Both the position numbers and the translations under genes were made by a program. From NCBI RefSeq assembly GCF_036864975.1, contig NZ_CP104311.1:317501-381500 (forward strand): DNA of 64,000 bases, read 5' to 3'. Shown here piece by piece: positions 1 to 64,000 of this stretch (position 1 is its first letter; every line of letters begins with the position of its first letter). A model generated the notes under the pieces. The model ran no database searches. It saw only the letters and a program-made list of their open reading frames with translations, and was not told where the DNA came from. This DNA comes from Methylococcus capsulatus. GTDB lineage: Bacteria; Pseudomonadota; Gammaproteobacteria; Methylococcales; Methylococcaceae.

Positions 1-76
1 GAATCACCCGCGGCTCCCATACCACACCGCGCGCGCACCGAAAGAGACGCGCATTCTACAGCATCACTGAATGACG

Positions 77-1270
77 TCAAGGGGTGAGACGAATTTTGGC
101 AAATTTTCTTTTCCCCACCTGAATGATATGAGTGCCGCCGGCGGCCATCCTGCATTTCAGGTCTTCCACGCGCTCCCCGTCGACCTTGATGCCGCCCTGC
201 TTGATCAGCCGAAGCGCTTCTGACGTCGATGCAGTAAGCGCCAGATCATGAAGGAGGTTTGCTATGGGATAACCGCCCTCGGGGACAGCGACGACCTGTT
301 CGACCAGATCGTCAGGCACCGCATTGTCCCGATGACGGGCTTCGAAATTTTCGAGAGCCTTTCGCGCGGCCGCCGCACCATGGAAACGCTCGACGATCTC
401 CTGACCCAGCTTGACTTTAATGTCACGCGGATTCGCACCTTCCGAGCACTCCCGGCGCCAGCGCGCGACTTCAGCCAGGGGGACAAAACTGAGGAGTTCG
501 TAATAACGCCACATGAGATCGTCCGAAATGGACATGATTTTTCCGAACATCTCATCGGGCGGATCCGCAATGCCGATGTAGTTGCCCAGCGATTTCGACA
601 TCTTCTGGACGCCATCGAGCCCTTCAAGGATGGGCATGGTCATGACCACCTGAGGCGCCTGACCGTAGATTTCCTGCAGGTGACGCCCGACCAGCAGATT
701 GAACTTCTGATCCGTTCCACCGAGTTCGACGTCGGCCTTGAGGGCAACGGAGTCGTAGCCCTGGATCAGCGGGTACAGGAACTCGTGGATGGAGATCGGC
801 TGTCCGCCGGCGTAGCGTTTGGCAAAATCGTCCCGCTCGAGCATCCGGGCGACTGTGTGCTTCGCGGCGAGCTGGATCAGATCGGCGGAAGTCATCGCAT
901 TCATCCAACTGGAATTGAACATCACCAGCGTTCGCTCCGGACATAACACCTTGAAGATTTGCTCTTCATAGGTCTTGGCATTCTCGATCACTTCGTCCCG
1001 CGTCAAGGGTTTTCGCGTGACATTCTTTCCCGTTGGATCGCCGATCATGCCGGTGAAGTCGCCGATGAGAAAGATCGTTTCATGCCCCAGGTCCTGGAAC
1101 TGCTTGAGCTTGTTCAACAGCACGGTATGCCCGAGATGCAGATCCGGCGCAGTGGGGTCGAATCCCGCCTTGATACGCAGAGGCTTTCCGCTTTCGATAC
1201 GCGTTTGCAGTTCTTCCTGACGCAGCACCTCATGGGTACCGCGCAGCAATTGGGTCATTACATCATTCAT
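77..1270 (-). CDS. tyrS: Tyrosyl-tRNA synthetase
   Basis: Charges tRNA-Tyr with tyrosine in the cytoplasm. The 397-residue product has the class I signature HLGH at residues 45-48 and KMSKS at about residue 225, then a C-terminal S4 RNA-binding domain (about 335-397). Length and the KMSKS form fit the TyrZ-like subtype rather than the E. coli TyrS type. The first codon is ATG at 1270; a second ATG four codons in (MTQLL) is a possible alternative start. It lies downstream of erpA on the same strand, separated by a terminator-like hairpin, so it is probably transcribed separately. Confidence 0.96.
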
Positions 1271-1322
1271 GGAACGTCTTCGGAAGGTCGCTCAGTTGAT
1301 TCGGCGCGGCCGGCTTCGGCCT

Positions 1323-1346
1323 GTAAAAGAGTCCAGTGCTGGACTC
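1323..1346 (-). terminator. Rho-independent terminator downstream of erpA
   Basis: A perfect inverted repeat (GAGTCCAG at 1329-1336 and CTGGACTC at 1339-1346) is followed on the minus strand by TTTTAC. It lies after the erpA stop and before the tyrS start, as expected of an intrinsic terminator. The U tract is short (four T), so efficiency is uncertain. Confidence 0.6.
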
Positions 1347-1460
1347 GCCAGAAGCGGTTTAGGATAAGGGAAAATGTGGGCCGGCGGGAGGGAATCCCGA
1401 ACCGCCGGGAAAATCCCGCCCGGCGAACATACACACGTCGCCGGGATGGGCGGGGTACCG

Positions 1461-1796
1461 TCAGACAGAGAACGACGACCCACAACCGCAGGTCGTCGTT
1501 GCATTCGGATTCCGGATTACGAACTGGGCGCCCGAAACGCTTTCGGTATAGTCGATCTCGGCACCCTGGAGGTATTGAAGACTCATCGGGTCGACCAGCA
1601 CGCTCACGCCGTTCTTCTCGACGACCGTGTCGTCTTCGTTGACGACCTCATCGAACGTGAAGCCGTACTGAAATCCCGAACATCCGCCGCCCGTCACGTA
1701 GACCCGCAGCTTGAGATTTTGATCGCCCTCTTCGGCCAGCAGCTCGCTCACACGACGGGCCGCGCTGTCGGTAAATTTGATGGTTTCTGCGCTCAT
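1461..1796 (-). CDS. erpA: Iron-sulfur cluster insertion protein ErpA
   Basis: A-type carrier that delivers Fe-S clusters to apo-proteins. The 111-residue protein carries the three conserved cysteines of the HesB/IscA family: one in [10 protein letters not shown] and two in the terminal CGCGSSF. The start MSAETIKF (ATG at 1796) is chosen because the longer reading frame to 1853 adds 19 residues without family similarity and would cover an inverted repeat that looks regulatory. The usual 110-115 residue family length is met. ErpA and IscA are close paralogues; the name rests on overall sequence character and is fairly safe. Confidence 0.9.
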
Positions 1797-1806
1797 ATCG
1801 CACCAC

Positions 1807-1833
1807 ACTCTATCAAAATCAAAACGATAGAGT
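1807..1833. promoter_or_regulatory. Inverted repeat in the erpA leader (candidate operator)
   Basis: ACTCTATC at 1807-1814 and GATAGAGT at 1826-1833 form a perfect 8-bp inverted repeat with an 11-base A-rich spacer, 11 bases upstream of the erpA start. A TTGACG element lies further upstream on the minus strand, so the repeat could sit in the promoter. It does not match the known IscR type 1 or type 2 consensus; the regulator is unknown. Confidence 0.4.
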
Positions 1834-1919
1834 ATTCCTAGTTCGATCGTCAAGAATTAAATCCAGGCAACCCCCGAGTGAGGTCCGGTCCAGTTGCAAC
1901 GGCACTGAAGATGCGCCGG

Positions 1920-2327
1920 CTAACCCGCACCCAATTCGATGACTTCGAGCTTAACGAGCGCAAGCCCCGCCCCGATGAAGCCCAATTCCCTGGCGGCCCG
2001 CTTGGAAAGATCGAGAAGCCGGCCGTGACGGTGCGACGACCGATCGTTGACGCGAACCAGCACGCTGCGCTGGTTTCTGAGATTCGTGACCCGAAGGAGA
2101 GTACCGAAAGGAAAGGAATTGTGGACCGCCGTCAGTGCGTCGCGGTTGTAGCGCTCACCGCTCGCGGTCCGCCGCCCGTGAAACCGGTCGCTGTAGTAGG
2201 ATGCCAACCCTACGCTACGGCTTCTTTTGTCGTACTTCTCATGAAGTGGTTTGGCTTGAACCAAATGACAGCTGGCCGCCAGCACGAGCGATAAAACACC
2301 CTGCGCTATCTTGCCGTTCACTTGCAT
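1920..2327 (-). CDS. RlpA-like double-psi beta-barrel exported protein
   Basis: The 135-residue product begins with a signal peptide (MQVNGKIAQGVLSLVLAA to about residue 25) and then a double-psi beta-barrel (DPBB) domain of the RlpA type: GLASYYSDRFHGRRTASGE, FPFGTLLRVTN and VRVNDRSSHRHGRLLDLSK. RlpA proteins act in the periplasm on denuded peptidoglycan glycan strands. There is no SPOR domain, so this is a short, single-domain form. The ATG at 2327 is preceded by AGGAGG at a 7-base spacing, which decides the start. It is divergent from kdsD. Lytic transglycosylase activity is inferred from the family only. Confidence 0.85.
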   Translation of the reverse strand: MQVNGKIAQGVLSLVLAASCHLVQAKPLHEKYDKRSRSVGLASYYSDRFHGRRTASGERYNRDALTAVHNSFPFGTLLRVTNLRNQRSVLVRVNDRSSHRHGRLLDLSKRAARELGFIGAGLALVKLEVIELGAG

Positions 2328-2470
2328 CAGTCGACCTCCTGCAAGAGCTTCGTTGGGATATTGCGCCCGCATGATAAACAAGACCTGCGGCCATGGGCAA
2401 CCTGCAAATGCGATTTCTTATGATACCTCGGCAGACGCCACGTCCCCGGCGGACAACGGGCAGACGATGA

Positions 2471-3508
<1,038 letters not shown>

Positions 3509-3527
3509 GCAATCCGCGCACGCGCCG

Positions 3528-4091
3528 ATGCCCCGGCCGGAACCGCCCGTGACGTCCCCCTTCAAAGCAAGCCAGGACGTCCTGGTCCGCGCCGCGGCCA
3601 TCCGCCTGGCGATTTTCGACGTAGACGGCGTACTGACCGACGGCACCTTGTTCTTCGACCTCCAGCGAGTCGAATACAAAGCCTTTCACACCAGGGACGG
3701 TCTCGGCATCAAGCTGCTGCGGGAAAGCGGGGTCGAGGTCGCGGTGATTTCCGGCCGCGAATCCGAAATCGTTCGGCGCCGGATGGAGAGCCTGGGCGTC
3801 CGCCATTGCTTTCAGGGCTTCGAGGACAAACTCGAAGCCTTCGGCCGGCTCCAGGCGGACCTGGGACTGGCCGATGCTCAGATCGCACATGTGGGCGACG
3901 ACCTGCCGGATGTCCCGCTCTTCAGGCGGGCGGGCCTTGCCGTGGCGGTGGCGGATGCCCATCCTCTGGCCGCCGAACAGGCCCATTGGCTGACCGCCCG
4001 GACCGGTGGCAATGGTGCCGCCCGCGAAGTCTGTGACCTGATCATGCACGCTCAAGGCACGCTCGATCTGGCGATGGCGAGGTTCCTCTGA
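3528..4091 (+). CDS. kdsC: 3-deoxy-D-manno-octulosonate 8-phosphate phosphatase (KdsC)
   Basis: Dephosphorylates Kdo-8-phosphate. The 187-residue HAD-family protein has motif I DVDGVLTDG (about residues 31-39), motif II SGRES and motif IV GDDLPDVPLF. This is the small cap-less HAD form typical of KdsC. It follows kdsD by about 20 bases, and its stop is immediately followed or overlapped by the lptC coding frame. The first ATG at 3528 gives an N-terminal extension of about 28 residues before motif I; a shorter form is possible. Confidence 0.94.
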   Translation: MPRPEPPVTSPFKASQDVLVRAAAIRLAIFDVDGVLTDGTLFFDLQRVEYKAFHTRDGLGIKLLRESGVEVAVISGRESEIVRRRMESLGVRHCFQGFEDKLEAFGRLQADLGLADAQIAHVGDDLPDVPLFRRAGLAVAVADAHPLAAEQAHWLTARTGGNGAAREVCDLIMHAQGTLDLAMARFL

Positions 4092-4126
4092 GCACCCTGA
4101 CGCGCCAGCAGTTCGTTGCGATCGCT

Positions 4127-4663
4127 TTGCTCGCCATGGCGGCACTGGGCAGCACTTGGTATGCGCAAAGAATCAAACCCAAAGAGGACGGCGATGCGAA
4201 AGCCGAACATGGTACCGTCGACTACTTCTCCCTCAACATCCGGCGAACGTCGCTGGATGAGAGCGGCAAGGCGAAGAATTTGTTAATGGCGCCGGTACTC
4301 ACACACTACATCGGCGACGACCACACCGACTTGAAGGCGCCGGTATACACGATGTTTTCGAAAGAGGACAATCCGCCCTGGGTCGTTTCCTCCGAACATG
4401 GCACCCTCCGGCCGGACGGCACGATTGCCCTGGAAGGCGCCGTGCTGATTCAGCGGGACGCGGACCGCAATGGCCGGGCGATCCGGGTGGTGACGAGCAA
4501 CGCCGTGGTCGATCCCAGCCGGGATTACGCCGAAACCGCAGACCATGTCGAGGTCGTCAGCGATCCGGACTTCCTCTCCGGCGACGGCGCCCAGGTTCAT
4601 TTCGGCGATCAACTCAAAATTACCATTCTCTCCAATGTCCGCAGAAAACACGACGTGCGCTAG
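4127..4663 (+). CDS. lptC: LPS export ABC transporter periplasmic protein LptC
   Basis: LptC is a membrane-anchored protein that passes LPS from LptB2FG to LptA. The frame shows an N-terminal hydrophobic anchor (AIALLAMAALGSTWYA) and a beta-jellyroll region with conserved strands such as VSSEHGTL and GAVLIQRDADRNG. The listed start is a TTG that cuts the anchor short. The open frame continues upstream to the kdsC stop, with CTG codons at 4088 and 4097 that would give a full anchor, so the true start is probably upstream and non-ATG. The end overlaps lptA by 29 bases. Confidence 0.88.
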   Translation: MLAMAALGSTWYAQRIKPKEDGDAKAEHGTVDYFSLNIRRTSLDESGKAKNLLMAPVLTHYIGDDHTDLKAPVYTMFSKEDNPPWVVSSEHGTLRPDGTIALEGAVLIQRDADRNGRAIRVVTSNAVVDPSRDYAETADHVEVVSDPDFLSGDGAQVHFGDQLKITILSNVRRKHDVR

Positions 4664-5168
4664 AACCAGAACGCTAGGCGTCCTCGCCCTGTCCTGCCTC
4701 TGGCCAGGCTTGACGTTCGGGCTTTCCAGCGACGCCAAGCAGCCGATCTACATCGAGGCCGATACCGCCACCTACGACGAGGCCACCGGGCAAACCGTGT
4801 ACGTCGGCCACGTGCGCTCGACCCAGGGCAGCCTGATCGTGGACTCGGACAAGATGATCGTCTACCAGAAAGGCGGAAAAACCGAGAAGGTCGTGGCTTG
4901 GGGGAACCCGGTCCGGCTGAAACAGACGCCGGACGGAGGGAAGGAGGACATCCACGGTACCGGCCAGCGTGCCGAATATTTTCCCGAAACCGGCATTCTC
5001 ATCCTGTACGACAAGGCCGTGGTCTGGCAGGGCGGCGACTCCACCGAAAGCGACCGGATCGAATACGACAGCCACAAGAATTTTGTGAAGGCGGGCGATC
5101 CGCAGTCGAACAAGTCACGGGTGCGCGTCAAACTGGCACCGAAGGCGGAAGCCGGGAAACCGAAGTAA
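4635..5168 (+). CDS. lptA: LPS transport periplasmic protein LptA
   Basis: Forms the periplasmic beta-jellyroll bridge for LPS transport. The 177-residue protein has a signal peptide ([20 protein letters not shown] to about residue 29) and the OstA-like N-terminal domain: [33 protein letters not shown] and [13 protein letters not shown]. The ATG at 4635 is chosen because it gives a proper signal peptide; it lies inside the end of lptC, indicating translational coupling. lptB follows four bases after the stop. Confidence 0.93.
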
Positions 5169-5172
5169 GCCG

Positions 5173-5898
5173 ATGAGCACCCTGATCGCAGAAAACCTCG
5201 GCAAGCGCTATCACCGGCGCACCGTCGTCGATGGCGTCAATCTGTCGATCGATACCGGAGAAATCGTCGGCCTGCTCGGCCCGAACGGTGCCGGCAAGAC
5301 GACCAGTTTCTACATGATCGTCGGGCTGATACGGCCGGACCAGGGAACCATTTCGATCGACGGACGCCCTATCACTCACATGCCGATGCATGCGAGAGCG
5401 AAACTGGGTCTGGGATACCTTCCTCAGGAGCCGTCGATTTTTCGCAAGCTGACAGTCGCCGACAACCTGCGGGCAGTACTGGAATTCCGCCCGGAGCTGA
5501 CGCGCGGACAGCAGGAATTGATCATCGAAGAACTGCTGGAAGAGTTCAGTATTTCCCACTTGCGGGACCAGCGGGCCGCAGGACTGTCCGGCGGCGAACG
5601 GCGGCGGGTGGAGATCGCTCGCGCTCTCGCCTGTGAACCTCGCTTCATGCTGCTCGACGAACCTTTCGCGGGTGTCGACCCGATTAGCATCATCGACATC
5701 CGCACCATCATCGAACACCTGAAAAACCGCGGCATCGGAATCCTGATCACCGAGCACAACGTACGCGAAACCTTGGGGATCTGCGACCGCGCCTACATCC
5801 TGGCGGCGGGGAAAGTCATCGCCGAGGGCAATCCGACTGAAATCGTGAATAATCGCGAGGTCCGACAGGTCTATCTGGGAGACAATTTTTCGCTTTGA
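5173..5898 (+). CDS. lptB: LPS export ABC transporter ATPase LptB
   Basis: ATPase that drives LPS extraction from the inner membrane with LptF and LptG, which are not in this window. The 241-residue protein shows Walker [10 protein letters not shown] (about residues 37-45), the Q-loop LPQEPSIF, the signature [15 protein letters not shown], Walker [12 protein letters not shown] and the switch histidine in ITEHNVRET. It is the last gene of the kds/lpt run and is followed by rpoN 84 bases downstream. Confidence 0.97.
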
Positions 5899-5982
5899 GC
5901 GAAACGGCTTTTTGTTGCGGTTGCGTTGCGCTAACATAAGCAATTATCGCACCACACTGGAATACAGAGCGTTAGACCGATC

Positions 5983-7446
5983 ATGAAACAATCACTGCAA
6001 CTTCGGCTGGGGCAGCAACTGGCCATGACGCCCCAGCTGCAGCAGGCCATCAAGCTGTTGCAGATGTCCACGCTCGAATTGCAACAGGAAATCCAGCAGG
6101 CCCTGGATTCCAACATGATGCTGGAAGTCATCGACGAGGAAGAGCACGTCCTGAACGCTGCAAGCGAAGAAGCGTCGCTTACTTCCGCCGAACCCAGCTA
6201 CGGAGAGCTCCCAGACCTCGATACTCAGACCACCATCCCGGACGAACTGCCGGTCGACTCATCCTGGGAAGATGTTTTCGACGGTATGCACAGCTATGCG
6301 CCGAGCAACGCGGCAGAGCCCGAGAACGAAGATTTCCTGGGGCAGCGCGGCAAAGGACAAAACCTGCAGGATTACCTGCGCTGGCAGATGGAGCTCACCC
6401 CTTTCACCGAGCGCGATCATGCGATCGCAACCGCCATCATCGACGCGGTGGACGATGACGGCTATCTGGATGCCACTGTGGACGAAATCACCCAGGGGTT
6501 GAGCTCGCAACTCGAAAATCTCGAACAGGACGAAGTCCAGGCGGTTCTGCACCGCATCCAGAACTTCGATCCGCCCGGCGTTGCTGCGGAAAACCCGGCC
6601 GACTGCCTGCGCATCCAGTTGCAGCAGATGCCCGAGAACACCCCTTACCGTGCTCAAGCCCTCGAACTGGTCTGCCACCACGTCGATCTGCTCGCCAAGA
6701 AGGATCTGGTTCGGCTCAAGAAAGCGCTGGAACTGGAGGACGACGAACTGGCCGCGGTGATCCGCCTGGTCCGGTCCCTCGACCCGAAACCCGGCCGCGC
6801 GGTGGAGCCCGACGACTACCAGTACATCATCCCGGATGTCTTCGTCTATCGGCAGGGGATCGAATGGGCCGTCGCCCTCAACCCCGAAATCGCACCCCGG
6901 CTGCGCGTCAACCCCTATTACAGCGGCCTGATCCGACGGGCGGACAGCAGCTCCGACAACGTCACCATGCGGAATCACCTGCAGGAAGCGCGCTGGTTCA
7001 TCAAAAGCTTGCAGAGTCGCAACGAAACTCTGCTCAAAGTGGCGCGCGCCATCGTAGACCGCCAGCGCGAGTTTCTCGAGCTCGGTGAAACCGCGATGAA
7101 ACCTCTGGTGCTGCGCGACATCGCCGAAGAAGTCTCTATGCACGAATCGACGATTTCGCGGGTGACGACCCAGAAATACATGCACACGCCCAACGGCATT
7201 TACGAATTCAAGTATTTTTTTTCAAGCCACGTGTCCACGGATTCCGGCGGAGAATGCTCGGCTACCGCGATCAAGGCGTTCCTCAAGGAAATCGTGAGCA
7301 AGGAAGAGGCGACCCGGCCCTTGAGCGACCATGCCATCGCCGGCATGTTGAAAGACAAGGGCATCAACGTCGCGCGGCGGACCATCGCCAAATACCGTGA
7401 AGCGATGGGCATTCCGCCGTCCAACGAAAGAAAGCAACTGTTCTAA
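5983..7446 (+). CDS. rpoN: RNA polymerase sigma-54 factor RpoN
   Basis: Alternative sigma factor requiring AAA+ activators such as NtrC. The 487-residue protein has the glutamine-rich N-terminal activator-interacting region (LRLGQQLAMTPQLQQAIKLLQ), an acidic linker (about 50-110), a core-binding domain, a helix-turn-helix (about 375-400) and the C-terminal RpoN box ARRTIAKYRE at about residue 465, which reads the -24 element. Gene order lptB-rpoN-hpf is classical. Candidate sigma-54 and NtrC sites are seen upstream of the amt gene at 39137. Confidence 0.97.
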   Translation: MKQSLQLRLGQQLAMTPQLQQAIKLLQMSTLELQQEIQQALDSNMMLEVIDEEEHVLNAASEEASLTSAEPSYGELPDLDTQTTIPDELPVDSSWEDVFDGMHSYAPSNAAEPENEDFLGQRGKGQNLQDYLRWQMELTPFTERDHAIATAIIDAVDDDGYLDATVDEITQGLSSQLENLEQDEVQAVLHRIQNFDPPGVAAENPADCLRIQLQQMPENTPYRAQALELVCHHVDLLAKKDLVRLKKALELEDDELAAVIRLVRSLDPKPGRAVEPDDYQYIIPDVFVYRQGIEWAVALNPEIAPRLRVNPYYSGLIRRADSSSDNVTMRNHLQEARWFIKSLQSRNETLLKVARAIVDRQREFLELGETAMKPLVLRDIAEEVSMHESTISRVTTQKYMHTPNGIYEFKYFFSSHVSTDSGGECSATAIKAFLKEIVSKEEATRPLSDHAIAGMLKDKGINVARRTIAKYREAMGIPPSNERKQLF

Positions 7447-7479
7447 GCGCCACTTAAGTTCCGACATTGGGAGAATCTC

Positions 7480-7776
7480 ATGCAGCTGAGCATCAGCGGA
7501 CACCACATCGACGTTACCGACGCCCTGAAAAACTACACCACCGAGAAGTTCCAGAGACTGGAACGCCATTTCGACCAGCTGTTCGACGTCCACGTCATCC
7601 TGTCGGTGGAAAAACTGCTGCAGAAGGCCGAAGCCACGGTACAGGTGACGGGTGCCAGCCTGTTTGCCGAAGACATCCAGGAAGACCTTTACGCCGCCAT
7701 CGACGGCCTTGTCGACAAGCTGGACCGCCAGATCCTCAAGCACAAGGAGAAACTGAACCACCACGGCCGCCCGTAA
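7480..7776 (+). CDS. hpf: Ribosome hibernation promoting factor HPF
   Basis: Short-form HPF/YfiA protein (98 residues) that binds the 30S decoding region and promotes inactive ribosome dimers in stationary phase. Family features include the start MQLSISGHHIDVTDALKNY and the KAEATVQVTGASLFAEDI strand, and a basic C-terminal tail (DRQILKHKEKLNHHGR). It is preceded by GGGAG at good spacing. Position between rpoN and rapZ supports the name. Confidence 0.93.
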   Translation: MQLSISGHHIDVTDALKNYTTEKFQRLERHFDQLFDVHVILSVEKLLQKAEATVQVTGASLFAEDIQEDLYAAIDGLVDKLDRQILKHKEKLNHHGRP

Positions 7777-7842
7777 CCGGACCGTCACCCCCCGGTGATA
7801 CCGTTCTGGGCATCAGCACACCAAGGCGCCGAAAGTCCCAAG

Positions 7843-8730
7843 ATGCGGCTCATCATCGTCAGCGGTTTCTCTGGCTCGGGCAAGAGCATCGCTTTGGACA
7901 CACTCGAGGATTGCGGCTACTACTGCATCGACAACCTGCCTGCCCCCCTGATCGAGCCGTTTCTCCAGCAGGCGATCGCATCCCAGTCGAGCGCGTTCGA
8001 CAAGATCGCCATCGGCATCGACGCCCGCAACCAGAGCGCGAATCTCACCGGCTTTCCCGACATCCTGGCCAGAGCCCGGCGGCTGGGCGTAGACTGCCGG
8101 ATCCTATTTCTCCACGCCGAGCCGGAAACCCTTCTTAAGCGCTTCAGCGAAACCCGTCGCAAGCATCCCCTCACCGACGCATCGGTCCCCCTCGCGGAAG
8201 CCATCGAGCTGGAGAGGCACCTCCTGGAACCGGTACTGAGCCGGGCGGACCTCAACATCGACACCACCTATACCACCATCCATCAACTGCGCGAGCTGGT
8301 CCGCCAACGTGTCGGCATCCCCAGCGGCGGGCTGATGTCGCTTTGCCTCCAGTCCTTTGGCTTCAAGCACGGCGTACCCATGGATACCGATTTCGTATTC
8401 GACGCCCGCTGTCTGCCCAATCCGCACTGGACGGCCAGCCTGAGGCCGAAGACGGGCAAGGACCCGGAAGTCGTCGCTTTTCTGGCGGAAAGCACGGACG
8501 TCCACGACTACCTGAACCACCTCACGGCATTCCTGGAACGCTGGATACCCTGCTTCTTGGCGGAAAACCGCAGCTATCTCAACGTATCGATTGGCTGCAC
8601 CGGCGGCCAGCACCGCTCCGTTTATCTCGTCGAAGCGCTGGCCGAACGGCTGAACAGCGACCGCTACAACCTGCTGGTCCGACATCGGGAGCTCCCCCAG
8701 CCGGCCGATGAGAACCAAGGCGGAAGGTAA
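7843..8730 (+). CDS. rapZ: RNase adapter / nucleotide-binding protein RapZ
   Basis: RapZ binds small RNAs (GlmZ in E. coli) and targets them to RNase E, linking cell-envelope precursor status to GlmS synthesis. The 295-residue protein has Walker A GFSGSGKS near the N-terminus, the RILFLHAEPETLLKRFSETRRKHPL segment and a C-terminal domain with GCTGGQHRSVYLVEAL. ATG 7843 is chosen because it places the P-loop at the usual distance; the open frame runs 48 bases further up without family sequence. In enterobacteria ptsN lies between hpf and rapZ; here only 66 bases separate them. Confidence 0.93.
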   Translation: MRLIIVSGFSGSGKSIALDTLEDCGYYCIDNLPAPLIEPFLQQAIASQSSAFDKIAIGIDARNQSANLTGFPDILARARRLGVDCRILFLHAEPETLLKRFSETRRKHPLTDASVPLAEAIELERHLLEPVLSRADLNIDTTYTTIHQLRELVRQRVGIPSGGLMSLCLQSFGFKHGVPMDTDFVFDARCLPNPHWTASLRPKTGKDPEVVAFLAESTDVHDYLNHLTAFLERWIPCFLAENRSYLNVSIGCTGGQHRSVYLVEALAERLNSDRYNLLVRHRELPQPADENQGGR

Positions 8731-8889
8731 AACGGCGTCCTCGGATCTCGGGAACTCTCCCACCCTATCCGCGCGAGTAGTCAGAAATCCGCCCATGTGA
8801 GACGATCCGACCGTTCGCCGTCGGACATCCTCTCCGACAGCGTCTTCTTCGATGAACCTTAAGAATATGAAGGAAGGAGCCGAGATCCC

Positions 8890-10437
8890 ATGAAGGTCTT
8901 CTGCGTACATCCCAGTCCTCTCATGTACACCAAGGTCTTCCTGCGCCTGGAACCGCTGGGCCTGGAGCTGGTGGCTGAGTCCTTGAGGCGCGCCGGACAC
9001 GACATCCGGCTGATGGACCTGCAAGTGGAGTCCCACGCAGATTTCCTGCGCGAACTGGACACCTGGCGCCCGGACGTCGTCTGCTTCTCTCTCAACTACC
9101 TGGCCAACGTTCCCGAAGTCATCGACCTGGCCAAAACCGCCAAGACCCGTCTGCCGGCATGTTTCACCTTCGTCGGCGGCCACAGTGCCTCATTCGTTGC
9201 CAAAGACTTGCTGGACCATGGTGAGGGTCTGCTCGACTGCGTGCTGCGGGGCGAGGGCGAAGCCGGCGCCCCCAGATTGCTGGAGACCCTCGCCCGGGGC
9301 GGCAATATTGACGAGGTGCCTGGCGTGGTCAGCCTGACAGGCGAGGGGCCGCCGCCCGGCTTCACCAATAACCTGGACGAGCACCTCCCGGCCCGGGACC
9401 TGCTGAAGCACCGCCGCAAATATTTCCTCGGCACTCTGGACCCTTGCGCTTCCATTGAATTCAGCCGGGGTTGCCCCTGGGACTGCAGTTTCTGCAGCGC
9501 CTGGACTTTCTACGGCCGCAGCTATCGTGTAATGAGCACCGAGCGCATCATGGAAGATCTTCGGCGCATCAAAGAGCCCGGCATCTTCATCGTCGACGAC
9601 GTGGCCTTCATCCAAGCCCAGCACGGCATGGAAATCGGCGAAGCCATCGCCCGCGAAGGCATCAGGAAGCAGTACTACCTGGAGACCCGGGGCGACGTCC
9701 TGCTGCGCAACAAGGAAGTCTTCAAGTTCTGGAAAAGACTGGGCATGGAATATATGTTCCTCGGTGTCGAAGCCATCGACGCCGAAGGGCTGCAGAAATT
9801 CCGCAAGCGCGTCAGCCTGGGCAAGAACTTCGAGGCCTTGGAGTTCGCCCGGTCCTTAGGGATAACCGTCGCCATCAACCTCATCGCCGATCCCGACTGG
9901 GACAGGGAGCGCTTTGAGGTGATCCGCCAGTGGTGCATGGAAATTCCGGAGATCGTCAACATCAGTGTCAACACACCCTACCCCGGCACGGAAAGCTGGC
10001 ACACCGAATCGCGCCAGCTCACCACCCGCGACTACCGCCTGTTTGACATCCAGCATGCCGTTCTCCCCACCCGGCTTCCGCTGCCCGAGTTCTATGGCGA
10101 ACTGGTGAAAACCCAGCAGGTGCTCTACAAGAAGCACATGGGCTGGGCCGCGGCGCGCGACACCTTGAAAATCCTCGGCGGCCATTTGCTGCACGGACAG
10201 ACGAACTTCCTCCGCAGCCTGTGGAAATTCAACAGCGTCTTCAACCCGGAACTGCAGTTGGCGGACCACCGTCAACCGGTGAAATATCCGATGAGTCTGC
10301 CCCCTCCCCTCCCGGACCGAAAAATCGACGCAAAGACCCTGTACGTCCACCGCAGCCAGGGCCGCAAGAGCCGAGCCCTGGACGACGCCACGGAAAAATT
10401 CGTGGACGAGGGGCGGATGGGAGCGGCAACCGGCTGA
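8890..10437 (+). CDS. hpnR: B12-binding radical SAM protein, probable hopanoid C-3 methylase HpnR
   Basis: A 515-residue protein with an N-terminal cobalamin-binding-like domain (about 1-140) and a radical SAM core. Cysteines C195, C199 and C202 (CPWDCSFC) form the CX3CX2C motif that holds the [4Fe-4S] cluster. HpnR methylates hopanoids at C-3; in Methylococcus capsulatus it is required for 3-methylhopanoids and for late stationary phase survival (established knowledge). The assignment rests on recognition of the overall sequence, length and domain order. No other hopanoid gene lies next to it. An AAGGAAGGAG Shine-Dalgarno lies about 10 bases before the ATG. Another B12-radical SAM methylase is the main alternative. 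Confidence 0.82.
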   Translation: MKVFCVHPSPLMYTKVFLRLEPLGLELVAESLRRAGHDIRLMDLQVESHADFLRELDTWRPDVVCFSLNYLANVPEVIDLAKTAKTRLPACFTFVGGHSASFVAKDLLDHGEGLLDCVLRGEGEAGAPRLLETLARGGNIDEVPGVVSLTGEGPPPGFTNNLDEHLPARDLLKHRRKYFLGTLDPCASIEFSRGCPWDCSFCSAWTFYGRSYRVMSTERIMEDLRRIKEPGIFIVDDVAFIQAQHGMEIGEAIAREGIRKQYYLETRGDVLLRNKEVFKFWKRLGMEYMFLGVEAIDAEGLQKFRKRVSLGKNFEALEFARSLGITVAINLIADPDWDRERFEVIRQWCMEIPEIVNISVNTPYPGTESWHTESRQLTTRDYRLFDIQHAVLPTRLPLPEFYGELVKTQQVLYKKHMGWAAARDTLKILGGHLLHGQTNFLRSLWKFNSVFNPELQLADHRQPVKYPMSLPPPLPDRKIDAKTLYVHRSQGRKSRALDDATEKFVDEGRMGAATG

Positions 10438-10627
10438 CGAGACACGGTCCAAGAGACACCGGTCGCCCCGCACCGCCGCAAATGCCCCAGCCATCGATTC
10501 GCCCGGCGGCGCCCTAATCTTCAGCCGTTCGAGGAGGAAACGGGCAGTTCGGCACTGTATCGTGTTCCGAAGAGACCCCCTCGGGGCCGGAACAATTTTA
10601 TTCTTTGCATTCACGAAAAGACAGGAA

Positions 10628-10641
10628 TATTCTTCAGAATA
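10628..10641. promoter_or_regulatory. Candidate operator upstream of the Xre/RES pair
   Basis: TATTCT at 10628-10633 and AGAATA at 10636-10641 form a perfect 6-bp inverted repeat with a two-base centre, lying in an A/T-rich stretch 25-38 bases before the antitoxin start. Xre-type antitoxins normally repress their own promoter through such palindromes. Assignment is by position only. Confidence 0.4.
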
Positions 10642-10665
10642 ATTTGATACGAAAGAGTATCCGCC

Positions 10666-11046
10666 ATGCTGCACCCCGAATCCGCCCCCGCTACAGACCG
10701 CGCCCGTGTCCTCACCCAGGCGGTCGTCGAATCGGCCCGCCGCTTAGGGCTGGGCTCCAGCGATTTGAAAAACATCATCGGCGCCAGTCAGCCCACCGCA
10801 TCCCGCCTGCTGAACGGTCGTTACGTCCTGCCCGAAGGCGGCAAGGTATGGGAACTCGCCGTCCACTTCGTGCGTCTCTACCGCTCCCTGTCCTCCCTGG
10901 TCGGCGGCGACGACGAACTGGCTCGGAGCTGGCTGAAATCGGCGAACAAAGCCTTCGATGGTGAACGTCCGCTGGAGGTGATCAAACGCATCGACGGCCT
11001 CATCCATGCCTGTGAATACCTGGACGCCCACCGCGCTCGCCTCTGA
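10666..11046 (+). CDS. Xre/MbcA/ParS-type antitoxin
   Basis: The 126-residue protein has an N-terminal Xre-like helix-turn-helix (about 25-60; KNIIGASQPTASRLLNG) and a C-terminal MbcA/ParS toxin-binding domain (formerly DUF2384; ARSWLKSANKAFDGERPLEVI). Proteins of this form neutralise RES-domain toxins and repress their own operon. The downstream RES gene starts inside its 3' end (41-base overlap), which is typical of this toxin-antitoxin class. An A/T-rich palindrome lies in the promoter region. Confidence 0.88.
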   Translation: MLHPESAPATDRARVLTQAVVESARRLGLGSSDLKNIIGASQPTASRLLNGRYVLPEGGKVWELAVHFVRLYRSLSSLVGGDDELARSWLKSANKAFDGERPLEVIKRIDGLIHACEYLDAHRARL

Positions 11047-11731
11047 AGCATTCCCATGGCAGGGCACCGGATGGCGGGCAGTGGAAGCCCAGCATCGCGT
11101 CGCCACCATGCATCTGACGGCGGGCAGGCTGGACGATCAATCGCTACTGGAAGACATCCTCGACGAAGCGAAGCCCCCCCTCCCCGCCGCCGCCGAAGGT
11201 CTGCACTGGCTGCTGGCGACACCCTTCCGGTATTGGCCTCTGCCAGGCGGATCGCGGTTCCGGCGGAGCACCGATCCCGGCGTGTTCTATGGCGCAGAGG
11301 AAAGGAAAACGGCCTGCGCCGAATGCGGCTACTGGCGGCTCCGGTTCTGGCTGGACAGCGAAGGACTCTCGGACCGCTCCGCCACCGTCGAACTGACCCT
11401 GTTCGAATTCGCCGCCGCGGCCGACAAGGCCATCGACCTCTCCCGCCCGCCGCTGTCGTCCGACCGGGATGCCTGGACACACCCATCCGATTACTCGGCC
11501 ACCCAAACCCTTGCCGAGCATGCGCGGGATGCCGGCATCGAAACCATCCGCTACCAATCGGTCCGCGATCCCGGCGGATTCTGCCTGGCTTTGCTGACAC
11601 CAAAAGTTTTCAAATCAGCCCCCGAACCCTACCGGAACAGCCAGCAAACCTGGAACCTGCTGATTCAGCCTCCCACCCGGATCGTCTGGCAACGGCAATT
11701 GGACCGGGAGAGCTGGGTGTTCGAGTTCTAG
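11006..11731 (+). CDS. RES-domain toxin (NAD+ phosphorylase family)
   Basis: A 241-residue RES-family protein. RES toxins such as MbcT degrade NAD+ by phosphorolysis or hydrolysis. The family-defining residues are visible: Arg in GSRFRRSTDPGVFYGAEE, Glu in TACAECGYWR and Ser in IRYQSVRDPGGFC. It overlaps the Xre/MbcA antitoxin by 41 bases. The frame is full length with no disruption, so the pair is likely functional. NAD+ as substrate is inferred from the family. Confidence 0.88.
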   Translation: MPVNTWTPTALASEAFPWQGTGWRAVEAQHRVATMHLTAGRLDDQSLLEDILDEAKPPLPAAAEGLHWLLATPFRYWPLPGGSRFRRSTDPGVFYGAEERKTACAECGYWRLRFWLDSEGLSDRSATVELTLFEFAAAADKAIDLSRPPLSSDRDAWTHPSDYSATQTLAEHARDAGIETIRYQSVRDPGGFCLALLTPKVFKSAPEPYRNSQQTWNLLIQPPTRIVWQRQLDRESWVFEF

Positions 11732-11773
11732 CAAAGCATCGAACCTCACCAACGCAACTACAGCAGTGCCTCT

Positions 11774-12300
11774 TTAACTACGCGGATAGAGCCGCAGAGC
11801 TTGGAGCAGCCAGGATTGGCCATTCAAGCCACTTCGGACACGGCTCGTATTCCCGGCCTCAGAGAGGCCGGCGAACCAGGCGCGTTTTCGGCGAGGCACG
11901 ACAGCATCAGGCGATTCTGGCTGGCGTCCGCGTGTCACAATCCACCGATGGCCTGCACCAGGCCGTGGAGGGTGGAGAGCATGTGCTGAATCCGGGAGCG
12001 CAACACGGCCTGCCGGAATAGGCTCATCAGCTTGTAGGCGGGCATGGCAAAGCCCAAGGCCGCTTCGGTGGCCCAGAAGTCGCGCATGCTGAACGCGTCC
12101 AGACCGAAATCCGCCTTGAGTTCCTTGATTGCGGTTCTGTGCGGCAAAGCCGCATTCCGCTTCGCGGGACTGCCACAATCCGCCCTTCCCACCAGATCCC
12201 TCCCCTCGGCATGTCAAGCGTGGTCACAAACACCCTGTAGCGCCAGCCTTGAATGTCCGGATCGGCCGCACACAACTCCTGGGGGTCCATCGCAGGCTCC
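11774..12300 (-). mobile_element. Remnant of an IS1380-like transposase (C-terminal part, frameshifted)
   Basis: Reading the minus strand across three frames recovers pieces of a transposase C-terminus: GWRYRVFVTTLDMP (about 12250), then KELKADFGLDAFSMRDFWAT and AYKLMSLFRQAVLRSRIQHM (11935-12140), then a piece around PRRKRAWFAGLSEA. The KELKADFG and YR-rich segments are characteristic of IS1380 elements. The N-terminal DDE-bearing part is missing and at least two frameshifts separate the pieces, so it is dead. It marks the left edge of the defence island. Confidence 0.6.
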
Positions 12301-12473
12301 AGGGAGTGACCGGCGACGCCATCCCGAACGCCTCGTTACAAAGGGGGAAGCCCGGTCATTTACGAAGCACCTCGCATCCCCCTACCCCGGTCCGATGGGA
12401 CCTGATAGATTACAGCCTTTACCACTCAGACCGATTTTATGCGATCCAATCCATCTGCTTCAGGAGTCCGGTG

Positions 12474-12692
12474 ATGACTGAGCCTTGGGTATCCGTCGAG
12501 CAGCTCGTCGAGCATCTGGGCGTGACACGTGATTCGATCTACCGGTGGATTTCGCGCCGTGGGCTGCCGGCACACCGGGTGGGTCGCCTGTGGAAATTCA
12601 AGGTTTCCGAGGTGGATGAGTGGATACGCGGCGGTGGCGCGGATGAAGAAAAACACGGCGATGCGGCTCCGGCATCGCCGCGAAAAAAATAG
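12474..12692 (+). CDS. Small excisionase-like helix-turn-helix protein
   Basis: A 72-residue protein with one MerR/excisionase-like winged HTH (HTH_17): VSVEQLVEHLGVTRDSIYRW followed by the wing GLPAHRVGRLWKFKVSEVDEW, and a charged tail. The ATG at 12474 is chosen because the upstream open frame to 12129 has no family sequence and runs through the transposase remnant. A GTG at 12471 is an alternative. It sits 13 bases before mod and is probably the first gene of the defence operon, so it is a candidate regulator of the R-M genes. Function as activator or repressor is not known. Confidence 0.8.
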   Translation: MTEPWVSVEQLVEHLGVTRDSIYRWISRRGLPAHRVGRLWKFKVSEVDEWIRGGGADEEKHGDAAPASPRKK

Positions 12693-12705
12693 AGGGATGG
12701 TCTGA

Positions 12706-14340
12706 ATGCCCACACTCAACTGGATCGGCAAGGAAGCCGTCGTCAAACACCACAAGGAAGTGCCCTTCCGCCTGCTGGAGCCGGTGCCGGAACTCTCCTG
12801 CGGCCCGGCGGATACCGGGAACCTCATCGTGCAGGGTGACAACCTGCACGCGCTCAAGGCGCTGCTGCCCCGCTATGCCGGAAAGGTGAAGTGCATCTAC
12901 ATCGACCCGCCCTACAACACCGGCAACGAAGGCTGGGTGTACAACGACAACGTCAACAGCCCGGAGATTCGCAAGTGGCTGGGCGAGGTGGTCGGCAAGG
13001 AAGGCGAAACGCTGGATCGGCACGACCGCTGGCTCTGCATGATGTACCCGCGCTTGTTGCTGCTGAAACAGTTTCTGCGCGAGGACGGTGCGATCTTTGT
13101 GTCCATCGACGACAACGAGGTGGCGACGCTGCGGCTGTTGATGGATGAGGTTTTTGGGGCGAAGAATTTCGTGGCGACGGTTCTATGGCAGAAGGTCTAT
13201 TCGCCGAAGAACTCGGCACGCCATCTCTCCGAAGACCACGACTACATCGTGATTTATGCCGCCAAGGCCGACGCTTGGAAACCGAATCTCTTGCCGCGCA
13301 CGGAAGAACAGAATGCTGCGTACAAGAATCCTGACAAGGACCCGCGAGGCGTCTGGAAAACGAGCGATTTGTCGGCGCGAAACTATTACTCGGCGGGAAC
13401 GTACTCGATCAACTGCCCCTCTGGGCGAGTAATCGAAGCCCCGCCCAAGGGAATGTATTGGCGGGTTTCAAAGGAAAAGTTCGAGGAACTGGACCGCGAT
13501 AACCGCATCTGGTGGGGCAAGGATGGCAATGCCATTCCGCAGATCAAACGTTTCCTGCACGAGGTCAAGGACGGTCGGGTGCCGCAGACGATGTGGTTTT
13601 ATCAAGAGGTTGGCCACACTCAGGAAGGCAAGAAGGAACTGCTCGAACTGGTCGACTTCAACTCGTCCGACGACGTGTTCATCACGCCGAAACCCACCCG
13701 GCTCATTCAGCGCATCCTGCAAATCGCCACCGACAAGGACTCCCTCGTCCTCGACTCCTTCGCCGGTTCCGGCACCACCGGCCATGCGGTGCTGAAACAA
13801 AATGCCGAGGACGGCGGCAAGCGTCGCTTCATCCTCGTCGAAATGGACGAGAACATCGCCCAGAACGTCACCGACGAGCGGGTGCGCCGCGTCGCCAGCG
13901 GCTATACCAACGCCAAAGGGCAAACAGTAGAGGGCCTCGGCGGCGGCTTCCAGTTCTGCCGCCTCTCCGCCGAACCCTTGTTCGATGCCGATGGCCAGAT
14001 CCGCAGCGACGTGAAATTCGCGCAACTGGCCGAATTCGTCTGGTTTGTGGAAACCGGCACGGGTTTCCCTCACCCCCGGCCCCTCTCCCAGGGGGAGAGG
14101 GGAGAGCCATGTTCGCCGCTCTTGGGCATCCACGAGGGCCGTGCCATTTATCTGCTCTACAACGGCATCCTCAAGGACAAATCCGTGGCGGGCGGCAATG
14201 TGCTCACCGGCCCGGTGTTCGATGTACTGCCGAAGTTCGCCGGCCCGAAAGTGATCTACGCCGCCGCCAACCGCATGGGCGCCCGCGCCGCACGCGAGGG
14301 CATCACCTTCAAGCAGACCCCTTACGCGCTGGAAGTTTGA
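12706..14340 (+). CDS. mod: Type III-like site-specific adenine DNA methyltransferase (Mod)
   Basis: A 544-residue beta-class N6-adenine methyltransferase: catalytic motif IV DPPYNTG (residues 67-73) precedes the SAM-binding motif DSFAGSGTTGHAV (about 348-360). An upstream IVQGDNLHALKALLPR segment and the central variable region (about 150-300) for target recognition are typical of Mod subunits. It is paired with a Res gene downstream. Oddity: residues about 454-467 are encoded by a palindromic, REP-like sequence (PHPRPLSQGERGE) inserted in frame within the C-terminal region, immediately before SPLLGIHEGRAIYLLYNG. The frame stays open, so the enzyme may still work. Confidence 0.92.
   Translation: MPTLNWIGKEAVVKHHKEVPFRLLEPVPELSCGPADTGNLIVQGDNLHALKALLPRYAGKVKCIYIDPPYNTGNEGWVYNDNVNSPEIRKWLGEVVGKEGETLDRHDRWLCMMYPRLLLLKQFLREDGAIFVSIDDNEVATLRLLMDEVFGAKNFVATVLWQKVYSPKNSARHLSEDHDYIVIYAAKADAWKPNLLPRTEEQNAAYKNPDKDPRGVWKTSDLSARNYYSAGTYSINCPSGRVIEAPPKGMYWRVSKEKFEELDRDNRIWWGKDGNAIPQIKRFLHEVKDGRVPQTMWFYQEVGHTQEGKKELLELVDFNSSDDVFITPKPTRLIQRILQIATDKDSLVLDSFAGSGTTGHAVLKQNAEDGGKRRFILVEMDENIAQNVTDERVRRVASGYTNAKGQTVEGLGGGFQFCRLSAEPLFDADGQIRSDVKFAQLAEFVWFVETGTGFPHPRPLSQGERGEPCSPLLGIHEGRAIYLLYNGILKDKSVAGGNVLTGPVFDVLPKFAGPKVIYAAANRMGARAAREGITFKQTPYALEV
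14067..14106. repeat. REP-like palindromic repeat inside mod
   Basis: A C-rich leader (CCCTCACCCCCGGC) leads into a perfect 10-bp hairpin: CCCCTCTCCC at 14080-14089, loop AGG, and GGGAGAGGGG at 14093-14102. The pattern CCTCACCCC..CCCTCTCCCaGgGGGAGAGGG is a widespread dispersed intergenic palindrome in proteobacterial genomes. Here it lies within a coding sequence and keeps the reading frame. No second copy was noticed in this window. Confidence 0.75.
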
Positions 14341-14342
14341 CC

Positions 14343-14612
14343 ATGCCGACCATCAGCATGTTTTACGGAATTTTGGTGGCCATGTATGTGCTGGATACCG
14401 ACAAGCATCATCTTCCACACATTCATGTGCGTTACAACGAGTTCAAGGCGGTGATCCAGATTCCCGACGGTGAGGTGCTGGAAGGCGAATTGCCGACGCG
14501 GCAAATGAAACTGCTCCAGGCATGGATCGAAATTCACCGCGATGAACTGATGGCCGACTGGTACTTGGCCAGCACAGGACAGACGCCGTTCAAGATTGAT
14601 CCCTTGCGTTGA
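14343..14612 (+). CDS. DUF4160 family protein
   Basis: An 89-residue protein starting two bases after the mod stop. The family pattern is clear: PTISMFYGILVAMYVLDTDK, then HHLPHIHVRYNEFKAVIQIPDGEVLEG, then the helical WIEIHRDELMADW. DUF4160 proteins are nearly always encoded next to a DUF2442 protein, as here, and such pairs have a toxin-antitoxin-like size and layout, but no activity is established to my knowledge. Its position between mod and res is unusual. The start is fixed by the mod stop and the family N-terminus. Confidence 0.85.
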   Translation: MPTISMFYGILVAMYVLDTDKHHLPHIHVRYNEFKAVIQIPDGEVLEGELPTRQMKLLQAWIEIHRDELMADWYLASTGQTPFKIDPLR

Positions 14613-14623
14613 GGAGGATGGCA

Positions 14624-14872
14624 ATGACGCCCGATGTGGTTGAGGTAAAGGCGCTGCCCGAATACACGCTGCTCGTGCGTTTTGCCAATGGCGAGTTGCG
14701 CCGCTTCGACATGCGGCCGTATTTGCGTTATCCCGCCTTTGCCCACTTACAAGACCCGGCCTTATTCCAGAGCGCGCATGTGCAGCACGGCACGGTAGCG
14801 TGGACCAACGATATCGACGTCTCGCCGGACACGCTCTATCTTCGTGGCGAAACTGCAGGCGTAACGGCATGA
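14624..14872 (+). CDS. DUF2442 family protein
   Basis: An 82-residue partner of the preceding DUF4160 protein. Family features are VVEVKALPEYTLLVRFANGE, the LRRFDMRPYL segment and a C-terminal VAWTNDIDVSPDTLY. The start is decided by the ribosome site: GAGGAGG at 14611-14617 lies six bases before ATG 14624, whereas ATG 14618 directly abuts it. The stop TGA overlaps the res ATG (ATGA at 14869-14872), so res translation is probably coupled to this gene. Confidence 0.84.
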   Translation: MTPDVVEVKALPEYTLLVRFANGELRRFDMRPYLRYPAFAHLQDPALFQSAHVQHGTVAWTNDIDVSPDTLYLRGETAGVTA

Positions 14873-17571
14873 ACACGTTTTTGGCCAAAAAATACCAACA
14901 GCAGGTGCTCGACAGCGTGGAGACCTATTTCAAGGCTTGCCATGAATTGCCCTCGCCCTCGATTGCTTTCACCGCCACCACCGAACGCCTGTGGGGGCGC
15001 GGTTTGTCGTACAACCCGTTGTCGGGCTTTCCGACCGATATGCCGTATTTCTGCCTGCGCGTGCCTACCGGCGGCGGCAAGACCTGGCTGGCGGCGAAAA
15101 GCGTTCAACTCGTCAACACCCACCTGCTGCGCTGCGAGCACAGCGTGATTCTGTGGCTGGTGCCCAGCAAGCCGATTCGTGAGCAGACGATCAAGGCACT
15201 GAAGGATCGCAGCCACCCGTATCACGCCGCACTGCGAGAGGCGGGGCCGATCACGGTGCTTGATCTCGAAGAGGCCAAGAGCGTGACCCGCGCCACGCTG
15301 GACACCTCGACCACGGTGATCGTCGCCACGCGCCAGGCGTTTCAGGTGGAAGAGGAAGAGTGCCGCAAGGTGTATCAGTCCAGCGGCGCACTGATGCATC
15401 ACTTCGACAACCTGTCGCCATTGCTGCGCGACGAGTTGCTGACCGATGGCGAAGGCAGCGAACGTACCACGCCCTACTCGCTGGCCAACGTGCTGCGTCT
15501 GCGCCGGCCATTCGTGGTGGTGGACGAGGCGCACAACAGCCGCACCGAACTGGCCTTCGACATGCTGGCGCGCTTCCGCCCCAGCGGCGTGATGGAGCTG
15601 ACCGCCACGCCCGATCTGGAACGCACGCCCAGCAATGTGCTGCACAGCGTATCCGCCGCCGAGTTGAAGGCGGAAGAAATGATCAAACTGCCGGTGGTGC
15701 TGGAAACCGAGCCGAACTGGCAGCAGTGTCTGGCCGATGCCATCGCCCGGCGCGATGCCCTGCACAAGCTGGCGGATGAAGAACGCCGGGCAGGTGCGGC
15801 TTATCTGCGCCCGCTGGTGCTGATTCAGTCCGAACCGCGCCGCGCCGGCATCGAGACGCTGGATTTTGAGAAGGTAAAAAACGAGCTGATCGCCAACCAC
15901 GGCATTCCTGCCAGCGAAATCGTGGTGGCCACCGGCGAGGAAAAGGGGCTGGAGCAGATCGATGCCGATTACAAGCTGGGCATTGCCGACCCGGCCTGCC
16001 CGGTGAAGTTTGTCATCACTCAGAAGGCGCTGGCCGAGGGCTGGGACTGCCCGTTTGCTTACATTCTGGTGAGCATGGCTTCGCTATCGTCGGCCACGGC
16101 GGTGGAGCAGTTGCTCGGGCGTGTGTTGCGTCAGCCTGATGCGGCGCACCGGCAGGCGAAGGCATTGAACCAGTCCTATGCCTTCGTGGTGTCGCGCAAC
16201 TTTGCCGAGACGGCGGGCGCGCTGCGCGACCGTCTGGTGGCGGGCGCCGGGTTCGAGCGGCGCGAGGTCACGGAATTTGTCACTGCTGCCAAGGCCGAAC
16301 AGGCGCGGCTCGACCTGGAGGGCCACGCCGGGCGCGTGGTCGTGCGGCCGGTGGCGATTACCTTGTCCGAAAAGCCCGACCTGAAGAGCGTACCGAAGCC
16401 GGTACGTGACAAGGTGAGCTGGGACGGCAAGCTCAACCGGCTGACGATCAGCACACCGCTCACGGAGGACGAGGCCGAAGCGCTCAAGGCAGCGGTCACT
16501 TCGGAAACGGCGGCAGCGGCGATTGCGGAAGCCGCCGAAATCAGCCGCACCACGGCGATTGAGTTTTTCCAGACGCCCGCCGAAATGGGCGAGCGTTTCC
16601 GCGTGCCGCAGTTGGCCTTGCGCGTGCAGGGCGAGCTGGCGCTGTTTGATGACCCGGAGGTGCTGGAGTATCCGTGGGACCTCTCACCCTGCGATGCCGC
16701 GCCGACGGCCGATGACCTGACGGCACTGGGCGCGGCGCTGAAAGTGTCGGAAGGAGGCGAGATCGACATCGACGAGGGCGGCCACGTCGTGTCCCGCTTC
16801 CTGCCCGAATTGCAGCGCGATCTGGGTCTCGTCTATCAACCCGAAAACTGGGATGAGATTCGCATCGCCACCTGGCTGTGCCGCAACCTGCCAGAGCAGT
16901 CGCTGACCCATGCCAGCAAGCAGGCCTTTGTCGCGGCGTGGCTCACCGATCTACTTCGCCGGGATGGCTTCACGCTGGCACGCGCCAATCTTCAGAAGTT
17001 TCTGATCCGCAATCTGGTCGAGGCGCGCATCCGTGAACTGCGCAAGCAGGCCGTGGGCAAGGCATTCCAGCAGACGCTGTTTGGCATGGAAGCCGCCGAG
17101 CGCGTGGCGGTGACCGATCAATACGCCTTCGAGTTTCACGCCCAGGCTTACGCCCCCAGCCGCGACTACGATGGGCGCTTTGGCCATTTTGATTTCCGCA
17201 AGCACTTCTATGGGCGCATCGGCGACTTCGACAGCCAGGAGGAATTCGAGTGCGCCTGCCAGTTGGATAAGTGGGCGCAGCAGGGGCGTATCCGGTTCTG
17301 GGTGCGCAACCTGGTTCGGCGCGAAGGCTGCTCGTTCTTCCTGCAAAAGGCCGATGGCCGGTTCTATCCCGATTTTCTGTGCCAGTTGCCCGACTCGGCA
17401 GGCCAGCCGGGGCCGATTCTGGCGGTGGAATACAAAGGCGCGGACCGCTGGAAGGAGGCTGAAGATGACCGCCTGATCGGCGGCCTGTGGGCCAATCTGT
17501 CAGAAGGCCGGTGCCGGTTCGTGATGGTCAAAGACAAGCGGTGGGACTGGATCGAACCGCTCCTGACATGA
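14869..17571 (+). CDS. res: Type III-like restriction enzyme helicase-nuclease subunit (Res)
   Basis: A 900-residue SF2 helicase/translocase with nuclease. Motif I is RVPTGGGKTWLAA (about 65-77), motif II VVDEAHN (about 217), motif III ELTATPD, then the helicase C-terminal half with GWDCPFAYILVS and EQLLGRVLRQP (motif VI). Near the C-terminus YPDF (about 832) and AVEYKG (about 852) form a PD-(D/E)XK nuclease motif. With Mod it would cleave foreign DNA carrying unmethylated recognition sites. Start ATG 14869 gives the family N-terminus MNTFLAKKYQQQVLD. The stop overlaps the jetA start by four bases. Confidence 0.9.
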   Translation: MNTFLAKKYQQQVLDSVETYFKACHELPSPSIAFTATTERLWGRGLSYNPLSGFPTDMPYFCLRVPTGGGKTWLAAKSVQLVNTHLLRCEHSVILWLVPSKPIREQTIKALKDRSHPYHAALREAGPITVLDLEEAKSVTRATLDTSTTVIVATRQAFQVEEEECRKVYQSSGALMHHFDNLSPLLRDELLTDGEGSERTTPYSLANVLRLRRPFVVVDEAHNSRTELAFDMLARFRPSGVMELTATPDLERTPSNVLHSVSAAELKAEEMIKLPVVLETEPNWQQCLADAIARRDALHKLADEERRAGAAYLRPLVLIQSEPRRAGIETLDFEKVKNELIANHGIPASEIVVATGEEKGLEQIDADYKLGIADPACPVKFVITQKALAEGWDCPFAYILVSMASLSSATAVEQLLGRVLRQPDAAHRQAKALNQSYAFVVSRNFAETAGALRDRLVAGAGFERREVTEFVTAAKAEQARLDLEGHAGRVVVRPVAITLSEKPDLKSVPKPVRDKVSWDGKLNRLTISTPLTEDEAEALKAAVTSETAAAAIAEAAEISRTTAIEFFQTPAEMGERFRVPQLALRVQGELALFDDPEVLEYPWDLSPCDAAPTADDLTALGAALKVSEGGEIDIDEGGHVVSRFLPELQRDLGLVYQPENWDEIRIATWLCRNLPEQSLTHASKQAFVAAWLTDLLRRDGFTLARANLQKFLIRNLVEARIRELRKQAVGKAFQQTLFGMEAAERVAVTDQYAFEFHAQAYAPSRDYDGRFGHFDFRKHFYGRIGDFDSQEEFECACQLDKWAQQGRIRFWVRNLVRREGCSFFLQKADGRFYPDFLCQLPDSAGQPGPILAVEYKGADRWKEAEDDRLIGGLWANLSEGRCRFVMVKDKRWDWIEPLLT

Positions 17572-19046
17572 CACTCGACTTCGCCGCTCTCGACGCCCTG
17601 CGTACCCGCCACCCTGCCTGGCGGCTGCTGCGTTCGGACCATGCGCCGCTGGTGGCGAGCTTTCTGCACCGCGTATTCGTGGCGCCCAATGTGCGCGTGA
17701 TGAGCGAGGCCGATCTGGCCGAGGCGCTGGAGGACGAGCTGTTCGCCTTGCGCGAGCAGTGGGGATCGGAGGCGTACCCCAAGGGCGCGCAGGACTACCT
17801 GAACGACTGGGCCGCGCCCGACAAGGGCTGGCTGCGTAAGTTCTACAAGCCGGGCACGGACGAGGCGCAGTTCGACCTCACGCCGGCCACGGAAAAAGCC
17901 ATCGCCTGGCTGGCGTCGCTGACCGAGCGACCGTTCGTCGGCACCGAATCGCGCCTGCTCACGCTGTTCGCGCTGCTGGAGCAGATCAGCGCCGGCACCG
18001 AGGCCGACCCGATCAAACGCGTAGCCGATCTGCGCAAAAAGCGCGACGAGCTGGACGCCGAGATCGCCCGCGTGCTGGCGGGCGATGTTCCACTGCTGGA
18101 CGACACGGCGGTCAAGGACCGCTTTCAGCAGTTCCAGCAACTGGCGCGCGAGCTGCTGGCCGACTTCCGCGAGGTGGAACACAACTTCCGTCTGCTCGAC
18201 CGGAAGGTACGCGAGAAGATCGCGCTGTGGGAAGGCGCCAAGGGTGCGCTGCTCGACGAAATCATGGGCGAGCGCGATGCCATCGGCGACTCCGACCAGG
18301 GCAGGAGCTTCCGCGCCTTCTGGGACTTCCTGATGTCCAGCCGGCGGCAGGAGGAGTTTTCCGCGCGGCTGGATCAGGTGCTCAAGCTTCCCGCCGTCGC
18401 GCAGCTTGCGCCCGAGCCACGCATCCGGCGCGTGCATCACGACTGGCTGGAGGCGGGCGAACACACGCAGCGCACGGTGGCGATGCTCTCACAGCAGCTG
18501 CGCCGTTTCCTCGACGACCGCACCTTTCTGGAAAACCGCCGCATCCTGGACTTGCTGCGCGGCATCGAGAGCAAGGCGCTGGCATTGCGCGAGGCCATGC
18601 CCTCTAGCACTGTGATGCACCTCGACGCCATGGGCGCGGACATCGAACTGCCGCTGGAGCGGCCGCTGTTTACGCCGAGCCTGAAACCGCGCCTGGCCGA
18701 TTTGGCGCTCGTGGCCTTTGATGCCGACATCGATACCGCGCGCCTGTTCGACCAGATCGTGGTGGACAAGGCGCGCCTGCGGGCTGCCGTGCAACGCGCA
18801 CTGCGGCACCAGCCGCAGATCACGCTGCGTGAGCTGCTGGAGACCGAGCCTCTGCGACAAGGACTCGCCGAACTGGTGGCCTATCTGGAACTGGCCCATA
18901 GCGGGGACGGCGGCGATGCCCTGGAGGGCTTGCGCGCTCTGGTCGATGAGGCCGTGATCGAGTCGATCCGGTGGCAGGCCTGCAACGCAGTGGGTGAAGC
19001 GGTGACGCGCGAGGCGCGCCTGCCCCGCGTGATTTTTACGCGCTGA
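17568..19046 (+). CDS. jetA: Wadjet anti-plasmid system protein JetA (DUF3375)
   Basis: A 492-residue DUF3375 protein, the MukF-like kleisin subunit of type I Wadjet. The N-terminus MTLDFAALDALRTRHPAWRL and the helical central region with RVADLRKKRDELDAEIARVL are typical. It binds JetB and bridges the JetC heads in the SMC-like complex. The ATG at 17568 overlaps the res stop (ATGA), so this gene is translationally joined to the restriction gene. A small gap with a ribosome site separates it from jetB. Confidence 0.9.
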   Translation: MTLDFAALDALRTRHPAWRLLRSDHAPLVASFLHRVFVAPNVRVMSEADLAEALEDELFALREQWGSEAYPKGAQDYLNDWAAPDKGWLRKFYKPGTDEAQFDLTPATEKAIAWLASLTERPFVGTESRLLTLFALLEQISAGTEADPIKRVADLRKKRDELDAEIARVLAGDVPLLDDTAVKDRFQQFQQLARELLADFREVEHNFRLLDRKVREKIALWEGAKGALLDEIMGERDAIGDSDQGRSFRAFWDFLMSSRRQEEFSARLDQVLKLPAVAQLAPEPRIRRVHHDWLEAGEHTQRTVAMLSQQLRRFLDDRTFLENRRILDLLRGIESKALALREAMPSSTVMHLDAMGADIELPLERPLFTPSLKPRLADLALVAFDADIDTARLFDQIVVDKARLRAAVQRALRHQPQITLRELLETEPLRQGLAELVAYLELAHSGDGGDALEGLRALVDEAVIESIRWQACNAVGEAVTREARLPRVIFTR

Positions 19047-19073
19047 CGGTGTCCGGCGCAGGGAGAGAATAAC

Positions 19074-19751
19074 GTGAACGACGCACTGCACGAGGACGAT
19101 TCTGTTGATGCGCAGCCCACCACGCTACCGCCGGCGCCCGAGTTGTCGCAGCTGATGATTCACCTGCTCAAGGGCGTGCTTTACCGCGACGACGACGAGC
19201 GGCTGTGGGCGAGCCTGCTGCGCCTGCAGGCGCGGGTGCGGGAGCAGGCCGCCGTGCTGCTGCTCGATCTGGTGCTGGACGAGGCGGAAGGGTACGCCTT
19301 CTTGAAGAGCCGCCCGGACCCGGACGAATCGGAGGAGGCGCCGCGCTTGCCGCGGCTCGTCGCACGCCGGCCGCTTTCCTACCCGGTGAGCCTGATGCTG
19401 GCACTGCTCAGGAAGCGCTTGGCCGAGTTCGACGCCGGCGGCGGCGATACCCGGCAAGTGCTCTCGCGCGAGGACATCGCCGATCTCATACGGGTGTTCC
19501 TGCCCGAGGGCACAAACGAGGCTCGCTTGATCGACCAGGTGGACGCGACCATCGCCAAGGTGGTCGAGCTGGGATTTCTGCGGCGGCTCAAGCCTGCCGC
19601 CGGCAGCGCGCAGGACCGAGGCCAATACGAGGTGCGCCGCATCCTGAAGGCTTTCATCGACGCGCAGTGGCTGGCGGATTTCGACGCGCGGCTGGAGGTC
19701 TATCGCGTGGCGCTGTCGGGCGGCCCAGACCGGGAGAAGGCCAATGTTTGA
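19074..19751 (+). CDS. jetB: Wadjet system protein JetB (DUF4194)
   Basis: A 225-residue DUF4194 protein, the MukE-like winged-helix (KITE) subunit of Wadjet. It starts with GTG at 19074 behind a GGGAGAG ribosome site. Family segments include [21 protein letters not shown] and the wing-helix region [18 protein letters not shown], ending with [19 protein letters not shown]. The 3' end overlaps jetC by eight bases. Confidence 0.9.
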
Positions 19752-22700
19752 AGCGGCGACGCTCGGGCTGGACTTCGTGGCCGACGACAGCCGGGTAGGA
19801 TTTCGGCTGCAGCGGCTGGAAGTGCTGAACTGGGGCACCTTCGACAAGCGCGTGTGGCGCTACGAACTCGACGGGCGCAACGGTTTGCTCACCGGCGACA
19901 TCGGTTCGGGCAAGTCCACACTGGTCGATGCCGTCACCACCTTGCTGGTGCCGGCGCACCGGGTGGCCTATAACAAGGCCGCCGGCGCGGATGCCCGCGA
20001 GCGGTCCTTGCGCTCCTATGTATTAGGCTACTACAAGAGCGAGCGCAACGAGGTGACGGGCAACGCGAGGCCCGTCGCGCTGCGCGATGCGTCGAGCTAC
20101 TCGGTCATCCTCGGCGTCTTCCGCAACGAGGGCTATGACCAGGCGGTGACGCTGGCCCAGGTCTTCTGGCTGAAGGACCCGCAGGGCGCACCTGCACGCC
20201 TGTTCGTGACTACCGAGCGGGCTCTCACCATCGCCGATGACTTCAGCGGCTTTGGCAGTGACATCACCGCCCTGCGCAAGAAGCTGCGGGGCGCGGGCTG
20301 CGAGCTGTTCGACAGCTTCCCGCCCTACGGGGCATGGTTCCGCCGGCGCTTCGGCATCGAGCACGAGCAGGCCCTGGAGCTCTTCCATCAGACCGTATCG
20401 ATGAAATCGGTGGGCAACCTCACCGACTTCGTGCGCTGCCACATGCTGGAACCCTTCGATGTGGGCAGCCGCATCGAAGCGTTGATCCGCCACTTTGATG
20501 ACCTGGACCGGGCGCATCAGGCGGTGCTCAAGGCCAAGCGGCAAGTGGACTTGCTCGCGCCCCTGGTCGAGGACGGCGCGCGCCACCGGCTGCTCGCGGC
20601 CGAGATCCAGGGCTGGCGGGATGCGCGCGATCAGCTTCGACCGTATTTCGCCCGGCTCAAGGGCGAACTGCTGGACCGCCGACTCGGCTTGCTGGCGGAC
20701 GATGCGGCCCGGCTCGATGCGCAGATCGAGCGCCTGGACGCGCAGCGTGAGACCGGGCGCGTTGAGATTGGCCGCCTCGAGCGGGCCTTGCGCGACAACG
20801 GCGGCGACCGCCTGGAGGAGCTGGCGGCTGAGATCCGCCGTCTGGATCAGGAGAAGGTGCAACGTCAGCACAAAGCCGACCGCTACCGGGACTTGCTGGC
20901 CCGCATCGATGAGGCGGCGCCAGCCGATGTAGCCGGTTTCCTCGCCCAGCAGCAGAGCATCGCCCAGCGTGCCGAAGACTTGCGTGAGCGCATTGCCGAC
21001 TTGGACAACCGCGAGCGCGAAGAGGATTTCACTTTCCGCAAGGGCAGTGAAGAGCAAGCCGCCTTGTCCGACGAGATCGACAGCCTCCAGCGGCGCAAGA
21101 GCAACATTGACGCCGCCCAGATCCGCATCCGCGATGCGCTGTGTTCGGCGCTGGCGATCGGTGAGGGCGAACTGCCTTTCGCGGGCGAACTCATCCAGGT
21201 GCGTGACGACGAGCGCGATTGGGAGGGGGCGGCCGAGCGGTTGCTGCGCGGATTTGGTCTCTCGCTGCTGGTGCCGGACGCCCACTACAAGGCGGTGGCG
21301 GACTGGGTGGACCGCCAGCATCTGGGCGCCCGGCTGGTGTACTTTCATGTGCGTCCACGCAAGGCCGCGCAGGGCACCGTTCTGCATCCGCAGTCGCTGG
21401 TGAAGAAGCTCGTCATCAAGCCGGATTCACCACACTACGAGTGGCTGGAGCAGGAGCTTCGAAACCGCTTCGACGTGGCCTGCTGCGACAGCGGGGAGCA
21501 GTTCCGCCGCGAGGCGCGCGCCATTACGCGCGCAGGGCAAATCAAGGACCCGAGCGGTCGCCACGAGAAGGACGACCGCAGCCGGATCGACGACCGCAGC
21601 CGCTATGTGCTCGGCTGGAGCAACGCCGACAAGCTGCGGGCCTTGCGCGACCAGCGGGAGCGTCTGGAGGCAGAGCTGGCCCAACGCGCACAGCGCATCA
21701 GCGAGATCAGCCAAGCGCGCAACGAACTGCGGGGCCGGCTCGATGCACTTAGCAAGCTGGAAGAGTTCACGCACTTTGCGGACATCGACTGGATGAGCCT
21801 GGCCCGTCAGATTGCGGTACTCACCGAGGAACGCGCGCGGCTGGAAGCCGCATCCGATACGCTGCAAGAGTTGGGGCGCCAGCTCAAGGCCGCGCAAGAT
21901 CGGCTTGCGGAGACAGAACGCAAGCGCGACGAGGCCCGGGACAAGCGAGCGGCGGTGGCCACCAAGCAAGCTACGGCACAAGACCTGCGGAATCACACGG
22001 TCCGCATCTGGGAGGGCGCGCCGCTGACCGAAGTGCAGATCGAGCATCTGGATGGCTGGCGTTCGCAGGCGCTGGGCGAACATCAACTGTCGGTCGAGTC
22101 CTGCGACAACCGCGAGCAGGAGGTGCGCAAGTGGCTGCAGGAGCGCATCGACGCGGAGGACAAGCGCCTGGCCCGTCTGACCGAGCGCATCGTCAATGCC
22201 ATGCGCGGCTTCAAGGAGGAGTTCAAGGCCGAGACCGTCGAGATGGACGTGAGCCTGGCGGCGCTGCCGGAGTACGAGCGGATGCTCACCGGATTGAAGT
22301 GCGACGACCTACCGCGATTCGAGGCGCGCTTCAAGGAGCTGCTCAACGTCAACACGATCAACGAGATCGCCAACTTCAACGCCCAGCTCGCCCGCGAGCG
22401 CGAGACGATCAAGGAGCGCGTCGACTTCATCAACCAGTCGCTCCAAGCCATCGACTACAACCCCGGCCGGTACATCAAGCTGGTGGCGCTGCCAAGCCCG
22501 GATGCGGAGATCCGCGACTTCCAGCAGGATTTGCGGGCGTGCACCGAGGGCGCGATGACGGGCTCGGCCGACGAACAGTATTCGGAAGCCAAGTTCCTGC
22601 AGGTCAAGGCCATCATCGACCGCTTCCGTGGCCGTGAAGGGCTGTCGGACGCCGACCGGCGCTGGACCGCCAAGGTCACCGACGTACGCAACTGGTTCCT

Positions 22701-23118
22701 GTTCTCGGCCAGCGAGCGCTGGCGCGCCGATGGTGCCGAGCACGAGCACTACTCGGACTCAGGCGGGAAGTCGGGCGGTCAGAAGGAGAAGCTGGCCTAC
22801 ACCGTGCTGGCCGCGAGCCTGGCCTACCAATTCGGGCTGGAGTGGGGCGCCGTTCGTTCGCGGTCGTTCCGCTTCGTCGTGATCGACGAAGCTTTCGGGC
22901 GCGGGTCGGACGAGTCGGCGCAGTACGGTTTGCGCCTGTTCCAGCAGCTCAACCTGCAGCTGTTGATCGTCACGCCGCTGCAGAAGATCCACATCATCGA
23001 GCCCTTCGTGGCCAGTGTGGGCTTCGTGCACAACGAGGGCGGGCGCGACTCACGGCTGCGCTGCCTCACGATCGACGAATACCGGACACAGAAGGCCGCG
23101 GGAGGGCCTGCCAGGTGA
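19744..23118 (+). CDS. jetC: Wadjet system SMC-like ATPase JetC
   Basis: A 1124-residue MukB-like SMC ATPase, the motor that extrudes DNA loops on small circular DNA. Walker [11 protein letters not shown] is at about residues 50-59. Long coiled-coil arms flank a hinge-like globular region (about 470-620). The ABC signature region [20 protein letters not shown] is near residue 1006 and Walker [15 protein letters not shown] near 1045, so ATP hydrolysis should be intact. Overlaps: eight bases with jetB and four with jetD. DNA loop extrusion and closed-circle sensing are known for homologues, not shown here. Confidence 0.93.
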
Positions 23119-24293
23119 GCTGGACCACGCCGGCCGACCTGCGCGCGCAGGTGCAGCGCCTGTGGGACCGCGGCGACTTGCTGCAGGCCACCGTGTCGGA
23201 CACCCTCACCTGGCCCCTGCGCCTGAACCTGAAGTCCCCCTTGGCTTCCGACCTGTCCGACCGTTTCGAGGCGGTGCGCGAATGGGCGCACGCCATCGCC
23301 AATACCCCTCAGGTTCGCATCGAATGGCGGGAGTGGAATCACCGCGTCCAGGGCAAGCAACGGCTTCCGGCGGCCGTCTGGATCGATACCCTGCAGGACG
23401 CCTTGGCTTTCATCGGCAAGAGCAGACAGGCGCAACGCTTCGAGGCCTTGTGGCGACAGACGGCGGTTATGCAGCCGGCCTTGCTGGCGTGGCTGTCGCG
23501 GCGCCCGATCCGGGCGCTGGACCAGGCCGACCGCTGGGAGCGTCTGCTGGCCGTGGTCGCCTGGCTGCAGGCCCATCCCCGTCCGGCCATGTACCTGCGC
23601 CAGGTCGACGTGCCTGGGGTGGACAGCAAGTTCATCGAGGCCCACCGAGGCGTGTTGGCCGAGCTGCTGGACCTGGCGCTGCCACCAGAAGTCATCGATC
23701 TTGACGCGACCGGCGTCGTGCAGTTCACGCGGCGCTACGGCTTCCTCGACAAACCGGTGCGCATCCGTTTCCGCTCGCTCGATGCCACAGTGCCCTCTCT
23801 GCCGGGGTGCGCCGGCTTGCCCGACATCACTCTGGATGCCGCCAGCTTCGCGTCACTGGCGCTGCCTATCGAGCAAGTTTTCATCACTGAGAACGAGACC
23901 AACTTCCTCGCCTTCCCGGCGGCGGCGCGAGCCATCGTCATCTTTGGCGCCGGCTACGGCTGGGCGTCGTTGGCAGAGGCATCCTGGTTACACCGCTGCC
24001 GGCTGCACTACTGGGGCGACATCGACACCCATGGCTTTGCCATCCTGGATCAGTTGCGGGAGCACTTCCCGCAGACAGAGTCTGTCCTGATGGATGCGCA
24101 AACCTTACTGGCACATCGTGCGCACTGGGGGGAGGAACCCGACCCGGTCCACCACGATTTGTTTCGTCTTACTCAGGCGGAGGCAAAAATCTACGACGAT
24201 CTTCGATGGGACCGCATACGACCCAGGCTAAGGCTGGAGCAAGAGCGTGTGGGATTCGGCTGGTTGAACGAACGGCTCCGGAAGTTACGGTGA
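23115..24293 (+). CDS. jetD: Wadjet nuclease subunit JetD (DUF3322/DUF2220)
   Basis: A 392-residue protein with an N-terminal DUF3322 region and a C-terminal DUF2220 Toprim-like domain related to topoisomerase VI subunit A. The Toprim acidic residues are visible: Glu in [13 protein letters not shown] (about 258) and the DxD of [12 protein letters not shown] (about 300). JetD cuts plasmid DNA after the complex has reeled in the whole circle (known for homologues). The GTG start at 23115 overlaps the jetC stop (GTGA). This completes the four-gene type I set in the usual jetA-B-C-D order. Confidence 0.9.
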
Positions 24294-24488
24294 AGTCCGC
24301 CGGTGAGTGGTCGCAGGTCTATGGGACGAAGCGGCGGCCACGTGATGGCCGGCCGCAGGTACGAGGTGCTGGCCGCGGCTCCCGGGGCCGGATGAAACGA
24401 GACCGCACGTGGGATTGTTCTCTGCCCCCGGAAAACCCGCCATTGCGGATTCGGTGGGCAGCGATGACACGGGGCATTGCAGCCCTCG

Positions 24489-25646
24489 TCAGACGACCGC
24501 GACGCGATTGCGCCCGTTCTGCTTGGCGTGGTAGAGCGCGCGATCGGCACTGTGCTTGAGCAGGGACAAATCGTAGGGTGGCCGGTCGATACAGGTGACG
24601 CCGATGCTCACGGTGAGTGATATGGCTTCTTCGCCGTAGCGGAAGCCGGCGTGCATCGTCGCGAGGCGCAGGCGGTCGGCGATGCGCTGTGCCTGTTCCT
24701 GCGTGGTCGCCGGCAACAGAACACCGAATTCCTCGCCGCCGTAGCGGCAGAACAGATCGCGGTGCCGCAGGCTTTCTTCCATGGTCTCCGCAACCCGGAC
24801 AAGGGCGGCATCGCCGGCGGCATGACCGTGCCGATCATTGACCTGCTTGAAATGATCGATGTCGATCATGAGCAACGAGACCGGCTCCCGCTTGCTGCGC
24901 GCCCGAAGCAGTTCATCGGTGGCGAGGTTTTCGAACACTCGCCGGTTATAGATCCGCGTGAGCGAATCGAACGAGGCCAATTGATGCAGTTCGGCGTTGA
25001 GCTCCTCGGCGACGATCAGTCCGAAACAGAGAGAACCCAAGACGTTCCCGACCAGCATGGCGGAATACGTCAATTGCTGCACCCAGTTTTCGTCCATGGG
25101 ATGGACTATCGGTGCGCCCAGGATGAGAGGATTTACCGCACGTATCGCCAAAACCACGCTGATTGCGAGCGCCAGGACACCGGTGACCCGGTAGATCGAC
25201 CGGCCAGAAGGGGGAGCCGGACGGAGCAGAGCGGATGCGATCATGAAGAACACTGCAGCGGCCCATGCGCTGTTGGTGCTGATGCGGAGTTTGTCGTAAC
25301 CTGCGTAGAGGGTGTAGACGTTACTGACTGCGGTCAAGACGAAAACGCCAAGCAGTGCGAACTTGCTGTAGGCACGCTCCCGGAGTTCTTGCACCGCGAC
25401 GAAAACCAGGAGAGTTCCGCCGATCGCTAGCGTGACCGCCCCACCCAACGCGACCGGCTCCGGTACCAGCGCTCGCCCGGCCAGGATGAAAAGTGCGAAA
25501 TTCATCCCCGTCATCAACCCGCCCAGCGCCCACGAATGCATGGCTCGGGTGATCCGGGCGGGATATTGCGGAGCGACCAGCAGAATCACGCCGGCCTTGC
25601 CTACCGACGCCAGCGTCAGAAGGGTGTAGAGGGTGTAGGGATCCAT
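24489..25646 (-). CDS. Membrane-bound diguanylate cyclase (GGDEF protein)
   Basis: Makes cyclic di-GMP at the inner membrane. The 385-residue protein has an N-terminal multi-span membrane domain (about 1-215, at least six hydrophobic segments) and a C-terminal GGDEF domain. The active site reads GGEEF, and five residues upstream lies RHRD, matching the RxxD inhibitory product-binding site, so feedback control is likely intact. The ATG at 25646 (MDPYTLYTLL) is chosen because the further upstream frame is not hydrophobic and lacks similarity. The sensory domain is not a family I recognise. It is convergent with jetD. Confidence 0.9.
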   Translation of the reverse strand: MDPYTLYTLLTLASVGKAGVILLVAPQYPARITRAMHSWALGGLMTGMNFALFILAGRALVPEPVALGGAVTLAIGGTLLVFVAVQELRERAYSKFALLGVFVLTAVSNVYTLYAGYDKLRISTNSAWAAAVFFMIASALLRPAPPSGRSIYRVTGVLALAISVVLAIRAVNPLILGAPIVHPMDENWVQQLTYSAMLVGNVLGSLCFGLIVAEELNAELHQLASFDSLTRIYNRRVFENLATDELLRARSKREPVSLLMIDIDHFKQVNDRHGHAAGDAALVRVAETMEESLRHRDLFCRYGGEEFGVLLPATTQEQAQRIADRLRLATMHAGFRYGEEAISLTVSIGVTCIDRPPYDLSLLKHSADRALYHAKQNGRNRVAVV

Positions 25647-26081
25647 ATCAGCCCGGATAAGGAGCGCTTGCAGAGGAAACGCCCCGTCAGCCTCGCGCCT
25701 CCGGCAGGCCACAAATTCGACCGCGGCGAAATGCGCGGAAACCGGCTCACCGCTTTCCTGGAAGCCTTGCCGGCCGAAAAAGGCCGCCTCACAGAGGGCC
25801 TGTTCGGATTTCCGAAGTTTGAAGCAGGTGCCGACACGATGGGCAAGATAGAGAGCATTGGCGGAAAGGTTGTTGCCGGAAGGCTCGATGACACACGGCG
25901 AAGCAACACCGTTTTCGGCGCCGGGAGACAGCCGACGCATCGACCTAAGTGTAGCCGGTTCGAAGCTGCCGGGCGATCATGCCGCGCCCCTGAGGAGTAT
26001 TCGGTGTAGGATGGACCACGTTCCCGGCCGGTCCTTGAGCCCGGTTTCGGCATGTCCTCATCTACGGCCCATGGAGAGCTC
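25647..26081. other. Intergenic region without a recognised gene
   Basis: This 435-base gap lies between the divergent diguanylate cyclase and small lipoprotein genes. Open frames exist on both strands but have no recognisable family sequence or ribosome sites. It presumably holds both promoters; no convincing -35/-10 pair was picked out. Confidence 0.5.
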
Positions 26082-26438
26082 ATGAAAGCCCTGATCGCGG
26101 TTTACACAGCTTTGATGCTTTCCGGCTGCGGGGTCGTGCTACCGGCCAAGCACAATTCCAGCGATCTCGATAAGCTCCAAACCGGCATGACGGAACAACA
26201 GGTCGACCAGGTGCTCGATTCCCATTACGTCACGCTGCATGAAGGAGAAACAGCGGAAGGCAGGAACACCGTGGTCCGGTTATATGATCTGTACGGCAGA
26301 AACACGGCCGTCTGGAACCTGCTGCTCGGTCTTCCGACCTTCACCGTCACCTGGTGGCTCGTACCGGACACCAAGGCTTACGAACTGGTCTTCGTCGATC
26401 ATAAACTGCAACGATGGGCTCTCGATGAGCCGGAGTGA
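26082..26438 (+). CDS. Small SmpA/OmlA-like lipoprotein
   Basis: A 118-residue predicted lipoprotein: MKALIAVYTALMLSGCGVVL with lipobox LSGC, cleavage before Cys16. The segment LDKLQTGMTEQQVDQVLDS resembles the start of the SmpA/OmlA (BamE-like) domain, where the 'G-M-T/S-xx-V' turn is characteristic. It is too different to be BamE itself. The ATG at 26082 follows GGAGAG at good spacing. A small membrane protein gene follows 24 bases downstream, probably in the same transcript. Confidence 0.75.
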   Translation: MKALIAVYTALMLSGCGVVLPAKHNSSDLDKLQTGMTEQQVDQVLDSHYVTLHEGETAEGRNTVVRLYDLYGRNTAVWNLLLGLPTFTVTWWLVPDTKAYELVFVDHKLQRWALDEPE

Positions 26439-26462
26439 GGGGCGGACTTTGAGGAGGTTTCC

Positions 26463-26621
26463 ATGCCGAACGAACCGAACCTGCAGGAGCACACGAAGAA
26501 GGTTTTCAAAGAAACGGTCGACATCTACCGCAAGGACCTCATCGCTCTCCTGAACAACCCGCTGCCCATCGCCATCGCAGTGGCGGTGATCGTATTGTTC
26601 CTGCTCGCGATCGGATCGTGA
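26463..26621 (+). CDS. 52-residue single-span membrane protein
   Basis: A short open frame with a strong GAGGAGG ribosome site five bases before the ATG. The product is MPNEPNLQEHTKKVFKETVD onward: about 30 charged, probably helical residues, then one hydrophobic span (PIAIAVAVIVLFLLAIGS) at the C-terminus. The layout resembles a tail-anchored small protein. No family is recognised. Codon use is ordinary for the region and the ribosome site is strong, which supports a real gene. Confidence 0.65.
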   Translation: MPNEPNLQEHTKKVFKETVDIYRKDLIALLNNPLPIAIAVAVIVLFLLAIGS

Positions 26622-26739
26622 GAGCCGACCGGCCGACCGTGAGGCCGGATTCGGTCAAGCGTTCTCCCCGCCGATCCGGCTGGACTTCATGCTCGGTGAC
26701 AGTCTTCACCTTCACCGCCAACTTTGCGCGCCAAGTCAC

Positions 26740-26768
26740 TTGCATGTTGCTAGCTGCATGACTATAGT
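26740..26768 (+). promoter_or_regulatory. Sigma-70-type promoter of the HxlR-KAS II operon
   Basis: TTGCAT at 26740-26745 and TATAGT at 26763-26768 are separated by exactly 17 bases. The spacer holds GCTAGC and a repeat of TGCATG. Transcription would start only a few bases before the ATG at 26779, leaving a very short leader. An HxlR regulator often represses its own promoter; the repeated TGCATG could be part of its operator, which is a guess. Confidence 0.55.
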
Positions 26769-26778
26769 CGCTTTCATC

Positions 26779-27312
26779 ATGCAACGAACAAGTTTCAAGA
26801 ACATGGAATGCCCGGCGGCCCGCGCCCTGGAATGTGTCGGCGAATGGTGGAGCATGCTGATCCTGCGCGATGCGTTCCAGGGGCTTACCCGATTCGACGA
26901 ATTCCAGGCCAGCCTCGGGATCGCGCCCAATATCCTGACCCGACGGCTGAAACATCTGACCATGAATGGTTTATTGGAGCGCCGCATGTACAACCCACGT
27001 CCACCCCGATACGAATACCTTCTGACGGCCAAAGGCCGTGATTTCTTCCCGGTACTGGCGGCGATGTTGGCCTGGGGCAATAAGCACCTGACACCCGAAG
27101 GGATATCGGTCCAACTGGCGGACCGCCGTTCCGGCGAACGCGTCGAACCGGTTTTGGTGGATGGCCACACCCTGGCGCCGATCACCCCGGAGAATGTGAT
27201 GCTGCAGCCAGGACCCGCGGCGAGTCCACAGGTCCGCCTGCGCGCCCGCTTGTCGCGGGCCCGGTCGGCAAACACCGCTCCGCCGGACCAGAACACGGAA
27301 AAACCGGCATGA
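26779..27312 (+). CDS. HxlR-family transcriptional regulator
   Basis: A 177-residue winged-helix regulator. The HxlR signature is clear: MECPAARALECVGEWWSMLIL, then FQGLTRFDEFQASLGIAPNILTRRLKHL and the wing LLERRMYNPRPPRYEYLLT. HxlR proteins respond to redox or small electrophiles through cysteines; one Cys (in MECPAARALECVG, two residues) is at the N-terminus as in many members. The ATG at 26779 is preferred because it lies just after the promoter; another ATG at 26758 lies before the -10. The stop overlaps the KAS II start (ATGA). An unusually long basic, Pro/Ala-rich tail follows about residue 125. Confidence 0.85.
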   Translation: MQRTSFKNMECPAARALECVGEWWSMLILRDAFQGLTRFDEFQASLGIAPNILTRRLKHLTMNGLLERRMYNPRPPRYEYLLTAKGRDFFPVLAAMLAWGNKHLTPEGISVQLADRRSGERVEPVLVDGHTLAPITPENVMLQPGPAASPQVRLRARLSRARSANTAPPDQNTEKPA

Positions 27313-28583
27313 GCATGCGCCGCATCGTCGTCACGGGCATGGGGATCGTCTCCCCCTTGGGCTGTGGCGTCGACCAGGTGTGGTCACGCCTGATTGCCGG
27401 CCATTCCGGACTACGCGCGCTGCCCGAAGACCTGGTGGCCGATATTCCGGCAAAGGTGGGCGGGCTCGTACCTACCCGGGTGGAACACCCGGCAGCCGGC
27501 TTCGATGCCGACCAGGTGGCCTCTCCCAAGGACCAGCGCAAGATGGACCGGTTCATCCTGTTCGCGCTGGCCGCAGCCGAGGAAGCGATTGCCCAGTCGG
27601 GCTGGACGCCGACGGATGCGAGATCGCACGAACGCACCGCCACGGTCATCGCCTCCGGTATCGGCGGCTTTCCGGCGATCACGCAGGCCGCACGCACCAC
27701 GGACCGCCGCGGCGCGCAGCGCCTGTCCCCATTCACCATCCCATCCTTTCTCGTCAACATGGCGGCCGGGCATGTTTCCATCCGCTACGGCTATCAAGGC
27801 CCCATCGGCGCTCCGGTGACGGCCTGCGCGGCGGGTGTCCAGGCCATCGGCGACGCCGCCCGGCTGATCCGCGAAGGCGAAGCCGATGTGGCCGTCTGCG
27901 GCGGTACGGAGGCCTGCATCGACCGGGTGAGCCTGGGCGGGTTTGCCGCCGCGCGGGCCTTGTCGTCGCGCTTCAATGACGAACCGGAACGCGCCTCCCG
28001 TCCTTTCGATAGAGCACGCGACGGCTTCGTGATGGGAGAGGGCGCGGGGTTGCTGGTCATCGAAACGCTGGAGCACGCTCAGGCACGGGGTGCCCAACCC
28101 CTCGCCGAATTGGTCGGATACGGCACCAGCGCGGACGCCTATCACCTCACCTCCGGCCCGGAGGATGGCACCGGCGCCCGACGGGCCATGCAGGCCGCCT
28201 TGCGGCAGGGCGGCCTCACACCGGCAGACATTCAGCACCTGAACGCCCATGCCACCTCCACCCCCGTGGGGGACCGCTGCGAGCTGGAAGCCATCAAATC
28301 GCTGTTCGGCCGGAACCCAAGTGTCGCGGTCAGTTCGACCAAATCGGCGACCGGCCATCTACTGGGAGCCGCGGGGGGCGTCGAGGCCATCTTCACCGTC
28401 CTGGCGCTGCGCGACCAAATCGTGCCGGCGACGCTCAACCTGGAACATCCCGACCCTGCCGGCGAAGGCGTGGACATCGTGAGCGGTGCGGCCAGGCCCA
28501 TGGCCCTCGACCATGCGATGTCCAACGGCTTCGGTTTCGGCGGCGTGAACGCCAGCATCGTTCTGCGGCGCTGGCAGGTGTGA
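27309..28583 (+). CDS. fabF: Beta-ketoacyl-ACP synthase II (FabF-like)
   Basis: Condenses malonyl-ACP with acyl-ACP in fatty acid elongation. The 424-residue protein has the KAS active-site triad: Cys173 in VTACAAGVQAIG, His in NAHATSTPVGD (about 313) and His in KSATGHLLGAAGG (about 350). Start MSMRRIVVTGMGIVSPLG is typical. It is coupled to an HxlR regulator and not surrounded by acpP, fabD or fabG, so it is probably an accessory copy rather than the housekeeping gene; a role in a special fatty acid or polyketide is inference. Confidence 0.9.
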   Translation: MSMRRIVVTGMGIVSPLGCGVDQVWSRLIAGHSGLRALPEDLVADIPAKVGGLVPTRVEHPAAGFDADQVASPKDQRKMDRFILFALAAAEEAIAQSGWTPTDARSHERTATVIASGIGGFPAITQAARTTDRRGAQRLSPFTIPSFLVNMAAGHVSIRYGYQGPIGAPVTACAAGVQAIGDAARLIREGEADVAVCGGTEACIDRVSLGGFAAARALSSRFNDEPERASRPFDRARDGFVMGEGAGLLVIETLEHAQARGAQPLAELVGYGTSADAYHLTSGPEDGTGARRAMQAALRQGGLTPADIQHLNAHATSTPVGDRCELEAIKSLFGRNPSVAVSSTKSATGHLLGAAGGVEAIFTVLALRDQIVPATLNLEHPDPAGEGVDIVSGAARPMALDHAMSNGFGFGGVNASIVLRRWQV

Positions 28584-28777
28584 CGTATCCGGTCGCTGGC
28601 AACAAGAGCCGGTGACGGAGTTAACGCAGACGTTGGCATACTGCCAGACGGATCGAACCAGGAGGCTCCAAGGATCGATTGGCCGCGACCATATGTCGGC
28701 CTCGAATGATTTCCTTTTGCTCAGCACACCCTTTCGTCACTTCAGCGGTCCCAATTCTTATCGTTACAGGAGGTTGT

Positions 28778-29188
28778 ATGTCGGTCATACTTAAAGGTAG
28801 CTGCCTTTGCGGCGCGGTGAAATATGAAGTCAGCGGTGATCCTCAACGCTTCTATCATTGCCATTGTTCCCGATGCCGAAAGTCTTCAGGAACCGGGCAT
28901 GCGACCAATCTATTCGTAGCGAATGCGGATTTGGTGTTTACGGACGGCAAATCCTTGCTGAAGCAATTTAAAGTTCCCGAAGCCAAGCGGTTCACCCGGC
29001 AGTTTTGTAGTCACTGCGGAAGTCAGGTCGCCCGATTCGTTCCGGAAATTGATGGCGTTGTAATCCCAGCCGGCTCACTGGACGACGAAATCCCGATCAA
29101 ACCGCAGGCGCGGATTTTCTGGGACTCACGAGCCGAATGGTCTTGCGACGGGGATACGTTACCGCGTTATGCTGAATATCCGGACTAA
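28778..29188 (+). CDS. GFA-family zinc protein (glutathione-dependent formaldehyde-activating-like)
   Basis: A 136-residue protein with the GFA/CENP-V zinc-binding pattern: CLCGAVKYEV, then CHCSRCRKSSG, and FCSHCGSQV. The founding member was proposed to form S-hydroxymethylglutathione from formaldehyde, a plausible job in a one-carbon organism, but that activity is disputed and most members are uncharacterised. The ATG at 28778 has AGGAGG five bases upstream. This gene and the next use more A/T-ending codons than the neighbours, suggesting recent transfer. Confidence 0.85.
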   Translation: MSVILKGSCLCGAVKYEVSGDPQRFYHCHCSRCRKSSGTGHATNLFVANADLVFTDGKSLLKQFKVPEAKRFTRQFCSHCGSQVARFVPEIDGVVIPAGSLDDEIPIKPQARIFWDSRAEWSCDGDTLPRYAEYPD

Positions 29189-29287
29189 TTGAATTTTCGG
29201 GGTATTGGTGCGACGAGTCGCAATGGACACTTCAGCGACAAGAGGTGACACACTGTCAGAAAAATCCGCATGATCCAGGCATCTCAG

Positions 29288-30193
29288 ATGAAACAACTAA
29301 TATTATCAATTTCATTGGTTCTATCATGCCTTCCTCTCTCGATTCACGCCGCAGATATACCCGAAGGCGCGGAAAGCCGATTTGCCCAGGTGAACGGCAT
29401 TCGAATGCATTACGTAACAATGGGATCAGGGCCTCTTGTCGTTTTACTCCACGGCTGGCCTGAAACCTGGTATGAGTGGGCAGGTGTCATGCCCAGGCTG
29501 GCGCAAACCCATACTGTTGTGGCGCCAGACTTACGAGGGCTGGGGCTTTCAGAAAAAACGCAGGACGGCTACGACAAGCGTACTGTTGCTGAGGATATCG
29601 ACGCCCTGATCAAGCAGATAGGAGCGAAATCCGCCGTTGTCGTGGGGCACGATATGGGAGGCAAGGTCGCCTACATTTTAGGGTTATTGCACCCGAAATC
29701 CGTGTCGAAGCTGGTACTCGTCGATTGCATGCTGCCCGGAACGGAAAATATGGACCCTTCCAAAGGCGGCATGTGGCACTATGGCTTTCATATGGCACCG
29801 AATTTTCCTGAGTTTCTGACTCAGGGAAGGGAGCGCGAATACATCGCCGCCCAAATGAGTCAATGGCTGCATCGCAAAGATGCGATCCCTGAGGAGACAA
29901 TCGACGAATACGCCAGCCATTATGCTGCGCCCGGCGGTATGACGGCGGGCTTCAATTATTACCGGGCATTGCGTGAGGATGCCAAATTCGCAGCCTCCCT
30001 GGCTGATAGAAAATTGTCGATGCCGGTACTGACGATTGGCGGTCGTTATGGCGTGTCCGACAAACTCTTTCAGGCTTTGCGTCCGCAAGCCAATGACATT
30101 ACCGGTATGATCGCCGAACAAAGCGGGCATTTCGTGCCGGAGGAAAATACGGACTTTTTCATCGACACGTTGGACAAGTTTCTTCGCCGATGA
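29288..30193 (+). CDS. Exported alpha/beta hydrolase, epoxide-hydrolase (Cif-like) type
   Basis: A 301-residue protein with a signal peptide (MKQLILSISLVLSCLPLSIHA). Motifs: oxyanion HGWPETWYEW, nucleophile Asp in VVGHDMGGK (the Asp rather than Ser marks epoxide hydrolases and haloalkane dehalogenases), lid tyrosine in FNYYRAL, and catalytic His in EQSGHFVPEE. Layout and phrases such as LVVLLHGWPETWYEW and VVAPDLRGLGLSE resemble the secreted epoxide hydrolase Cif of Pseudomonas. A dehalogenase is the main alternative. The ATG at 29288 is chosen over 29270 because it starts the signal peptide directly. It is A/T-richer than flanking genes. Confidence 0.85.
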   Translation: MKQLILSISLVLSCLPLSIHAADIPEGAESRFAQVNGIRMHYVTMGSGPLVVLLHGWPETWYEWAGVMPRLAQTHTVVAPDLRGLGLSEKTQDGYDKRTVAEDIDALIKQIGAKSAVVVGHDMGGKVAYILGLLHPKSVSKLVLVDCMLPGTENMDPSKGGMWHYGFHMAPNFPEFLTQGREREYIAAQMSQWLHRKDAIPEETIDEYASHYAAPGGMTAGFNYYRALREDAKFAASLADRKLSMPVLTIGGRYGVSDKLFQALRPQANDITGMIAEQSGHFVPEENTDFFIDTLDKFLRR

Positions 30194-30216
30194 CCAGCCC
30201 AGCGATGTCAGCAGAC

Positions 30217-30245
30217 CACGTGCAGCCACCACCCAACTGCACGTG
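30217..30245. terminator. 9-bp perfect hairpin after the epoxide-hydrolase gene
   Basis: CACGTGCAG at 30217-30225 and CTGCACGTG at 30237-30245 are exact inverted copies around an 11-base C/A-rich loop, 24 bases after the hydrolase stop. There is no U tract, so it may be a Rho-independent-like barrier, an RNA 3'-end stabiliser or a protein-binding palindrome for the GNAT gene promoter. Confidence 0.4.
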
Positions 30246-30297
30246 CGCACATGAGGATACATGAGATCAGCCACCTCGAACGCCCAAGTCGCAAATC

Positions 30298-30774
30298 ATG
30301 AACACAGATATCTCAATTCACAGAGCGACGGCCGAAGATACGCAAGAAATCGCCGTCATGGTGGGCGAATTGCTGGAGGAAATCATGGATGCCATCGGCG
30401 TGCAGGTGTTTAATTTCGACCTGGATCAAACAAAAACCAGACTCGATGACCTCCTCGGCCGAGAGAAATATTTCGTCTTCGTCGCCCGCAGCGAGGGGAA
30501 ACCGGCGGGGTTTGTCGCGCTTTATGAAAGCTATGCCCTTTATGCCGAAGGCGCCTTTGGTTCGCTTCCCGAACTCTATGTTCGCCCGGCGTATCGCGCC
30601 AGCGGGTTGGGGCGTCGTCTCGTTTCCGAAGCGAAGTCGTTCGGCATGTCACGGGGCTGGACGCGATTGGAGGTTACGACTCCGCCGCTCCCGCAGTTCG
30701 ACAGAACCTTGGCGTTTTATGAGCGTGAAGGTTTTACCGTCACCGGCGGCCGCAAGCTTAAGGTGACCCTGTGA
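30298..30774 (+). CDS. GNAT-family N-acetyltransferase
   Basis: A 158-residue acetyltransferase-fold protein. Motif A, which binds acetyl-CoA, reads LYVRPAYRASGLGRRLVSEA, followed by GWTRLEVTTPPLPQFDRTLAFYEREGF, typical of GNAT motif B. The substrate cannot be told from the sequence. It stands alone, with 90 bases to the LysE gene, which could share its transcript. Confidence 0.85.
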   Translation: MNTDISIHRATAEDTQEIAVMVGELLEEIMDAIGVQVFNFDLDQTKTRLDDLLGREKYFVFVARSEGKPAGFVALYESYALYAEGAFGSLPELYVRPAYRASGLGRRLVSEAKSFGMSRGWTRLEVTTPPLPQFDRTLAFYEREGFTVTGGRKLKVTL

Positions 30775-30867
30775 GCTGCAACACAGACCGACACTCCAAC
30801 GGGTCTGGACGGAAAGTCCGCGCCGGCCGATGACTTCGATAATTAGGCGTAACCTGAGGTTGCTGTG

Positions 30868-31512
30868 ATGACTGACCTGCTTCCGCCCTGGCCTCTGTTT
30901 TCCGCTTTCCTGTTGGCAAGCCTGGCGCTCGCGGTGACTCCCGGACCCGGAGTGCTCTACGTCGTGACTCGCAGCCTGGTCCAAGGGCGCGGCTGTGGGC
31001 TGGTTTCGGTTGCCAGCGTCGCGTTCGGGAACCTCGGCAATGCACTCGCCGCTTCCATCGGCCTTGCCGCCCTGTTCGCGGTGTCTTCCTTCGCCTTCTC
31101 GGTGGTCAAGTCGGCGGGCGCGATCTACCTCATCTACCTCGGCATCCGGATGTTCCGTTCCTCTTCGGTAGAAAGCCCCGCTTCGAAGCCTGAAGTTGCG
31201 CCGCTGGGTTGCGTCTTCCGGGAAGGTTTCGTCGTTGCGCTGCTCAATCCCAAGACCACGGTATTCTTCGCGGCCTTTCTGCCACAGTTTCTGGACCCAA
31301 GTGCGCCGGCCATGCTTCAGAGTATGGTGCTGGGTGCCCTCTTCGTCGCAATGGCCGCGGTTACGGACAGCGCCTATGCGTTGGCCGCGGGGATGGCCGC
31401 GCCTGCACTACGCGGCAACACTGCTCGTCGCGCGGGCCTACGTATCGGTGGCGGCCTGTTCGTCAGCCTCGGAATTTTTACGGTGATCTCCGGGGATCGC
31501 GGAACCCGATAG
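30868..31512 (+). CDS. LysE/RhtB-family amino-acid exporter
   Basis: A 214-residue inner-membrane exporter with six hydrophobic segments. The family pattern is clear: FLLASLALAVTPGPGVLYVV with the N-terminal PGP motif, the GIRMFRS loop after the third helix, and GFVVALLNPKTTVFFAAFLP. Members export lysine, homoserine, threonine or other amino acids and metabolites; the substrate here is unknown. The ATG at 30868 follows TGAGGT; a GTG one codon upstream is possible. Confidence 0.85.
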   Translation: MTDLLPPWPLFSAFLLASLALAVTPGPGVLYVVTRSLVQGRGCGLVSVASVAFGNLGNALAASIGLAALFAVSSFAFSVVKSAGAIYLIYLGIRMFRSSSVESPASKPEVAPLGCVFREGFVVALLNPKTTVFFAAFLPQFLDPSAPAMLQSMVLGALFVAMAAVTDSAYALAAGMAAPALRGNTARRAGLRIGGGLFVSLGIFTVISGDRGTR

Positions 31513-31742
31513 ACTGGGCCCCCCCGCCGGCATGCCTGGGGACCAGCGCGCTGCGCGTCTCCGCGGCATCTGAATCCGATCATTAACCCCCCAGTGCCCG
31601 AGGAGCGAACGTTCAGCGGAAAAAAGGGGGCGACCTAAACGTCCTGGAGTCAGCGATTCCTCCGCGGATGCGGGAAGGCGAGCTTCCCGGCGTTTCCGGG
31701 CTATTGATGTCGGCGGTCCGTCAATCGCAGCACGCACACCTC

Positions 31743-32941
31743 ATGACTCGCTTCGTCGCCGCGCTGGATCAAGGCACGACCAGCACACGTTGCATCCTCT
31801 TCGACCGTTGGGCACGCATCTGCGGCCGGGCCGAGATGGAGCACCGACAGTTCTATCCGCAACCTGGCTGGGTCGAGCACGATGCCGCGGAAATCTGGCG
31901 CAACGCGCAGGCGGTCCTGGCCGGGGCGCTCGCCGATGCGGGCGCAACGGTCGACGAGGTCGCGGCGTTCGGGATCGCCAATCAGCGCGAAACGGTCGTG
32001 CTATGGGACCGCAATACAGGCCGCCCGATCGCCCCGGCGATCGTTTGGCAGGATACCCGCACCGATGGCATCTGCCGCGAGTTGGCGCGGGACGGCGGGA
32101 TCGATCGATTCCGCGGCCGTACCGGCCTGCCGGTGGCGGGGGACCTCGGAGATCAGCAGGCGGCATTGTTCGGTCATGCTTGTTTCGAACCGGGAGAAGC
32201 GAAGAATACCTACGGAACGGGTGCTTCCTGCTACTGAACACCGGCCCAAAGCACATGCCGTCGCAGCATGGGCTGCTCACCACGGTCGCCTGGCGGCTCG
32301 GGGAAGCGGCACCGGTGTATGCGCTGGACGGATCCGTAGCGGTCGCCGGAGCGCTCGTCCAGTAGCTGCGCGACAAGCTTGGCCTGATCGGTCGAGCCGA
32401 AGAGGTCGAAACCCTCGCCCGCCAAGTGGAGGACCACGGCGGCATTTACATCGTGCCGGCCTTCTCGGGGCTGTTTGCGCCGTACTGGCGGGCCGACGCC
32501 CGCGGCGCCATCGTCGGTTTGACCGCCTACACGGGGAAGGCCCATTTCGCGCGAGCGGCCCTGGAGGCGACGGCCTATCAGACCCGCGACGTGCTGGAAG
32601 CCATGGCTGCCGATGCGGGCATCAGGTTCGCGGGCCTCAAGGTCGACGGCGGCATGGCCGTTAATGAAACCCTGATGCAGTTCCAGGCCGACATCCTCGG
32701 CATTCCCGTCCTGCGGCCGCGGCAGGGCCATCAGGAGGTCACCGCCCTCGGCATAGCCTTCGCGGCAGGGCTGACCGTGGGGTTCTGGAAAGACTGCGAC
32801 GATCTGCGATCGCTGCGCCAGGATGAAACCATTTTTCGGCCCCAGATGGATCTTGTCGGACGCCAAGCACTTTACAAGGGGTGGAAGAAGGCGGTACAGA
32901 GGGCCTTGAATTGGGTCGACGAACCGCCATTCCAACAATAG
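31743..32941 (+). pseudogene. glpK: Decayed glycerol kinase gene
   Basis: The start [20 protein letters not shown] and the end ([31 protein letters not shown]) are those of FGGY-family glycerol kinase. Three lesions are visible. First, RTGLPVA joins directly to [15 protein letters not shown], so about 130 central residues are lost in frame. Second, in GGAACGGGTGCTTCC one base is missing (expected GTGCFLL), which shifts the frame to a stop at 32235-32237. Third, TAG at 32363-32365 replaces the expected Trp codon before LRDKLGL. No other glycerol gene is adjacent. Loss of glycerol use is inferred. Confidence 0.9.
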
Positions 32942-33059
32942 AGGGTCCGGGGTGCGACGAGACAAGCGCGGGAACCGGACACTGTGAAGGACTAAACTTG
33001 CCCGGGTATCCGCTTGCGTGTTTGAACGCTGGAACTGAACCCCTTTCCAGGAGAATCCC

Positions 33060-33740
33060 ATGTTGAACCTTGCCCTGGCCATGCTGTTCTTCGTCGGCAT
33101 CCACTTCGTCATTTCCGGCACCGGCCTGCGCGACCGGCTCGTCGCCTACCGGGGGGAAAAAGCCTTCCGCGTTGCATTTTCGACGCTGTCGTTGCTTGCG
33201 CTCACGTGGGTCGTGTTCGCGTACCGTCAGGCACCCTATGTCGAAACCTGGGGCCAGCTTGCCGGATTCAAGCCGATCGCCGCGATCCTGATGCTGGTGT
33301 CCTTCATCTTCGTGGTCGCCGGGCTCACAACCGCCAATCCCACGGCGGTGTCCGGCGAAAACGCACTGAACGATGCCGATGCCGCCAAGGGCATTCTCCG
33401 GATCACCCGGCACCCGTTCCTGTGGGGACTCTCCCTCTGGGCGCTGGTCCATGTGATCGCCAATGGCGACGTGGCCGCCCTGTTGCTGTTTGGTTCGCTG
33501 CTGGTGCTGTGCCTGTTCGGCACGCGATCGATCGATACCAAACGCCGGCGGGCTTACGGCGACCGCTGGGAACGCTTTGCCGCCGCTACGTCCAACATCC
33601 CTTTCATGGCCATCAAGGAAGGCCGCAATCGGCTCGAGCTCGGCGAGATCGGGTGGCAGCGGCTGGGCATCGCGGTAGCCTTGTATCTCGCCATGCTCCA
33701 CTTCCACGCGAAGATTTTCGGCGTCTCGCCCCTGTTCTGA
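33060..33740 (+). CDS. NnrU-family membrane protein
   Basis: A 226-residue protein with about six membrane segments and the NnrU domain: MLFFVGIHFVISGTGLRDRL, KGILRITRHPFLWGLSLWAL and the conserved YGDRWERFAAATSNIPF. NnrU was named from denitrification clusters and is related to isoprenylcysteine-type membrane methyltransferases; its role is not settled. No denitrification genes are seen nearby. The ATG follows CAGGAG at good spacing. Confidence 0.85.
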   Translation: MLNLALAMLFFVGIHFVISGTGLRDRLVAYRGEKAFRVAFSTLSLLALTWVVFAYRQAPYVETWGQLAGFKPIAAILMLVSFIFVVAGLTTANPTAVSGENALNDADAAKGILRITRHPFLWGLSLWALVHVIANGDVAALLLFGSLLVLCLFGTRSIDTKRRRAYGDRWERFAAATSNIPFMAIKEGRNRLELGEIGWQRLGIAVALYLAMLHFHAKIFGVSPLF

Positions 33741-33841
33741 GCCGGCCCGGCCCTTGCCGGTGGGGGAAGAGCCACGTAATCTTGCCAAGCCGGGGTACCC
33801 GCCGGTCCGCTCTAACCCATATCACAGCACGAGGTGTCATC

Positions 33842-34186
33842 ATGGATACCTGCTCTCTTACAGCGAAACAATGCACCCCCTGCCAGGGCGGCATTCCCCC
33901 CTTGACCGCGGAGGAAGCCGAAAAACTCCTCGTCCATGTCCCCCAGTGGGAGCTCAAGGACGCCGCGACCAAGCTGAAAAGGACGTTCCGGTTCAAGAAC
34001 TTCATGGAAGCGCTGGACTTCGCCCGGAAGGTCGGCGAATTATGCGAGGCGGAGGGCCATCACCCGGACATCGGGATCGGGTGGGGCTACTGCAGGGTGG
34101 AGTTCCAGACCCACAAGATCAACGGGCTCCACGAGAACGACTTCATCATGGCCGCCAAGGTCGACGAGCTGGCGGCAGAAACCTAG
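33842..34186 (+). CDS. phhB: Pterin-4a-carbinolamine dehydratase
   Basis: A 114-residue PCD/DCoH protein that dehydrates 4a-hydroxytetrahydrobiopterin, recycling the cofactor of aromatic amino-acid hydroxylases. The active-site segment EAEGHHPDI (His-His) and the matching THKINGLHENDF are visible. A hydroxylase is not in the window; PCD proteins without one may serve molybdopterin-related or other roles. It shares the strand with the two genes that follow. Confidence 0.92.
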   Translation: MDTCSLTAKQCTPCQGGIPPLTAEEAEKLLVHVPQWELKDAATKLKRTFRFKNFMEALDFARKVGELCEAEGHHPDIGIGWGYCRVEFQTHKINGLHENDFIMAAKVDELAAET

Positions 34187-34240
34187 AGGGTCCTGCTCCG
34201 CAGCCGGCCCCGATTCACCCGAAATCATGGGAGGTCCGCC

Positions 34241-35143
34241 ATGCATATCCTCATCACCGGAGGAACGGGCTTCATCGGCAAAAGCTTGTGCCGTCATCTG
34301 TTGGAACGCGGCCACCGATTGGCCGTTCTCAGCCGGCAGGCGCCCGACACGGTGCGGCGCTTGTGCGGCGAGGCGGTGACGCCGGTCGCTAGCATCGACT
34401 CGCTTTCCCCGCGGGCCGGCTTCGACGCCATAGTCAACCTGGCCGGCGAACCCATCGCCGACAGGCGCTGGACCGAAGCGCGCAAACGCCTGTTGTGGGA
34501 AAGCCGGATCGGGCTGACCTCGAAACTGGTCGATTACATCGCGCGGGCCGAGACCAAGCCCCAGGTCCTGGTCAGCGGTTCGGCGGTCGGTTATTACGGC
34601 AACCGGGGCGATACCCTGCTCGATGAGGAATCCGCAGGCGGTGACGACTTCAGCCACCGCCTGTGTGCGGCCTGGGAGGAGGCGGCATCCCAGGCGGCCG
34701 GACATGGTGTGCGGGTTTGCGTACTGCGGACCGGGCTGGTCGTCGGCCGGAATGGCGGCTTTCTCCAGCGGATGCTGCCCTTGTTCAGGCGGGGGCTCGG
34801 CGGCCGCATCGGAGACGGCCGCCAGTGGATGAGCTGGATCCACATCGACGATCACGTCGCCGTCACCGAATACCTGATCGGAAATGCACACCTGGAGGGT
34901 GCGTTCAATGCGACCGCACCCAATCCGGTCACCAATCGCGAGTTCACCGAATGTCTGGCGCGCCTCCTCAACCGGCCGGCGCCGTTGCCGGTGCCGGCGT
35001 TCCCGCTGCGGCTGGCCTTGGGCGAAATGGCGGAGCTGCTGCTCGGCGGCCAGCGGGTGATTCCGAAGCGCCTGCAGCAGGAGCCGTTCCGCTTCCGCTA
35101 CGAGCACCTCGAAGATGCGCTGCGCGACGCCCTCGGGCGTTAG
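34241..35143 (+). CDS. TIGR01777-family NAD-dependent epimerase/dehydratase (YfcH-like)
   Basis: A 300-residue SDR protein with the N-terminal dinucleotide motif MHILITGGTGFIGKSL, the family segment GFDAIVNLAGEPIADRRWTE, YYG in the catalytic region (SGSAVGYYGNRG) and a C-terminal DUF1731 domain (QRVIPKRLQQEPFRFRYEHL). The family is widespread and its substrate unknown. The next gene begins six bases downstream and is probably cotranscribed. Confidence 0.92.
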   Translation: MHILITGGTGFIGKSLCRHLLERGHRLAVLSRQAPDTVRRLCGEAVTPVASIDSLSPRAGFDAIVNLAGEPIADRRWTEARKRLLWESRIGLTSKLVDYIARAETKPQVLVSGSAVGYYGNRGDTLLDEESAGGDDFSHRLCAAWEEAASQAAGHGVRVCVLRTGLVVGRNGGFLQRMLPLFRRGLGGRIGDGRQWMSWIHIDDHVAVTEYLIGNAHLEGAFNATAPNPVTNREFTECLARLLNRPAPLPVPAFPLRLALGEMAELLLGGQRVIPKRLQQEPFRFRYEHLEDALRDALGR

Positions 35144-35149
35144 GCCCCC

Positions 35150-35641
35150 ATGCCGGCAGACCACTTCGACCTGGTGACTCGGTGGCGCCTGGATGCGCCG
35201 GCGGAAGAAGTCTGGCAGGTCCTGTCGGATGCAGAGCGATGGCCCCAGTGGTGGCCCTGCGTGGAAGCGGTCGAAAAGATCGATCCTGGCGGAACGAACG
35301 GAGAAAACTCGCTCTGGGCCTATACCTGGAAAACGATGCTGCCTTACAGGCTCCGGCTGGAATTCCGCATGACCCGTATCGCGGCGCCTGTACTGCTGGA
35401 AGCGGATGTGAGGGGAGATGTTGCCGGACGTGGACTTTGCCGGATTTACCGGCAGGAGCATCGCACCGTCGTCCAGTATGAATGGAATGTGAGGCTCTGC
35501 CGATCCTGGATGAAACGGCTAGCCCCCCTCGCCCGCCCCGTTTTTCTCTGGAATCACCGGATGGTGATGCGGCAGGGCGAAACGAGCCTGGCCGAACGGC
35601 TCGCCCGTGACGGCGCGAACCGCTGCCTTGAGCTTTCCTGA
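35150..35641 (+). CDS. SRPBCC-family (START/polyketide-cyclase-like) protein
   Basis: A 163-residue protein with the SRPBCC ligand-binding pattern: FDLVTRWRLDAPAEEVWQVL, AERWPQWWPCVEAVEKID and the YEWNVRLCRSWMKRLAPLAR C-terminal helix region. Such proteins bind hydrophobic small molecules. Six bases separate it from the upstream epimerase gene, suggesting joint function, but the ligand is unknown. Confidence 0.85.
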   Translation: MPADHFDLVTRWRLDAPAEEVWQVLSDAERWPQWWPCVEAVEKIDPGGTNGENSLWAYTWKTMLPYRLRLEFRMTRIAAPVLLEADVRGDVAGRGLCRIYRQEHRTVVQYEWNVRLCRSWMKRLAPLARPVFLWNHRMVMRQGETSLAERLARDGANRCLELS

Positions 35642-36104
35642 TTCAGCCAGGCCCGCGCTTGCCCGCCCGAACGTCGTCTTTGGGACGGCACAGGTAGCGT
35701 TTCGACGCAGACGCATGCGCGCGAGAACCAACCTCGGCTTCCTCCCCTGTCGCCTGCCATCCCAGACGAAACCGCGCCGTCACTGGGGAAGCTTGTAGCG
35801 CGCCTCCTCGGCGTAGTATTCAGGAAAGCCGACCGCCGCCTTGAGGTCTTCAAAGCCCAGCACGTTGGCGGGCTCGCCGCGGCGGATGCATTCGAGCGCC
35901 TCGCGCATGGCGCGGATGGAGACGTTCAGGAGCGTCAGCGGATATACCGCGATCTTGTAGCCGATCGCCTCGAGTTCCGCCGGCGGCAGCACCGGCGTCT
36001 TGCCCGCCTCGATCATGTTGGCCATTTTCGGACCCTCCACCTCCGCGCAGTACCTTTTCATCTCGTCCACATCGAGCGGCGCTTCGAGAAAGGTATGGAG
36101 GAAG

Positions 36105-37573
<1,469 letters not shown>

Positions 37574-37588
37574 CCTCCAACACAGTTG

Positions 37589-37613
37589 CTCTCCCGCGCT
37601 CTTTCCGGGAGAG
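37589..37613. terminator. Hairpin at the 3' end of the porin gene
   Basis: CTCTCCCG at 37589-37596 pairs with CGGGAGAG at 37606-37613 around a nine-base loop, 11 bases beyond the porin stop on the minus strand and 16 bases after the transposase stop. There is no T run on either strand. It could terminate either gene or lie in the right end of the IS. Confidence 0.4.
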
Positions 37614-37623
37614 ACCGCCGCCG

Positions 37624-38874
37624 TCAAAACGATACGATGACATCGGCCGACAGCAGGATCTGGGAAGTCGCGTTGCCATCGTCGAAGGGGCGGGTGCCGT
37701 CGGACCAGTCGTAACGCAAATTGGGCCGCGCGGTCAGCCAGGGGAGCGGCGACCATTTCACCCCGGCGGTCACGGCGTAGTAGCTGCCGGGGACCAGTCC
37801 CATCGTCGGCGCCCGAGCCGGCGAAAGCACACGGGTGCCGTCATCGTCTCGGAACCACTCGCCGCGCAGGCCGAACGACAGATCCTCCACCAGATCGTAG
37901 GAAAGGTACTGGACCAGACCATACCAGCTCGCGGTTTGCCCATCCCCCTCGATCCAGCCGTGATCGTGCTGGAGGATGGCATGCAGCTGCGGTGTGAGAT
38001 CGTGCTGCGCGACCAGGCTATAGAAGCTCAGCTCACCGCGGGGTACCGTGGTCACGGTGCCGTTCGAGCCGTTGAGCGACAGCGAGGTCTCGCCGGAATC
38101 GCTGGTCCAGGTACCGCCGCCGACAAAGGCCCAGTTCTCGAGGCTGTGGTCGAATACGCCGTCCCAGCCCGCGAACTGGCTGCCGGTCACCGCGGCCGCA
38201 TCCAGCAGCAGGTTATCGGTGGGCTGGTAGCTGAAACGGATGCCGGTGTGGGTGAAGGGCTCCCCGTATTGCATGGTGTAGGAATGCGAATAGAAGAAGT
38301 TTTCCGGCGCCATGACGGATTCCACGCCGACCACGGTGTAGAAATGACCCAGCTTGACTGCGAGGCCGCGCCCCACCGGTACCAGCGCCTCCAGATAGGC
38401 CTGGGGCACTGCCAGGTTGTAGCGGTTGTTGTCACTGATCTGCCGGTCCCAGCTTCCCTGGGGATCGCCGAAGGCCTGGCTGAACCAGGCATCGGTGCCG
38501 TACATCAGGTCCAGCCTTCCACCCAGGTCGAAGCTTTCTCTCTGGCGGTCGACCGCACGTTCGAGGTAAAGGTAAACCTGGTTTGGCTGAAACTCGTCCG
38601 ACCGGTCGGAGAAGGTCACGGGACCGTTGTAACCGGAGCCGGGTTCATCGAAATTGTGGGTGAGGCCGGCGTCAATCCATCCCCCCAAGGTGAGCCGCAG
38701 GCGTTGCATCCAACCGGCGTCGTTCGGATTCGTACCGTCCGGCAGCATTTCAAACACGCCGCGCGCTTGCTCCAGGCCAGCTCCGGACACGGGGGCCATG
38801 CCGCTGCCGACCCATAACAGGGCAGCCCCGGCGAGGATCGGTCCTCGTATCGGTAAGGAAAAAAGATTCACCAT
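37624..38874 (-). CDS. Outer-membrane porin (putative beta-barrel porin-2, BBP2/OmpL-like)
   Basis: A 416-residue protein with a signal peptide (to about residue 32), a barrel of alternating strands and a C-terminal Phe (SADVIVSF), as needed for BAM insertion. Family phrases: GWIDAGLTHNFDEP, PNQVYLYLERAV, GLAVKLGHFYTVVGVESVMA and FTHTGIRFSYQPTDN. Substrate is unknown; the gene ends next to the ammonium transporter gene in the divergent direction, but shared regulation is not shown. Confidence 0.85.
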   Translation of the reverse strand: MVNLFSLPIRGPILAGAALLWVGSGMAPVSGAGLEQARGVFEMLPDGTNPNDAGWMQRLRLTLGGWIDAGLTHNFDEPGSGYNGPVTFSDRSDEFQPNQVYLYLERAVDRQRESFDLGGRLDLMYGTDAWFSQAFGDPQGSWDRQISDNNRYNLAVPQAYLEALVPVGRGLAVKLGHFYTVVGVESVMAPENFFYSHSYTMQYGEPFTHTGIRFSYQPTDNLLLDAAAVTGSQFAGWDGVFDHSLENWAFVGGGTWTSDSGETSLSLNGSNGTVTTVPRGELSFYSLVAQHDLTPQLHAILQHDHGWIEGDGQTASWYGLVQYLSYDLVEDLSFGLRGEWFRDDDGTRVLSPARAPTMGLVPGSYYAVTAGVKWSPLPWLTARPNLRYDWSDGTRPFDDGNATSQILLSADVIVSF

Positions 38875-39009
38875 GGTGCATCGAGCTCAAAGATCGTCCG
38901 GTCGCTTCACAGTTCAACAAGCCGAAACGGCTAAGCATGACGCGTACCATGATTCAAGGCATTGAAATATCGCCATTGCGATGAATTTCGGCGTACCGAT
39001 GATGCGGAT

Positions 39010-39058
39010 CGCGCCGTTATGGTGCATAGTTGCTGCACGAACGCACGCTTATGGTGCC
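39010..39058 (+). promoter_or_regulatory. Two tandem NtrC-like enhancer sites upstream of amt
   Basis: Positions 39010-39026 (CGCGCCGTTATGGTGCA) and 39042-39058 (CGCACGCTTATGGTGCC) both resemble the NtrC consensus TGCACY-N5-GGTGCA; the right half GGTGC is exact in both and TTATGGTGC is repeated. Their starts are 32 bases apart, about three helical turns, as expected for cooperative NtrC binding. They lie 30-80 bases before the sigma-54-like element. Confidence 0.6.
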
Positions 39059-39071
39059 TAGCGTTGCACCG

Positions 39072-39087
39072 TGGCGGCGCTGGTGCC
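39072..39087 (+). promoter_or_regulatory. Sigma-54-like -24/-12 promoter of amt
   Basis: TGGCGGCGCTGGTGCC has the invariant GG (39073-39074) and GC (39085-39086) with the required ten-base interval; compared with TGGCAC-N5-TTGCA it keeps TGGC and TGC. The start codon lies 50 bases downstream. With rpoN in this window and the NtrC-like sites upstream, nitrogen-controlled transcription is likely. Confidence 0.55.
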
Positions 39088-39136
39088 TCAATAACGTGAT
39101 CAAAAGCCGGACAGCAGGGCCGGCCAGGGGGAGAAG

Positions 39137-40432
39137 ATGAAGTTTCTAGTCGCCATGATGAGGGCATTGGCCCTGTTGAGCCTGACTTGGCCCGTGCTGG
39201 CCGAGCCCGAAGGGCCGAACGCGGCGGACACCGCCTGGATACTCACTTCGACGGGCCTGGTGCTGTTCATGACGATGCCGGGTCTCGCCCTGCTCTATGC
39301 CGGCCTGGTGCGGACCAAGAACGTGTTGTCCGTCATGGTGCAGATTTTCACCGCGACTTCGCTGGTCTCTGTGCTCTGGGTGATCGCGGGCTACACCCTG
39401 GCACTGACCGACGGCGGCGAGCTGCAATCCTGGATCGGCGGCGGCAAACGCCTGTTCCTTCTGGGACTGAAAGCCGATTCACTGAACGGCAACCTGCCGG
39501 AGGTGGTGTACTGCATGTACCACCTGACCTTTGCGATCTTTGCCCCTGCCCTGATGATCGGCGCCATCGTGGAACGCATGAAGTTCTCGGTCACGCTCTG
39601 GTTCACCGGGATATGGACTCTGCTGGTTTATGTGCCGGTTTGCCATTGGGTGTGGGGCGAGGGTTGGCTGGCGCGGATCGGGGCCATCGATTTCGCAGGC
39701 GGCGTGGTCGTGCATACCACCGCCGGCGTGTCCGCCCTGGTCAGCGCCTGGATGCTGGGGCCGCGCCGGGGCTATCCGCGCACTCTCCTGCCGCCCCACA
39801 ACCTCACCCTGACCGCGATCGGCGCCGGAATCCTGGCCGTCGGCTGGCATGGTTTCAGCGCCGGCAGCGCTCTGATGGCGACCGGCGCCGCAGGCATGGC
39901 CATGCTGACCACCCACATCGGCGCCTCGGTTGGCGCGCTGGTGTGGATGGCGGCGGAATGGCGGAGTTTCGGCAAACCGACCCTGCTCGGCGCCCTGACC
40001 GGCATGATCGCCGGCCTGGGTGTGATCTCGCCGGCCGCCGGATTCGTCGGACCGCTGGGCGCTATCGCCATGGGCACGGCGGCCGGCGTGATCTGCTTCG
40101 GCGCCATTCACTGGATCAAGCGCTCGCTGCAAATCGACGACACCCTGGACGTCTTTCCGGTGCATGGCGTCGGCGGCATGATCGGCACCGTGCTGACCGC
40201 GCCCTTCGCCGCCGAGGCGCTGGGCGGCGCCGGCATCACCACGGGTCTGACGATCGGCCAACAGACCCTCATCCAAATCCTTGCAGTAGGCTCGGTCGCC
40301 GCCTGGAGCGGCCTGATCAGCTGGCTGTTGCTGAAGATTCTGGACCGCACCATCGGCCTCCGGGTGACCCCCGACCAGGAAACCGAAGGACTGGACGTCG
40401 CCCTGCACAATAGCAAGGCATATCACTTCTGA
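39137..40432 (+). CDS. amtB: Ammonium transporter Amt
   Basis: A 431-residue transporter with signal-like N-terminus (MKFLVAMMRALALLSLTWPVLA) and eleven membrane spans. Signatures: DFAGGVVVHTTAGVSALVSA with the first pore His, DVFPVHGVGGMIGT with the second, and GAIVERMKF. The C-terminal tail TPDQETEGLDVALHNSKAY is the part that contacts P-II protein GlnK. No glnK gene lies upstream or downstream, unlike the usual glnK-amtB pair. The ATG follows AGGGGGAGA. Candidate NtrC sites and a sigma-54 promoter lie in the preceding 130 bases. Confidence 0.94.
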   Translation: MKFLVAMMRALALLSLTWPVLAEPEGPNAADTAWILTSTGLVLFMTMPGLALLYAGLVRTKNVLSVMVQIFTATSLVSVLWVIAGYTLALTDGGELQSWIGGGKRLFLLGLKADSLNGNLPEVVYCMYHLTFAIFAPALMIGAIVERMKFSVTLWFTGIWTLLVYVPVCHWVWGEGWLARIGAIDFAGGVVVHTTAGVSALVSAWMLGPRRGYPRTLLPPHNLTLTAIGAGILAVGWHGFSAGSALMATGAAGMAMLTTHIGASVGALVWMAAEWRSFGKPTLLGALTGMIAGLGVISPAAGFVGPLGAIAMGTAAGVICFGAIHWIKRSLQIDDTLDVFPVHGVGGMIGTVLTAPFAAEALGGAGITTGLTIGQQTLIQILAVGSVAAWSGLISWLLLKILDRTIGLRVTPDQETEGLDVALHNSKAYHF

Positions 40433-40451
40433 CGGCCCGACCGGAACGCCT

Positions 40452-40775
40452 ATGAGCAGGTTTCTGATCGCCCTCTGCGGGCTGGCGCTGACAGCCGCCC
40501 CTGCCGCCATCGCGGACGAGGCCGCGGACATTGCCAAGGTCGAAGCTTCTGCCTGCGCCGGCACCACCGTCGGCCAGCGCCTCCAGGAGGAAATCCAGAG
40601 CCACAGCCGGCGCGACCTGGGCTGGCGAGTGTTCGTCGAGGACGACCATCGTGACCTGGAGCGCAGCCTGCGGATCTCCAAGGCGATGGAGGCCCGTTAC
40701 CGGTGGCGGATCGACGCGGCGGGGAAAATCGAGCCGGTCTCCGACGCCGCCCGGCAGCTCTGCGCTCCGCGCTGA
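40452..40775 (+). CDS. Small exported protein of unknown function
   Basis: A 107-residue protein with a signal peptide (MSRFLIALCGLALTAAPAAIA, cleaved at about residue 21). The mature part is charged and helical with two cysteines (EASACAGTT and RQLCAPR) that could form a disulfide. No family is recognised. It starts 19 bases after amt on the same strand and may be cotranscribed with it, but a link to ammonium uptake is only positional. Confidence 0.7.
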   Translation: MSRFLIALCGLALTAAPAAIADEAADIAKVEASACAGTTVGQRLQEEIQSHSRRDLGWRVFVEDDHRDLERSLRISKAMEARYRWRIDAAGKIEPVSDAARQLCAPR

Positions 40776-40795
40776 GCCCGGTACAGCGGAGCCGC

Positions 40796-41110
40796 TCAGC
40801 TAGCGCCCGAGGCGGCTGCAGGATGTAGCCGGGTCCAACCCCGCGGCACGGGGTTGCGTTGGAAGAATCCGGCGTCCGCCGGTAAAACACGGCGTGGCGC
40901 TTCACTGAATATGCCAACGACATCGCACAAAGGAATGACCCGGTCCTCTTCGCCCACCCGTCCGCGCACCACCACGACCGCCGCTGCTGCACCGCCCCTG
41001 GCGATGATGTCATGCGGGCGGAATCCCCGGACCATGCTGCCGTCCTTCAGCATCACTTGGGTCGAAAGCCCTTGGTGGATCAGCCGGATCAACGTGTCTA
41101 TATGGTTCAT
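40796..41110 (-). CDS. Conserved-looking small protein of unknown function
   Basis: A 104-residue frame: MNHIDTLIRLIHQGLSTQVM with a charged strand LKDGSMVRGFRPHDIIARGG, then VVVVRGRVGEEDRVIPLCDVVGIF. The beta-rich core with basic residues hints at a small Sm/KOW-like fold, but I do not recognise a family. It is convergent with the exported protein gene, the two stops lying 20 bases apart within a GCTGAGC/GCTCAGC inverted repeat (40771-40800). Confidence 0.6.
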   Translation of the reverse strand: MNHIDTLIRLIHQGLSTQVMLKDGSMVRGFRPHDIIARGGAAAAVVVVRGRVGEEDRVIPLCDVVGIFSEAPRRVLPADAGFFQRNPVPRGWTRLHPAAASGAS

Positions 41111-41524
41111 GCCCTGAATTTCGTCCTTAGTACCCGAAACCGCCGATTATCTCCCGTCCTCTCCCTCTGAGGAGGTCCGCCGGCATCGATATTACCCTGC
41201 TGCCGGTCAGCTCACTGTTTCCGGGATAGCTCATCGCAACCGGCCGTTGCGGCCGTAAAAGCAATTGCCTCGTATTGCCCAGCGCCATAGTATGGTAACC
41301 AAGCGTAAACAAGGTGATGCCACTACCTTTCCGTCATTTGCGGACGGGACCCCGGACTTCAGCGTCCAGAGCCGGCCCCGGACTCGATCCGGATGATGAC
41401 GAGGCGGTCAGTCCCTGCGAGTAGTGGATGCCGCGGTCCCATCCGGCATGACGATCTGACATTCTTTTTTTTACGCTTAGTAATTCCACTTCCCACCAGG
41501 GTCGACACAACGGTGAAAGAAATC
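41111..41524. other. Intergenic region without a recognised gene
   Basis: This 414-base gap lies between two divergently read genes. A 61-codon frame on the minus strand lacks a ribosome site or family sequence. A short T-rich stretch (ATTCTTTTTTTTACG near 41461) precedes the methyltransferase gene and may be part of its promoter or a terminator tail. Confidence 0.45.
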
Positions 41525-42139
41525 ATGGAAACGCCGGACCGGATTGCCGCCGAAACCCTAAGAGATTACGAACGCAACGCCGAGGCGTTTTTCGAAGGCA
41601 CGCGCGATCACGACGTCAGCCAGAATATCGCCGCCCTGCTCTCCCATATCCGGACCGAACCGCCATTCACCTTACTGGATTTCGGCTGCGGACCGGGGCG
41701 CGACCTGAAGACCTTTGCCGAACTGGGATATCGGGCCATCGGCCTGGACGGCGCCTTCCGTTTCGTCGAGATGGCGAGGGATTACAGCGGCTGTGAAGTC
41801 TGGCACCAGGATTTCCTCAAACTCGACCTGCCGGACGGGCATTTCGACGGCATTTTCGCCAACGCGTCCCTGTTCCACGTGCCGAGCCGCGAGCTGCCGA
41901 GAGTTCTCCGCGAGCTGCACTCCGCGCTCAAACCCGAGGGCGTGCTGTTCGCCTCGAACCCCAGGGGCCGGAATGAGGAAGGCTGGAACCGCGGACGTTA
42001 TGGCGTTTATTACGATCTCGAGACCTGGCGCGGCTTCCTCACCTCGGCCGGTTTCCTGGAGCTGGAACACTATTACCGCCCCGCCGGCCTGCCGCGCGAC
42101 CAGCAGCCCTGGCTGGCCAGCGTGTGGCGCCGCAGCTGA
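41525..42139 (+). CDS. SAM-dependent class I methyltransferase
   Basis: A 204-residue methyltransferase of the type 11 (UbiE-like) class. Motif I LLDFGCGPGRDLKTF binds SAM; the acidic end of strand two is GLDGAFRFVEMAR, and post-I DLPDGHFDGIFANASLFHVP is typical. The substrate is unknown. ATG 41525 is chosen; a GTG at 41513 in the same frame is possible. The aldo/keto reductase gene starts ten bases after the stop. Confidence 0.87.
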   Translation: METPDRIAAETLRDYERNAEAFFEGTRDHDVSQNIAALLSHIRTEPPFTLLDFGCGPGRDLKTFAELGYRAIGLDGAFRFVEMARDYSGCEVWHQDFLKLDLPDGHFDGIFANASLFHVPSRELPRVLRELHSALKPEGVLFASNPRGRNEEGWNRGRYGVYYDLETWRGFLTSAGFLELEHYYRPAGLPRDQQPWLASVWRRS

Positions 42140-42149
42140 GGTTGATCCC

Positions 42150-43001
42150 ATGAAAGAAGAAGGTTTCCTGGTTTCCGCCTACGGCGTCCGGATACCCGGC
42201 ATCATCTACGGCACGGCCTGGAAAAAGGACCGCACCGCTGCCCTGGTGGAACAGGCCGTCTCGCTCGGATTCCGCGGCATCGACACCGCCTGCCAACCCA
42301 AGCACTACGACGAGCCGGGTGTCGGCACCGGCCTCGCGGCGTGCATGAATGCCGGGCTGGAACGGGCCGACCTCTACCTCCAGAGCAAGTTCACCCCCGT
42401 CGACGGCCAGGACCCGGAGCGGATGCCTTATGACCCGAAGGCGACCCTGGCCGAGCAAGTCGCCCGGTCCTTCGAAACCTCGCTGAAGAATCTCCGCACA
42501 CCTTATCTGGACTGCCTGATCCTGCATTCGCCGTTGTCGGGTGAGCGGGACACGCTGGAAGCATGGCGGGCGATGGAGACGGTCTTCGACGGCGGGGGCG
42601 CCAGGCAGCTGGGGATCAGCAACTGCTACCGGCCCGAACTGCTGGAACGCCTGTACCGCCTGAGCCGGGTCAAACCGGCCGTGGTGCAGAACCGCTTCTA
42701 TGCGGAGACCCGGTACGACCGCGAGGTCCGGGAACTCTGCCGGCACAACCGGATCGTCTATCAGAGCTTCTGGACCCTGACCGCCAATCCGTCGATCCTG
42801 GCCCATCCCACGCTGCGGGCTCTGGCGTCGACTCACGGCCGCACACCCGCGCAGATCTTATTCCGCTATCTCACCCAGATCGGTGTCGTCCCTTTGACCG
42901 GAACGACATCGGAAACACACATGCGGGAAGACCTGGCGATCTTCGATTTCAAGCTGACGCAGGATCAGTGCGCCGCGGTCTCCAGCCTGCTGAAGACCTG
43001 A
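42150..43001 (+). CDS. Aldo/keto reductase
   Basis: A 283-residue NADPH-dependent reductase with TIM-barrel fold. The catalytic tetrad is visible: Asp in GFRGIDTACQ, Tyr in PKHYDEPGVG, Lys in YLQSKFTP and His in CLILHSP. Cofactor-binding C-terminal phrase PLTGTTSETHMREDL is present. It follows a methyltransferase gene by ten bases, suggesting an operon of unknown pathway. Confidence 0.9.
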   Translation: MKEEGFLVSAYGVRIPGIIYGTAWKKDRTAALVEQAVSLGFRGIDTACQPKHYDEPGVGTGLAACMNAGLERADLYLQSKFTPVDGQDPERMPYDPKATLAEQVARSFETSLKNLRTPYLDCLILHSPLSGERDTLEAWRAMETVFDGGGARQLGISNCYRPELLERLYRLSRVKPAVVQNRFYAETRYDREVRELCRHNRIVYQSFWTLTANPSILAHPTLRALASTHGRTPAQILFRYLTQIGVVPLTGTTSETHMREDLAIFDFKLTQDQCAAVSSLLKT

Positions 43002-43086
43002 TGTCCCCAGGGGCAGCTATTTCAGGCACTCGATGAAGATCACCGGCGGATGGCCGAGGAAATCCGCCCGGAAATCCCGGCACGGC

Positions 43087-44514
43087 TCATTCGCCCCCGG
43101 CCAGCGGCCGAACGCCTCTGTCGCCCAAGGCGGCCCGGACTCTGCGTGCCGCCGCCTCCGCGGCCTGCACGGCGTTCTTTTCCTGACCCTCGACGAGCTT
43201 ACCTTCCGATTTCAGGGCACGCCCGTCAACGAAGACGTACTCCACGTTCGCCGGCTGCCCGTTGAGGACGATCTGGCTGGGCCAATCCCAGCGCGGGGCG
43301 AAATTTGCGCCTCCCGGGTCGAGGATGATGAGGTCCGCCCGCTTGCCCGGCGTCAGCGAGCCGGTAATCTTGTCGAGCCCAAGCGCTTCCGCGCCTCCCA
43401 GCGTCGCCATGCGCAAGACGTCCGCAATGCCTGGATAGCCCGAGGCGCTCTGGAGGCGGGCGCGCTGCAGCCCGACGGCGGCCTTCATGACGGCGAACAT
43501 GTCCGGACCATCCCCGGTTCCGCCGTCCAGGCCCAGGCCGATCCTGAGCCCCACCCCATGCATTTCGGGCAGGCGCATGATGCCGGAGGCGAGCCGCATG
43601 TTACTCAGAGGATTGTGCGCGACCGCGACCCGGTGCCGCGCCAGCAGTTCCACCTCCCGATCCGTCAGGTGAATCGCGTGGTCGGCCAGCATCTGCCCGT
43701 CCAGGGCGCCGGACAGCTCCAGCGCCTGAATCTGCCTCTGCTGCGGGTCCTTCGGGCTTTCGCCGAGATGCACGTTGAGCGGCACATGGAGCTCCTCCGC
43801 ACAACGCACCGCCTCCTTCAATTGACCCAGATTCGCCAGGGTAGGATGCGTTGCGACCTGAAAACCTGCCGCCGGCCGGTGGCCGAGCAGGCCCTTCCGG
43901 ATGCGCTCCGCCTCGCCGCACCCCTCGCCCCATGGAGGGGCGAGCCAGTAAGCGAAGACGAACCGCAGACCGGAATCGCGCAACGCGCCAAGGTTGCCCT
44001 TGACGAAATCCGGATTAAAGGCATGGGACCAGTCCAGAACCGTCGTGACCCCCGTGCCGATGAGCCCCAGGGTGGCGAGCCGTACCGCCGCGTAGGCGTC
44101 CGCTTCCGAAAGCCGTATCCGGCCCATGGGATACACGCAAGTCTCCAGCCAGCCATAGAGATCGCGATCGCTGGCACAGCCGCGGATGAGGGACTGCCAG
44201 AGGTGATCGTGGGTATCGACGAAACCCGGCATGACGATCTTACCGGCCGCCTCCAGCGTGGCCAGCCCCCCGCCTTCCAGCCCACGCCCCACCGCGGCGA
44301 TCCTGCCACCTTCCAGCAGCACGTCCCCGCCCTCGACGATCCCGAGAGGCCCCTCGCCCAGGGCCGGATCCACGGTGATCAGGAGGGAAGCATTCCGGAT
44401 GAGGAGATGGGACGCATCAAGCTCCGCCTCGGTCACGGTCGGGGGCGGCCCAAAAGCGCACCCGAACAGGGCCGTGATCAGACAGAGCAAGATCGACGGC
44501 AACGGACTGTTCAT
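43087..44514 (-). CDS. Lipoprotein amidohydrolase of the cytosine/guanine deaminase type
   Basis: A 475-residue amidohydrolase-superfamily protein. Metal ligands: HxH in PGFVDTHDH, His in VHLGESP, His in ADHAIHL and Asp in GLGLDGGTGDGPD; the pattern fits the TrzN/SAH-deaminase group of hydrolytic deaminases or dechlorinases. The start MNSPLPSILLCLITALFGCA carries a lipobox LFGC, so it appears exported and lipid-anchored, unusual for this cytosolic family. The further upstream frame to 44769 crosses a strong hairpin and is unlikely. Substrate unknown. Confidence 0.87.
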   Translation of the reverse strand: MNSPLPSILLCLITALFGCAFGPPPTVTEAELDASHLLIRNASLLITVDPALGEGPLGIVEGGDVLLEGGRIAAVGRGLEGGGLATLEAAGKIVMPGFVDTHDHLWQSLIRGCASDRDLYGWLETCVYPMGRIRLSEADAYAAVRLATLGLIGTGVTTVLDWSHAFNPDFVKGNLGALRDSGLRFVFAYWLAPPWGEGCGEAERIRKGLLGHRPAAGFQVATHPTLANLGQLKEAVRCAEELHVPLNVHLGESPKDPQQRQIQALELSGALDGQMLADHAIHLTDREVELLARHRVAVAHNPLSNMRLASGIMRLPEMHGVGLRIGLGLDGGTGDGPDMFAVMKAAVGLQRARLQSASGYPGIADVLRMATLGGAEALGLDKITGSLTPGKRADLIILDPGGANFAPRWDWPSQIVLNGQPANVEYVFVDGRALKSEGKLVEGQEKNAVQAAEAAARRVRAALGDRGVRPLAGGE

Positions 44515-44644
44515 GAGCCGTCTCCCACACTGTCGATGAAATGCGGCGGTCATTCCAACGGGCTCAGCCGAAAGTGAGATTCCTGTGCCGTCGAAGACCC
44601 GCATATTCCCGGCCCCAGGCGCTGGCTGACCGTGTGACGGCAAC

Positions 44645-44679
44645 CCCCAGGCGGGATATCCGGAATATCCCGCCTGGGG
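44645..44679. repeat. Perfect 15-bp hairpin between two minus-strand genes
   Basis: CCCCAGGCGGGATAT at 44645-44659 and ATATCCCGCCTGGGG at 44665-44679 are exact inverted copies around CCGGA. It lies between the secreted protein gene (upstream in transcription) and the amidohydrolase gene. There is no U tract on either strand, so it may be a structured mRNA element, a transcription barrier or a dispersed palindrome. Confidence 0.7.
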
Positions 44680-44794
44680 CCCGGATCGGCTAACTCCGGA
44701 TTTGAGACAGGGCACCACGCCAACGTGGCAGTGATCAGATAACCGGTGGATGGCGCTTCCATACGCCATCGGCCGGCCAGATACATCGACAGAA

Positions 44795-45604
44795 TCAATA
44801 AGTTTCCTTCACTATGATGCGACCGCCCCAGCCGCCGGCATCCAGCGTTACGCCATTTGACATACCGGCCGGGGCGCTCCTCGCCCATACGCTGACGGTA
44901 TGACTTCCCGCGGGAAGCCCTTCGAAGACCGCAAAAATAGAAAGAAACTCTCTCGTGTTTGTGGTCGTGATGGCACCCAGGTTTCCTTGTGTTGGCGGGT
45001 TGTCGTCTATTCTCACCTGAAATTGGACCCCATTGGTACCGCTAAAGTTACCCCCAAAAACGAGCGCATTCAGAGTGACTTCGATACGGCTGCCCACGTC
45101 CGCTTTGTTGAATGTCAAAAAGTCGTCGATCTTCTGGAACGTAGATGTCGCATCGAGGGAGCGGGTATTGAGCGCGCCGGAAGTAAAATATCGAGAACGG
45201 TATGGCCCGGTTCCGATCTGAACCTGGCATGCCCCACCCACGGGAACTATGCCGGGGCCAGTGACTACGAGAAAGAGAGGTCCTGGAGGCGTCGTGAACG
45301 GAAGGGTGGTATGCAGGAGAATCGTCTTCGCTGGTGCTGTCCCTCCTTTCACCTTTTGGGTGGTCGGCTTTTCATAAGAAATAGAGGAATCTCCCGCCAA
45401 CAGGCTGTGAGTAAATACCTGATGGGTGCACGCCTGGTCATCATATAGGTTAAATGTCAGGCTATCGGTCGATTTCGTGGTGGCTTTGAATGCAGGACGA
45501 TCGAGCAGATAGTCAGCGGCAACATCGGCATTGGCCGCAGATACAAACGAAAGGAACAATGCCATTGCTGCGAGCAATTCAAGAAGGGGCCTTGTAAGTT
45601 TCAT
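44795..45604 (-). CDS. Secreted protein of unknown function
   Basis: A 269-residue protein with a signal peptide (MKLTRPLLELLAAMALFLSFVSAANA). The mature part is beta-rich with many Thr, Ser and Gly; phrases include FNLYDDQACTHQVFTHSLL and VFEGLPAGSHTVSVWARSA, reminiscent of Ig-like or phage-tail-collagen-associated surface domains, but I recognise no family. No C-terminal sorting signal is visible. Codon use is A/T-richer than in neighbouring genes, which suggests transfer. Confidence 0.75.
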   Translation of the reverse strand: MKLTRPLLELLAAMALFLSFVSAANADVAADYLLDRPAFKATTKSTDSLTFNLYDDQACTHQVFTHSLLAGDSSISYEKPTTQKVKGGTAPAKTILLHTTLPFTTPPGPLFLVVTGPGIVPVGGACQVQIGTGPYRSRYFTSGALNTRSLDATSTFQKIDDFLTFNKADVGSRIEVTLNALVFGGNFSGTNGVQFQVRIDDNPPTQGNLGAITTTNTREFLSIFAVFEGLPAGSHTVSVWARSAPAGMSNGVTLDAGGWGGRIIVKETY

Positions 45605-46201
45605 TTCGCTCTCCTAATGGTCGTTTTCTATTTTGGCCAGCATTATTAAAAAGCGGGGGGGCTGGAAATCGTTATGAAATAACCTTGACTGACGCTCCGA
45701 CGCATTGGCCCTTAATTGTGGTCGCAATGCAAGCGGCGTCCCATGAATGCGATGCAATCGACCTCAAGCAGTTTGAGCTTACCTTCGACGCCACATTCAG
45801 AACGTTAGGCCCGGTTACGAAATAAAGCAAGGGAAGAAATATAGGTTGGCACTCGGCGAACTTCCGGACCACGGGTCTCGACAGCTGAGGATCAGGGGGA
45901 GGCTTCACGGCGGGATTATGCGGTACGCCACGGGTTGAGTCCCTCAATGTAGTGTAAATTGCTTGGCAGCGTGGTCGGTCAGGTTGTTCGGGCAGCGATA
46001 AACACCAGCCGTCGAAATGGGGGGGGGAACCGGATACCCTCCCCTGAATGACCTCCGGCATAGCAACAGCCGGAAACGCGAGCACACCGCGTGCCCTTCG
46101 CCGTAGCGTGAAATAGTCCACACCATGCATGTGCCTCTGCCTGACAATCAAAGTAGACTTTCAGACCGGTCTTTCCCTCCGTCACCCTGACCAAAATCGC
46201 C
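45605..46201. other. Intergenic region without a recognised gene
   Basis: About 600 bases with overlapping frames on the minus strand that have no ribosome site or family sequence. It contains two long G homopolymers (near 45653 and 46020). It may hold the promoters of the divergent genes or the remains of a decayed gene; nothing firm can be said. Confidence 0.45.
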
Positions 46202-46453
46202 ATGAGCGAATACCGATACTACGAATTCGCAGCTGTCGACCGGCCGCTGACGCCCGAACACCAGGGCGATCTCGACGGACGGATCGAAACGATCGATGGC
46301 AGACCTCGCTTCGATTTTTCCTGGTCGGGTTTCGACGAGAACGATCCAGTGAGCGGACGCGGATGGCTTCGTGCCAGCGGCGAGCAGGCCGAGGGACGCA
46401 TCTTCATACATCTGGGCGACGACTCGGAACTGAAAGCCGAGCGCCGGACGTGA
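46202..46453 (+). CDS. Small protein of unknown function, possibly a rearranged remnant
   Basis: An 83-residue frame ending four bases before pxpB. The start MSEYRYYEFAAVDRPLTPEH resembles the N-terminus of a large family of uncharacterised proteins, whereas the rest, FDFSWSGFDENDPVSGRGWL and GRIFIHLGDDSEL, resembles a different small-protein family in which this forms the C-terminal core. It may be a true small protein or an in-frame fusion left by a deletion. Both resemblances are from memory. Confidence 0.55.
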   Translation: MSEYRYYEFAAVDRPLTPEHQGDLDGRIETIDGRPRFDFSWSGFDENDPVSGRGWLRASGEQAEGRIFIHLGDDSELKAERRT

Positions 46454-46457
46454 GCCC

Positions 46458-47147
46458 ATGAGCGTCAGCCAGCGCCGCATCGTGCCGCTGGGCGACAGCG
46501 CCCTGCTGATCGTTTTCGGCGACCGGATCGATCCGGCGCTGAACCGGCGCGCCGTCGCCCTGTCGAAGGCGCTGGCCGGCCTGCCCGGCATCACTGACCG
46601 GGTCCCGGCTTATGCCAGCCTGACCTTGCATTACGATCCCGGCGTCTGGAGCCATGACGGACTGGTCGAAGCCGTGACGCCGTACCTCGCGGACGAAGGC
46701 GGCGCCGTCCTCGAGGACCGGCATATCCTGCTCCCGGTCTGTTACGGCGGTGAGCACGGGCCGGATCTGGACGAACTGGCCCGCCATTGCGGACTCACCC
46801 CGGAGGAGGTGATCGCCCGTCACAGCGGCGGTGAATACCTCGTGTATTTTCTCGGCTTCACGCCCGGATTCGCCTATCTGGGCGGCCTTCATCCTGCCTT
46901 GGCGATGCCGCGCCATGGTACGCCACGTGCCAGCGTACCAGCAGGATCGGTCGGGATCGCAGGCGAACAGACCGGTATCTATCCGCAGGCCAGTCCCGGC
47001 GGCTGGCGGCTCATCGGCCGCACTCCCCTGCGCCTGTTCGATCCGCTGCGCGAGCCGCCTTGCCTTTTGGCACCGGGCGATCGGCTGCGCTTCGTGCCGA
47101 TCGGTCCGGACGAATACGAGTCGCACCTGAAGGGGGAAGTCCGGTGA
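46458..47147 (+). CDS. pxpB: 5-oxoprolinase subunit PxpB
   Basis: KipI-family subunit (229 residues) of the ATP-dependent prokaryotic 5-oxoprolinase, which opens 5-oxoproline to glutamate. Family segments: IVPLGDSALLIVFGDRIDP, GGEYLVYFLGFTPGFAYLGG and VPAGSVGIAGEQTGIYPQASPGG. It overlaps pxpC by four bases (GTGA). The pxpB-pxpC-pxpA order is the standard operon. Confidence 0.93.
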   Translation: MSVSQRRIVPLGDSALLIVFGDRIDPALNRRAVALSKALAGLPGITDRVPAYASLTLHYDPGVWSHDGLVEAVTPYLADEGGAVLEDRHILLPVCYGGEHGPDLDELARHCGLTPEEVIARHSGGEYLVYFLGFTPGFAYLGGLHPALAMPRHGTPRASVPAGSVGIAGEQTGIYPQASPGGWRLIGRTPLRLFDPLREPPCLLAPGDRLRFVPIGPDEYESHLKGEVR

Positions 47148-48133
47148 TCCGGGTGGAATATCCCGGCCTCCTGAGCACACTGCAGGACCTGGGCCGCCCT
47201 GGCTGCCAGCATCTGGGCGTGACACCGGGCGGCGCCATGGACCGCCACTCCGCCGCCATCGCCAATGCGCTGGTGGGTAATCCGGCGACTGCCGCGGTGT
47301 TGGAAATGACGCTCCAGGGCCCCAGGCTGCACTTCGAACGCGGCGCATGGGTAGCCCTCACCGGCGCCGATCTCTCTGCGGAAGTGGATGGCAGGCCGCT
47401 CCCCGGCTGGCGGCCGGTGTGGCTGCCCGCCGGCTCGCGGCTCGGCTTCGGCCGGCCGCGCCTGGGCTGCCGCGCCTATCTGGCGGTCGCCGGCGGTTTC
47501 GAAGCGGAGATCGTGCTGGGCAGCCGCGGCACCGACCTTCGGGCGGGCTTCGGCGGACTCAAGGGACGGCCGCTGGGCAAGGGCGATGTGATCGAGACGG
47601 GAGAAAGCAGGCTAGCCCTGCCGGATGAGCCGTCCCGCCCTTACGTACCGGCCTGGTGTGCGGCATGGCACAAGGCGCTGCCGCTGGAATGTCCGGCGCG
47701 GCTGCGCCTGATTCCGGGTCCGGACTGGCAAGCGCTGCCTGATGTAGACCGGCGCACCCTCGAGGCGGACGTCTTCCGGGTCGGACAGTCCTCCGACCGG
47801 ATGGGCCTGCGCCTGGAAGGACCGCTGTTGCACCCGGCCGCCGCCGAACGGCTCTCCACCGGCGTCACCTTCGGCACGCTGCAGCTGCCGCCAGGCGGCC
47901 AGCCCATCCTGCTGGGCGTGGACCGCCAGACCACCGGCGGTTATCCAGTGCTGGGCACAGTGGCGAGCGTCGACCATCCGCGGCTCGCGCAGCTGAGGCC
48001 GGGAGAGACGGTCCGCTTCGAACCCATCCCGGTGGAACGAGCGCAGACGCTGTACCGCATCCGCGCCCTGCAGCTCCGCCGGCTGCGTACCAGCCTGGGC
48101 CTGCGCTGGCCATTGAACAGCCCATCCTCATGA
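47144..48133 (+). CDS. pxpC: 5-oxoprolinase subunit PxpC
   Basis: KipA/biotin-dependent-carboxyltransferase-like subunit (329 residues) that works with PxpB and PxpA. Features: PGLLSTLQDLGRPGCQHLGV, GGAMDRHSAAIANALVGNP and RVGQSSDRMGLRLEGP near residue 230. The start is GTG 47144, overlapping the pxpB stop; the longer frame from 47060 runs in the wrong context inside pxpB. The stop overlaps the pxpA ATG at 48130. Confidence 0.93.
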   Translation: MIRVEYPGLLSTLQDLGRPGCQHLGVTPGGAMDRHSAAIANALVGNPATAAVLEMTLQGPRLHFERGAWVALTGADLSAEVDGRPLPGWRPVWLPAGSRLGFGRPRLGCRAYLAVAGGFEAEIVLGSRGTDLRAGFGGLKGRPLGKGDVIETGESRLALPDEPSRPYVPAWCAAWHKALPLECPARLRLIPGPDWQALPDVDRRTLEADVFRVGQSSDRMGLRLEGPLLHPAAAERLSTGVTFGTLQLPPGGQPILLGVDRQTTGGYPVLGTVASVDHPRLAQLRPGETVRFEPIPVERAQTLYRIRALQLRRLRTSLGLRWPLNSPSS

Positions 48134-48939
48134 GAACTCGCATGGCACGAACCATCGACCTCAACGCCGACCTCGGCGAAAGCTTCGGCTCCTGGCGCAT
48201 GGGCCAGGACGAAATCCTGCTGGAACTGGTCACCTCGGCCAACATCGCCTGCGGCTTCCATGCCGGCGATCCGGACGTCATGGCGGACACGGTACGTCTG
48301 GCCGTGAGCCGCGGCGTCGCCCTCGGCGCCCACCCGTCGCTGCCGGACCGCCAGGGCTTCGGGCGCCGCCCCATGGCATTGCATCCGGACGAGATCCGTA
48401 ATCTGGTGCTCTACCAGATCGGCGCGCTGGCCGCTTTCGCCAGGGCTGCCGGCGCGCGGCTGGTCCACGTCAAACCGCACGGCGCACTGTACAGCCAGGC
48501 TGCGTCCGATCCGGCCATGGCCGAAGCGGTTGCCGCCGCGGTCCGAGCCTTCGACGCGAACCTCATCCTGGTGGGACCCGCCGGGTCGCATCTCGTCCGG
48601 GCCGGAGAAGCAGTGGGCTTGGCGGTCGCGCGTGAAGGCTTCGCCGACCGCCGCTACGAACCGGATGGCACACTGACGCCGCGCAGCCGCCCGGACGCGT
48701 TGATTGAGGAACCGGCCGAAGCCGTCGCCCAAGTCCTGAGCATGGTGGAGCGCAGCGAAGTGACCGCCCGCGACGGGACGGTCATTCCGATGCCCGTGGA
48801 CACCCTCTGCCTGCACGGGGACAGTCCGGACGCCGCGGGCTTCGCCCGACGCCTGCGCATGGAACTGGCGACACGGGGCATCGGCGTGGCGGCGTTGGAC
48901 GGATGGCTCCCCGACGCAGCCGCCCGGCAGCCGGTGTAA
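48130..48939 (+). CDS. pxpA: 5-oxoprolinase subunit PxpA (LamB/YcsF family)
   Basis: A 269-residue subunit of 5-oxoprolinase. The family start IDLNADLGESFGSWRMGQDE, the metal-like site IACGFHAGDP and HVKPHGALY are clear. ATG 48130 overlaps pxpC (ATGA); an in-frame ATG at 48142 would also give the family start. The operon lets the cell recover glutamate from spontaneously formed 5-oxoproline. Confidence 0.94.
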   Translation: MRTRMARTIDLNADLGESFGSWRMGQDEILLELVTSANIACGFHAGDPDVMADTVRLAVSRGVALGAHPSLPDRQGFGRRPMALHPDEIRNLVLYQIGALAAFARAAGARLVHVKPHGALYSQAASDPAMAEAVAAAVRAFDANLILVGPAGSHLVRAGEAVGLAVAREGFADRRYEPDGTLTPRSRPDALIEEPAEAVAQVLSMVERSEVTARDGTVIPMPVDTLCLHGDSPDAAGFARRLRMELATRGIGVAALDGWLPDAAARQPV

Positions 48940-49067
48940 AGCCCCCCAGCGCTTCCGTGGCGACGACACGATCACGGACAACTGTGAACCGACTCGTATC
49001 GAGCCGGCAGGAGGGAGCACTCATGAGATGAGCAAGCCAGACGACTTTGAGCGGAACGCAGTCGCCG

Positions 49068-49220
49068 ATGTCCGGACGGAACGACCGCTACAAGCTCACG
49101 CTGCGATCGGCGGGCTACCGCCTGGTGTACGAAGTTCGGGATTCCGAACTGCCCGTACTGTTCGTGGCCGTGGGCAAAGGCGAGCGCAACGCCGTCGCGC
49201 TGACCGCGGTCAAGCGGTGA
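49068..49220 (+). pseudogene. C-terminal remnant of a RelE/ParE-family toxin
   Basis: The 50-codon frame reads RYKLTLRSAGYRLVYEVRDS then VLFVAVGKGERNAVALTAVK, which is the C-terminal half of RelE-type mRNA interferases (RYKIKLR..GYRLVYEV pattern). The N-terminal helices and an adjoining antitoxin gene are absent, so it is probably dead. The stop overlaps the 3' end of the convergent asparagine synthase gene by 11 bases. Confidence 0.7.
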
Positions 49221-51084
49221 ATACAGCCGGGTGCGCTTCCACCCCGGCCTTCCACTCCAGCCATTCACTCACGGCGATCAAGGTCCAGAGCGCGCGGGCA
49301 TGGTCGGCACTGCGGCGGTCGTGCTCGCGCAGCAGCTCCAGGGCCGCGGTGCGGTTGATGCCGATTTCGTCCAGACGCGGACTGGAAATCCGGGCTTCGG
49401 CCCAGTCGTGCAAGGGGCCGCGCAGCCAGGCGGCCAGGGGGACGGACAGGCCGCGCTTCTTGCGGTAGACGATGTCTTTGGGCAGATAGCGCAGGGCCAG
49501 GCGCTTGAGGAACACCTTGGTTTCCAGTCCTTGCACCCGTTCGCGCTCGGGCAGGGTGGCGGCGAATTCGATCACGTCCTTGTCCAGGAACGGCGCCCGC
49601 AGCTCCAGCGCGGAGCGCATGCTGGCGCGGTCGGCCTTGGTCAGCAGCCCCTCGGCCAGCGAGGTCTCCAGGTCGTGCTGCTGCAGCCGGTCGAGCATGG
49701 TTTCGCGGGGGCCGGCGACGCGCGGTATCTCGGGCAGCGTCACGCCCAACCTCCGCAGCAATGCGGGCGGAATGCTGGACGTCCACAGGACGTGGCGAGC
49801 CAGGAAATCCAGTTCGTCGCCCTGGACGAAGCGCTTGAGCAGGAACGATACGGTCACCTTCTTGTCGCTCACCGGCCAGGCTTCCACCGCCTTGCGGATC
49901 AACGCCCGCAGTCCTCTCGGCAGGCGGCTGTAGCGCTCGGCGAGGCGGGCACCGAAATAGGTGGGATAGCCGCCGAACAGCTCATCGGCTCCCTCCCCCA
50001 CCAACGCCACCCGCACCTCGTCGGAGGCGCGCCGGGCCAGCAGGGCGGTGGGTACCCAGGCCGGATCGGCTAGCGGCTCACCGGACTGACGGACCAGATC
50101 GGCGAGGGTCTCGGGAAAATCTTCGGGCCGTACCCAGATCGGCGTGTAGTCGACCCCGAGGGATTGCGCCACGCGCTCGGCAAAAACGCCTTCGTCGTAG
50201 GAGATTTCGCTGAAGCGCAGGCCAAAGGCCTTGAGTTTGCGGTCCGGATGGACGCTGCGCATCACCGCCGTGACCAGGGAGGAATCGACCCCGCCGCTCA
50301 AGAACGCGCCGAAATCGACCTCGACCTCGCTTTGGCGGCGCACCGCCTCGCGGAACACGGCATCGAATTCGTCCAGCGGATTCTTGCGCGCTGGTCCACG
50401 GGTGAAATCCAGGCGCCAGTAGCGGGTGCGCTCGACACCCTGGGTGTCGATGGCGATCCGCTCGCCCGGCAGCACTTTCCGCACACCTTCGAAGGGGCTG
50501 GCCGGGGCCTCGAAATAGCCCGCCTTGAGGAAGGCCTGCACGGCGGCTTTGTCGGCCCGGTACGGCTCGGCGCTCCCAGCCACCAGCGCGGCCGCCTGGG
50601 AGGCGAAGCTGATTCGGCCATCGCGGCAAACATAGAACAGCGGGCGCTCGCCGACCCGGTCACGGGCCAGCAGCAGCCGGCCGCTGCGGGGGTCCCAGAC
50701 AGCGAGGGCAAAGGCGCCGACCAGCCGCTCGACGAAGCCGTCGCCCAGTTCCAGGTACAGTCCAGGGATCACCGCGACGTCAGTGGCATGTTCGACGGGC
50801 CTGCCGCGCTGCGCCAGCCAAGTCCGCAGTTCGGCGTGGTTGTCGATCTCGCCGTTGCAGACCATCATCACGCCGGTCTCGGCATCGACCATCGGCTGTT
50901 TGCCGTCGTGACAGCCGCGGATCGCCAGGCGGGCCATACCGAACACCGCCGAACCATCGCCAGCCACGCCGGAGTCGTCGGGACCGCGATGAGCCAGCGC
51001 CTTGACCATGGCTTCCACGCTGCGCCGCAGCGCGCTCGTGTCGGCCGCGCCTTCCAGTTGCACCACTCCGCTGATCCCGCACAT
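49210..51084 (-). CDS. asnB: Asparagine synthase (glutamine-hydrolysing) family protein
   Basis: A 624-residue enzyme with an N-terminal glutaminase (class II amidotransferase) domain, nucleophile Cys2 in MCGISGV, RLAIRG and CNGEIDN, and a C-terminal synthetase domain with the PPi-loop FLSGGVDSSLV (about 262) and EGADELFGGYP. Start ATG 51084 puts the Cys at position 2, as required after Met removal. It is one base from the glycosyltransferase stop. Paralogues of this kind often amidate sugars in surface glycans, so it may not make free asparagine. Confidence 0.9.
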   Translation of the reverse strand: MCGISGVVQLEGAADTSALRRSVEAMVKALAHRGPDDSGVAGDGSAVFGMARLAIRGCHDGKQPMVDAETGVMMVCNGEIDNHAELRTWLAQRGRPVEHATDVAVIPGLYLELGDGFVERLVGAFALAVWDPRSGRLLLARDRVGERPLFYVCRDGRISFASQAAALVAGSAEPYRADKAAVQAFLKAGYFEAPASPFEGVRKVLPGERIAIDTQGVERTRYWRLDFTRGPARKNPLDEFDAVFREAVRRQSEVEVDFGAFLSGGVDSSLVTAVMRSVHPDRKLKAFGLRFSEISYDEGVFAERVAQSLGVDYTPIWVRPEDFPETLADLVRQSGEPLADPAWVPTALLARRASDEVRVALVGEGADELFGGYPTYFGARLAERYSRLPRGLRALIRKAVEAWPVSDKKVTVSFLLKRFVQGDELDFLARHVLWTSSIPPALLRRLGVTLPEIPRVAGPRETMLDRLQQHDLETSLAEGLLTKADRASMRSALELRAPFLDKDVIEFAATLPERERVQGLETKVFLKRLALRYLPKDIVYRKKRGLSVPLAAWLRGPLHDWAEARISSPRLDEIGINRTAALELLREHDRRSADHARALWTLIAVSEWLEWKAGVEAHPAVFTA

Positions 51085-51085
51085 G

Positions 51086-52837
51086 TCAAAGCCCTTCCTT
51101 CCGGGAAGGCGCCAGCAGTGCCCCCCAATAGCCGAACCCCAGCTCGATCTGGCTGGCGCCGTACTTTTCCGCGATGGTATCGAGCTGTTCCACGTCGTCA
51201 CCCCGGGCCATCACGAATACCGGATGGTCGCGGCCGGCCAGCCAGGCGTCCCGCTGCGCCAGCGGCACCACCTGCTCCGGCCATGGCTCACCGCGATGGA
51301 GGCTGAACAGCACGTAGTTGCTGGTGAACTCCCGCCCGTCGTCGCTGATGACGGTGATCAGCCGTTTGAGGTAGAACGGCAGGCCGTTGGGCAGGCAGTC
51401 CAGGCAGGCGATTTCCACCTCGGCGGGAAGCTGTGGCATGTGCGCCGCCAGCCTACGGCCCGAGCGGCGGTCGGCATAGTCCGCGAGCAGATCGAAATTC
51501 AGTGTGATCAGTAGCGCCGGAAAGCTGAAAAAGGCGGCGAATGCCACTTTGAAATTGCGCCGCCGCCAGGCGAACGCGGCCAGCGCGGTCACCACGCCCA
51601 GCGAGACGACCATCGCCAGCAAACCCGGCTGGAGAAACTCCGCCGTCTTACGCCCGAGCCCCAGCACCCGCTCCAGCCACAGGGCATCGGATGCGGCGGT
51701 GGCGAGGACGACGGCTGCCGGCGCGGCGAGAGCGAACAGGGCGACGGTGCCGCGCTGCACGATGGCGGCGGCCCGCCCCGCCCCGTTGGCCCAGGCGAGG
51801 GCGAAAACACGGGCGGCGAGCACGCCGAGCGCGACGATGGCGGTCAGGATGTAACCCGGCAGCTTGGATTGCGATACGGAGAAGAATGCGACCACCACGA
51901 TGGCCCAAACGATGAACAGCCGGTCCGGTGGAGACCAGCGCCGCCGGGCCCGCCAGGCCGCCACGATCGACTCCGGCAGCAAGAGGCTCCAAGCGAAGAA
52001 GCAGCTCGCGATGATGACGGCGTAGAAATAGAACGGCTGGGTGCGGCGGAATTCGGTGGTGGTGAATCGCGACACCGACTCCTTCATGATGCCGTAATAA
52101 GGGAAATCCGGGCATTGCAGCGACACCCCGACGAACCAGGGCAGCACCACCGCCAGGAAGATCAGCCAGTTCGGCCCGGCGAAGCAGCGCCGCAAAGCCC
52201 CTTCGCGCCCCTCGAGCTTGTTGAATGCCGCGACGACGAGGCTGGGCACGATGAAACCGACCGGCCCCTTCACCAAGGTCGCGAATCCCGCCGCCAGGGC
52301 GCCGACCCGATACCAGCGTTCCCGCTGCCTGCCCTCGTATTCTTCCGCCAGATAGCAGGCGATGATGGCGGAGCACACGAAGAATGCCAGCGTCATGTCG
52401 AAGATGACGATGCGGGCGAAGGCCCAGTACAAGGGCGTCGCCGCCACCACCAGGACCGCCAGGCTGGCCGTGCGCGTATCGTAGACCCGGCGGCAGAACA
52501 GGAACAGCACCGTCAGCAGCGACAGCGCGAACAGCGCCGAAGACAGGCGTGCCACCGCCTCGGATTCTCCGAACAGCGCGAACGACAGGGCCACCGTCTT
52601 GAAATAGAAGGCCGGCTTGTCCAGGTAGGTCAGGCCATCATAGGTCGGCACCAGCCAGGCGCCGCTCTCGCGCATCTCCCGGGCGACCTCGGCATTGCGC
52701 CCTTCGTCCGGGCTCAGCAGTGGCGCATCGCCCAAATGCACGAACAACAGGAATGCGGCGAAAAGAAAGGCGAACGCCGGCAGCCAGCGCTCCAGGCTAT
52801 ACGCCGGGGCGCCGGCGGTCGTGACAGGGATGGACAT
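51086..52837 (-). CDS. ArnT-like GT-83/GT-39 glycosyltransferase
   Basis: A 583-residue polytopic membrane transferase with about twelve hydrophobic segments. The catalytic-loop motif is APLLSPDEGRNAEVAREM (Asp-Glu pair in the first periplasmic loop) and LDKPAFYF. Related ArnT and PMT enzymes use undecaprenyl-phosphate-linked sugars to decorate lipid A or proteins in the periplasm. The asparagine synthase-like gene follows one base downstream, so the two probably act together on one glycan. ATG 52837 (MSIPVTTAG) is the only good start. Confidence 0.87.
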   Translation of the reverse strand: MSIPVTTAGAPAYSLERWLPAFAFLFAAFLLFVHLGDAPLLSPDEGRNAEVAREMRESGAWLVPTYDGLTYLDKPAFYFKTVALSFALFGESEAVARLSSALFALSLLTVLFLFCRRVYDTRTASLAVLVVAATPLYWAFARIVIFDMTLAFFVCSAIIACYLAEEYEGRQRERWYRVGALAAGFATLVKGPVGFIVPSLVVAAFNKLEGREGALRRCFAGPNWLIFLAVVLPWFVGVSLQCPDFPYYGIMKESVSRFTTTEFRRTQPFYFYAVIIASCFFAWSLLLPESIVAAWRARRRWSPPDRLFIVWAIVVVAFFSVSQSKLPGYILTAIVALGVLAARVFALAWANGAGRAAAIVQRGTVALFALAAPAAVVLATAASDALWLERVLGLGRKTAEFLQPGLLAMVVSLGVVTALAAFAWRRRNFKVAFAAFFSFPALLITLNFDLLADYADRRSGRRLAAHMPQLPAEVEIACLDCLPNGLPFYLKRLITVISDDGREFTSNYVLFSLHRGEPWPEQVVPLAQRDAWLAGRDHPVFVMARGDDVEQLDTIAEKYGASQIELGFGYWGALLAPSRKEGL

Positions 52838-52963
52838 ACGTTGGAATGCTTGCTCTATCGCGGATGGAAAACGGAGGGGCCCGCCGGATCAGTCCTGGAA
52901 GACGAACCGGCCGGGACATCGGAGCACTGAGGACACACTCCGGCGACAACGGAGGAAAGTCCT

Positions 52964-53383
52964 TCAGGATTTGGGCCCGGAGCTCGCGGCATCATGCTTC
53001 GCCGGGCAAGGCCATTGGTCCGTGCCGAACCGGAACAGCACTTCGATGGCCGGTTCCCTGTCGTGCCCCGGATGCGACTTGAGCCAGGCGAGGAACAGGC
53101 CAACGACTGCTTCGCGGGACGGCTCCGGCTTGGGCAGACAGACGAAGTGTTCGGCATCGGGCCCTTGGCGTTCGGCCAGGTAATAGTCGTAGGCACCCTG
53201 CAGGTAGCCGTAGCAGAACTGGAGAGCGGCGACGTAGGCCGGATCGGCGGGCTGCGTCGCGCACAGATCCGCCAGGTCCTTTGCGCCGCGGATGACGAAA
53301 TCGTCCACCGTCACCGCCCCAGCCGGAGTTCCGCAAATATTCGCCGCCACTATGGCCCCTGCCGCAATCGCCTTGATGTTCAT
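52964..53383 (-). CDS. Rap1a/Tai-like exported protein
   Basis: A 139-residue protein with signal peptide (MNIKAIAAGAIVAANICGTP). The mature part reads DLADLCATQPADPAYVAALQ, FCYGYLQGAYDYYLAE and VGLFLAWLKSHPG, the pattern of Rap1a/Tai immunity-type proteins, which include type VI secretion immunity proteins but also many solitary exported members. No effector gene is adjacent, so an immunity role is not implied. Cysteines in LCAT, FCYG, VCLP and PCPA could form disulfides. Confidence 0.75.
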   Translation of the reverse strand: MNIKAIAAGAIVAANICGTPAGAVTVDDFVIRGAKDLADLCATQPADPAYVAALQFCYGYLQGAYDYYLAERQGPDAEHFVCLPKPEPSREAVVGLFLAWLKSHPGHDREPAIEVLFRFGTDQWPCPAKHDAASSGPKS

Positions 53384-53583
53384 GTTGTTCCGCCCCTTCG
53401 AACCGTAAGGATGCAACCCGCCCCGGAGCTTCCGGAAAGCGCATTTTCCGGTGACATTCTAGCCGCTACCGCCGCAGAAAAAAGCTTCGCCACGGAAGTC
53501 CAATCCCTCCATGTCGGTCAAAACGATATGATAACCTCAGTTTATCCCCGGACTGTCGGGATTCCACGCCTTCAGGAGAAAAC

Positions 53584-54108
53584 ATGAACATTCGAGGAAC
53601 ACTGCTCGGCGCCATCCTGGCGACGACCGCCGCCTGCGCCGACCTGGACATCAAGGTCCATACCGACTACGACCCGGCCGCGGATTTTTCGAAATACCAT
53701 ACCTATTCCTGGATCAAGACGCCGCGGACCGGCAACCCCCTGATAGAAGAAAGAATAGTCCAGGCGGTGGATGCCCAGCTCTCGGCCAAAGGCTGGCGCA
53801 AGGTGGCGGCGGGGCCCAGCGATGTGGCGCTGGGGGTCCAGGTGACGTCCCAGGAACAGGAACGGGTGGATACGTTCTACAGCGGTTGGGGAGGCTACGG
53901 CCACATGGGTATGGCGCAGTCGGAAGTGATCAAATACACCGTCGGCACGATCATCGTGGACATGTTCGATAGCCGGACCAAACAGCCGATCTGGCGCGGC
54001 ACCGCGACGGACACCATCTCCGACGATCCGCAGAAGAACACCGCGCTGATGCAGGAGGCCATGGACAAACTGTTCCAAGGGTTCCCGCCGAAACCGGCGG
54101 GATCCTGA
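53584..54108 (+). CDS. DUF4136 exported protein
   Basis: A 174-residue protein with an N-terminal signal (MNIRGTLLGAILATTAAC; a borderline lipobox with Cys18). DUF4136 phrases: IKVHTDYDPAADFSKYHTYS, VDAQLSAKGWRKV and GTIIVDMFDSRTKQPIWRGT. Such proteins are periplasmic or outer-membrane lipoproteins of unknown role. The ATG follows CAGGAG. It precedes the MoxR operon by about 140 bases. Confidence 0.85.
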   Translation: MNIRGTLLGAILATTAACADLDIKVHTDYDPAADFSKYHTYSWIKTPRTGNPLIEERIVQAVDAQLSAKGWRKVAAGPSDVALGVQVTSQEQERVDTFYSGWGGYGHMGMAQSEVIKYTVGTIIVDMFDSRTKQPIWRGTATDTISDDPQKNTALMQEAMDKLFQGFPPKPAGS

Positions 54109-54247
54109 TGGCTGCCCGCGGTCAACCTCAAAATATAGAGTCCGTTCCGGCGGAGCCCGGGGTGCCGGTTCCGCCCTACGCTTAACTCAAGTCCCATAGA
54201 AGCGGAGACCGACAGACGATCCGCCAATCAATCTTTCCGCATGAGAC

Positions 54248-55159
54248 ATGGAGCCCGTTTTCTCCCGCCTGCTCGAAACCGCCAATTCCATCATCCTTGG
54301 CAAGGAACAGCCCATCCGCCTGTGCATCTGCTGTCTGCTGGCGCGCGGCCACCTGCTGATCGAGGACGTGCCCGGCGTCGGCAAGACCACGCTGGCCCGC
54401 ACTCTGGCGGCGCTGCTCGGCCTGAAATACCAGCGCATCCAGTTCACCAGCGACCTGCTGCCGGCCGACGTGCTGGGCTCTTCGATCTACGACGCCGCCA
54501 CCCACAGCTTCCGTTTCCATCCCGGCCCGGTGTTCAACTCCATGGTGCTGGCGGACGAGATCAACCGCTCCACGCCCAGGGCGCAAAGCGCGCTGCTGGA
54601 GGCCATGGAGGAGCGGCAGGTCACCGTGGAAGGCGAGACCCGCCCGCTGCCCGAGCCGTTCTTCGTAATCGCCACCCAGAACCCGAATACCCAGATCGGG
54701 ACCTTCCCTTTGCCGGAATCCCAGCTCGACCGCTTCCTGATGCGGATCGAGCTGGGCTATCCCGACCCGCGGGCCGAACGCGAGCTGCTGATGGGGGAAG
54801 AACGCCATGCCCTGCTGCCGCAACTGCCGGTCTGCCTGCCGGCGGAGGAACTGCTGGCGCTGCAGAAGCGGGTGCGTGGTATCCACGTCTCTTCGGCCTT
54901 GTTGGACTACGTGCAGGCACTGCTCCATTTCAGCCGGGAGTCCCCGCTCTACCACAGCGGGCTGTCGCCTCGGGCGGGGCTGGCGCTGCTCCACGCCGCC
55001 AAGGCCTGGGCGCTGATGGAGGGACGAACGGCGGTGCTACCCGAGGACGTCCAAACCGTCCTGACGCCCATAGCCGGCCACCGGCTGAAGCTCGCATCGG
55101 GCGGAGGCGGTGTGGCCGAAACCGTCGCGCCGCTGCTGCGGGATGTCGCCATCCCTTGA
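54248..55159 (+). CDS. MoxR-family AAA+ ATPase
   Basis: A 303-residue AAA+ chaperone-type ATPase. Walker A DVPGVGKTTLARTLA (about 39-53), Walker B MVLADEINRSTPRAQSALLE and sensor FFVIATQNPNTQIGT are intact. MoxR ATPases assist maturation of partner proteins with VWA or DUF58 domains; the DUF58 gene follows directly, 11 bases downstream. The second ATG (54248) is used; ATG 54241 is out of frame. Confidence 0.92.
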   Translation: MEPVFSRLLETANSIILGKEQPIRLCICCLLARGHLLIEDVPGVGKTTLARTLAALLGLKYQRIQFTSDLLPADVLGSSIYDAATHSFRFHPGPVFNSMVLADEINRSTPRAQSALLEAMEERQVTVEGETRPLPEPFFVIATQNPNTQIGTFPLPESQLDRFLMRIELGYPDPRAERELLMGEERHALLPQLPVCLPAEELLALQKRVRGIHVSSALLDYVQALLHFSRESPLYHSGLSPRAGLALLHAAKAWALMEGRTAVLPEDVQTVLTPIAGHRLKLASGGGGVAETVAPLLRDVAIP

Positions 55160-55170
55160 AGAGGATCGCA

Positions 55171-56136
55171 GTGATTTCAGTGCCGACCGAGTGGAAGGAG
55201 CGCCTCGACCTCCGCCGATTCTTCCGGGGCGAGAAGGCCGTGGACGGGCCGATCCCCCTCACCCACCGCCGCGTGTTCATCCTGCCCAACCGGCGCGGAT
55301 TCGGACTGGCGTTGCTGCTGGCCATCCAGTTCCTGGCCGCGATCCATTACAGCAACAACCTCGCTTTCATCCTGACCTTCCTGCTGGCCGGCATCGCCAT
55401 GCAGTCCACGCTGTATGCGTTCCGCAATCTGGCGGGGCTGAGCGTGCGCCGCGGCAAGGCACCACCGGTGTTCGCCGGGGAGCCGGCGCGCTTCGAACTG
55501 CATCTGGACAACCCTTCGCGCATTCACCGGCTCGGCCTCGGCGCGCGACTGGCCGGCACAGCGACGACGATCCGCTTCGACGTCGCACCGCAATCGACGG
55601 CCACCCTGATTCTCCATGCCGAAGCCGAAAAGCGCGGCTGGCTGCCACTGCCCACGGTGACTTTCGATACGTCATTTCCACTTGGGCTGTTCCGCGCCTG
55701 GTCGCCGGTCAACCTGCGCCAGCGGGCGCTGGTCTATCCCCGTCCGGCTCCCCCCGGCATCGAGCCGCCTGCGAGTCCCCCGCTGGGCCACGGTGCGCGC
55801 CCCAACCCCGGCGAGGAGGAGGATTTTTATGGCTTTACGGGCTACCGGCCGGGCGATCCGCTGAAGCGCATCCACTGGAAGGGCGTGGCCAAGGGCCAGG
55901 GTGTACACGTCAAACAGTATGCCGGCGGCGAAGCGGCGGAGCTAGTCCTGGACTGGCAGTACACGCCCGGGGCCGACATTGAGGCCCGGTTGTCCCGTCT
56001 GTGCCGCTGGGTGTTGGACGCCGATGCGGCAGGTACGCGCTACAGCCTGCGTCTGCCCGGCGTGGTGATCGGGAAAGGTCGGGGGGAAGCCCATCGGGCC
56101 CGTTGTCTGGAAGCGCTGGCGCTGTTCGGCAAATGA
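55171..56136 (+). CDS. DUF58 domain protein
   Basis: A 321-residue protein with two membrane segments near the N-terminus (about 35-80; FGLALLLAIQFLAAIHYSNN) and the DUF58 domain: FYGFTGYRPGDPLKRIHWK, then GVHVKQYAGGEAAELVLDW. Start GTG 55171 follows GAAGAGG. It is the partner of the upstream MoxR protein and is followed by a transglutaminase-like gene with a four-base overlap, the usual TgpA cluster. Confidence 0.9.
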   Translation: MISVPTEWKERLDLRRFFRGEKAVDGPIPLTHRRVFILPNRRGFGLALLLAIQFLAAIHYSNNLAFILTFLLAGIAMQSTLYAFRNLAGLSVRRGKAPPVFAGEPARFELHLDNPSRIHRLGLGARLAGTATTIRFDVAPQSTATLILHAEAEKRGWLPLPTVTFDTSFPLGLFRAWSPVNLRQRALVYPRPAPPGIEPPASPPLGHGARPNPGEEEDFYGFTGYRPGDPLKRIHWKGVAKGQGVHVKQYAGGEAAELVLDWQYTPGADIEARLSRLCRWVLDADAAGTRYSLRLPGVVIGKGRGEAHRARCLEALALFGK

Positions 56137-58247
56137 GCCGCCCGCCACTGTCAGCCGACCTCCTCCGGCGCAACCTGCCGTTGCTGTGCGCCGCCCTGGC
56201 GCTGGGGGTGACGCCGCATGCGGCCGACCTGCCGCCCGCTATCCCCGGTTTCGTCTGGCTGGCCTGCGGCTGGCGGCTAGCGGCGCTGTACCGGAAAGCG
56301 CCAATGCCTTCCCGGATCAGCCTGTTCCTGCTGACCGTGGCCGGGGCGGGGCTGGTGTATCTGCACTTCCACAAGTTCTACGGGCGGGAGGGCGGCACCG
56401 CCCTGTTCCTGGTCGGGCTGGGCCTCAAGCTGCTCGAAATGCGCAGCCTGCGCGACCTGTACCTGGTGGTCTACCTGGCACTGTTCGTCGCCGTCACCGA
56501 ATACCTGTTCTCCCAGAGCATCGCCATCGCCGTTCACACCTTGGCCGTGGTCTCGCTGCTGATGAGCTGCCTGATCGGCTTGAACGGCGGCGAGAACCTC
56601 GGCCTCGCCGGCCGGCTGCGATTGGGCGCTAAGCTGGTGATGCAGGCCATCCCCGTGATGGTGGTGCTGTTCCTGTTCTTGCCCCGCATCGCCGGCCCGT
56701 TGTGGAAGCTGCCGGAAGACGAACCCGGCGGTGCGACCGGACTGAGCGATTCCATGGAGCCCGGCGCGATCAGCCGGCTCGGCCTGTCGCGGGAAACCGT
56801 CTTCCGTGTCGACTTCGAAGGCGCCCTGCCGCCACCGCAGGAGCGCTACTGGCGTGGCCCGGTGTTCTGGCAATACGACGGCCGCCGCTGGACCGCCGGT
56901 TACGACGAACCGCGTCCGGCCCGGCAGCCGCCGCGGCTGTCCGGCGACCGCTACCGCTACGCCCTCACCCTGGAGCCGCAACGGCGGCGCTGGGTGTTTC
57001 CGCTGGAGACGGCGGAAACCCTGCCGGCCGGACTGACGCGCGCCGAGGACGGCTTCCTCCTCGCCGCGGAACCGGTCCGCGAACGCCGACGTTACGTGCT
57101 GTCGTCGCGCCCGGCGGCGGCCTTCGACCCATTGAGCGAGGGTGAACGGCGGCGCGCCCTGCAGATTCCCGGCATGCCCGACCCGCGGGTGCGGGAACTG
57201 GTGGAAAGCTGGCTGCTGGAGAATCCATCCGCCGACGCCGTCGCGCAGCGGGCCTTGCGCCATTTCCGGGACGAACCGTTCATCTATTCCCTGCGGCCGC
57301 CGGCCATCGAGGGCGACCCGGTCGCCGGCTTCCTGTTCGACACCCGGCGCGGCTTCTGCGAACACTATGCCGGGGCCTTCGTCTACCTGATGCGCGTCGC
57401 CGGTGTCCCTGCGCGAGTGGTCACTGGCTACCAGGGCGGACACTGGAACCCAGTGGGACGTTTCCTGGAAGTCACTCAGGCCGACGCCCACGCCTGGGCG
57501 GAAATCTGGATCGACGACAACGGCTGGACACGAATCGATCCCACCGCCGCGGTCGCACCGGAGCGTATCGAGCGCGAGTTGGAATTCGCGGCCGGCGCCG
57601 ACGGCGCGGTGGTGTTCGCCGGCCCGGTGGCGCAGGCCTGGGGAGACCGGCTGTCCAGTCTGCACGGCCTGGTGCGCGAGGCCGGACTGCTGTGGGATGC
57701 GGTCGACCACGCCTGGGTGCGGTGGGTGCTGGCCTACGGGCCGGAGAACCAGGGCCGGCTTTTGGAGCGCTTAGGGGTCATCGACTGGGGCCGGCTGATC
57801 TTTGGGCTGACCGGCCTGCTCGGGCTCCTCGCCCTGACCTCCTTCGCCCTGTTGTGGCCGCGCAGCCGGCCCATCGCCGATCCAGCCCTGCGACTCTATC
57901 GGCGGGCCACCCGAAAACTCGAACGCCAGGGACTCGTCCGCGCGCCCGCCGAAGGCATGCGCGATTTCGCGACCCGTGTCGCCCGCACCCGGCCCGATCT
58001 GGCCGAATCCTTCGGCCGGTTCACGGCGCTGTTTCTGGCCATCCGCTACGGCGGCACAATTCAACCAGCCGCGCTCGAACGCCTGAAGGCGCTGGCGCGG
58101 GAAATCCCGTCACGTCAGCGCGGCGGCCACCAGCACCGCGGCCTCGGCAATCTCGATGGCGGCCCCGAGGGTGTCGCCGGTGCAGCCACCGAGGCGCCGC
58201 AGCATCATGGCCCGCAGCAGCCAGGCGGCCGTCGCGGCCCCGACTAG
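56133..58247 (+). CDS. TgpA-like transglutaminase membrane protein
   Basis: A 704-residue protein with about five N-terminal membrane spans (1-185), a DUF3488-type region, a periplasmic transglutaminase-like domain with triad Cys (GFCEHYAGAF), His (DAHAWAEIW) and Asp (RIDPTAAV), one further span (about 555-580) and a DUF4129-like tail. Its Pseudomonas relative TgpA is essential there. ATG 56133 overlaps the DUF58 stop. The last 46 residues are read through the antisense of cobS (58110-58247), so the 3' ends of the two convergent genes overlap. Confidence 0.9.
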   Translation: MSRPPLSADLLRRNLPLLCAALALGVTPHAADLPPAIPGFVWLACGWRLAALYRKAPMPSRISLFLLTVAGAGLVYLHFHKFYGREGGTALFLVGLGLKLLEMRSLRDLYLVVYLALFVAVTEYLFSQSIAIAVHTLAVVSLLMSCLIGLNGGENLGLAGRLRLGAKLVMQAIPVMVVLFLFLPRIAGPLWKLPEDEPGGATGLSDSMEPGAISRLGLSRETVFRVDFEGALPPPQERYWRGPVFWQYDGRRWTAGYDEPRPARQPPRLSGDRYRYALTLEPQRRRWVFPLETAETLPAGLTRAEDGFLLAAEPVRERRRYVLSSRPAAAFDPLSEGERRRALQIPGMPDPRVRELVESWLLENPSADAVAQRALRHFRDEPFIYSLRPPAIEGDPVAGFLFDTRRGFCEHYAGAFVYLMRVAGVPARVVTGYQGGHWNPVGRFLEVTQADAHAWAEIWIDDNGWTRIDPTAAVAPERIERELEFAAGADGAVVFAGPVAQAWGDRLSSLHGLVREAGLLWDAVDHAWVRWVLAYGPENQGRLLERLGVIDWGRLIFGLTGLLGLLALTSFALLWPRSRPIADPALRLYRRATRKLERQGLVRAPAEGMRDFATRVARTRPDLAESFGRFTALFLAIRYGGTIQPAALERLKALAREIPSRQRGGHQHRGLGNLDGGPEGVAGAATEAPQHHGPQQPGGRRGPD

Positions 58248-58829
58248 CGGCCAGGGCCCGAGTGCCACCAGCGTCGTCGCCGCCGCGAACAGCACGGCGA
58301 CGACGGCCAGCCACCGCGGCAGATGCTCCGCCAGAGGGCTGCCCAGCCCGCCTTTGCGCACATAGGGGGTGGTGATGAGCAGCGCCGGAACCAGCCCGCG
58401 CGCAGCCAGCGGGGCGATGAGCAACGGCAGCCCGCCGGAAAGCTCGGCGACGGCACCGAATTTCACTAAAAGCAGCAGTACGACGGTGGCGACGGCGATC
58501 GGTCCGGAGCGGGGATCCTTCATGATCGTCAGGCTACGCTCCGCATCGCCGTGGCCGCCCACCCAGGCGTCGGCGCTGTCGGCGAGGCCGTCGATGTGCA
58601 GCCCGCCGGTGACGAGTACCCAGACCAGCAACACCAAGGCCGAGGCCAGGGCAGGACCGGCATCCTGCAACAGTAGCCGGGCGGCCAGCAGGACCGCGCC
58701 GATCAAAAGGCCTACGGCGGGATAGCACACGACCGAAAGGCCCAGGGCGCGCGGGGAGAATTCCACGGCGCGCGGCACCGGCAGACGGGTCAGGAACTGC
58801 ACCGCCAGCCAGAAAGGCGAGAGCTTCAA
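58110..58829 (-). CDS. cobS: Adenosylcobinamide-GDP ribazoletransferase
   Basis: Joins adenosylcobinamide-GDP with alpha-ribazole to make the cobamide, at the inner membrane. The 239-residue protein has several membrane segments and the CobS pattern FLTRLPVPRAVEFSPRALG, VLVTGGLHIDGLADSADAWVGG (DGLADSADA metal site) and IMKDPRSGPIA. It ends the cobU-cobT-cobC-cobS run with a four-base overlap to cobC. Confidence 0.94.
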   Translation of the reverse strand: MKLSPFWLAVQFLTRLPVPRAVEFSPRALGLSVVCYPAVGLLIGAVLLAARLLLQDAGPALASALVLLVWVLVTGGLHIDGLADSADAWVGGHGDAERSLTIMKDPRSGPIAVATVVLLLLVKFGAVAELSGGLPLLIAPLAARGLVPALLITTPYVRKGGLGSPLAEHLPRWLAVVAVLFAAATTLVALGPWPLVGAATAAWLLRAMMLRRLGGCTGDTLGAAIEIAEAAVLVAAALT

Positions 58830-59419
58830 AACCGGCCTCCGTGGAACACCAGCCGCGGCGGAGCCTCGCCGTCGCGGACGATGCGGCTCAGACAGGCATG
58901 GGGAACGTCGATCCCGAACAGCCGACTCGCCGGGAACTCCAGCACGCGGCGCAGGATGGCGCGGAGAGTGCCGGCGTGGGTCACCACCAGCCAGTGCCGC
59001 TCGCCGGGCAGGCCCAGCAATTCCTCCCAGGCTGCGGCCACGCGACGTTCGAAGTCCGGATAATGCTCGCCGCCCGGCGCGGGATTGCGGTCAGGCCGGC
59101 GCTGAAAATCCAGCAACTGCTGGCCGTGACGGTCGTACAATTCCGACCACGGCCGCCCTTCCCATTCACCGAAGCCCAGTTCGCTGAAGCGTTCGTCGAC
59201 CCAGGGCTCCAGGCCGAGGAGTCCGGCCAGTTCGCCGGCGAATTCGGCGCAGCGCCGGAGTGGCGATGTGGCGATGCCGGTCCAGGGCAGCCGCTCCGGC
59301 AGCATCACCCGCAACTGCGACCAGCCCCGGGCATTGAGGGGGACGTCGCATCCCCGGCCCAAGCACAGGCCGCCATCGACCTCCCCGTGCCGCAGCAGAT
59401 CGACGGTGACACGGCTCAT
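58826..59419 (-). CDS. cobC: Alpha-ribazole phosphatase
   Basis: A 197-residue histidine phosphatase: [11 protein letters not shown] carries the phospho-His motif RHG, and [17 protein letters not shown] the second His. In a cobU-cobT-cobS context the expected substrate is alpha-ribazole 5'-phosphate. Four-base overlaps link it to cobT upstream and cobS downstream. Confidence 0.9.
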
Positions 59420-60456
59420 CCGCCCGACACCCCCGCCTCGGCGAAAGTCGCCATCTCGTTATGCAAGGCACAGGCCGCCCGCAACAGGGGCACGACCACC
59501 GCCGCCCCACTACCTTCGCCCAGCCGCATGCCCAGATCGATCAACGGTTCCGCGCCCAGCGCCTCCAGCACCAAGCGATGGCCCGGCTCGGCCGAGCGGT
59601 GGGCATAGAGGAACCACTCCGCGCAGACCGGGTGCATGCGGACCGCCAGCAAGGCTGCGACCGTGGTGATGAAACCGTCCACCAGCACCGGAAGGGAGGC
59701 TGCGGCAGCGGCGAGATAGGCACCGGTCAGCGCGGCGATCTCGAATCCCCCCAGGTGGCGGAGGATTTCCGCAGGATCGCGCAGTGCTTCCCCGTGCACC
59801 CGCAGGGCCGTTTCGATCACCTCGCATTTGTGGCGGATGCCGGCGCCGTCGAGCCCGGTGCCGGGGCCGGCCAGCCGTTCCGGGCCGACGCCGAGCAGAG
59901 CGCAGGCCAAAGCCGCGGCGGAGGTGGTGTTGGCGATTCCCATTTCGCCGCCAATGAAAAGCAGCGCGCCGTAGCGCTTTGCGCGCGAAACCGCTTCCGC
60001 GCCGGCCGCCAGCGCCCGGTCGCGCTGAGCTTCCGACATCGCGGGCTGGCGGGTGAAATTGGCTGTGCCATTGCCGGCGCGGGCGTCGACGAGGCCGGGG
60101 CTTGCGAGCGGCCCGGCCACGCCGGCGTCGACGACCTCCAGCACCGCGCCGATCTGCCGCGCCAGGACGCTGATGGCGGCGCCTCCTGCCGTGAACACAC
60201 GGCACATCTCCCGCGTGACCGATTGAGGAAACGCGGAAACGCCTTCCTCGGCGACCCCATGGTCGCCGGCGAACACGCTGATCCAGATCCGCTCCAGCGA
60301 CGGCCGCCCGCTCCCCTGCATGGCGGCCAGGCGCGCGGCCAGATTTTCCAGCCGGCCCAGCGATCCCGGCGGTTTGGTGAGTTCGGTCTGGCGCCGCAAT
60401 GCCTGGCGAAAAATGTCGCCGCTGGGCGAAACGATGTCCGGGAGTTTCCAGCTCAT
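59416..60456 (-). CDS. cobT: Nicotinate-nucleotide:dimethylbenzimidazole phosphoribosyltransferase
   Basis: A 346-residue enzyme that makes alpha-ribazole phosphate from DMB and NaMN. Family phrases: [39 protein letters not shown] and [20 protein letters not shown], with the catalytic Glu near the C-terminus ([11 protein letters not shown]). ATG 60456 overlaps the cobU stop. A longer frame to 60498 lies inside cobU and is rejected. Confidence 0.95.
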
Positions 60457-60968
60457 GGCGCCCCCTTCAACACCTGGGGCAGACCGGCCGCGACCCATAC
60501 CACCCGGTCACAGAGCGAGGCGAGATCCTGATGCAGCCAGCCGGCCTCGTCGACGAAACGGCGCGCCAGCGGATTGACGGGCACGATGCCCTGGCCGACT
60601 TCATTGCTCACGAGGCAGACCGGACCCGACAGAGCCGGCAGCACCCGCAGCAGCGCCTGCCTTTCCCGCCGGAACACCTCCTCGCCTTCGGCCAGCAGAT
60701 TGCTCAGCCAGAGGGTCAGGCAGTCCACCAGCACGAACCGGCCGGGGCCGGCGTTCTCCTCCAAGCTGGCGGCCAACGCCAGCGGCTCTTCCACGGTCAG
60801 CCAGGACTTAGGGCGCCTCGCCCGGTGGCCGCCGATGCGCGCCGCCATTTCGGCATCGCCCGCCGCGGCGGTCGCGACATACACGACCTCCAGCCCCGAC
60901 AGCCCGGCGCGCTGCTCGGCGTGGCGGCTCTTCCCCGAGCGCGCGCCTCCTAGGATCAATTCCTTCAT
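60453..60968 (-). CDS. cobU: Adenosylcobinamide kinase/guanylyltransferase
   Basis: A 171-residue bifunctional enzyme that phosphorylates and then guanylylates adenosylcobinamide. P-loop GGARSGKS (about 7-14), [10 protein letters not shown] and [14 protein letters not shown] are typical of CobU; the guanylylated His lies in IGGHRARRP. It is the first gene of the cob run. Only about 80 bases separate it from the upstream gene, too few for a cobalamin riboswitch. Confidence 0.94.
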
Positions 60969-61049
60969 GCGTTCGTTCTTTCCCGATCACGGCGGCCCAC
61001 ACCCGCCGCATGACCCATTGTAAGCGCTCCGCACACTGGCGGACGATGC

Positions 61050-62831
61050 TCAGATGGACCGGGAATTTTCGAACCAGCGCGCGAAATCGTCCGCAGCAAG
61101 CGGCTCCGACAGCTGGTAGCCCTGGTATTCACCGCAACCGCAGCGTTTGATGCACTCCAATTCCTCCGGGGTTTCCACGCCTTCGGCGATCACTTCCAGC
61201 CCCAGGCTCGTGCCCAGCGCGACGATCGCCTTGACGATGAGTTCATTGGCAGGGATCCGGTCAATTCCGCTGACGAAGGAACGGTCGATCTTGAGACGGT
61301 CGAGCGGAAAGGTCCTGAGATAGCTCAGGCTCGAATAGCCGGTGCCGAAATCGTCGATGGCGAGGCGGATGCCGGAATCGCGCAGCTCCCGCAGGATACC
61401 GACCGAGTTTTCCGCATCCGCCATCACCGTGCTCTCGGTCAGCTCCAGTTCCAAGTGGTCTGGGCGGATGCCGGTCTTTTGCACGATGGCCCGGACCTGG
61501 TCGCAAAAACTCCGGTTCCTGAACTGCAAGGGCGAGATGTTGACGGCCATGCGCAAAGGCGGTAACCCCTGGGAAAGCCAGCGGACCTGCTGGGCACAGG
61601 CCGTCTCGAGTGACCACAGGCCAAGGGGCAGAATCAGGCCGGTTTCCTCCGCCACCGGGATGAATTTCAACGGCGGTACGACACCCAGCGTCGGGTTGAT
61701 CCAGCGCAGCAACGTCTCGGCCCCGACGAGACGGTCGTCCGCCGTCGCCATCTGGGGCTGGAAATAACAGTGGAACTCACCCTTTTCCAGCGCCGCATTC
61801 AGATAGGATTCGAGCGTGACGCGCTCGACCACCGTCGAGTTCATTTCCTCCGTGAACAGTGCGAGCTGGTTACGCCCTTCGCGCTTGGCATGGTACATGG
61901 CCGCGTCGGCCTTGCGCATCAGTCCTTCGACCGTCGTATCGTGTTCAGGGAACAGGACGACGCCAATGCTGGCCGACGCCGTGATCTCATGATCCTGGAT
62001 CAAGAACGGCCGTTCCAGGCTCTGCACCAGCTTGGCTGCCACTGCCAGCGCTTCGTCCGGCCCCTGCACCGGTTCCAGCAGCACCGTGAATTCATCGCCG
62101 CCGAGGCGCGCCACGGTATCCACTTTGCGCACGCAGGCGGCGAAACGGCCGGCTACCCCTTGCAGCAACTGGTCTCCCGCCGCATGCCCGAGGGTGTCGT
62201 TGATCAGCTTGAAACGGTCGAGGTCGATGAACAGCAGGGCGATCCGGTAACCGCCGCGCTGCCCACGCAAACAGGCGCGCTTGAGCCGGTCGTTCAGCAG
62301 CAGGCGGTTGGGCAGGCCGGTGAGCGGGTCGTAATGCGCCAGATAATACAGATGGTTCTGCTTACGGTTGGCAACCTCCTCGAACAGGTCGTGCCCGCTG
62401 CCGATGCCCAGATACAGACCGCCCTCGGTCACGATGAAACCGCTGACCATGTGCCGCATACCGGCGTCGATGATGATCCGGGAGAGATCGTCGATGCTGG
62501 AATCGGCATCGACGATGATCGGCCTGGGGTCCATGAACGCGGCTATGGAGTGCTTGTGGTAGAGGTCCCGGCTGTACGGGTGGAGGAACTGTTCCACCAG
62601 GGAATAACGGTCGATCAGACCCACCGGCCGCATCGCGTCGTCGACCACCGCGGCGGCGGTCAGGGTGGGTTCGTGCAGAAACCGGTCGAGGATGGCGATG
62701 CAGGGGGAATCACGATGATAAGGCGGGAAGCGCCGGGCCAGCACCCGCACCCGCGCATCGGGGGGGAAAGGGATATCGAGATCGGGATGGAGCTGGCTTT
62801 CTCCTGATTCGCTGGTAACGGCGTCCGACAT
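61050..62831 (-). CDS. CBS-GGDEF-EAL cyclic di-GMP protein
   Basis: A 593-residue cytoplasmic protein. An N-terminal pair of CBS-like motifs (about 25-150) leads to a GGDEF domain with intact ARLGGDEF (about 240) and a C-terminal EAL domain. The EAL motif itself reads ETL (VGAETLLRW), which keeps the ExLxR signature; ELTES, AIDDFGTGYSSL and the VIAEGVET loop are also intact. The protein may make or degrade cyclic di-GMP. ATG 62831 (MSDAVTSES) is chosen; a GTG nine codons upstream is possible. Confidence 0.88.
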   Translation of the reverse strand: MSDAVTSESGESQLHPDLDIPFPPDARVRVLARRFPPYHRDSPCIAILDRFLHEPTLTAAAVVDDAMRPVGLIDRYSLVEQFLHPYSRDLYHKHSIAAFMDPRPIIVDADSSIDDLSRIIIDAGMRHMVSGFIVTEGGLYLGIGSGHDLFEEVANRKQNHLYYLAHYDPLTGLPNRLLLNDRLKRACLRGQRGGYRIALLFIDLDRFKLINDTLGHAAGDQLLQGVAGRFAACVRKVDTVARLGGDEFTVLLEPVQGPDEALAVAAKLVQSLERPFLIQDHEITASASIGVVLFPEHDTTVEGLMRKADAAMYHAKREGRNQLALFTEEMNSTVVERVTLESYLNAALEKGEFHCYFQPQMATADDRLVGAETLLRWINPTLGVVPPLKFIPVAEETGLILPLGLWSLETACAQQVRWLSQGLPPLRMAVNISPLQFRNRSFCDQVRAIVQKTGIRPDHLELELTESTVMADAENSVGILRELRDSGIRLAIDDFGTGYSSLSYLRTFPLDRLKIDRSFVSGIDRIPANELIVKAIVALGTSLGLEVIAEGVETPEELECIKRCGCGEYQGYQLSEPLAADDFARWFENSRSI

Positions 62832-62921
62832 GGCGGGGCGCTCCCTGCTTCGATTCACTCGGGAGACCCAACATAACGACGGACCATTACCAAATTGTGA
62901 AAGGCCGGTCCAGCGGACCGC

Positions 62922-63504
<583 letters not shown>

Positions 63505-63739
63505 CAACATACCCTCCACGCTTCGGGTGGTGTGATTGTATGGCCAGACGCACGGCGGCTGTCAACGGACACCACGCTTGCCGCTGCGGGCAACCGGGTG
63601 CATATTGCGGTTTTCGGGCGTGGTGTTCGTCACGCACGCCATGACACAGTCATTTCCGGATGGTAACGTCGCTGCGAAGCCACGGCTGGCAGGCAGCCCG
63701 TTACCGCCATCAGACCTCTTCCCAAGGAGCAGGAGTACC

Positions 63740-64000
63740 ATGCGCATGATCGCAAGCAACACCGCCATCGGCAGACTGAAACGCATCGCTTCGTTCACTT
63801 TTCTCGCTGTTGCCTGGCCCGGGCCAGGCCAAGCGGCGCCCCCCCCTCTGCCCTGTTCGGATGAAATCGCCCGCTACTGCAAGAACCTCGGCCTCGGCGG
63901 CGGCCGCATCCAGAACTGCCTGAAGGAGCACGATGCCCAGCTCTCGCCGGCATGCCGCGCCGGCCTGGAATCCGCTCTCGCCCGGCACCGGGAGATACAG
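63740..64000 (+). CDS. Cysteine-rich-repeat exported protein (partial, cut by window end)
   Basis: The visible 87 residues start with MRMIASNTAIGRLKRIASFT, a signal peptide ending near GPGQAAP, then one unit of a cysteine-rich repeat: CSDEIARYCKNLGLGGGRIQ and NCLKEHDAQLSPACR, the GLG1-type pattern of C...YC...C L ...SP.C. The ATG follows AGGAG twice. The 3' end lies outside the window, so more repeats may follow. Confidence 0.75.
   Translation, partial: MRMIASNTAIGRLKRIASFTFLAVAWPGPGQAAPPPLPCSDEIARYCKNLGLGGGRIQNCLKEHDAQLSPACRAGLESALARHREIQ

Follow-up and report, generated by a model that had tools for sequence, protein, structure and literature searches.

A probable modular defence cassette in Methylococcus capsulatus: a type III restriction-modification operon with a DhiTA-type pair between mod and res and Wadjet type I at its 3' end

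Defence genes are known to cluster, usually as neighbours. Type III restriction-modification (R-M) systems methylate adenine on one strand and cut DNA at two inverted sites. DhiTA of Dickeya dadantii, and a similar pair on a Thermus plasmid, consist of a DUF4160 toxin gene followed by a DUF2442 antitoxin gene. According to the available text of the reports, overproduction of DhiT lowers growth in both Dickeya and E. coli whereas co-expression with the antitoxin does not (PMC8198452), and the Thermus pair increases plasmid persistence (PMC12724237). In E. coli, the same texts state, dhiTA gave no gain in plasmid maintenance, which only ccdAB2 did (PMC8198452), and the Thermus pair was without effect (PMC12724237).

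The locus described here occupies positions 12474-24293 of the window, i.e., the whole 64,000-nucleotide stretch of Methylococcus capsulatus DNA that was analysed. It contains nine genes, all on the plus strand, and every junction from the HTH gene to jetD agrees with the original prediction of gaps of 2-27 bases and overlaps of 4-8 bases. The first gene (12474..12692) encodes a small HTH_17 protein (Pfam HTH_17, 3e-15), which belongs with the R-M half, and a 13-nt gap separates it from mod (12706..14340), encoding a type III-like DNA methyltransferase (PADLOC MTase_III, 3e-224; Pfam N6_N4_Mtase) with a DPPY motif followed by FAGSGTTG. Mod carries a repeat-like in-frame insert (approximately 14060..14110; peptide HPRPLSQGERGE) that the nearest Mod proteins lack, and other loci also carry inserts at this place. 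After a 2-nt gap comes dhiT (14343..14612; Pfam DUF4160), and after a further 5 nt dhiA (14618..14872; Pfam DUF2442), which has a second possible ATG at 14624. The dhiA stop overlaps the start of res (14869..17571; PADLOC REase_III, 1e-120; Pfam ResIII) by 4 nt, ATGA. Read from the ATG at 14869, res encodes a 900-aa restriction subunit on the same strand as mod, a helicase (PTGGGKT, DEAH) with a C-terminal PD-ExK-like nuclease motif (PDF, EYKG). The res stop and the start of jetA (17568..19046; PADLOC JetA1, 7e-217; Pfam DUF3375) share a second ATGA at 17568-17571, as had been proposed. A 27-nt gap precedes jetB (19074..19751; GTG start; PADLOC JetB1, 1e-94; Pfam DUF4194), which overlaps jetC (19744..23118; PADLOC JetC1, E=0), the gene for an SMC-like ATPase with Walker A, Walker B and signature motifs, by 8 nt. 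A 4-nt GTGA overlap leads into jetD (23115..24293; GTG start; PADLOC JetD1, 1e-153; Pfam DUF3322 and JetD_C), whose product has the acidic motifs ITENE and DID. Pfam was run on all nine proteins and PADLOC on eight (all but DUF4160), and together they bear out the predicted combination of type III R-M genes with a complete Wadjet system, JetABCD of type I in the expected order. Motifs in Mod, Res, JetC and JetD were located by pattern search, and the roles given to them are presumed.

Values of dN/dS were below 0.3 in all comparisons made. Between 12000 and 24700 a scan detected no sigma-70-like site, compared with 1.0 expected in shuffled sequences, a difference too small to be informative, and 14 terminator-like sites, compared with 9.6 (sd 3.2); a weak one lies at the end of jetA (19014-19031). 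A repeat search returned nothing of use. The nine genes would probably be read together from a point before the HTH gene.

The DUF4160-DUF2442 genes match DhiTA, a toxin-antitoxin likeness that the original prediction had overlooked. The DUF4160 protein scores 100.1 bits against the NCBIfam toxin_DhiT equivalog (cut-off 100), the DUF2442 protein has no NCBIfam match, and the DUF2442 gene lies directly downstream of the toxin gene. A score barely over the cut-off, a partner with no match in that collection, and the position of the pair within the operon, with dhiA overlapping res, would all suit a reading in which the two proteins serve the restriction enzyme, as accessory subunits or as regulators, and are not a toxin and its antitoxin. 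This reading is improbable, as other gene types fill the same position in relatives and half of the loci compared leave it nearly empty. Varied inserts or a near-empty gap indicate that no specific protein is required between mod and res.

That comparison began from 86 stretches (the 79 res loci among the best 80 matches listed, six from further genomes, and the window), with L036 and L041, which are copies of L111 and L124, and other distant res loci set aside; dropping 12 in which no mod end was in view left 74. The mod-res gap holds an insert in 37 of the 74 and measures at most 60 nt in the other 37. Whole toxin-antitoxin-type pairs make up 25 of the 37 inserts and fall into eight pair types, and the inserts in relatives include ParE-like, PIN, MNT-HEPN, PemK-like and zeta-like genes. 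Gap contents were identified from tblastn matches to representatives, and plus-strand frames of selected loci were scanned with Pfam. Some of these matches are weak and below the curated cut-off, namely DUF2281 (L095), RHH with DUF3368 (L042) and the MNT protein (L124), and the zeta-like kinase with its 72-aa partner, which had no match, is a putative toxin-antitoxin pair only. DUF5615 also matched PIN_10, and the DUF3368 toxin is, we presume, possibly PIN-like; with the PIN, DUF5615 and DUF3368 toxins all PIN-like or possibly so, there are about six kinds of toxin. All assigned inserts are on the operon strand, and ten of the longer minus-strand frames in filled gaps, when scanned, matched no family. 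The sign test on strand takes 19 changes on the tree to be independent gains, an assumption that may not hold, and because the res trees have low support and an unsettled bootstrap the number of changes may be overestimated. In a test that accepted any start in frame and close to that of res, an overlap of exactly 4 nt between the final gene of the insert and res is possible in 23 of the 37 filled loci, against 5% in the control. These data suggest that the mod-res gap acts as a socket for interchangeable toxin-antitoxin pairs. A literature search found no description of such a mod-res slot.

At the other end of res, adjacency to jetA recurs. The original prediction had allowed for a chance neighbourhood if the two genes adjoined in this genome only, and uniqueness to the window is ruled out by five other genomes: G021, from another genus of the same family, and four of the 79 best-matching res loci listed, in Tepidicella (L085), Betaproteobacteria (L086), Accumulibacter (L095) and Burkholderiales (L133). 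A further genome, G077, has the reverse order, jetABCD followed by mod-DUF4160-DUF2442-res, and linked res and jetA loci as a whole involve three jet lineages in both orders. HTH homologues lie directly before mod in 11 of the 79 best res loci listed, and in G021. A conserved junction was borne out as adjacency, but not as the overlap itself, since among the linked loci ATGA is found only in the window, in G021 and in a relic in G017, while the remaining four loci have gaps of 9, 18, 18 and 24 nt. Nor does the coupling of res to jetA stand out as unusual, as had been supposed. Elsewhere an McrB-like gene, rhuM, pyrF and ruvB abut res no less closely, which rules out an ATGA overlap special to jetA; such junctions with housekeeping genes mean that tightness is no proof of joint function.

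The close packing of res against pyrF and ruvB is also what would be expected if R-M genes, toxin-antitoxin pair and Wadjet merely lay side by side in a defence island and had been compacted there, with no joint role. Against such a chance neighbourhood stand the three jet lineages in both orders, as well as a contrast that was framed after the data had been seen. Among genomes that combine the window's res family with a full-length jetA (at least 60% identity), res and jetA adjoin in 7 of 14, compared with 0 of 16 genomes that have only a distant type III res and any jetA match (Fisher p = 0.0017), or 0 of 8 distant-res genomes under the same jetA rule (p = 0.022); the groups of 14 and 16 were read by eye, and many genomes are drafts, in which genes on different contigs may still adjoin. 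Counting the window-type jet clade once gives 3 of 10, with p = 0.046 against the 16 and p = 0.22 against the 8, the latter not significant and in keeping with chance. So is the distribution of jetA in those 50 of the 79 listed res genomes whose full sequence was searched: a full-length jetA (at least 60% identity) is present in 8, and in 4 of these 8 it lies outside the stretch around res. Searches of plasmids matched 54 records with res, all below 60% identity, and 7 records with jetA.

Wadjet also occurs apart from such R-M genes. G037 has jetABCD of the same clade as the window without R-M of the window type, and only 4 of the 79 listed res loci have a neighbouring jetA; both observations weigh against a composite cassette. 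In an order-level search, 48 of 70 jetA-bearing genomes had no match to the window's res at E<=1e-20. This last count speaks against one shared pathway, or a system in which methylation by Mod marks the DNA that Wadjet spares, as the original prediction had ventured; physical linkage is all that favours a joint system. According to the available text of a Wadjet review, Wadjet senses DNA shape and size and cleaves small circles independently of sequence, which makes sparing by methylation unlikely and led us to reject Mod as a marker for Wadjet, and 'methyl' is absent from the main text of that review (PMC10586767). A joint system of this kind is highly improbable.

The phylogenies of the two halves differ. 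For the five res genes of window-type units, a single clade, and with it descent of these units from one res lineage, is rejected (p-AU 1.7e-11), whereas the jetA genes of the same five units are compatible with a single clade (p-AU 0.513). The idea of a compound unit that co-evolves does not survive this result; as judged from the trees, the R-M and Wadjet halves are exchanged, not co-inherited. Independent swapping of modules would again suit a chance neighbourhood. On the other hand, the unit or its relic occupies one site in two species: next to the same downstream flank, the sister species G017 has decayed remains that comprise parts of mod and res, of the junction from res to jetA, and of jetD. 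In the sister genome G003, the stretch 10442..25834 is without a counterpart at the matching site (blastn); about 100 bases separate the match to 5001-10441 from that to 25835-29226 there, and parts of 10442..25834 match elsewhere in that genome. With both sides considered, chance neighbourhood is a rather unlikely account of the locus.

The account we favour, and think probable, is a modular composite defence cassette, in which a type III R-M operon holds a DhiTA-type pair in its mod-res gap and Wadjet type I at its 3' end, each module acting by its own known mechanism. It builds on the observed set of genes and their motifs, on purifying selection, on the close junctions, on the recurrence of both plug-in positions and on module exchange. 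Mod would methylate host sites, and Res would cut DNA with unmethylated sites; JetABC would extrude loops on small circular DNA, which JetD would cut regardless of methylation. DhiT would be held by DhiA and freed if operon expression failed, so that the pair could keep the operon in place by addiction or provide a growth arrest of last resort, the least secure step of this scheme. A stronger version can be offered only tentatively, and we consider it unlikely: swappable pairs docked between mod and res would guard restriction, operon loss or inhibition by phage would free the toxin, and restriction, abortive arrest and, in this locus, destruction of plasmids by Wadjet would be the layers of a single unit that protects itself and exchanges its guard when phages counter it.

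In comparison with described systems, the R-M half has the Mod and Res families and motifs of type III R-M, and differs in the toxin-antitoxin pair that lies in the mod-res gap and in the repeat-like Mod insert. The Wadjet half has the subunits, order and motifs of Wadjet type I and matches the PADLOC type I models, and differs in that the jetA start overlaps a type III res stop. The DUF4160-DUF2442 pair keeps the gene order of DhiTA, and differs in being set inside a restriction operon and overlapping res. The HTH protein matches the mad1 profile of MADS (PADLOC), and profiles beyond mad1 matched none of the other seven PADLOC-scanned proteins (DUF4160 lay outside that scan); an assignment to MADS was rejected, as mad2-mad8 were not seen beside the mad1-like HTH gene. 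In a single operon, both the mod-res gap and the 3' end of res accept interchangeable modules, and new toxin-antitoxin types could be found by reading mod-res gaps. CreTA, which guards CRISPR-Cas as a toxin-antitoxin system, is an RNA pair. It resembles the present arrangement in placing a toxin-antitoxin pair within a defence locus, and differs in that the mod-res position takes several kinds of protein pairs. If these inserted pairs guard restriction, a possibility open to testing by removing or exchanging the pair of a single operon, toxin-antitoxin guarding would extend from CRISPR to restriction.

The nine co-oriented genes at 12474-24293 were borne out on re-examination with the coordinates and junctions of the original prediction. 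According to Pfam and PADLOC (the latter scanned without the DUF4160 protein), they encode an HTH_17 protein, a type III-like methyltransferase (Mod), DUF4160 and DUF2442 proteins, a type III restriction subunit (Res), and JetA-JetD of a Wadjet type I system. Mod, Res, JetC, and JetD contain the expected motifs, and dN/dS is well below 1 (0.025-0.28) for every window gene with a homologue in the comparisons with loci L080, L085, L086, and L100 and with genome G037. The window genome is a single 3.43-Mb contig. The window mod carries an in-frame insert at 14060-14110, in the Mod loop after FVWFxET; this loop also has in-frame inserts in L062, L089, L094, L101, L102, L109, and L130 (~137 a.a. 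in L130), and the inserts, the window's included, look as if they arose from dispersed repeats (e.g., HPRPLSQGERG). Among 57 aligned Mod proteins, inserts of >8 a.a. occur in 10 of the 35 that bear the motif, and eight of these inserts appear repeat-like on visual inspection. The stretch 11863-12276, which precedes the HTH gene, matches several places in the sister genome G037 and is probably an insertion-sequence remnant.

The original prediction recognized the restriction-modification (R-M) and Wadjet modules but overlooked a toxin-antitoxin (TA) module. By its sequence, the DUF4160-DUF2442 pair is identified as a predicted DhiTA, and the array therefore comprises three modules rather than two. 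The score of the DUF4160 protein in the NCBIfam DhiT model, 100.1 bits, is just above the cut-off of 100; the window DhiA had no NCBIfam match. In Dickeya dadantii, dhiTA is co-transcribed with the toxin gene first, excess DhiT lowers growth of Dickeya and E. coli except when the antitoxin is co-expressed, and dhiTA brings no gain in plasmid maintenance in E. coli (PMC8198452). This last result conflicts with that published for Thermus, in which plasmids persist better with a DUF4160/DUF2442 pair, and one from which the second gene of the pair alone was missing could not be introduced (PMC12724237).

The position of this pair, between the end of mod and the start of res, is a recurrent site of insertion. 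Both ends were in view in 74 of 86 stretches; the gap was ≤60 nt in 37 and held an insert in the other 37. A complete TA-type pair is present in 25 of the 37 filled slots: a zeta-like kinase with a 72-a.a. protein (8 loci), DhiTA (6), Unstab_antitox/ParE (4, one of them shared with the DhiTA count), MNT/HEPN (3), a PIN pair (2), and a PemK-like pair, DUF433/DUF5615, and RHH/DUF3368 (one each). The remaining 12 hold single ORF6N, Schlafen-type, RhuM, or Bro-N genes (5), an incomplete pair (L039, L102, and L107), or sequence without assignment (4). All 57 TA-type hits in 27.3 kb of slots lie on the operon's strand, and 964.3 kb of flanks yielded five hits to the same families, a comparison biased towards slots because the query families were drawn from them. 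Four of those five lie just upstream of mod in L093 and L109, where slot TA families precede mod instead. Ten longer minus-strand frames from filled slots matched no Pfam family. An exact 4-nt overlap of the last inserted gene with res is possible in 23 of 37 cases, whereas an identical test on pseudo-starts within res gave 91 of 1823 (5%). On a res tree of 54 loci with assigned state, the slot changes its content no fewer than 27 times and switches between filled and empty 19 times, with low support. Filled slots are rarer where res identity falls below 54% (5/17 vs. 32/57 within the 74). Among six wide-gapped distant type III loci that were inspected (res ~36-38%), there are TA-type pairs in five (L044, L045, L046, L049, and L061; L044 by likeness to L046 only) and a GIY-YIG gene in L053. 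The pair member adjoining res varies by pair type, so there is no conserved coupling of res specifically to the antitoxin.

The succession of res and jetA, on which the original prediction centered, is real and recurrent. In a res-family sample of 79 loci (the best 80 matches of the scan), jetABCD lies directly downstream of res in four (L085, L086, L095, and L133). G021, from another genus of the same family, has the order HTH-mod-DhiTA-second pair-res-jetABCD. At the junction itself, G021 has the same 4-nt overlap as the window; the four loci have gaps of 9, 18, 18, and 24 nt. In G077 the R-M and jet halves stand in reverse order. In the sister species G017 a decayed relic survives, made up of fragments of mod, res, jetD, and the res-jetA junction, beyond which lies the downstream flank seen in the window, and the 10442-25834 stretch is absent from the corresponding site of sister genome G003. 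G037, of the window's genus, has jetABCD elsewhere (85% nucleotide identity) and no match to window-type res. In genome G061 (L070), Pfam places genes for a ParA-like ATPase and a Schlafen AlbA_2 protein directly upstream of jetABCD, and frames of equal length precede jetA in G077 (L064).

Whether this adjacency exceeds chance was assessed across genomes. jetA was found at E ≤ 1e-40 in 10 of 50 whole-searched genomes with window-type res; in eight of the ten it is full length (62-90% identity), and in four of these eight it adjoins res. Together with six genomes of the window's order, this gives adjacency in 7 of 14 genomes with both genes, window included, a group compiled by reading tables. 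The order search yielded 22 genomes with both res and jetA, 16 of which have only distant type III res, near jetA in none (0/16). Fisher's p against these 16 is 0.0017 (0.0036 without the window; 0.046 with the window-type jet clade counted once). Only 8 of the 16 satisfy the same jetA rule, and against these p is 0.022 (0.046 and 0.22, respectively). Because the comparison was devised after the data had been seen, and many genomes are drafts, the contrast is only suggestive.

The R-M and jet halves are exchanged parts, not one unit. For jetA, the window and the four betaproteobacterial loci are compatible with one clade (p-AU 0.513); for res of the same five loci, one clade is rejected (p-AU 1.7e-11). 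The jet lineages of G021 and G077 differ from the window type. The nearest relatives of the window res come from loci that lack jet (L080: 95% a.a., dS 0.33), and along the unit res is nearest L080 and L100, the jet genes nearest L086 and L133. Against L086, dS is 0.32-0.39 for jetA-C, 0.88 for jetD, 0.80 for res, and 0.88 for mod. In L069 (G003) and L142, a Mod 75-80% identical to the window's is paired with a Res only ~40% identical. Nor is the res-jetA coupling special, for the res 3' end elsewhere overlaps or abuts a ~840-a.a. AAA protein with a McrB-like part (a cluster found in six loci, of which one member was scanned), RhuM in two loci, and pyrF, ruvB, and other genes. The overlap is thus a sign of compactness and not of common function. 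This cluster, AAA_5 and McrB-like in the scanned member, follows res in L080, L081, L083, L088, L100, and L132 (~840 a.a. in most, 455 in L100) and, among the sampled loci, is commoner than jetA at that position. The predicted compound machine is not upheld; the link is recurrent and modular.

Restriction of unmethylated DNA and Wadjet destruction of small circles are established for these families. Read together, the three modules would probably combine these two activities with a TA pair that punishes operon loss or adds growth arrest; we infer both that the modules are co-transcribed and what the pair does. The suggestion that methylation spares DNA from Wadjet is unlikely to hold. Wadjet detects circular DNA through shape and size, whatever its sequence (PMC10586767), so that Mod would not be expected to steer it.

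In the open-access literature, as far as its text was available, no description was found of TA pairs lodged in the mod-res gap, nor of res joined to jetA. The feature that merits following up is the TA slot within type III operons. Compared with known systems, the locus is an unusual composite of known modules.
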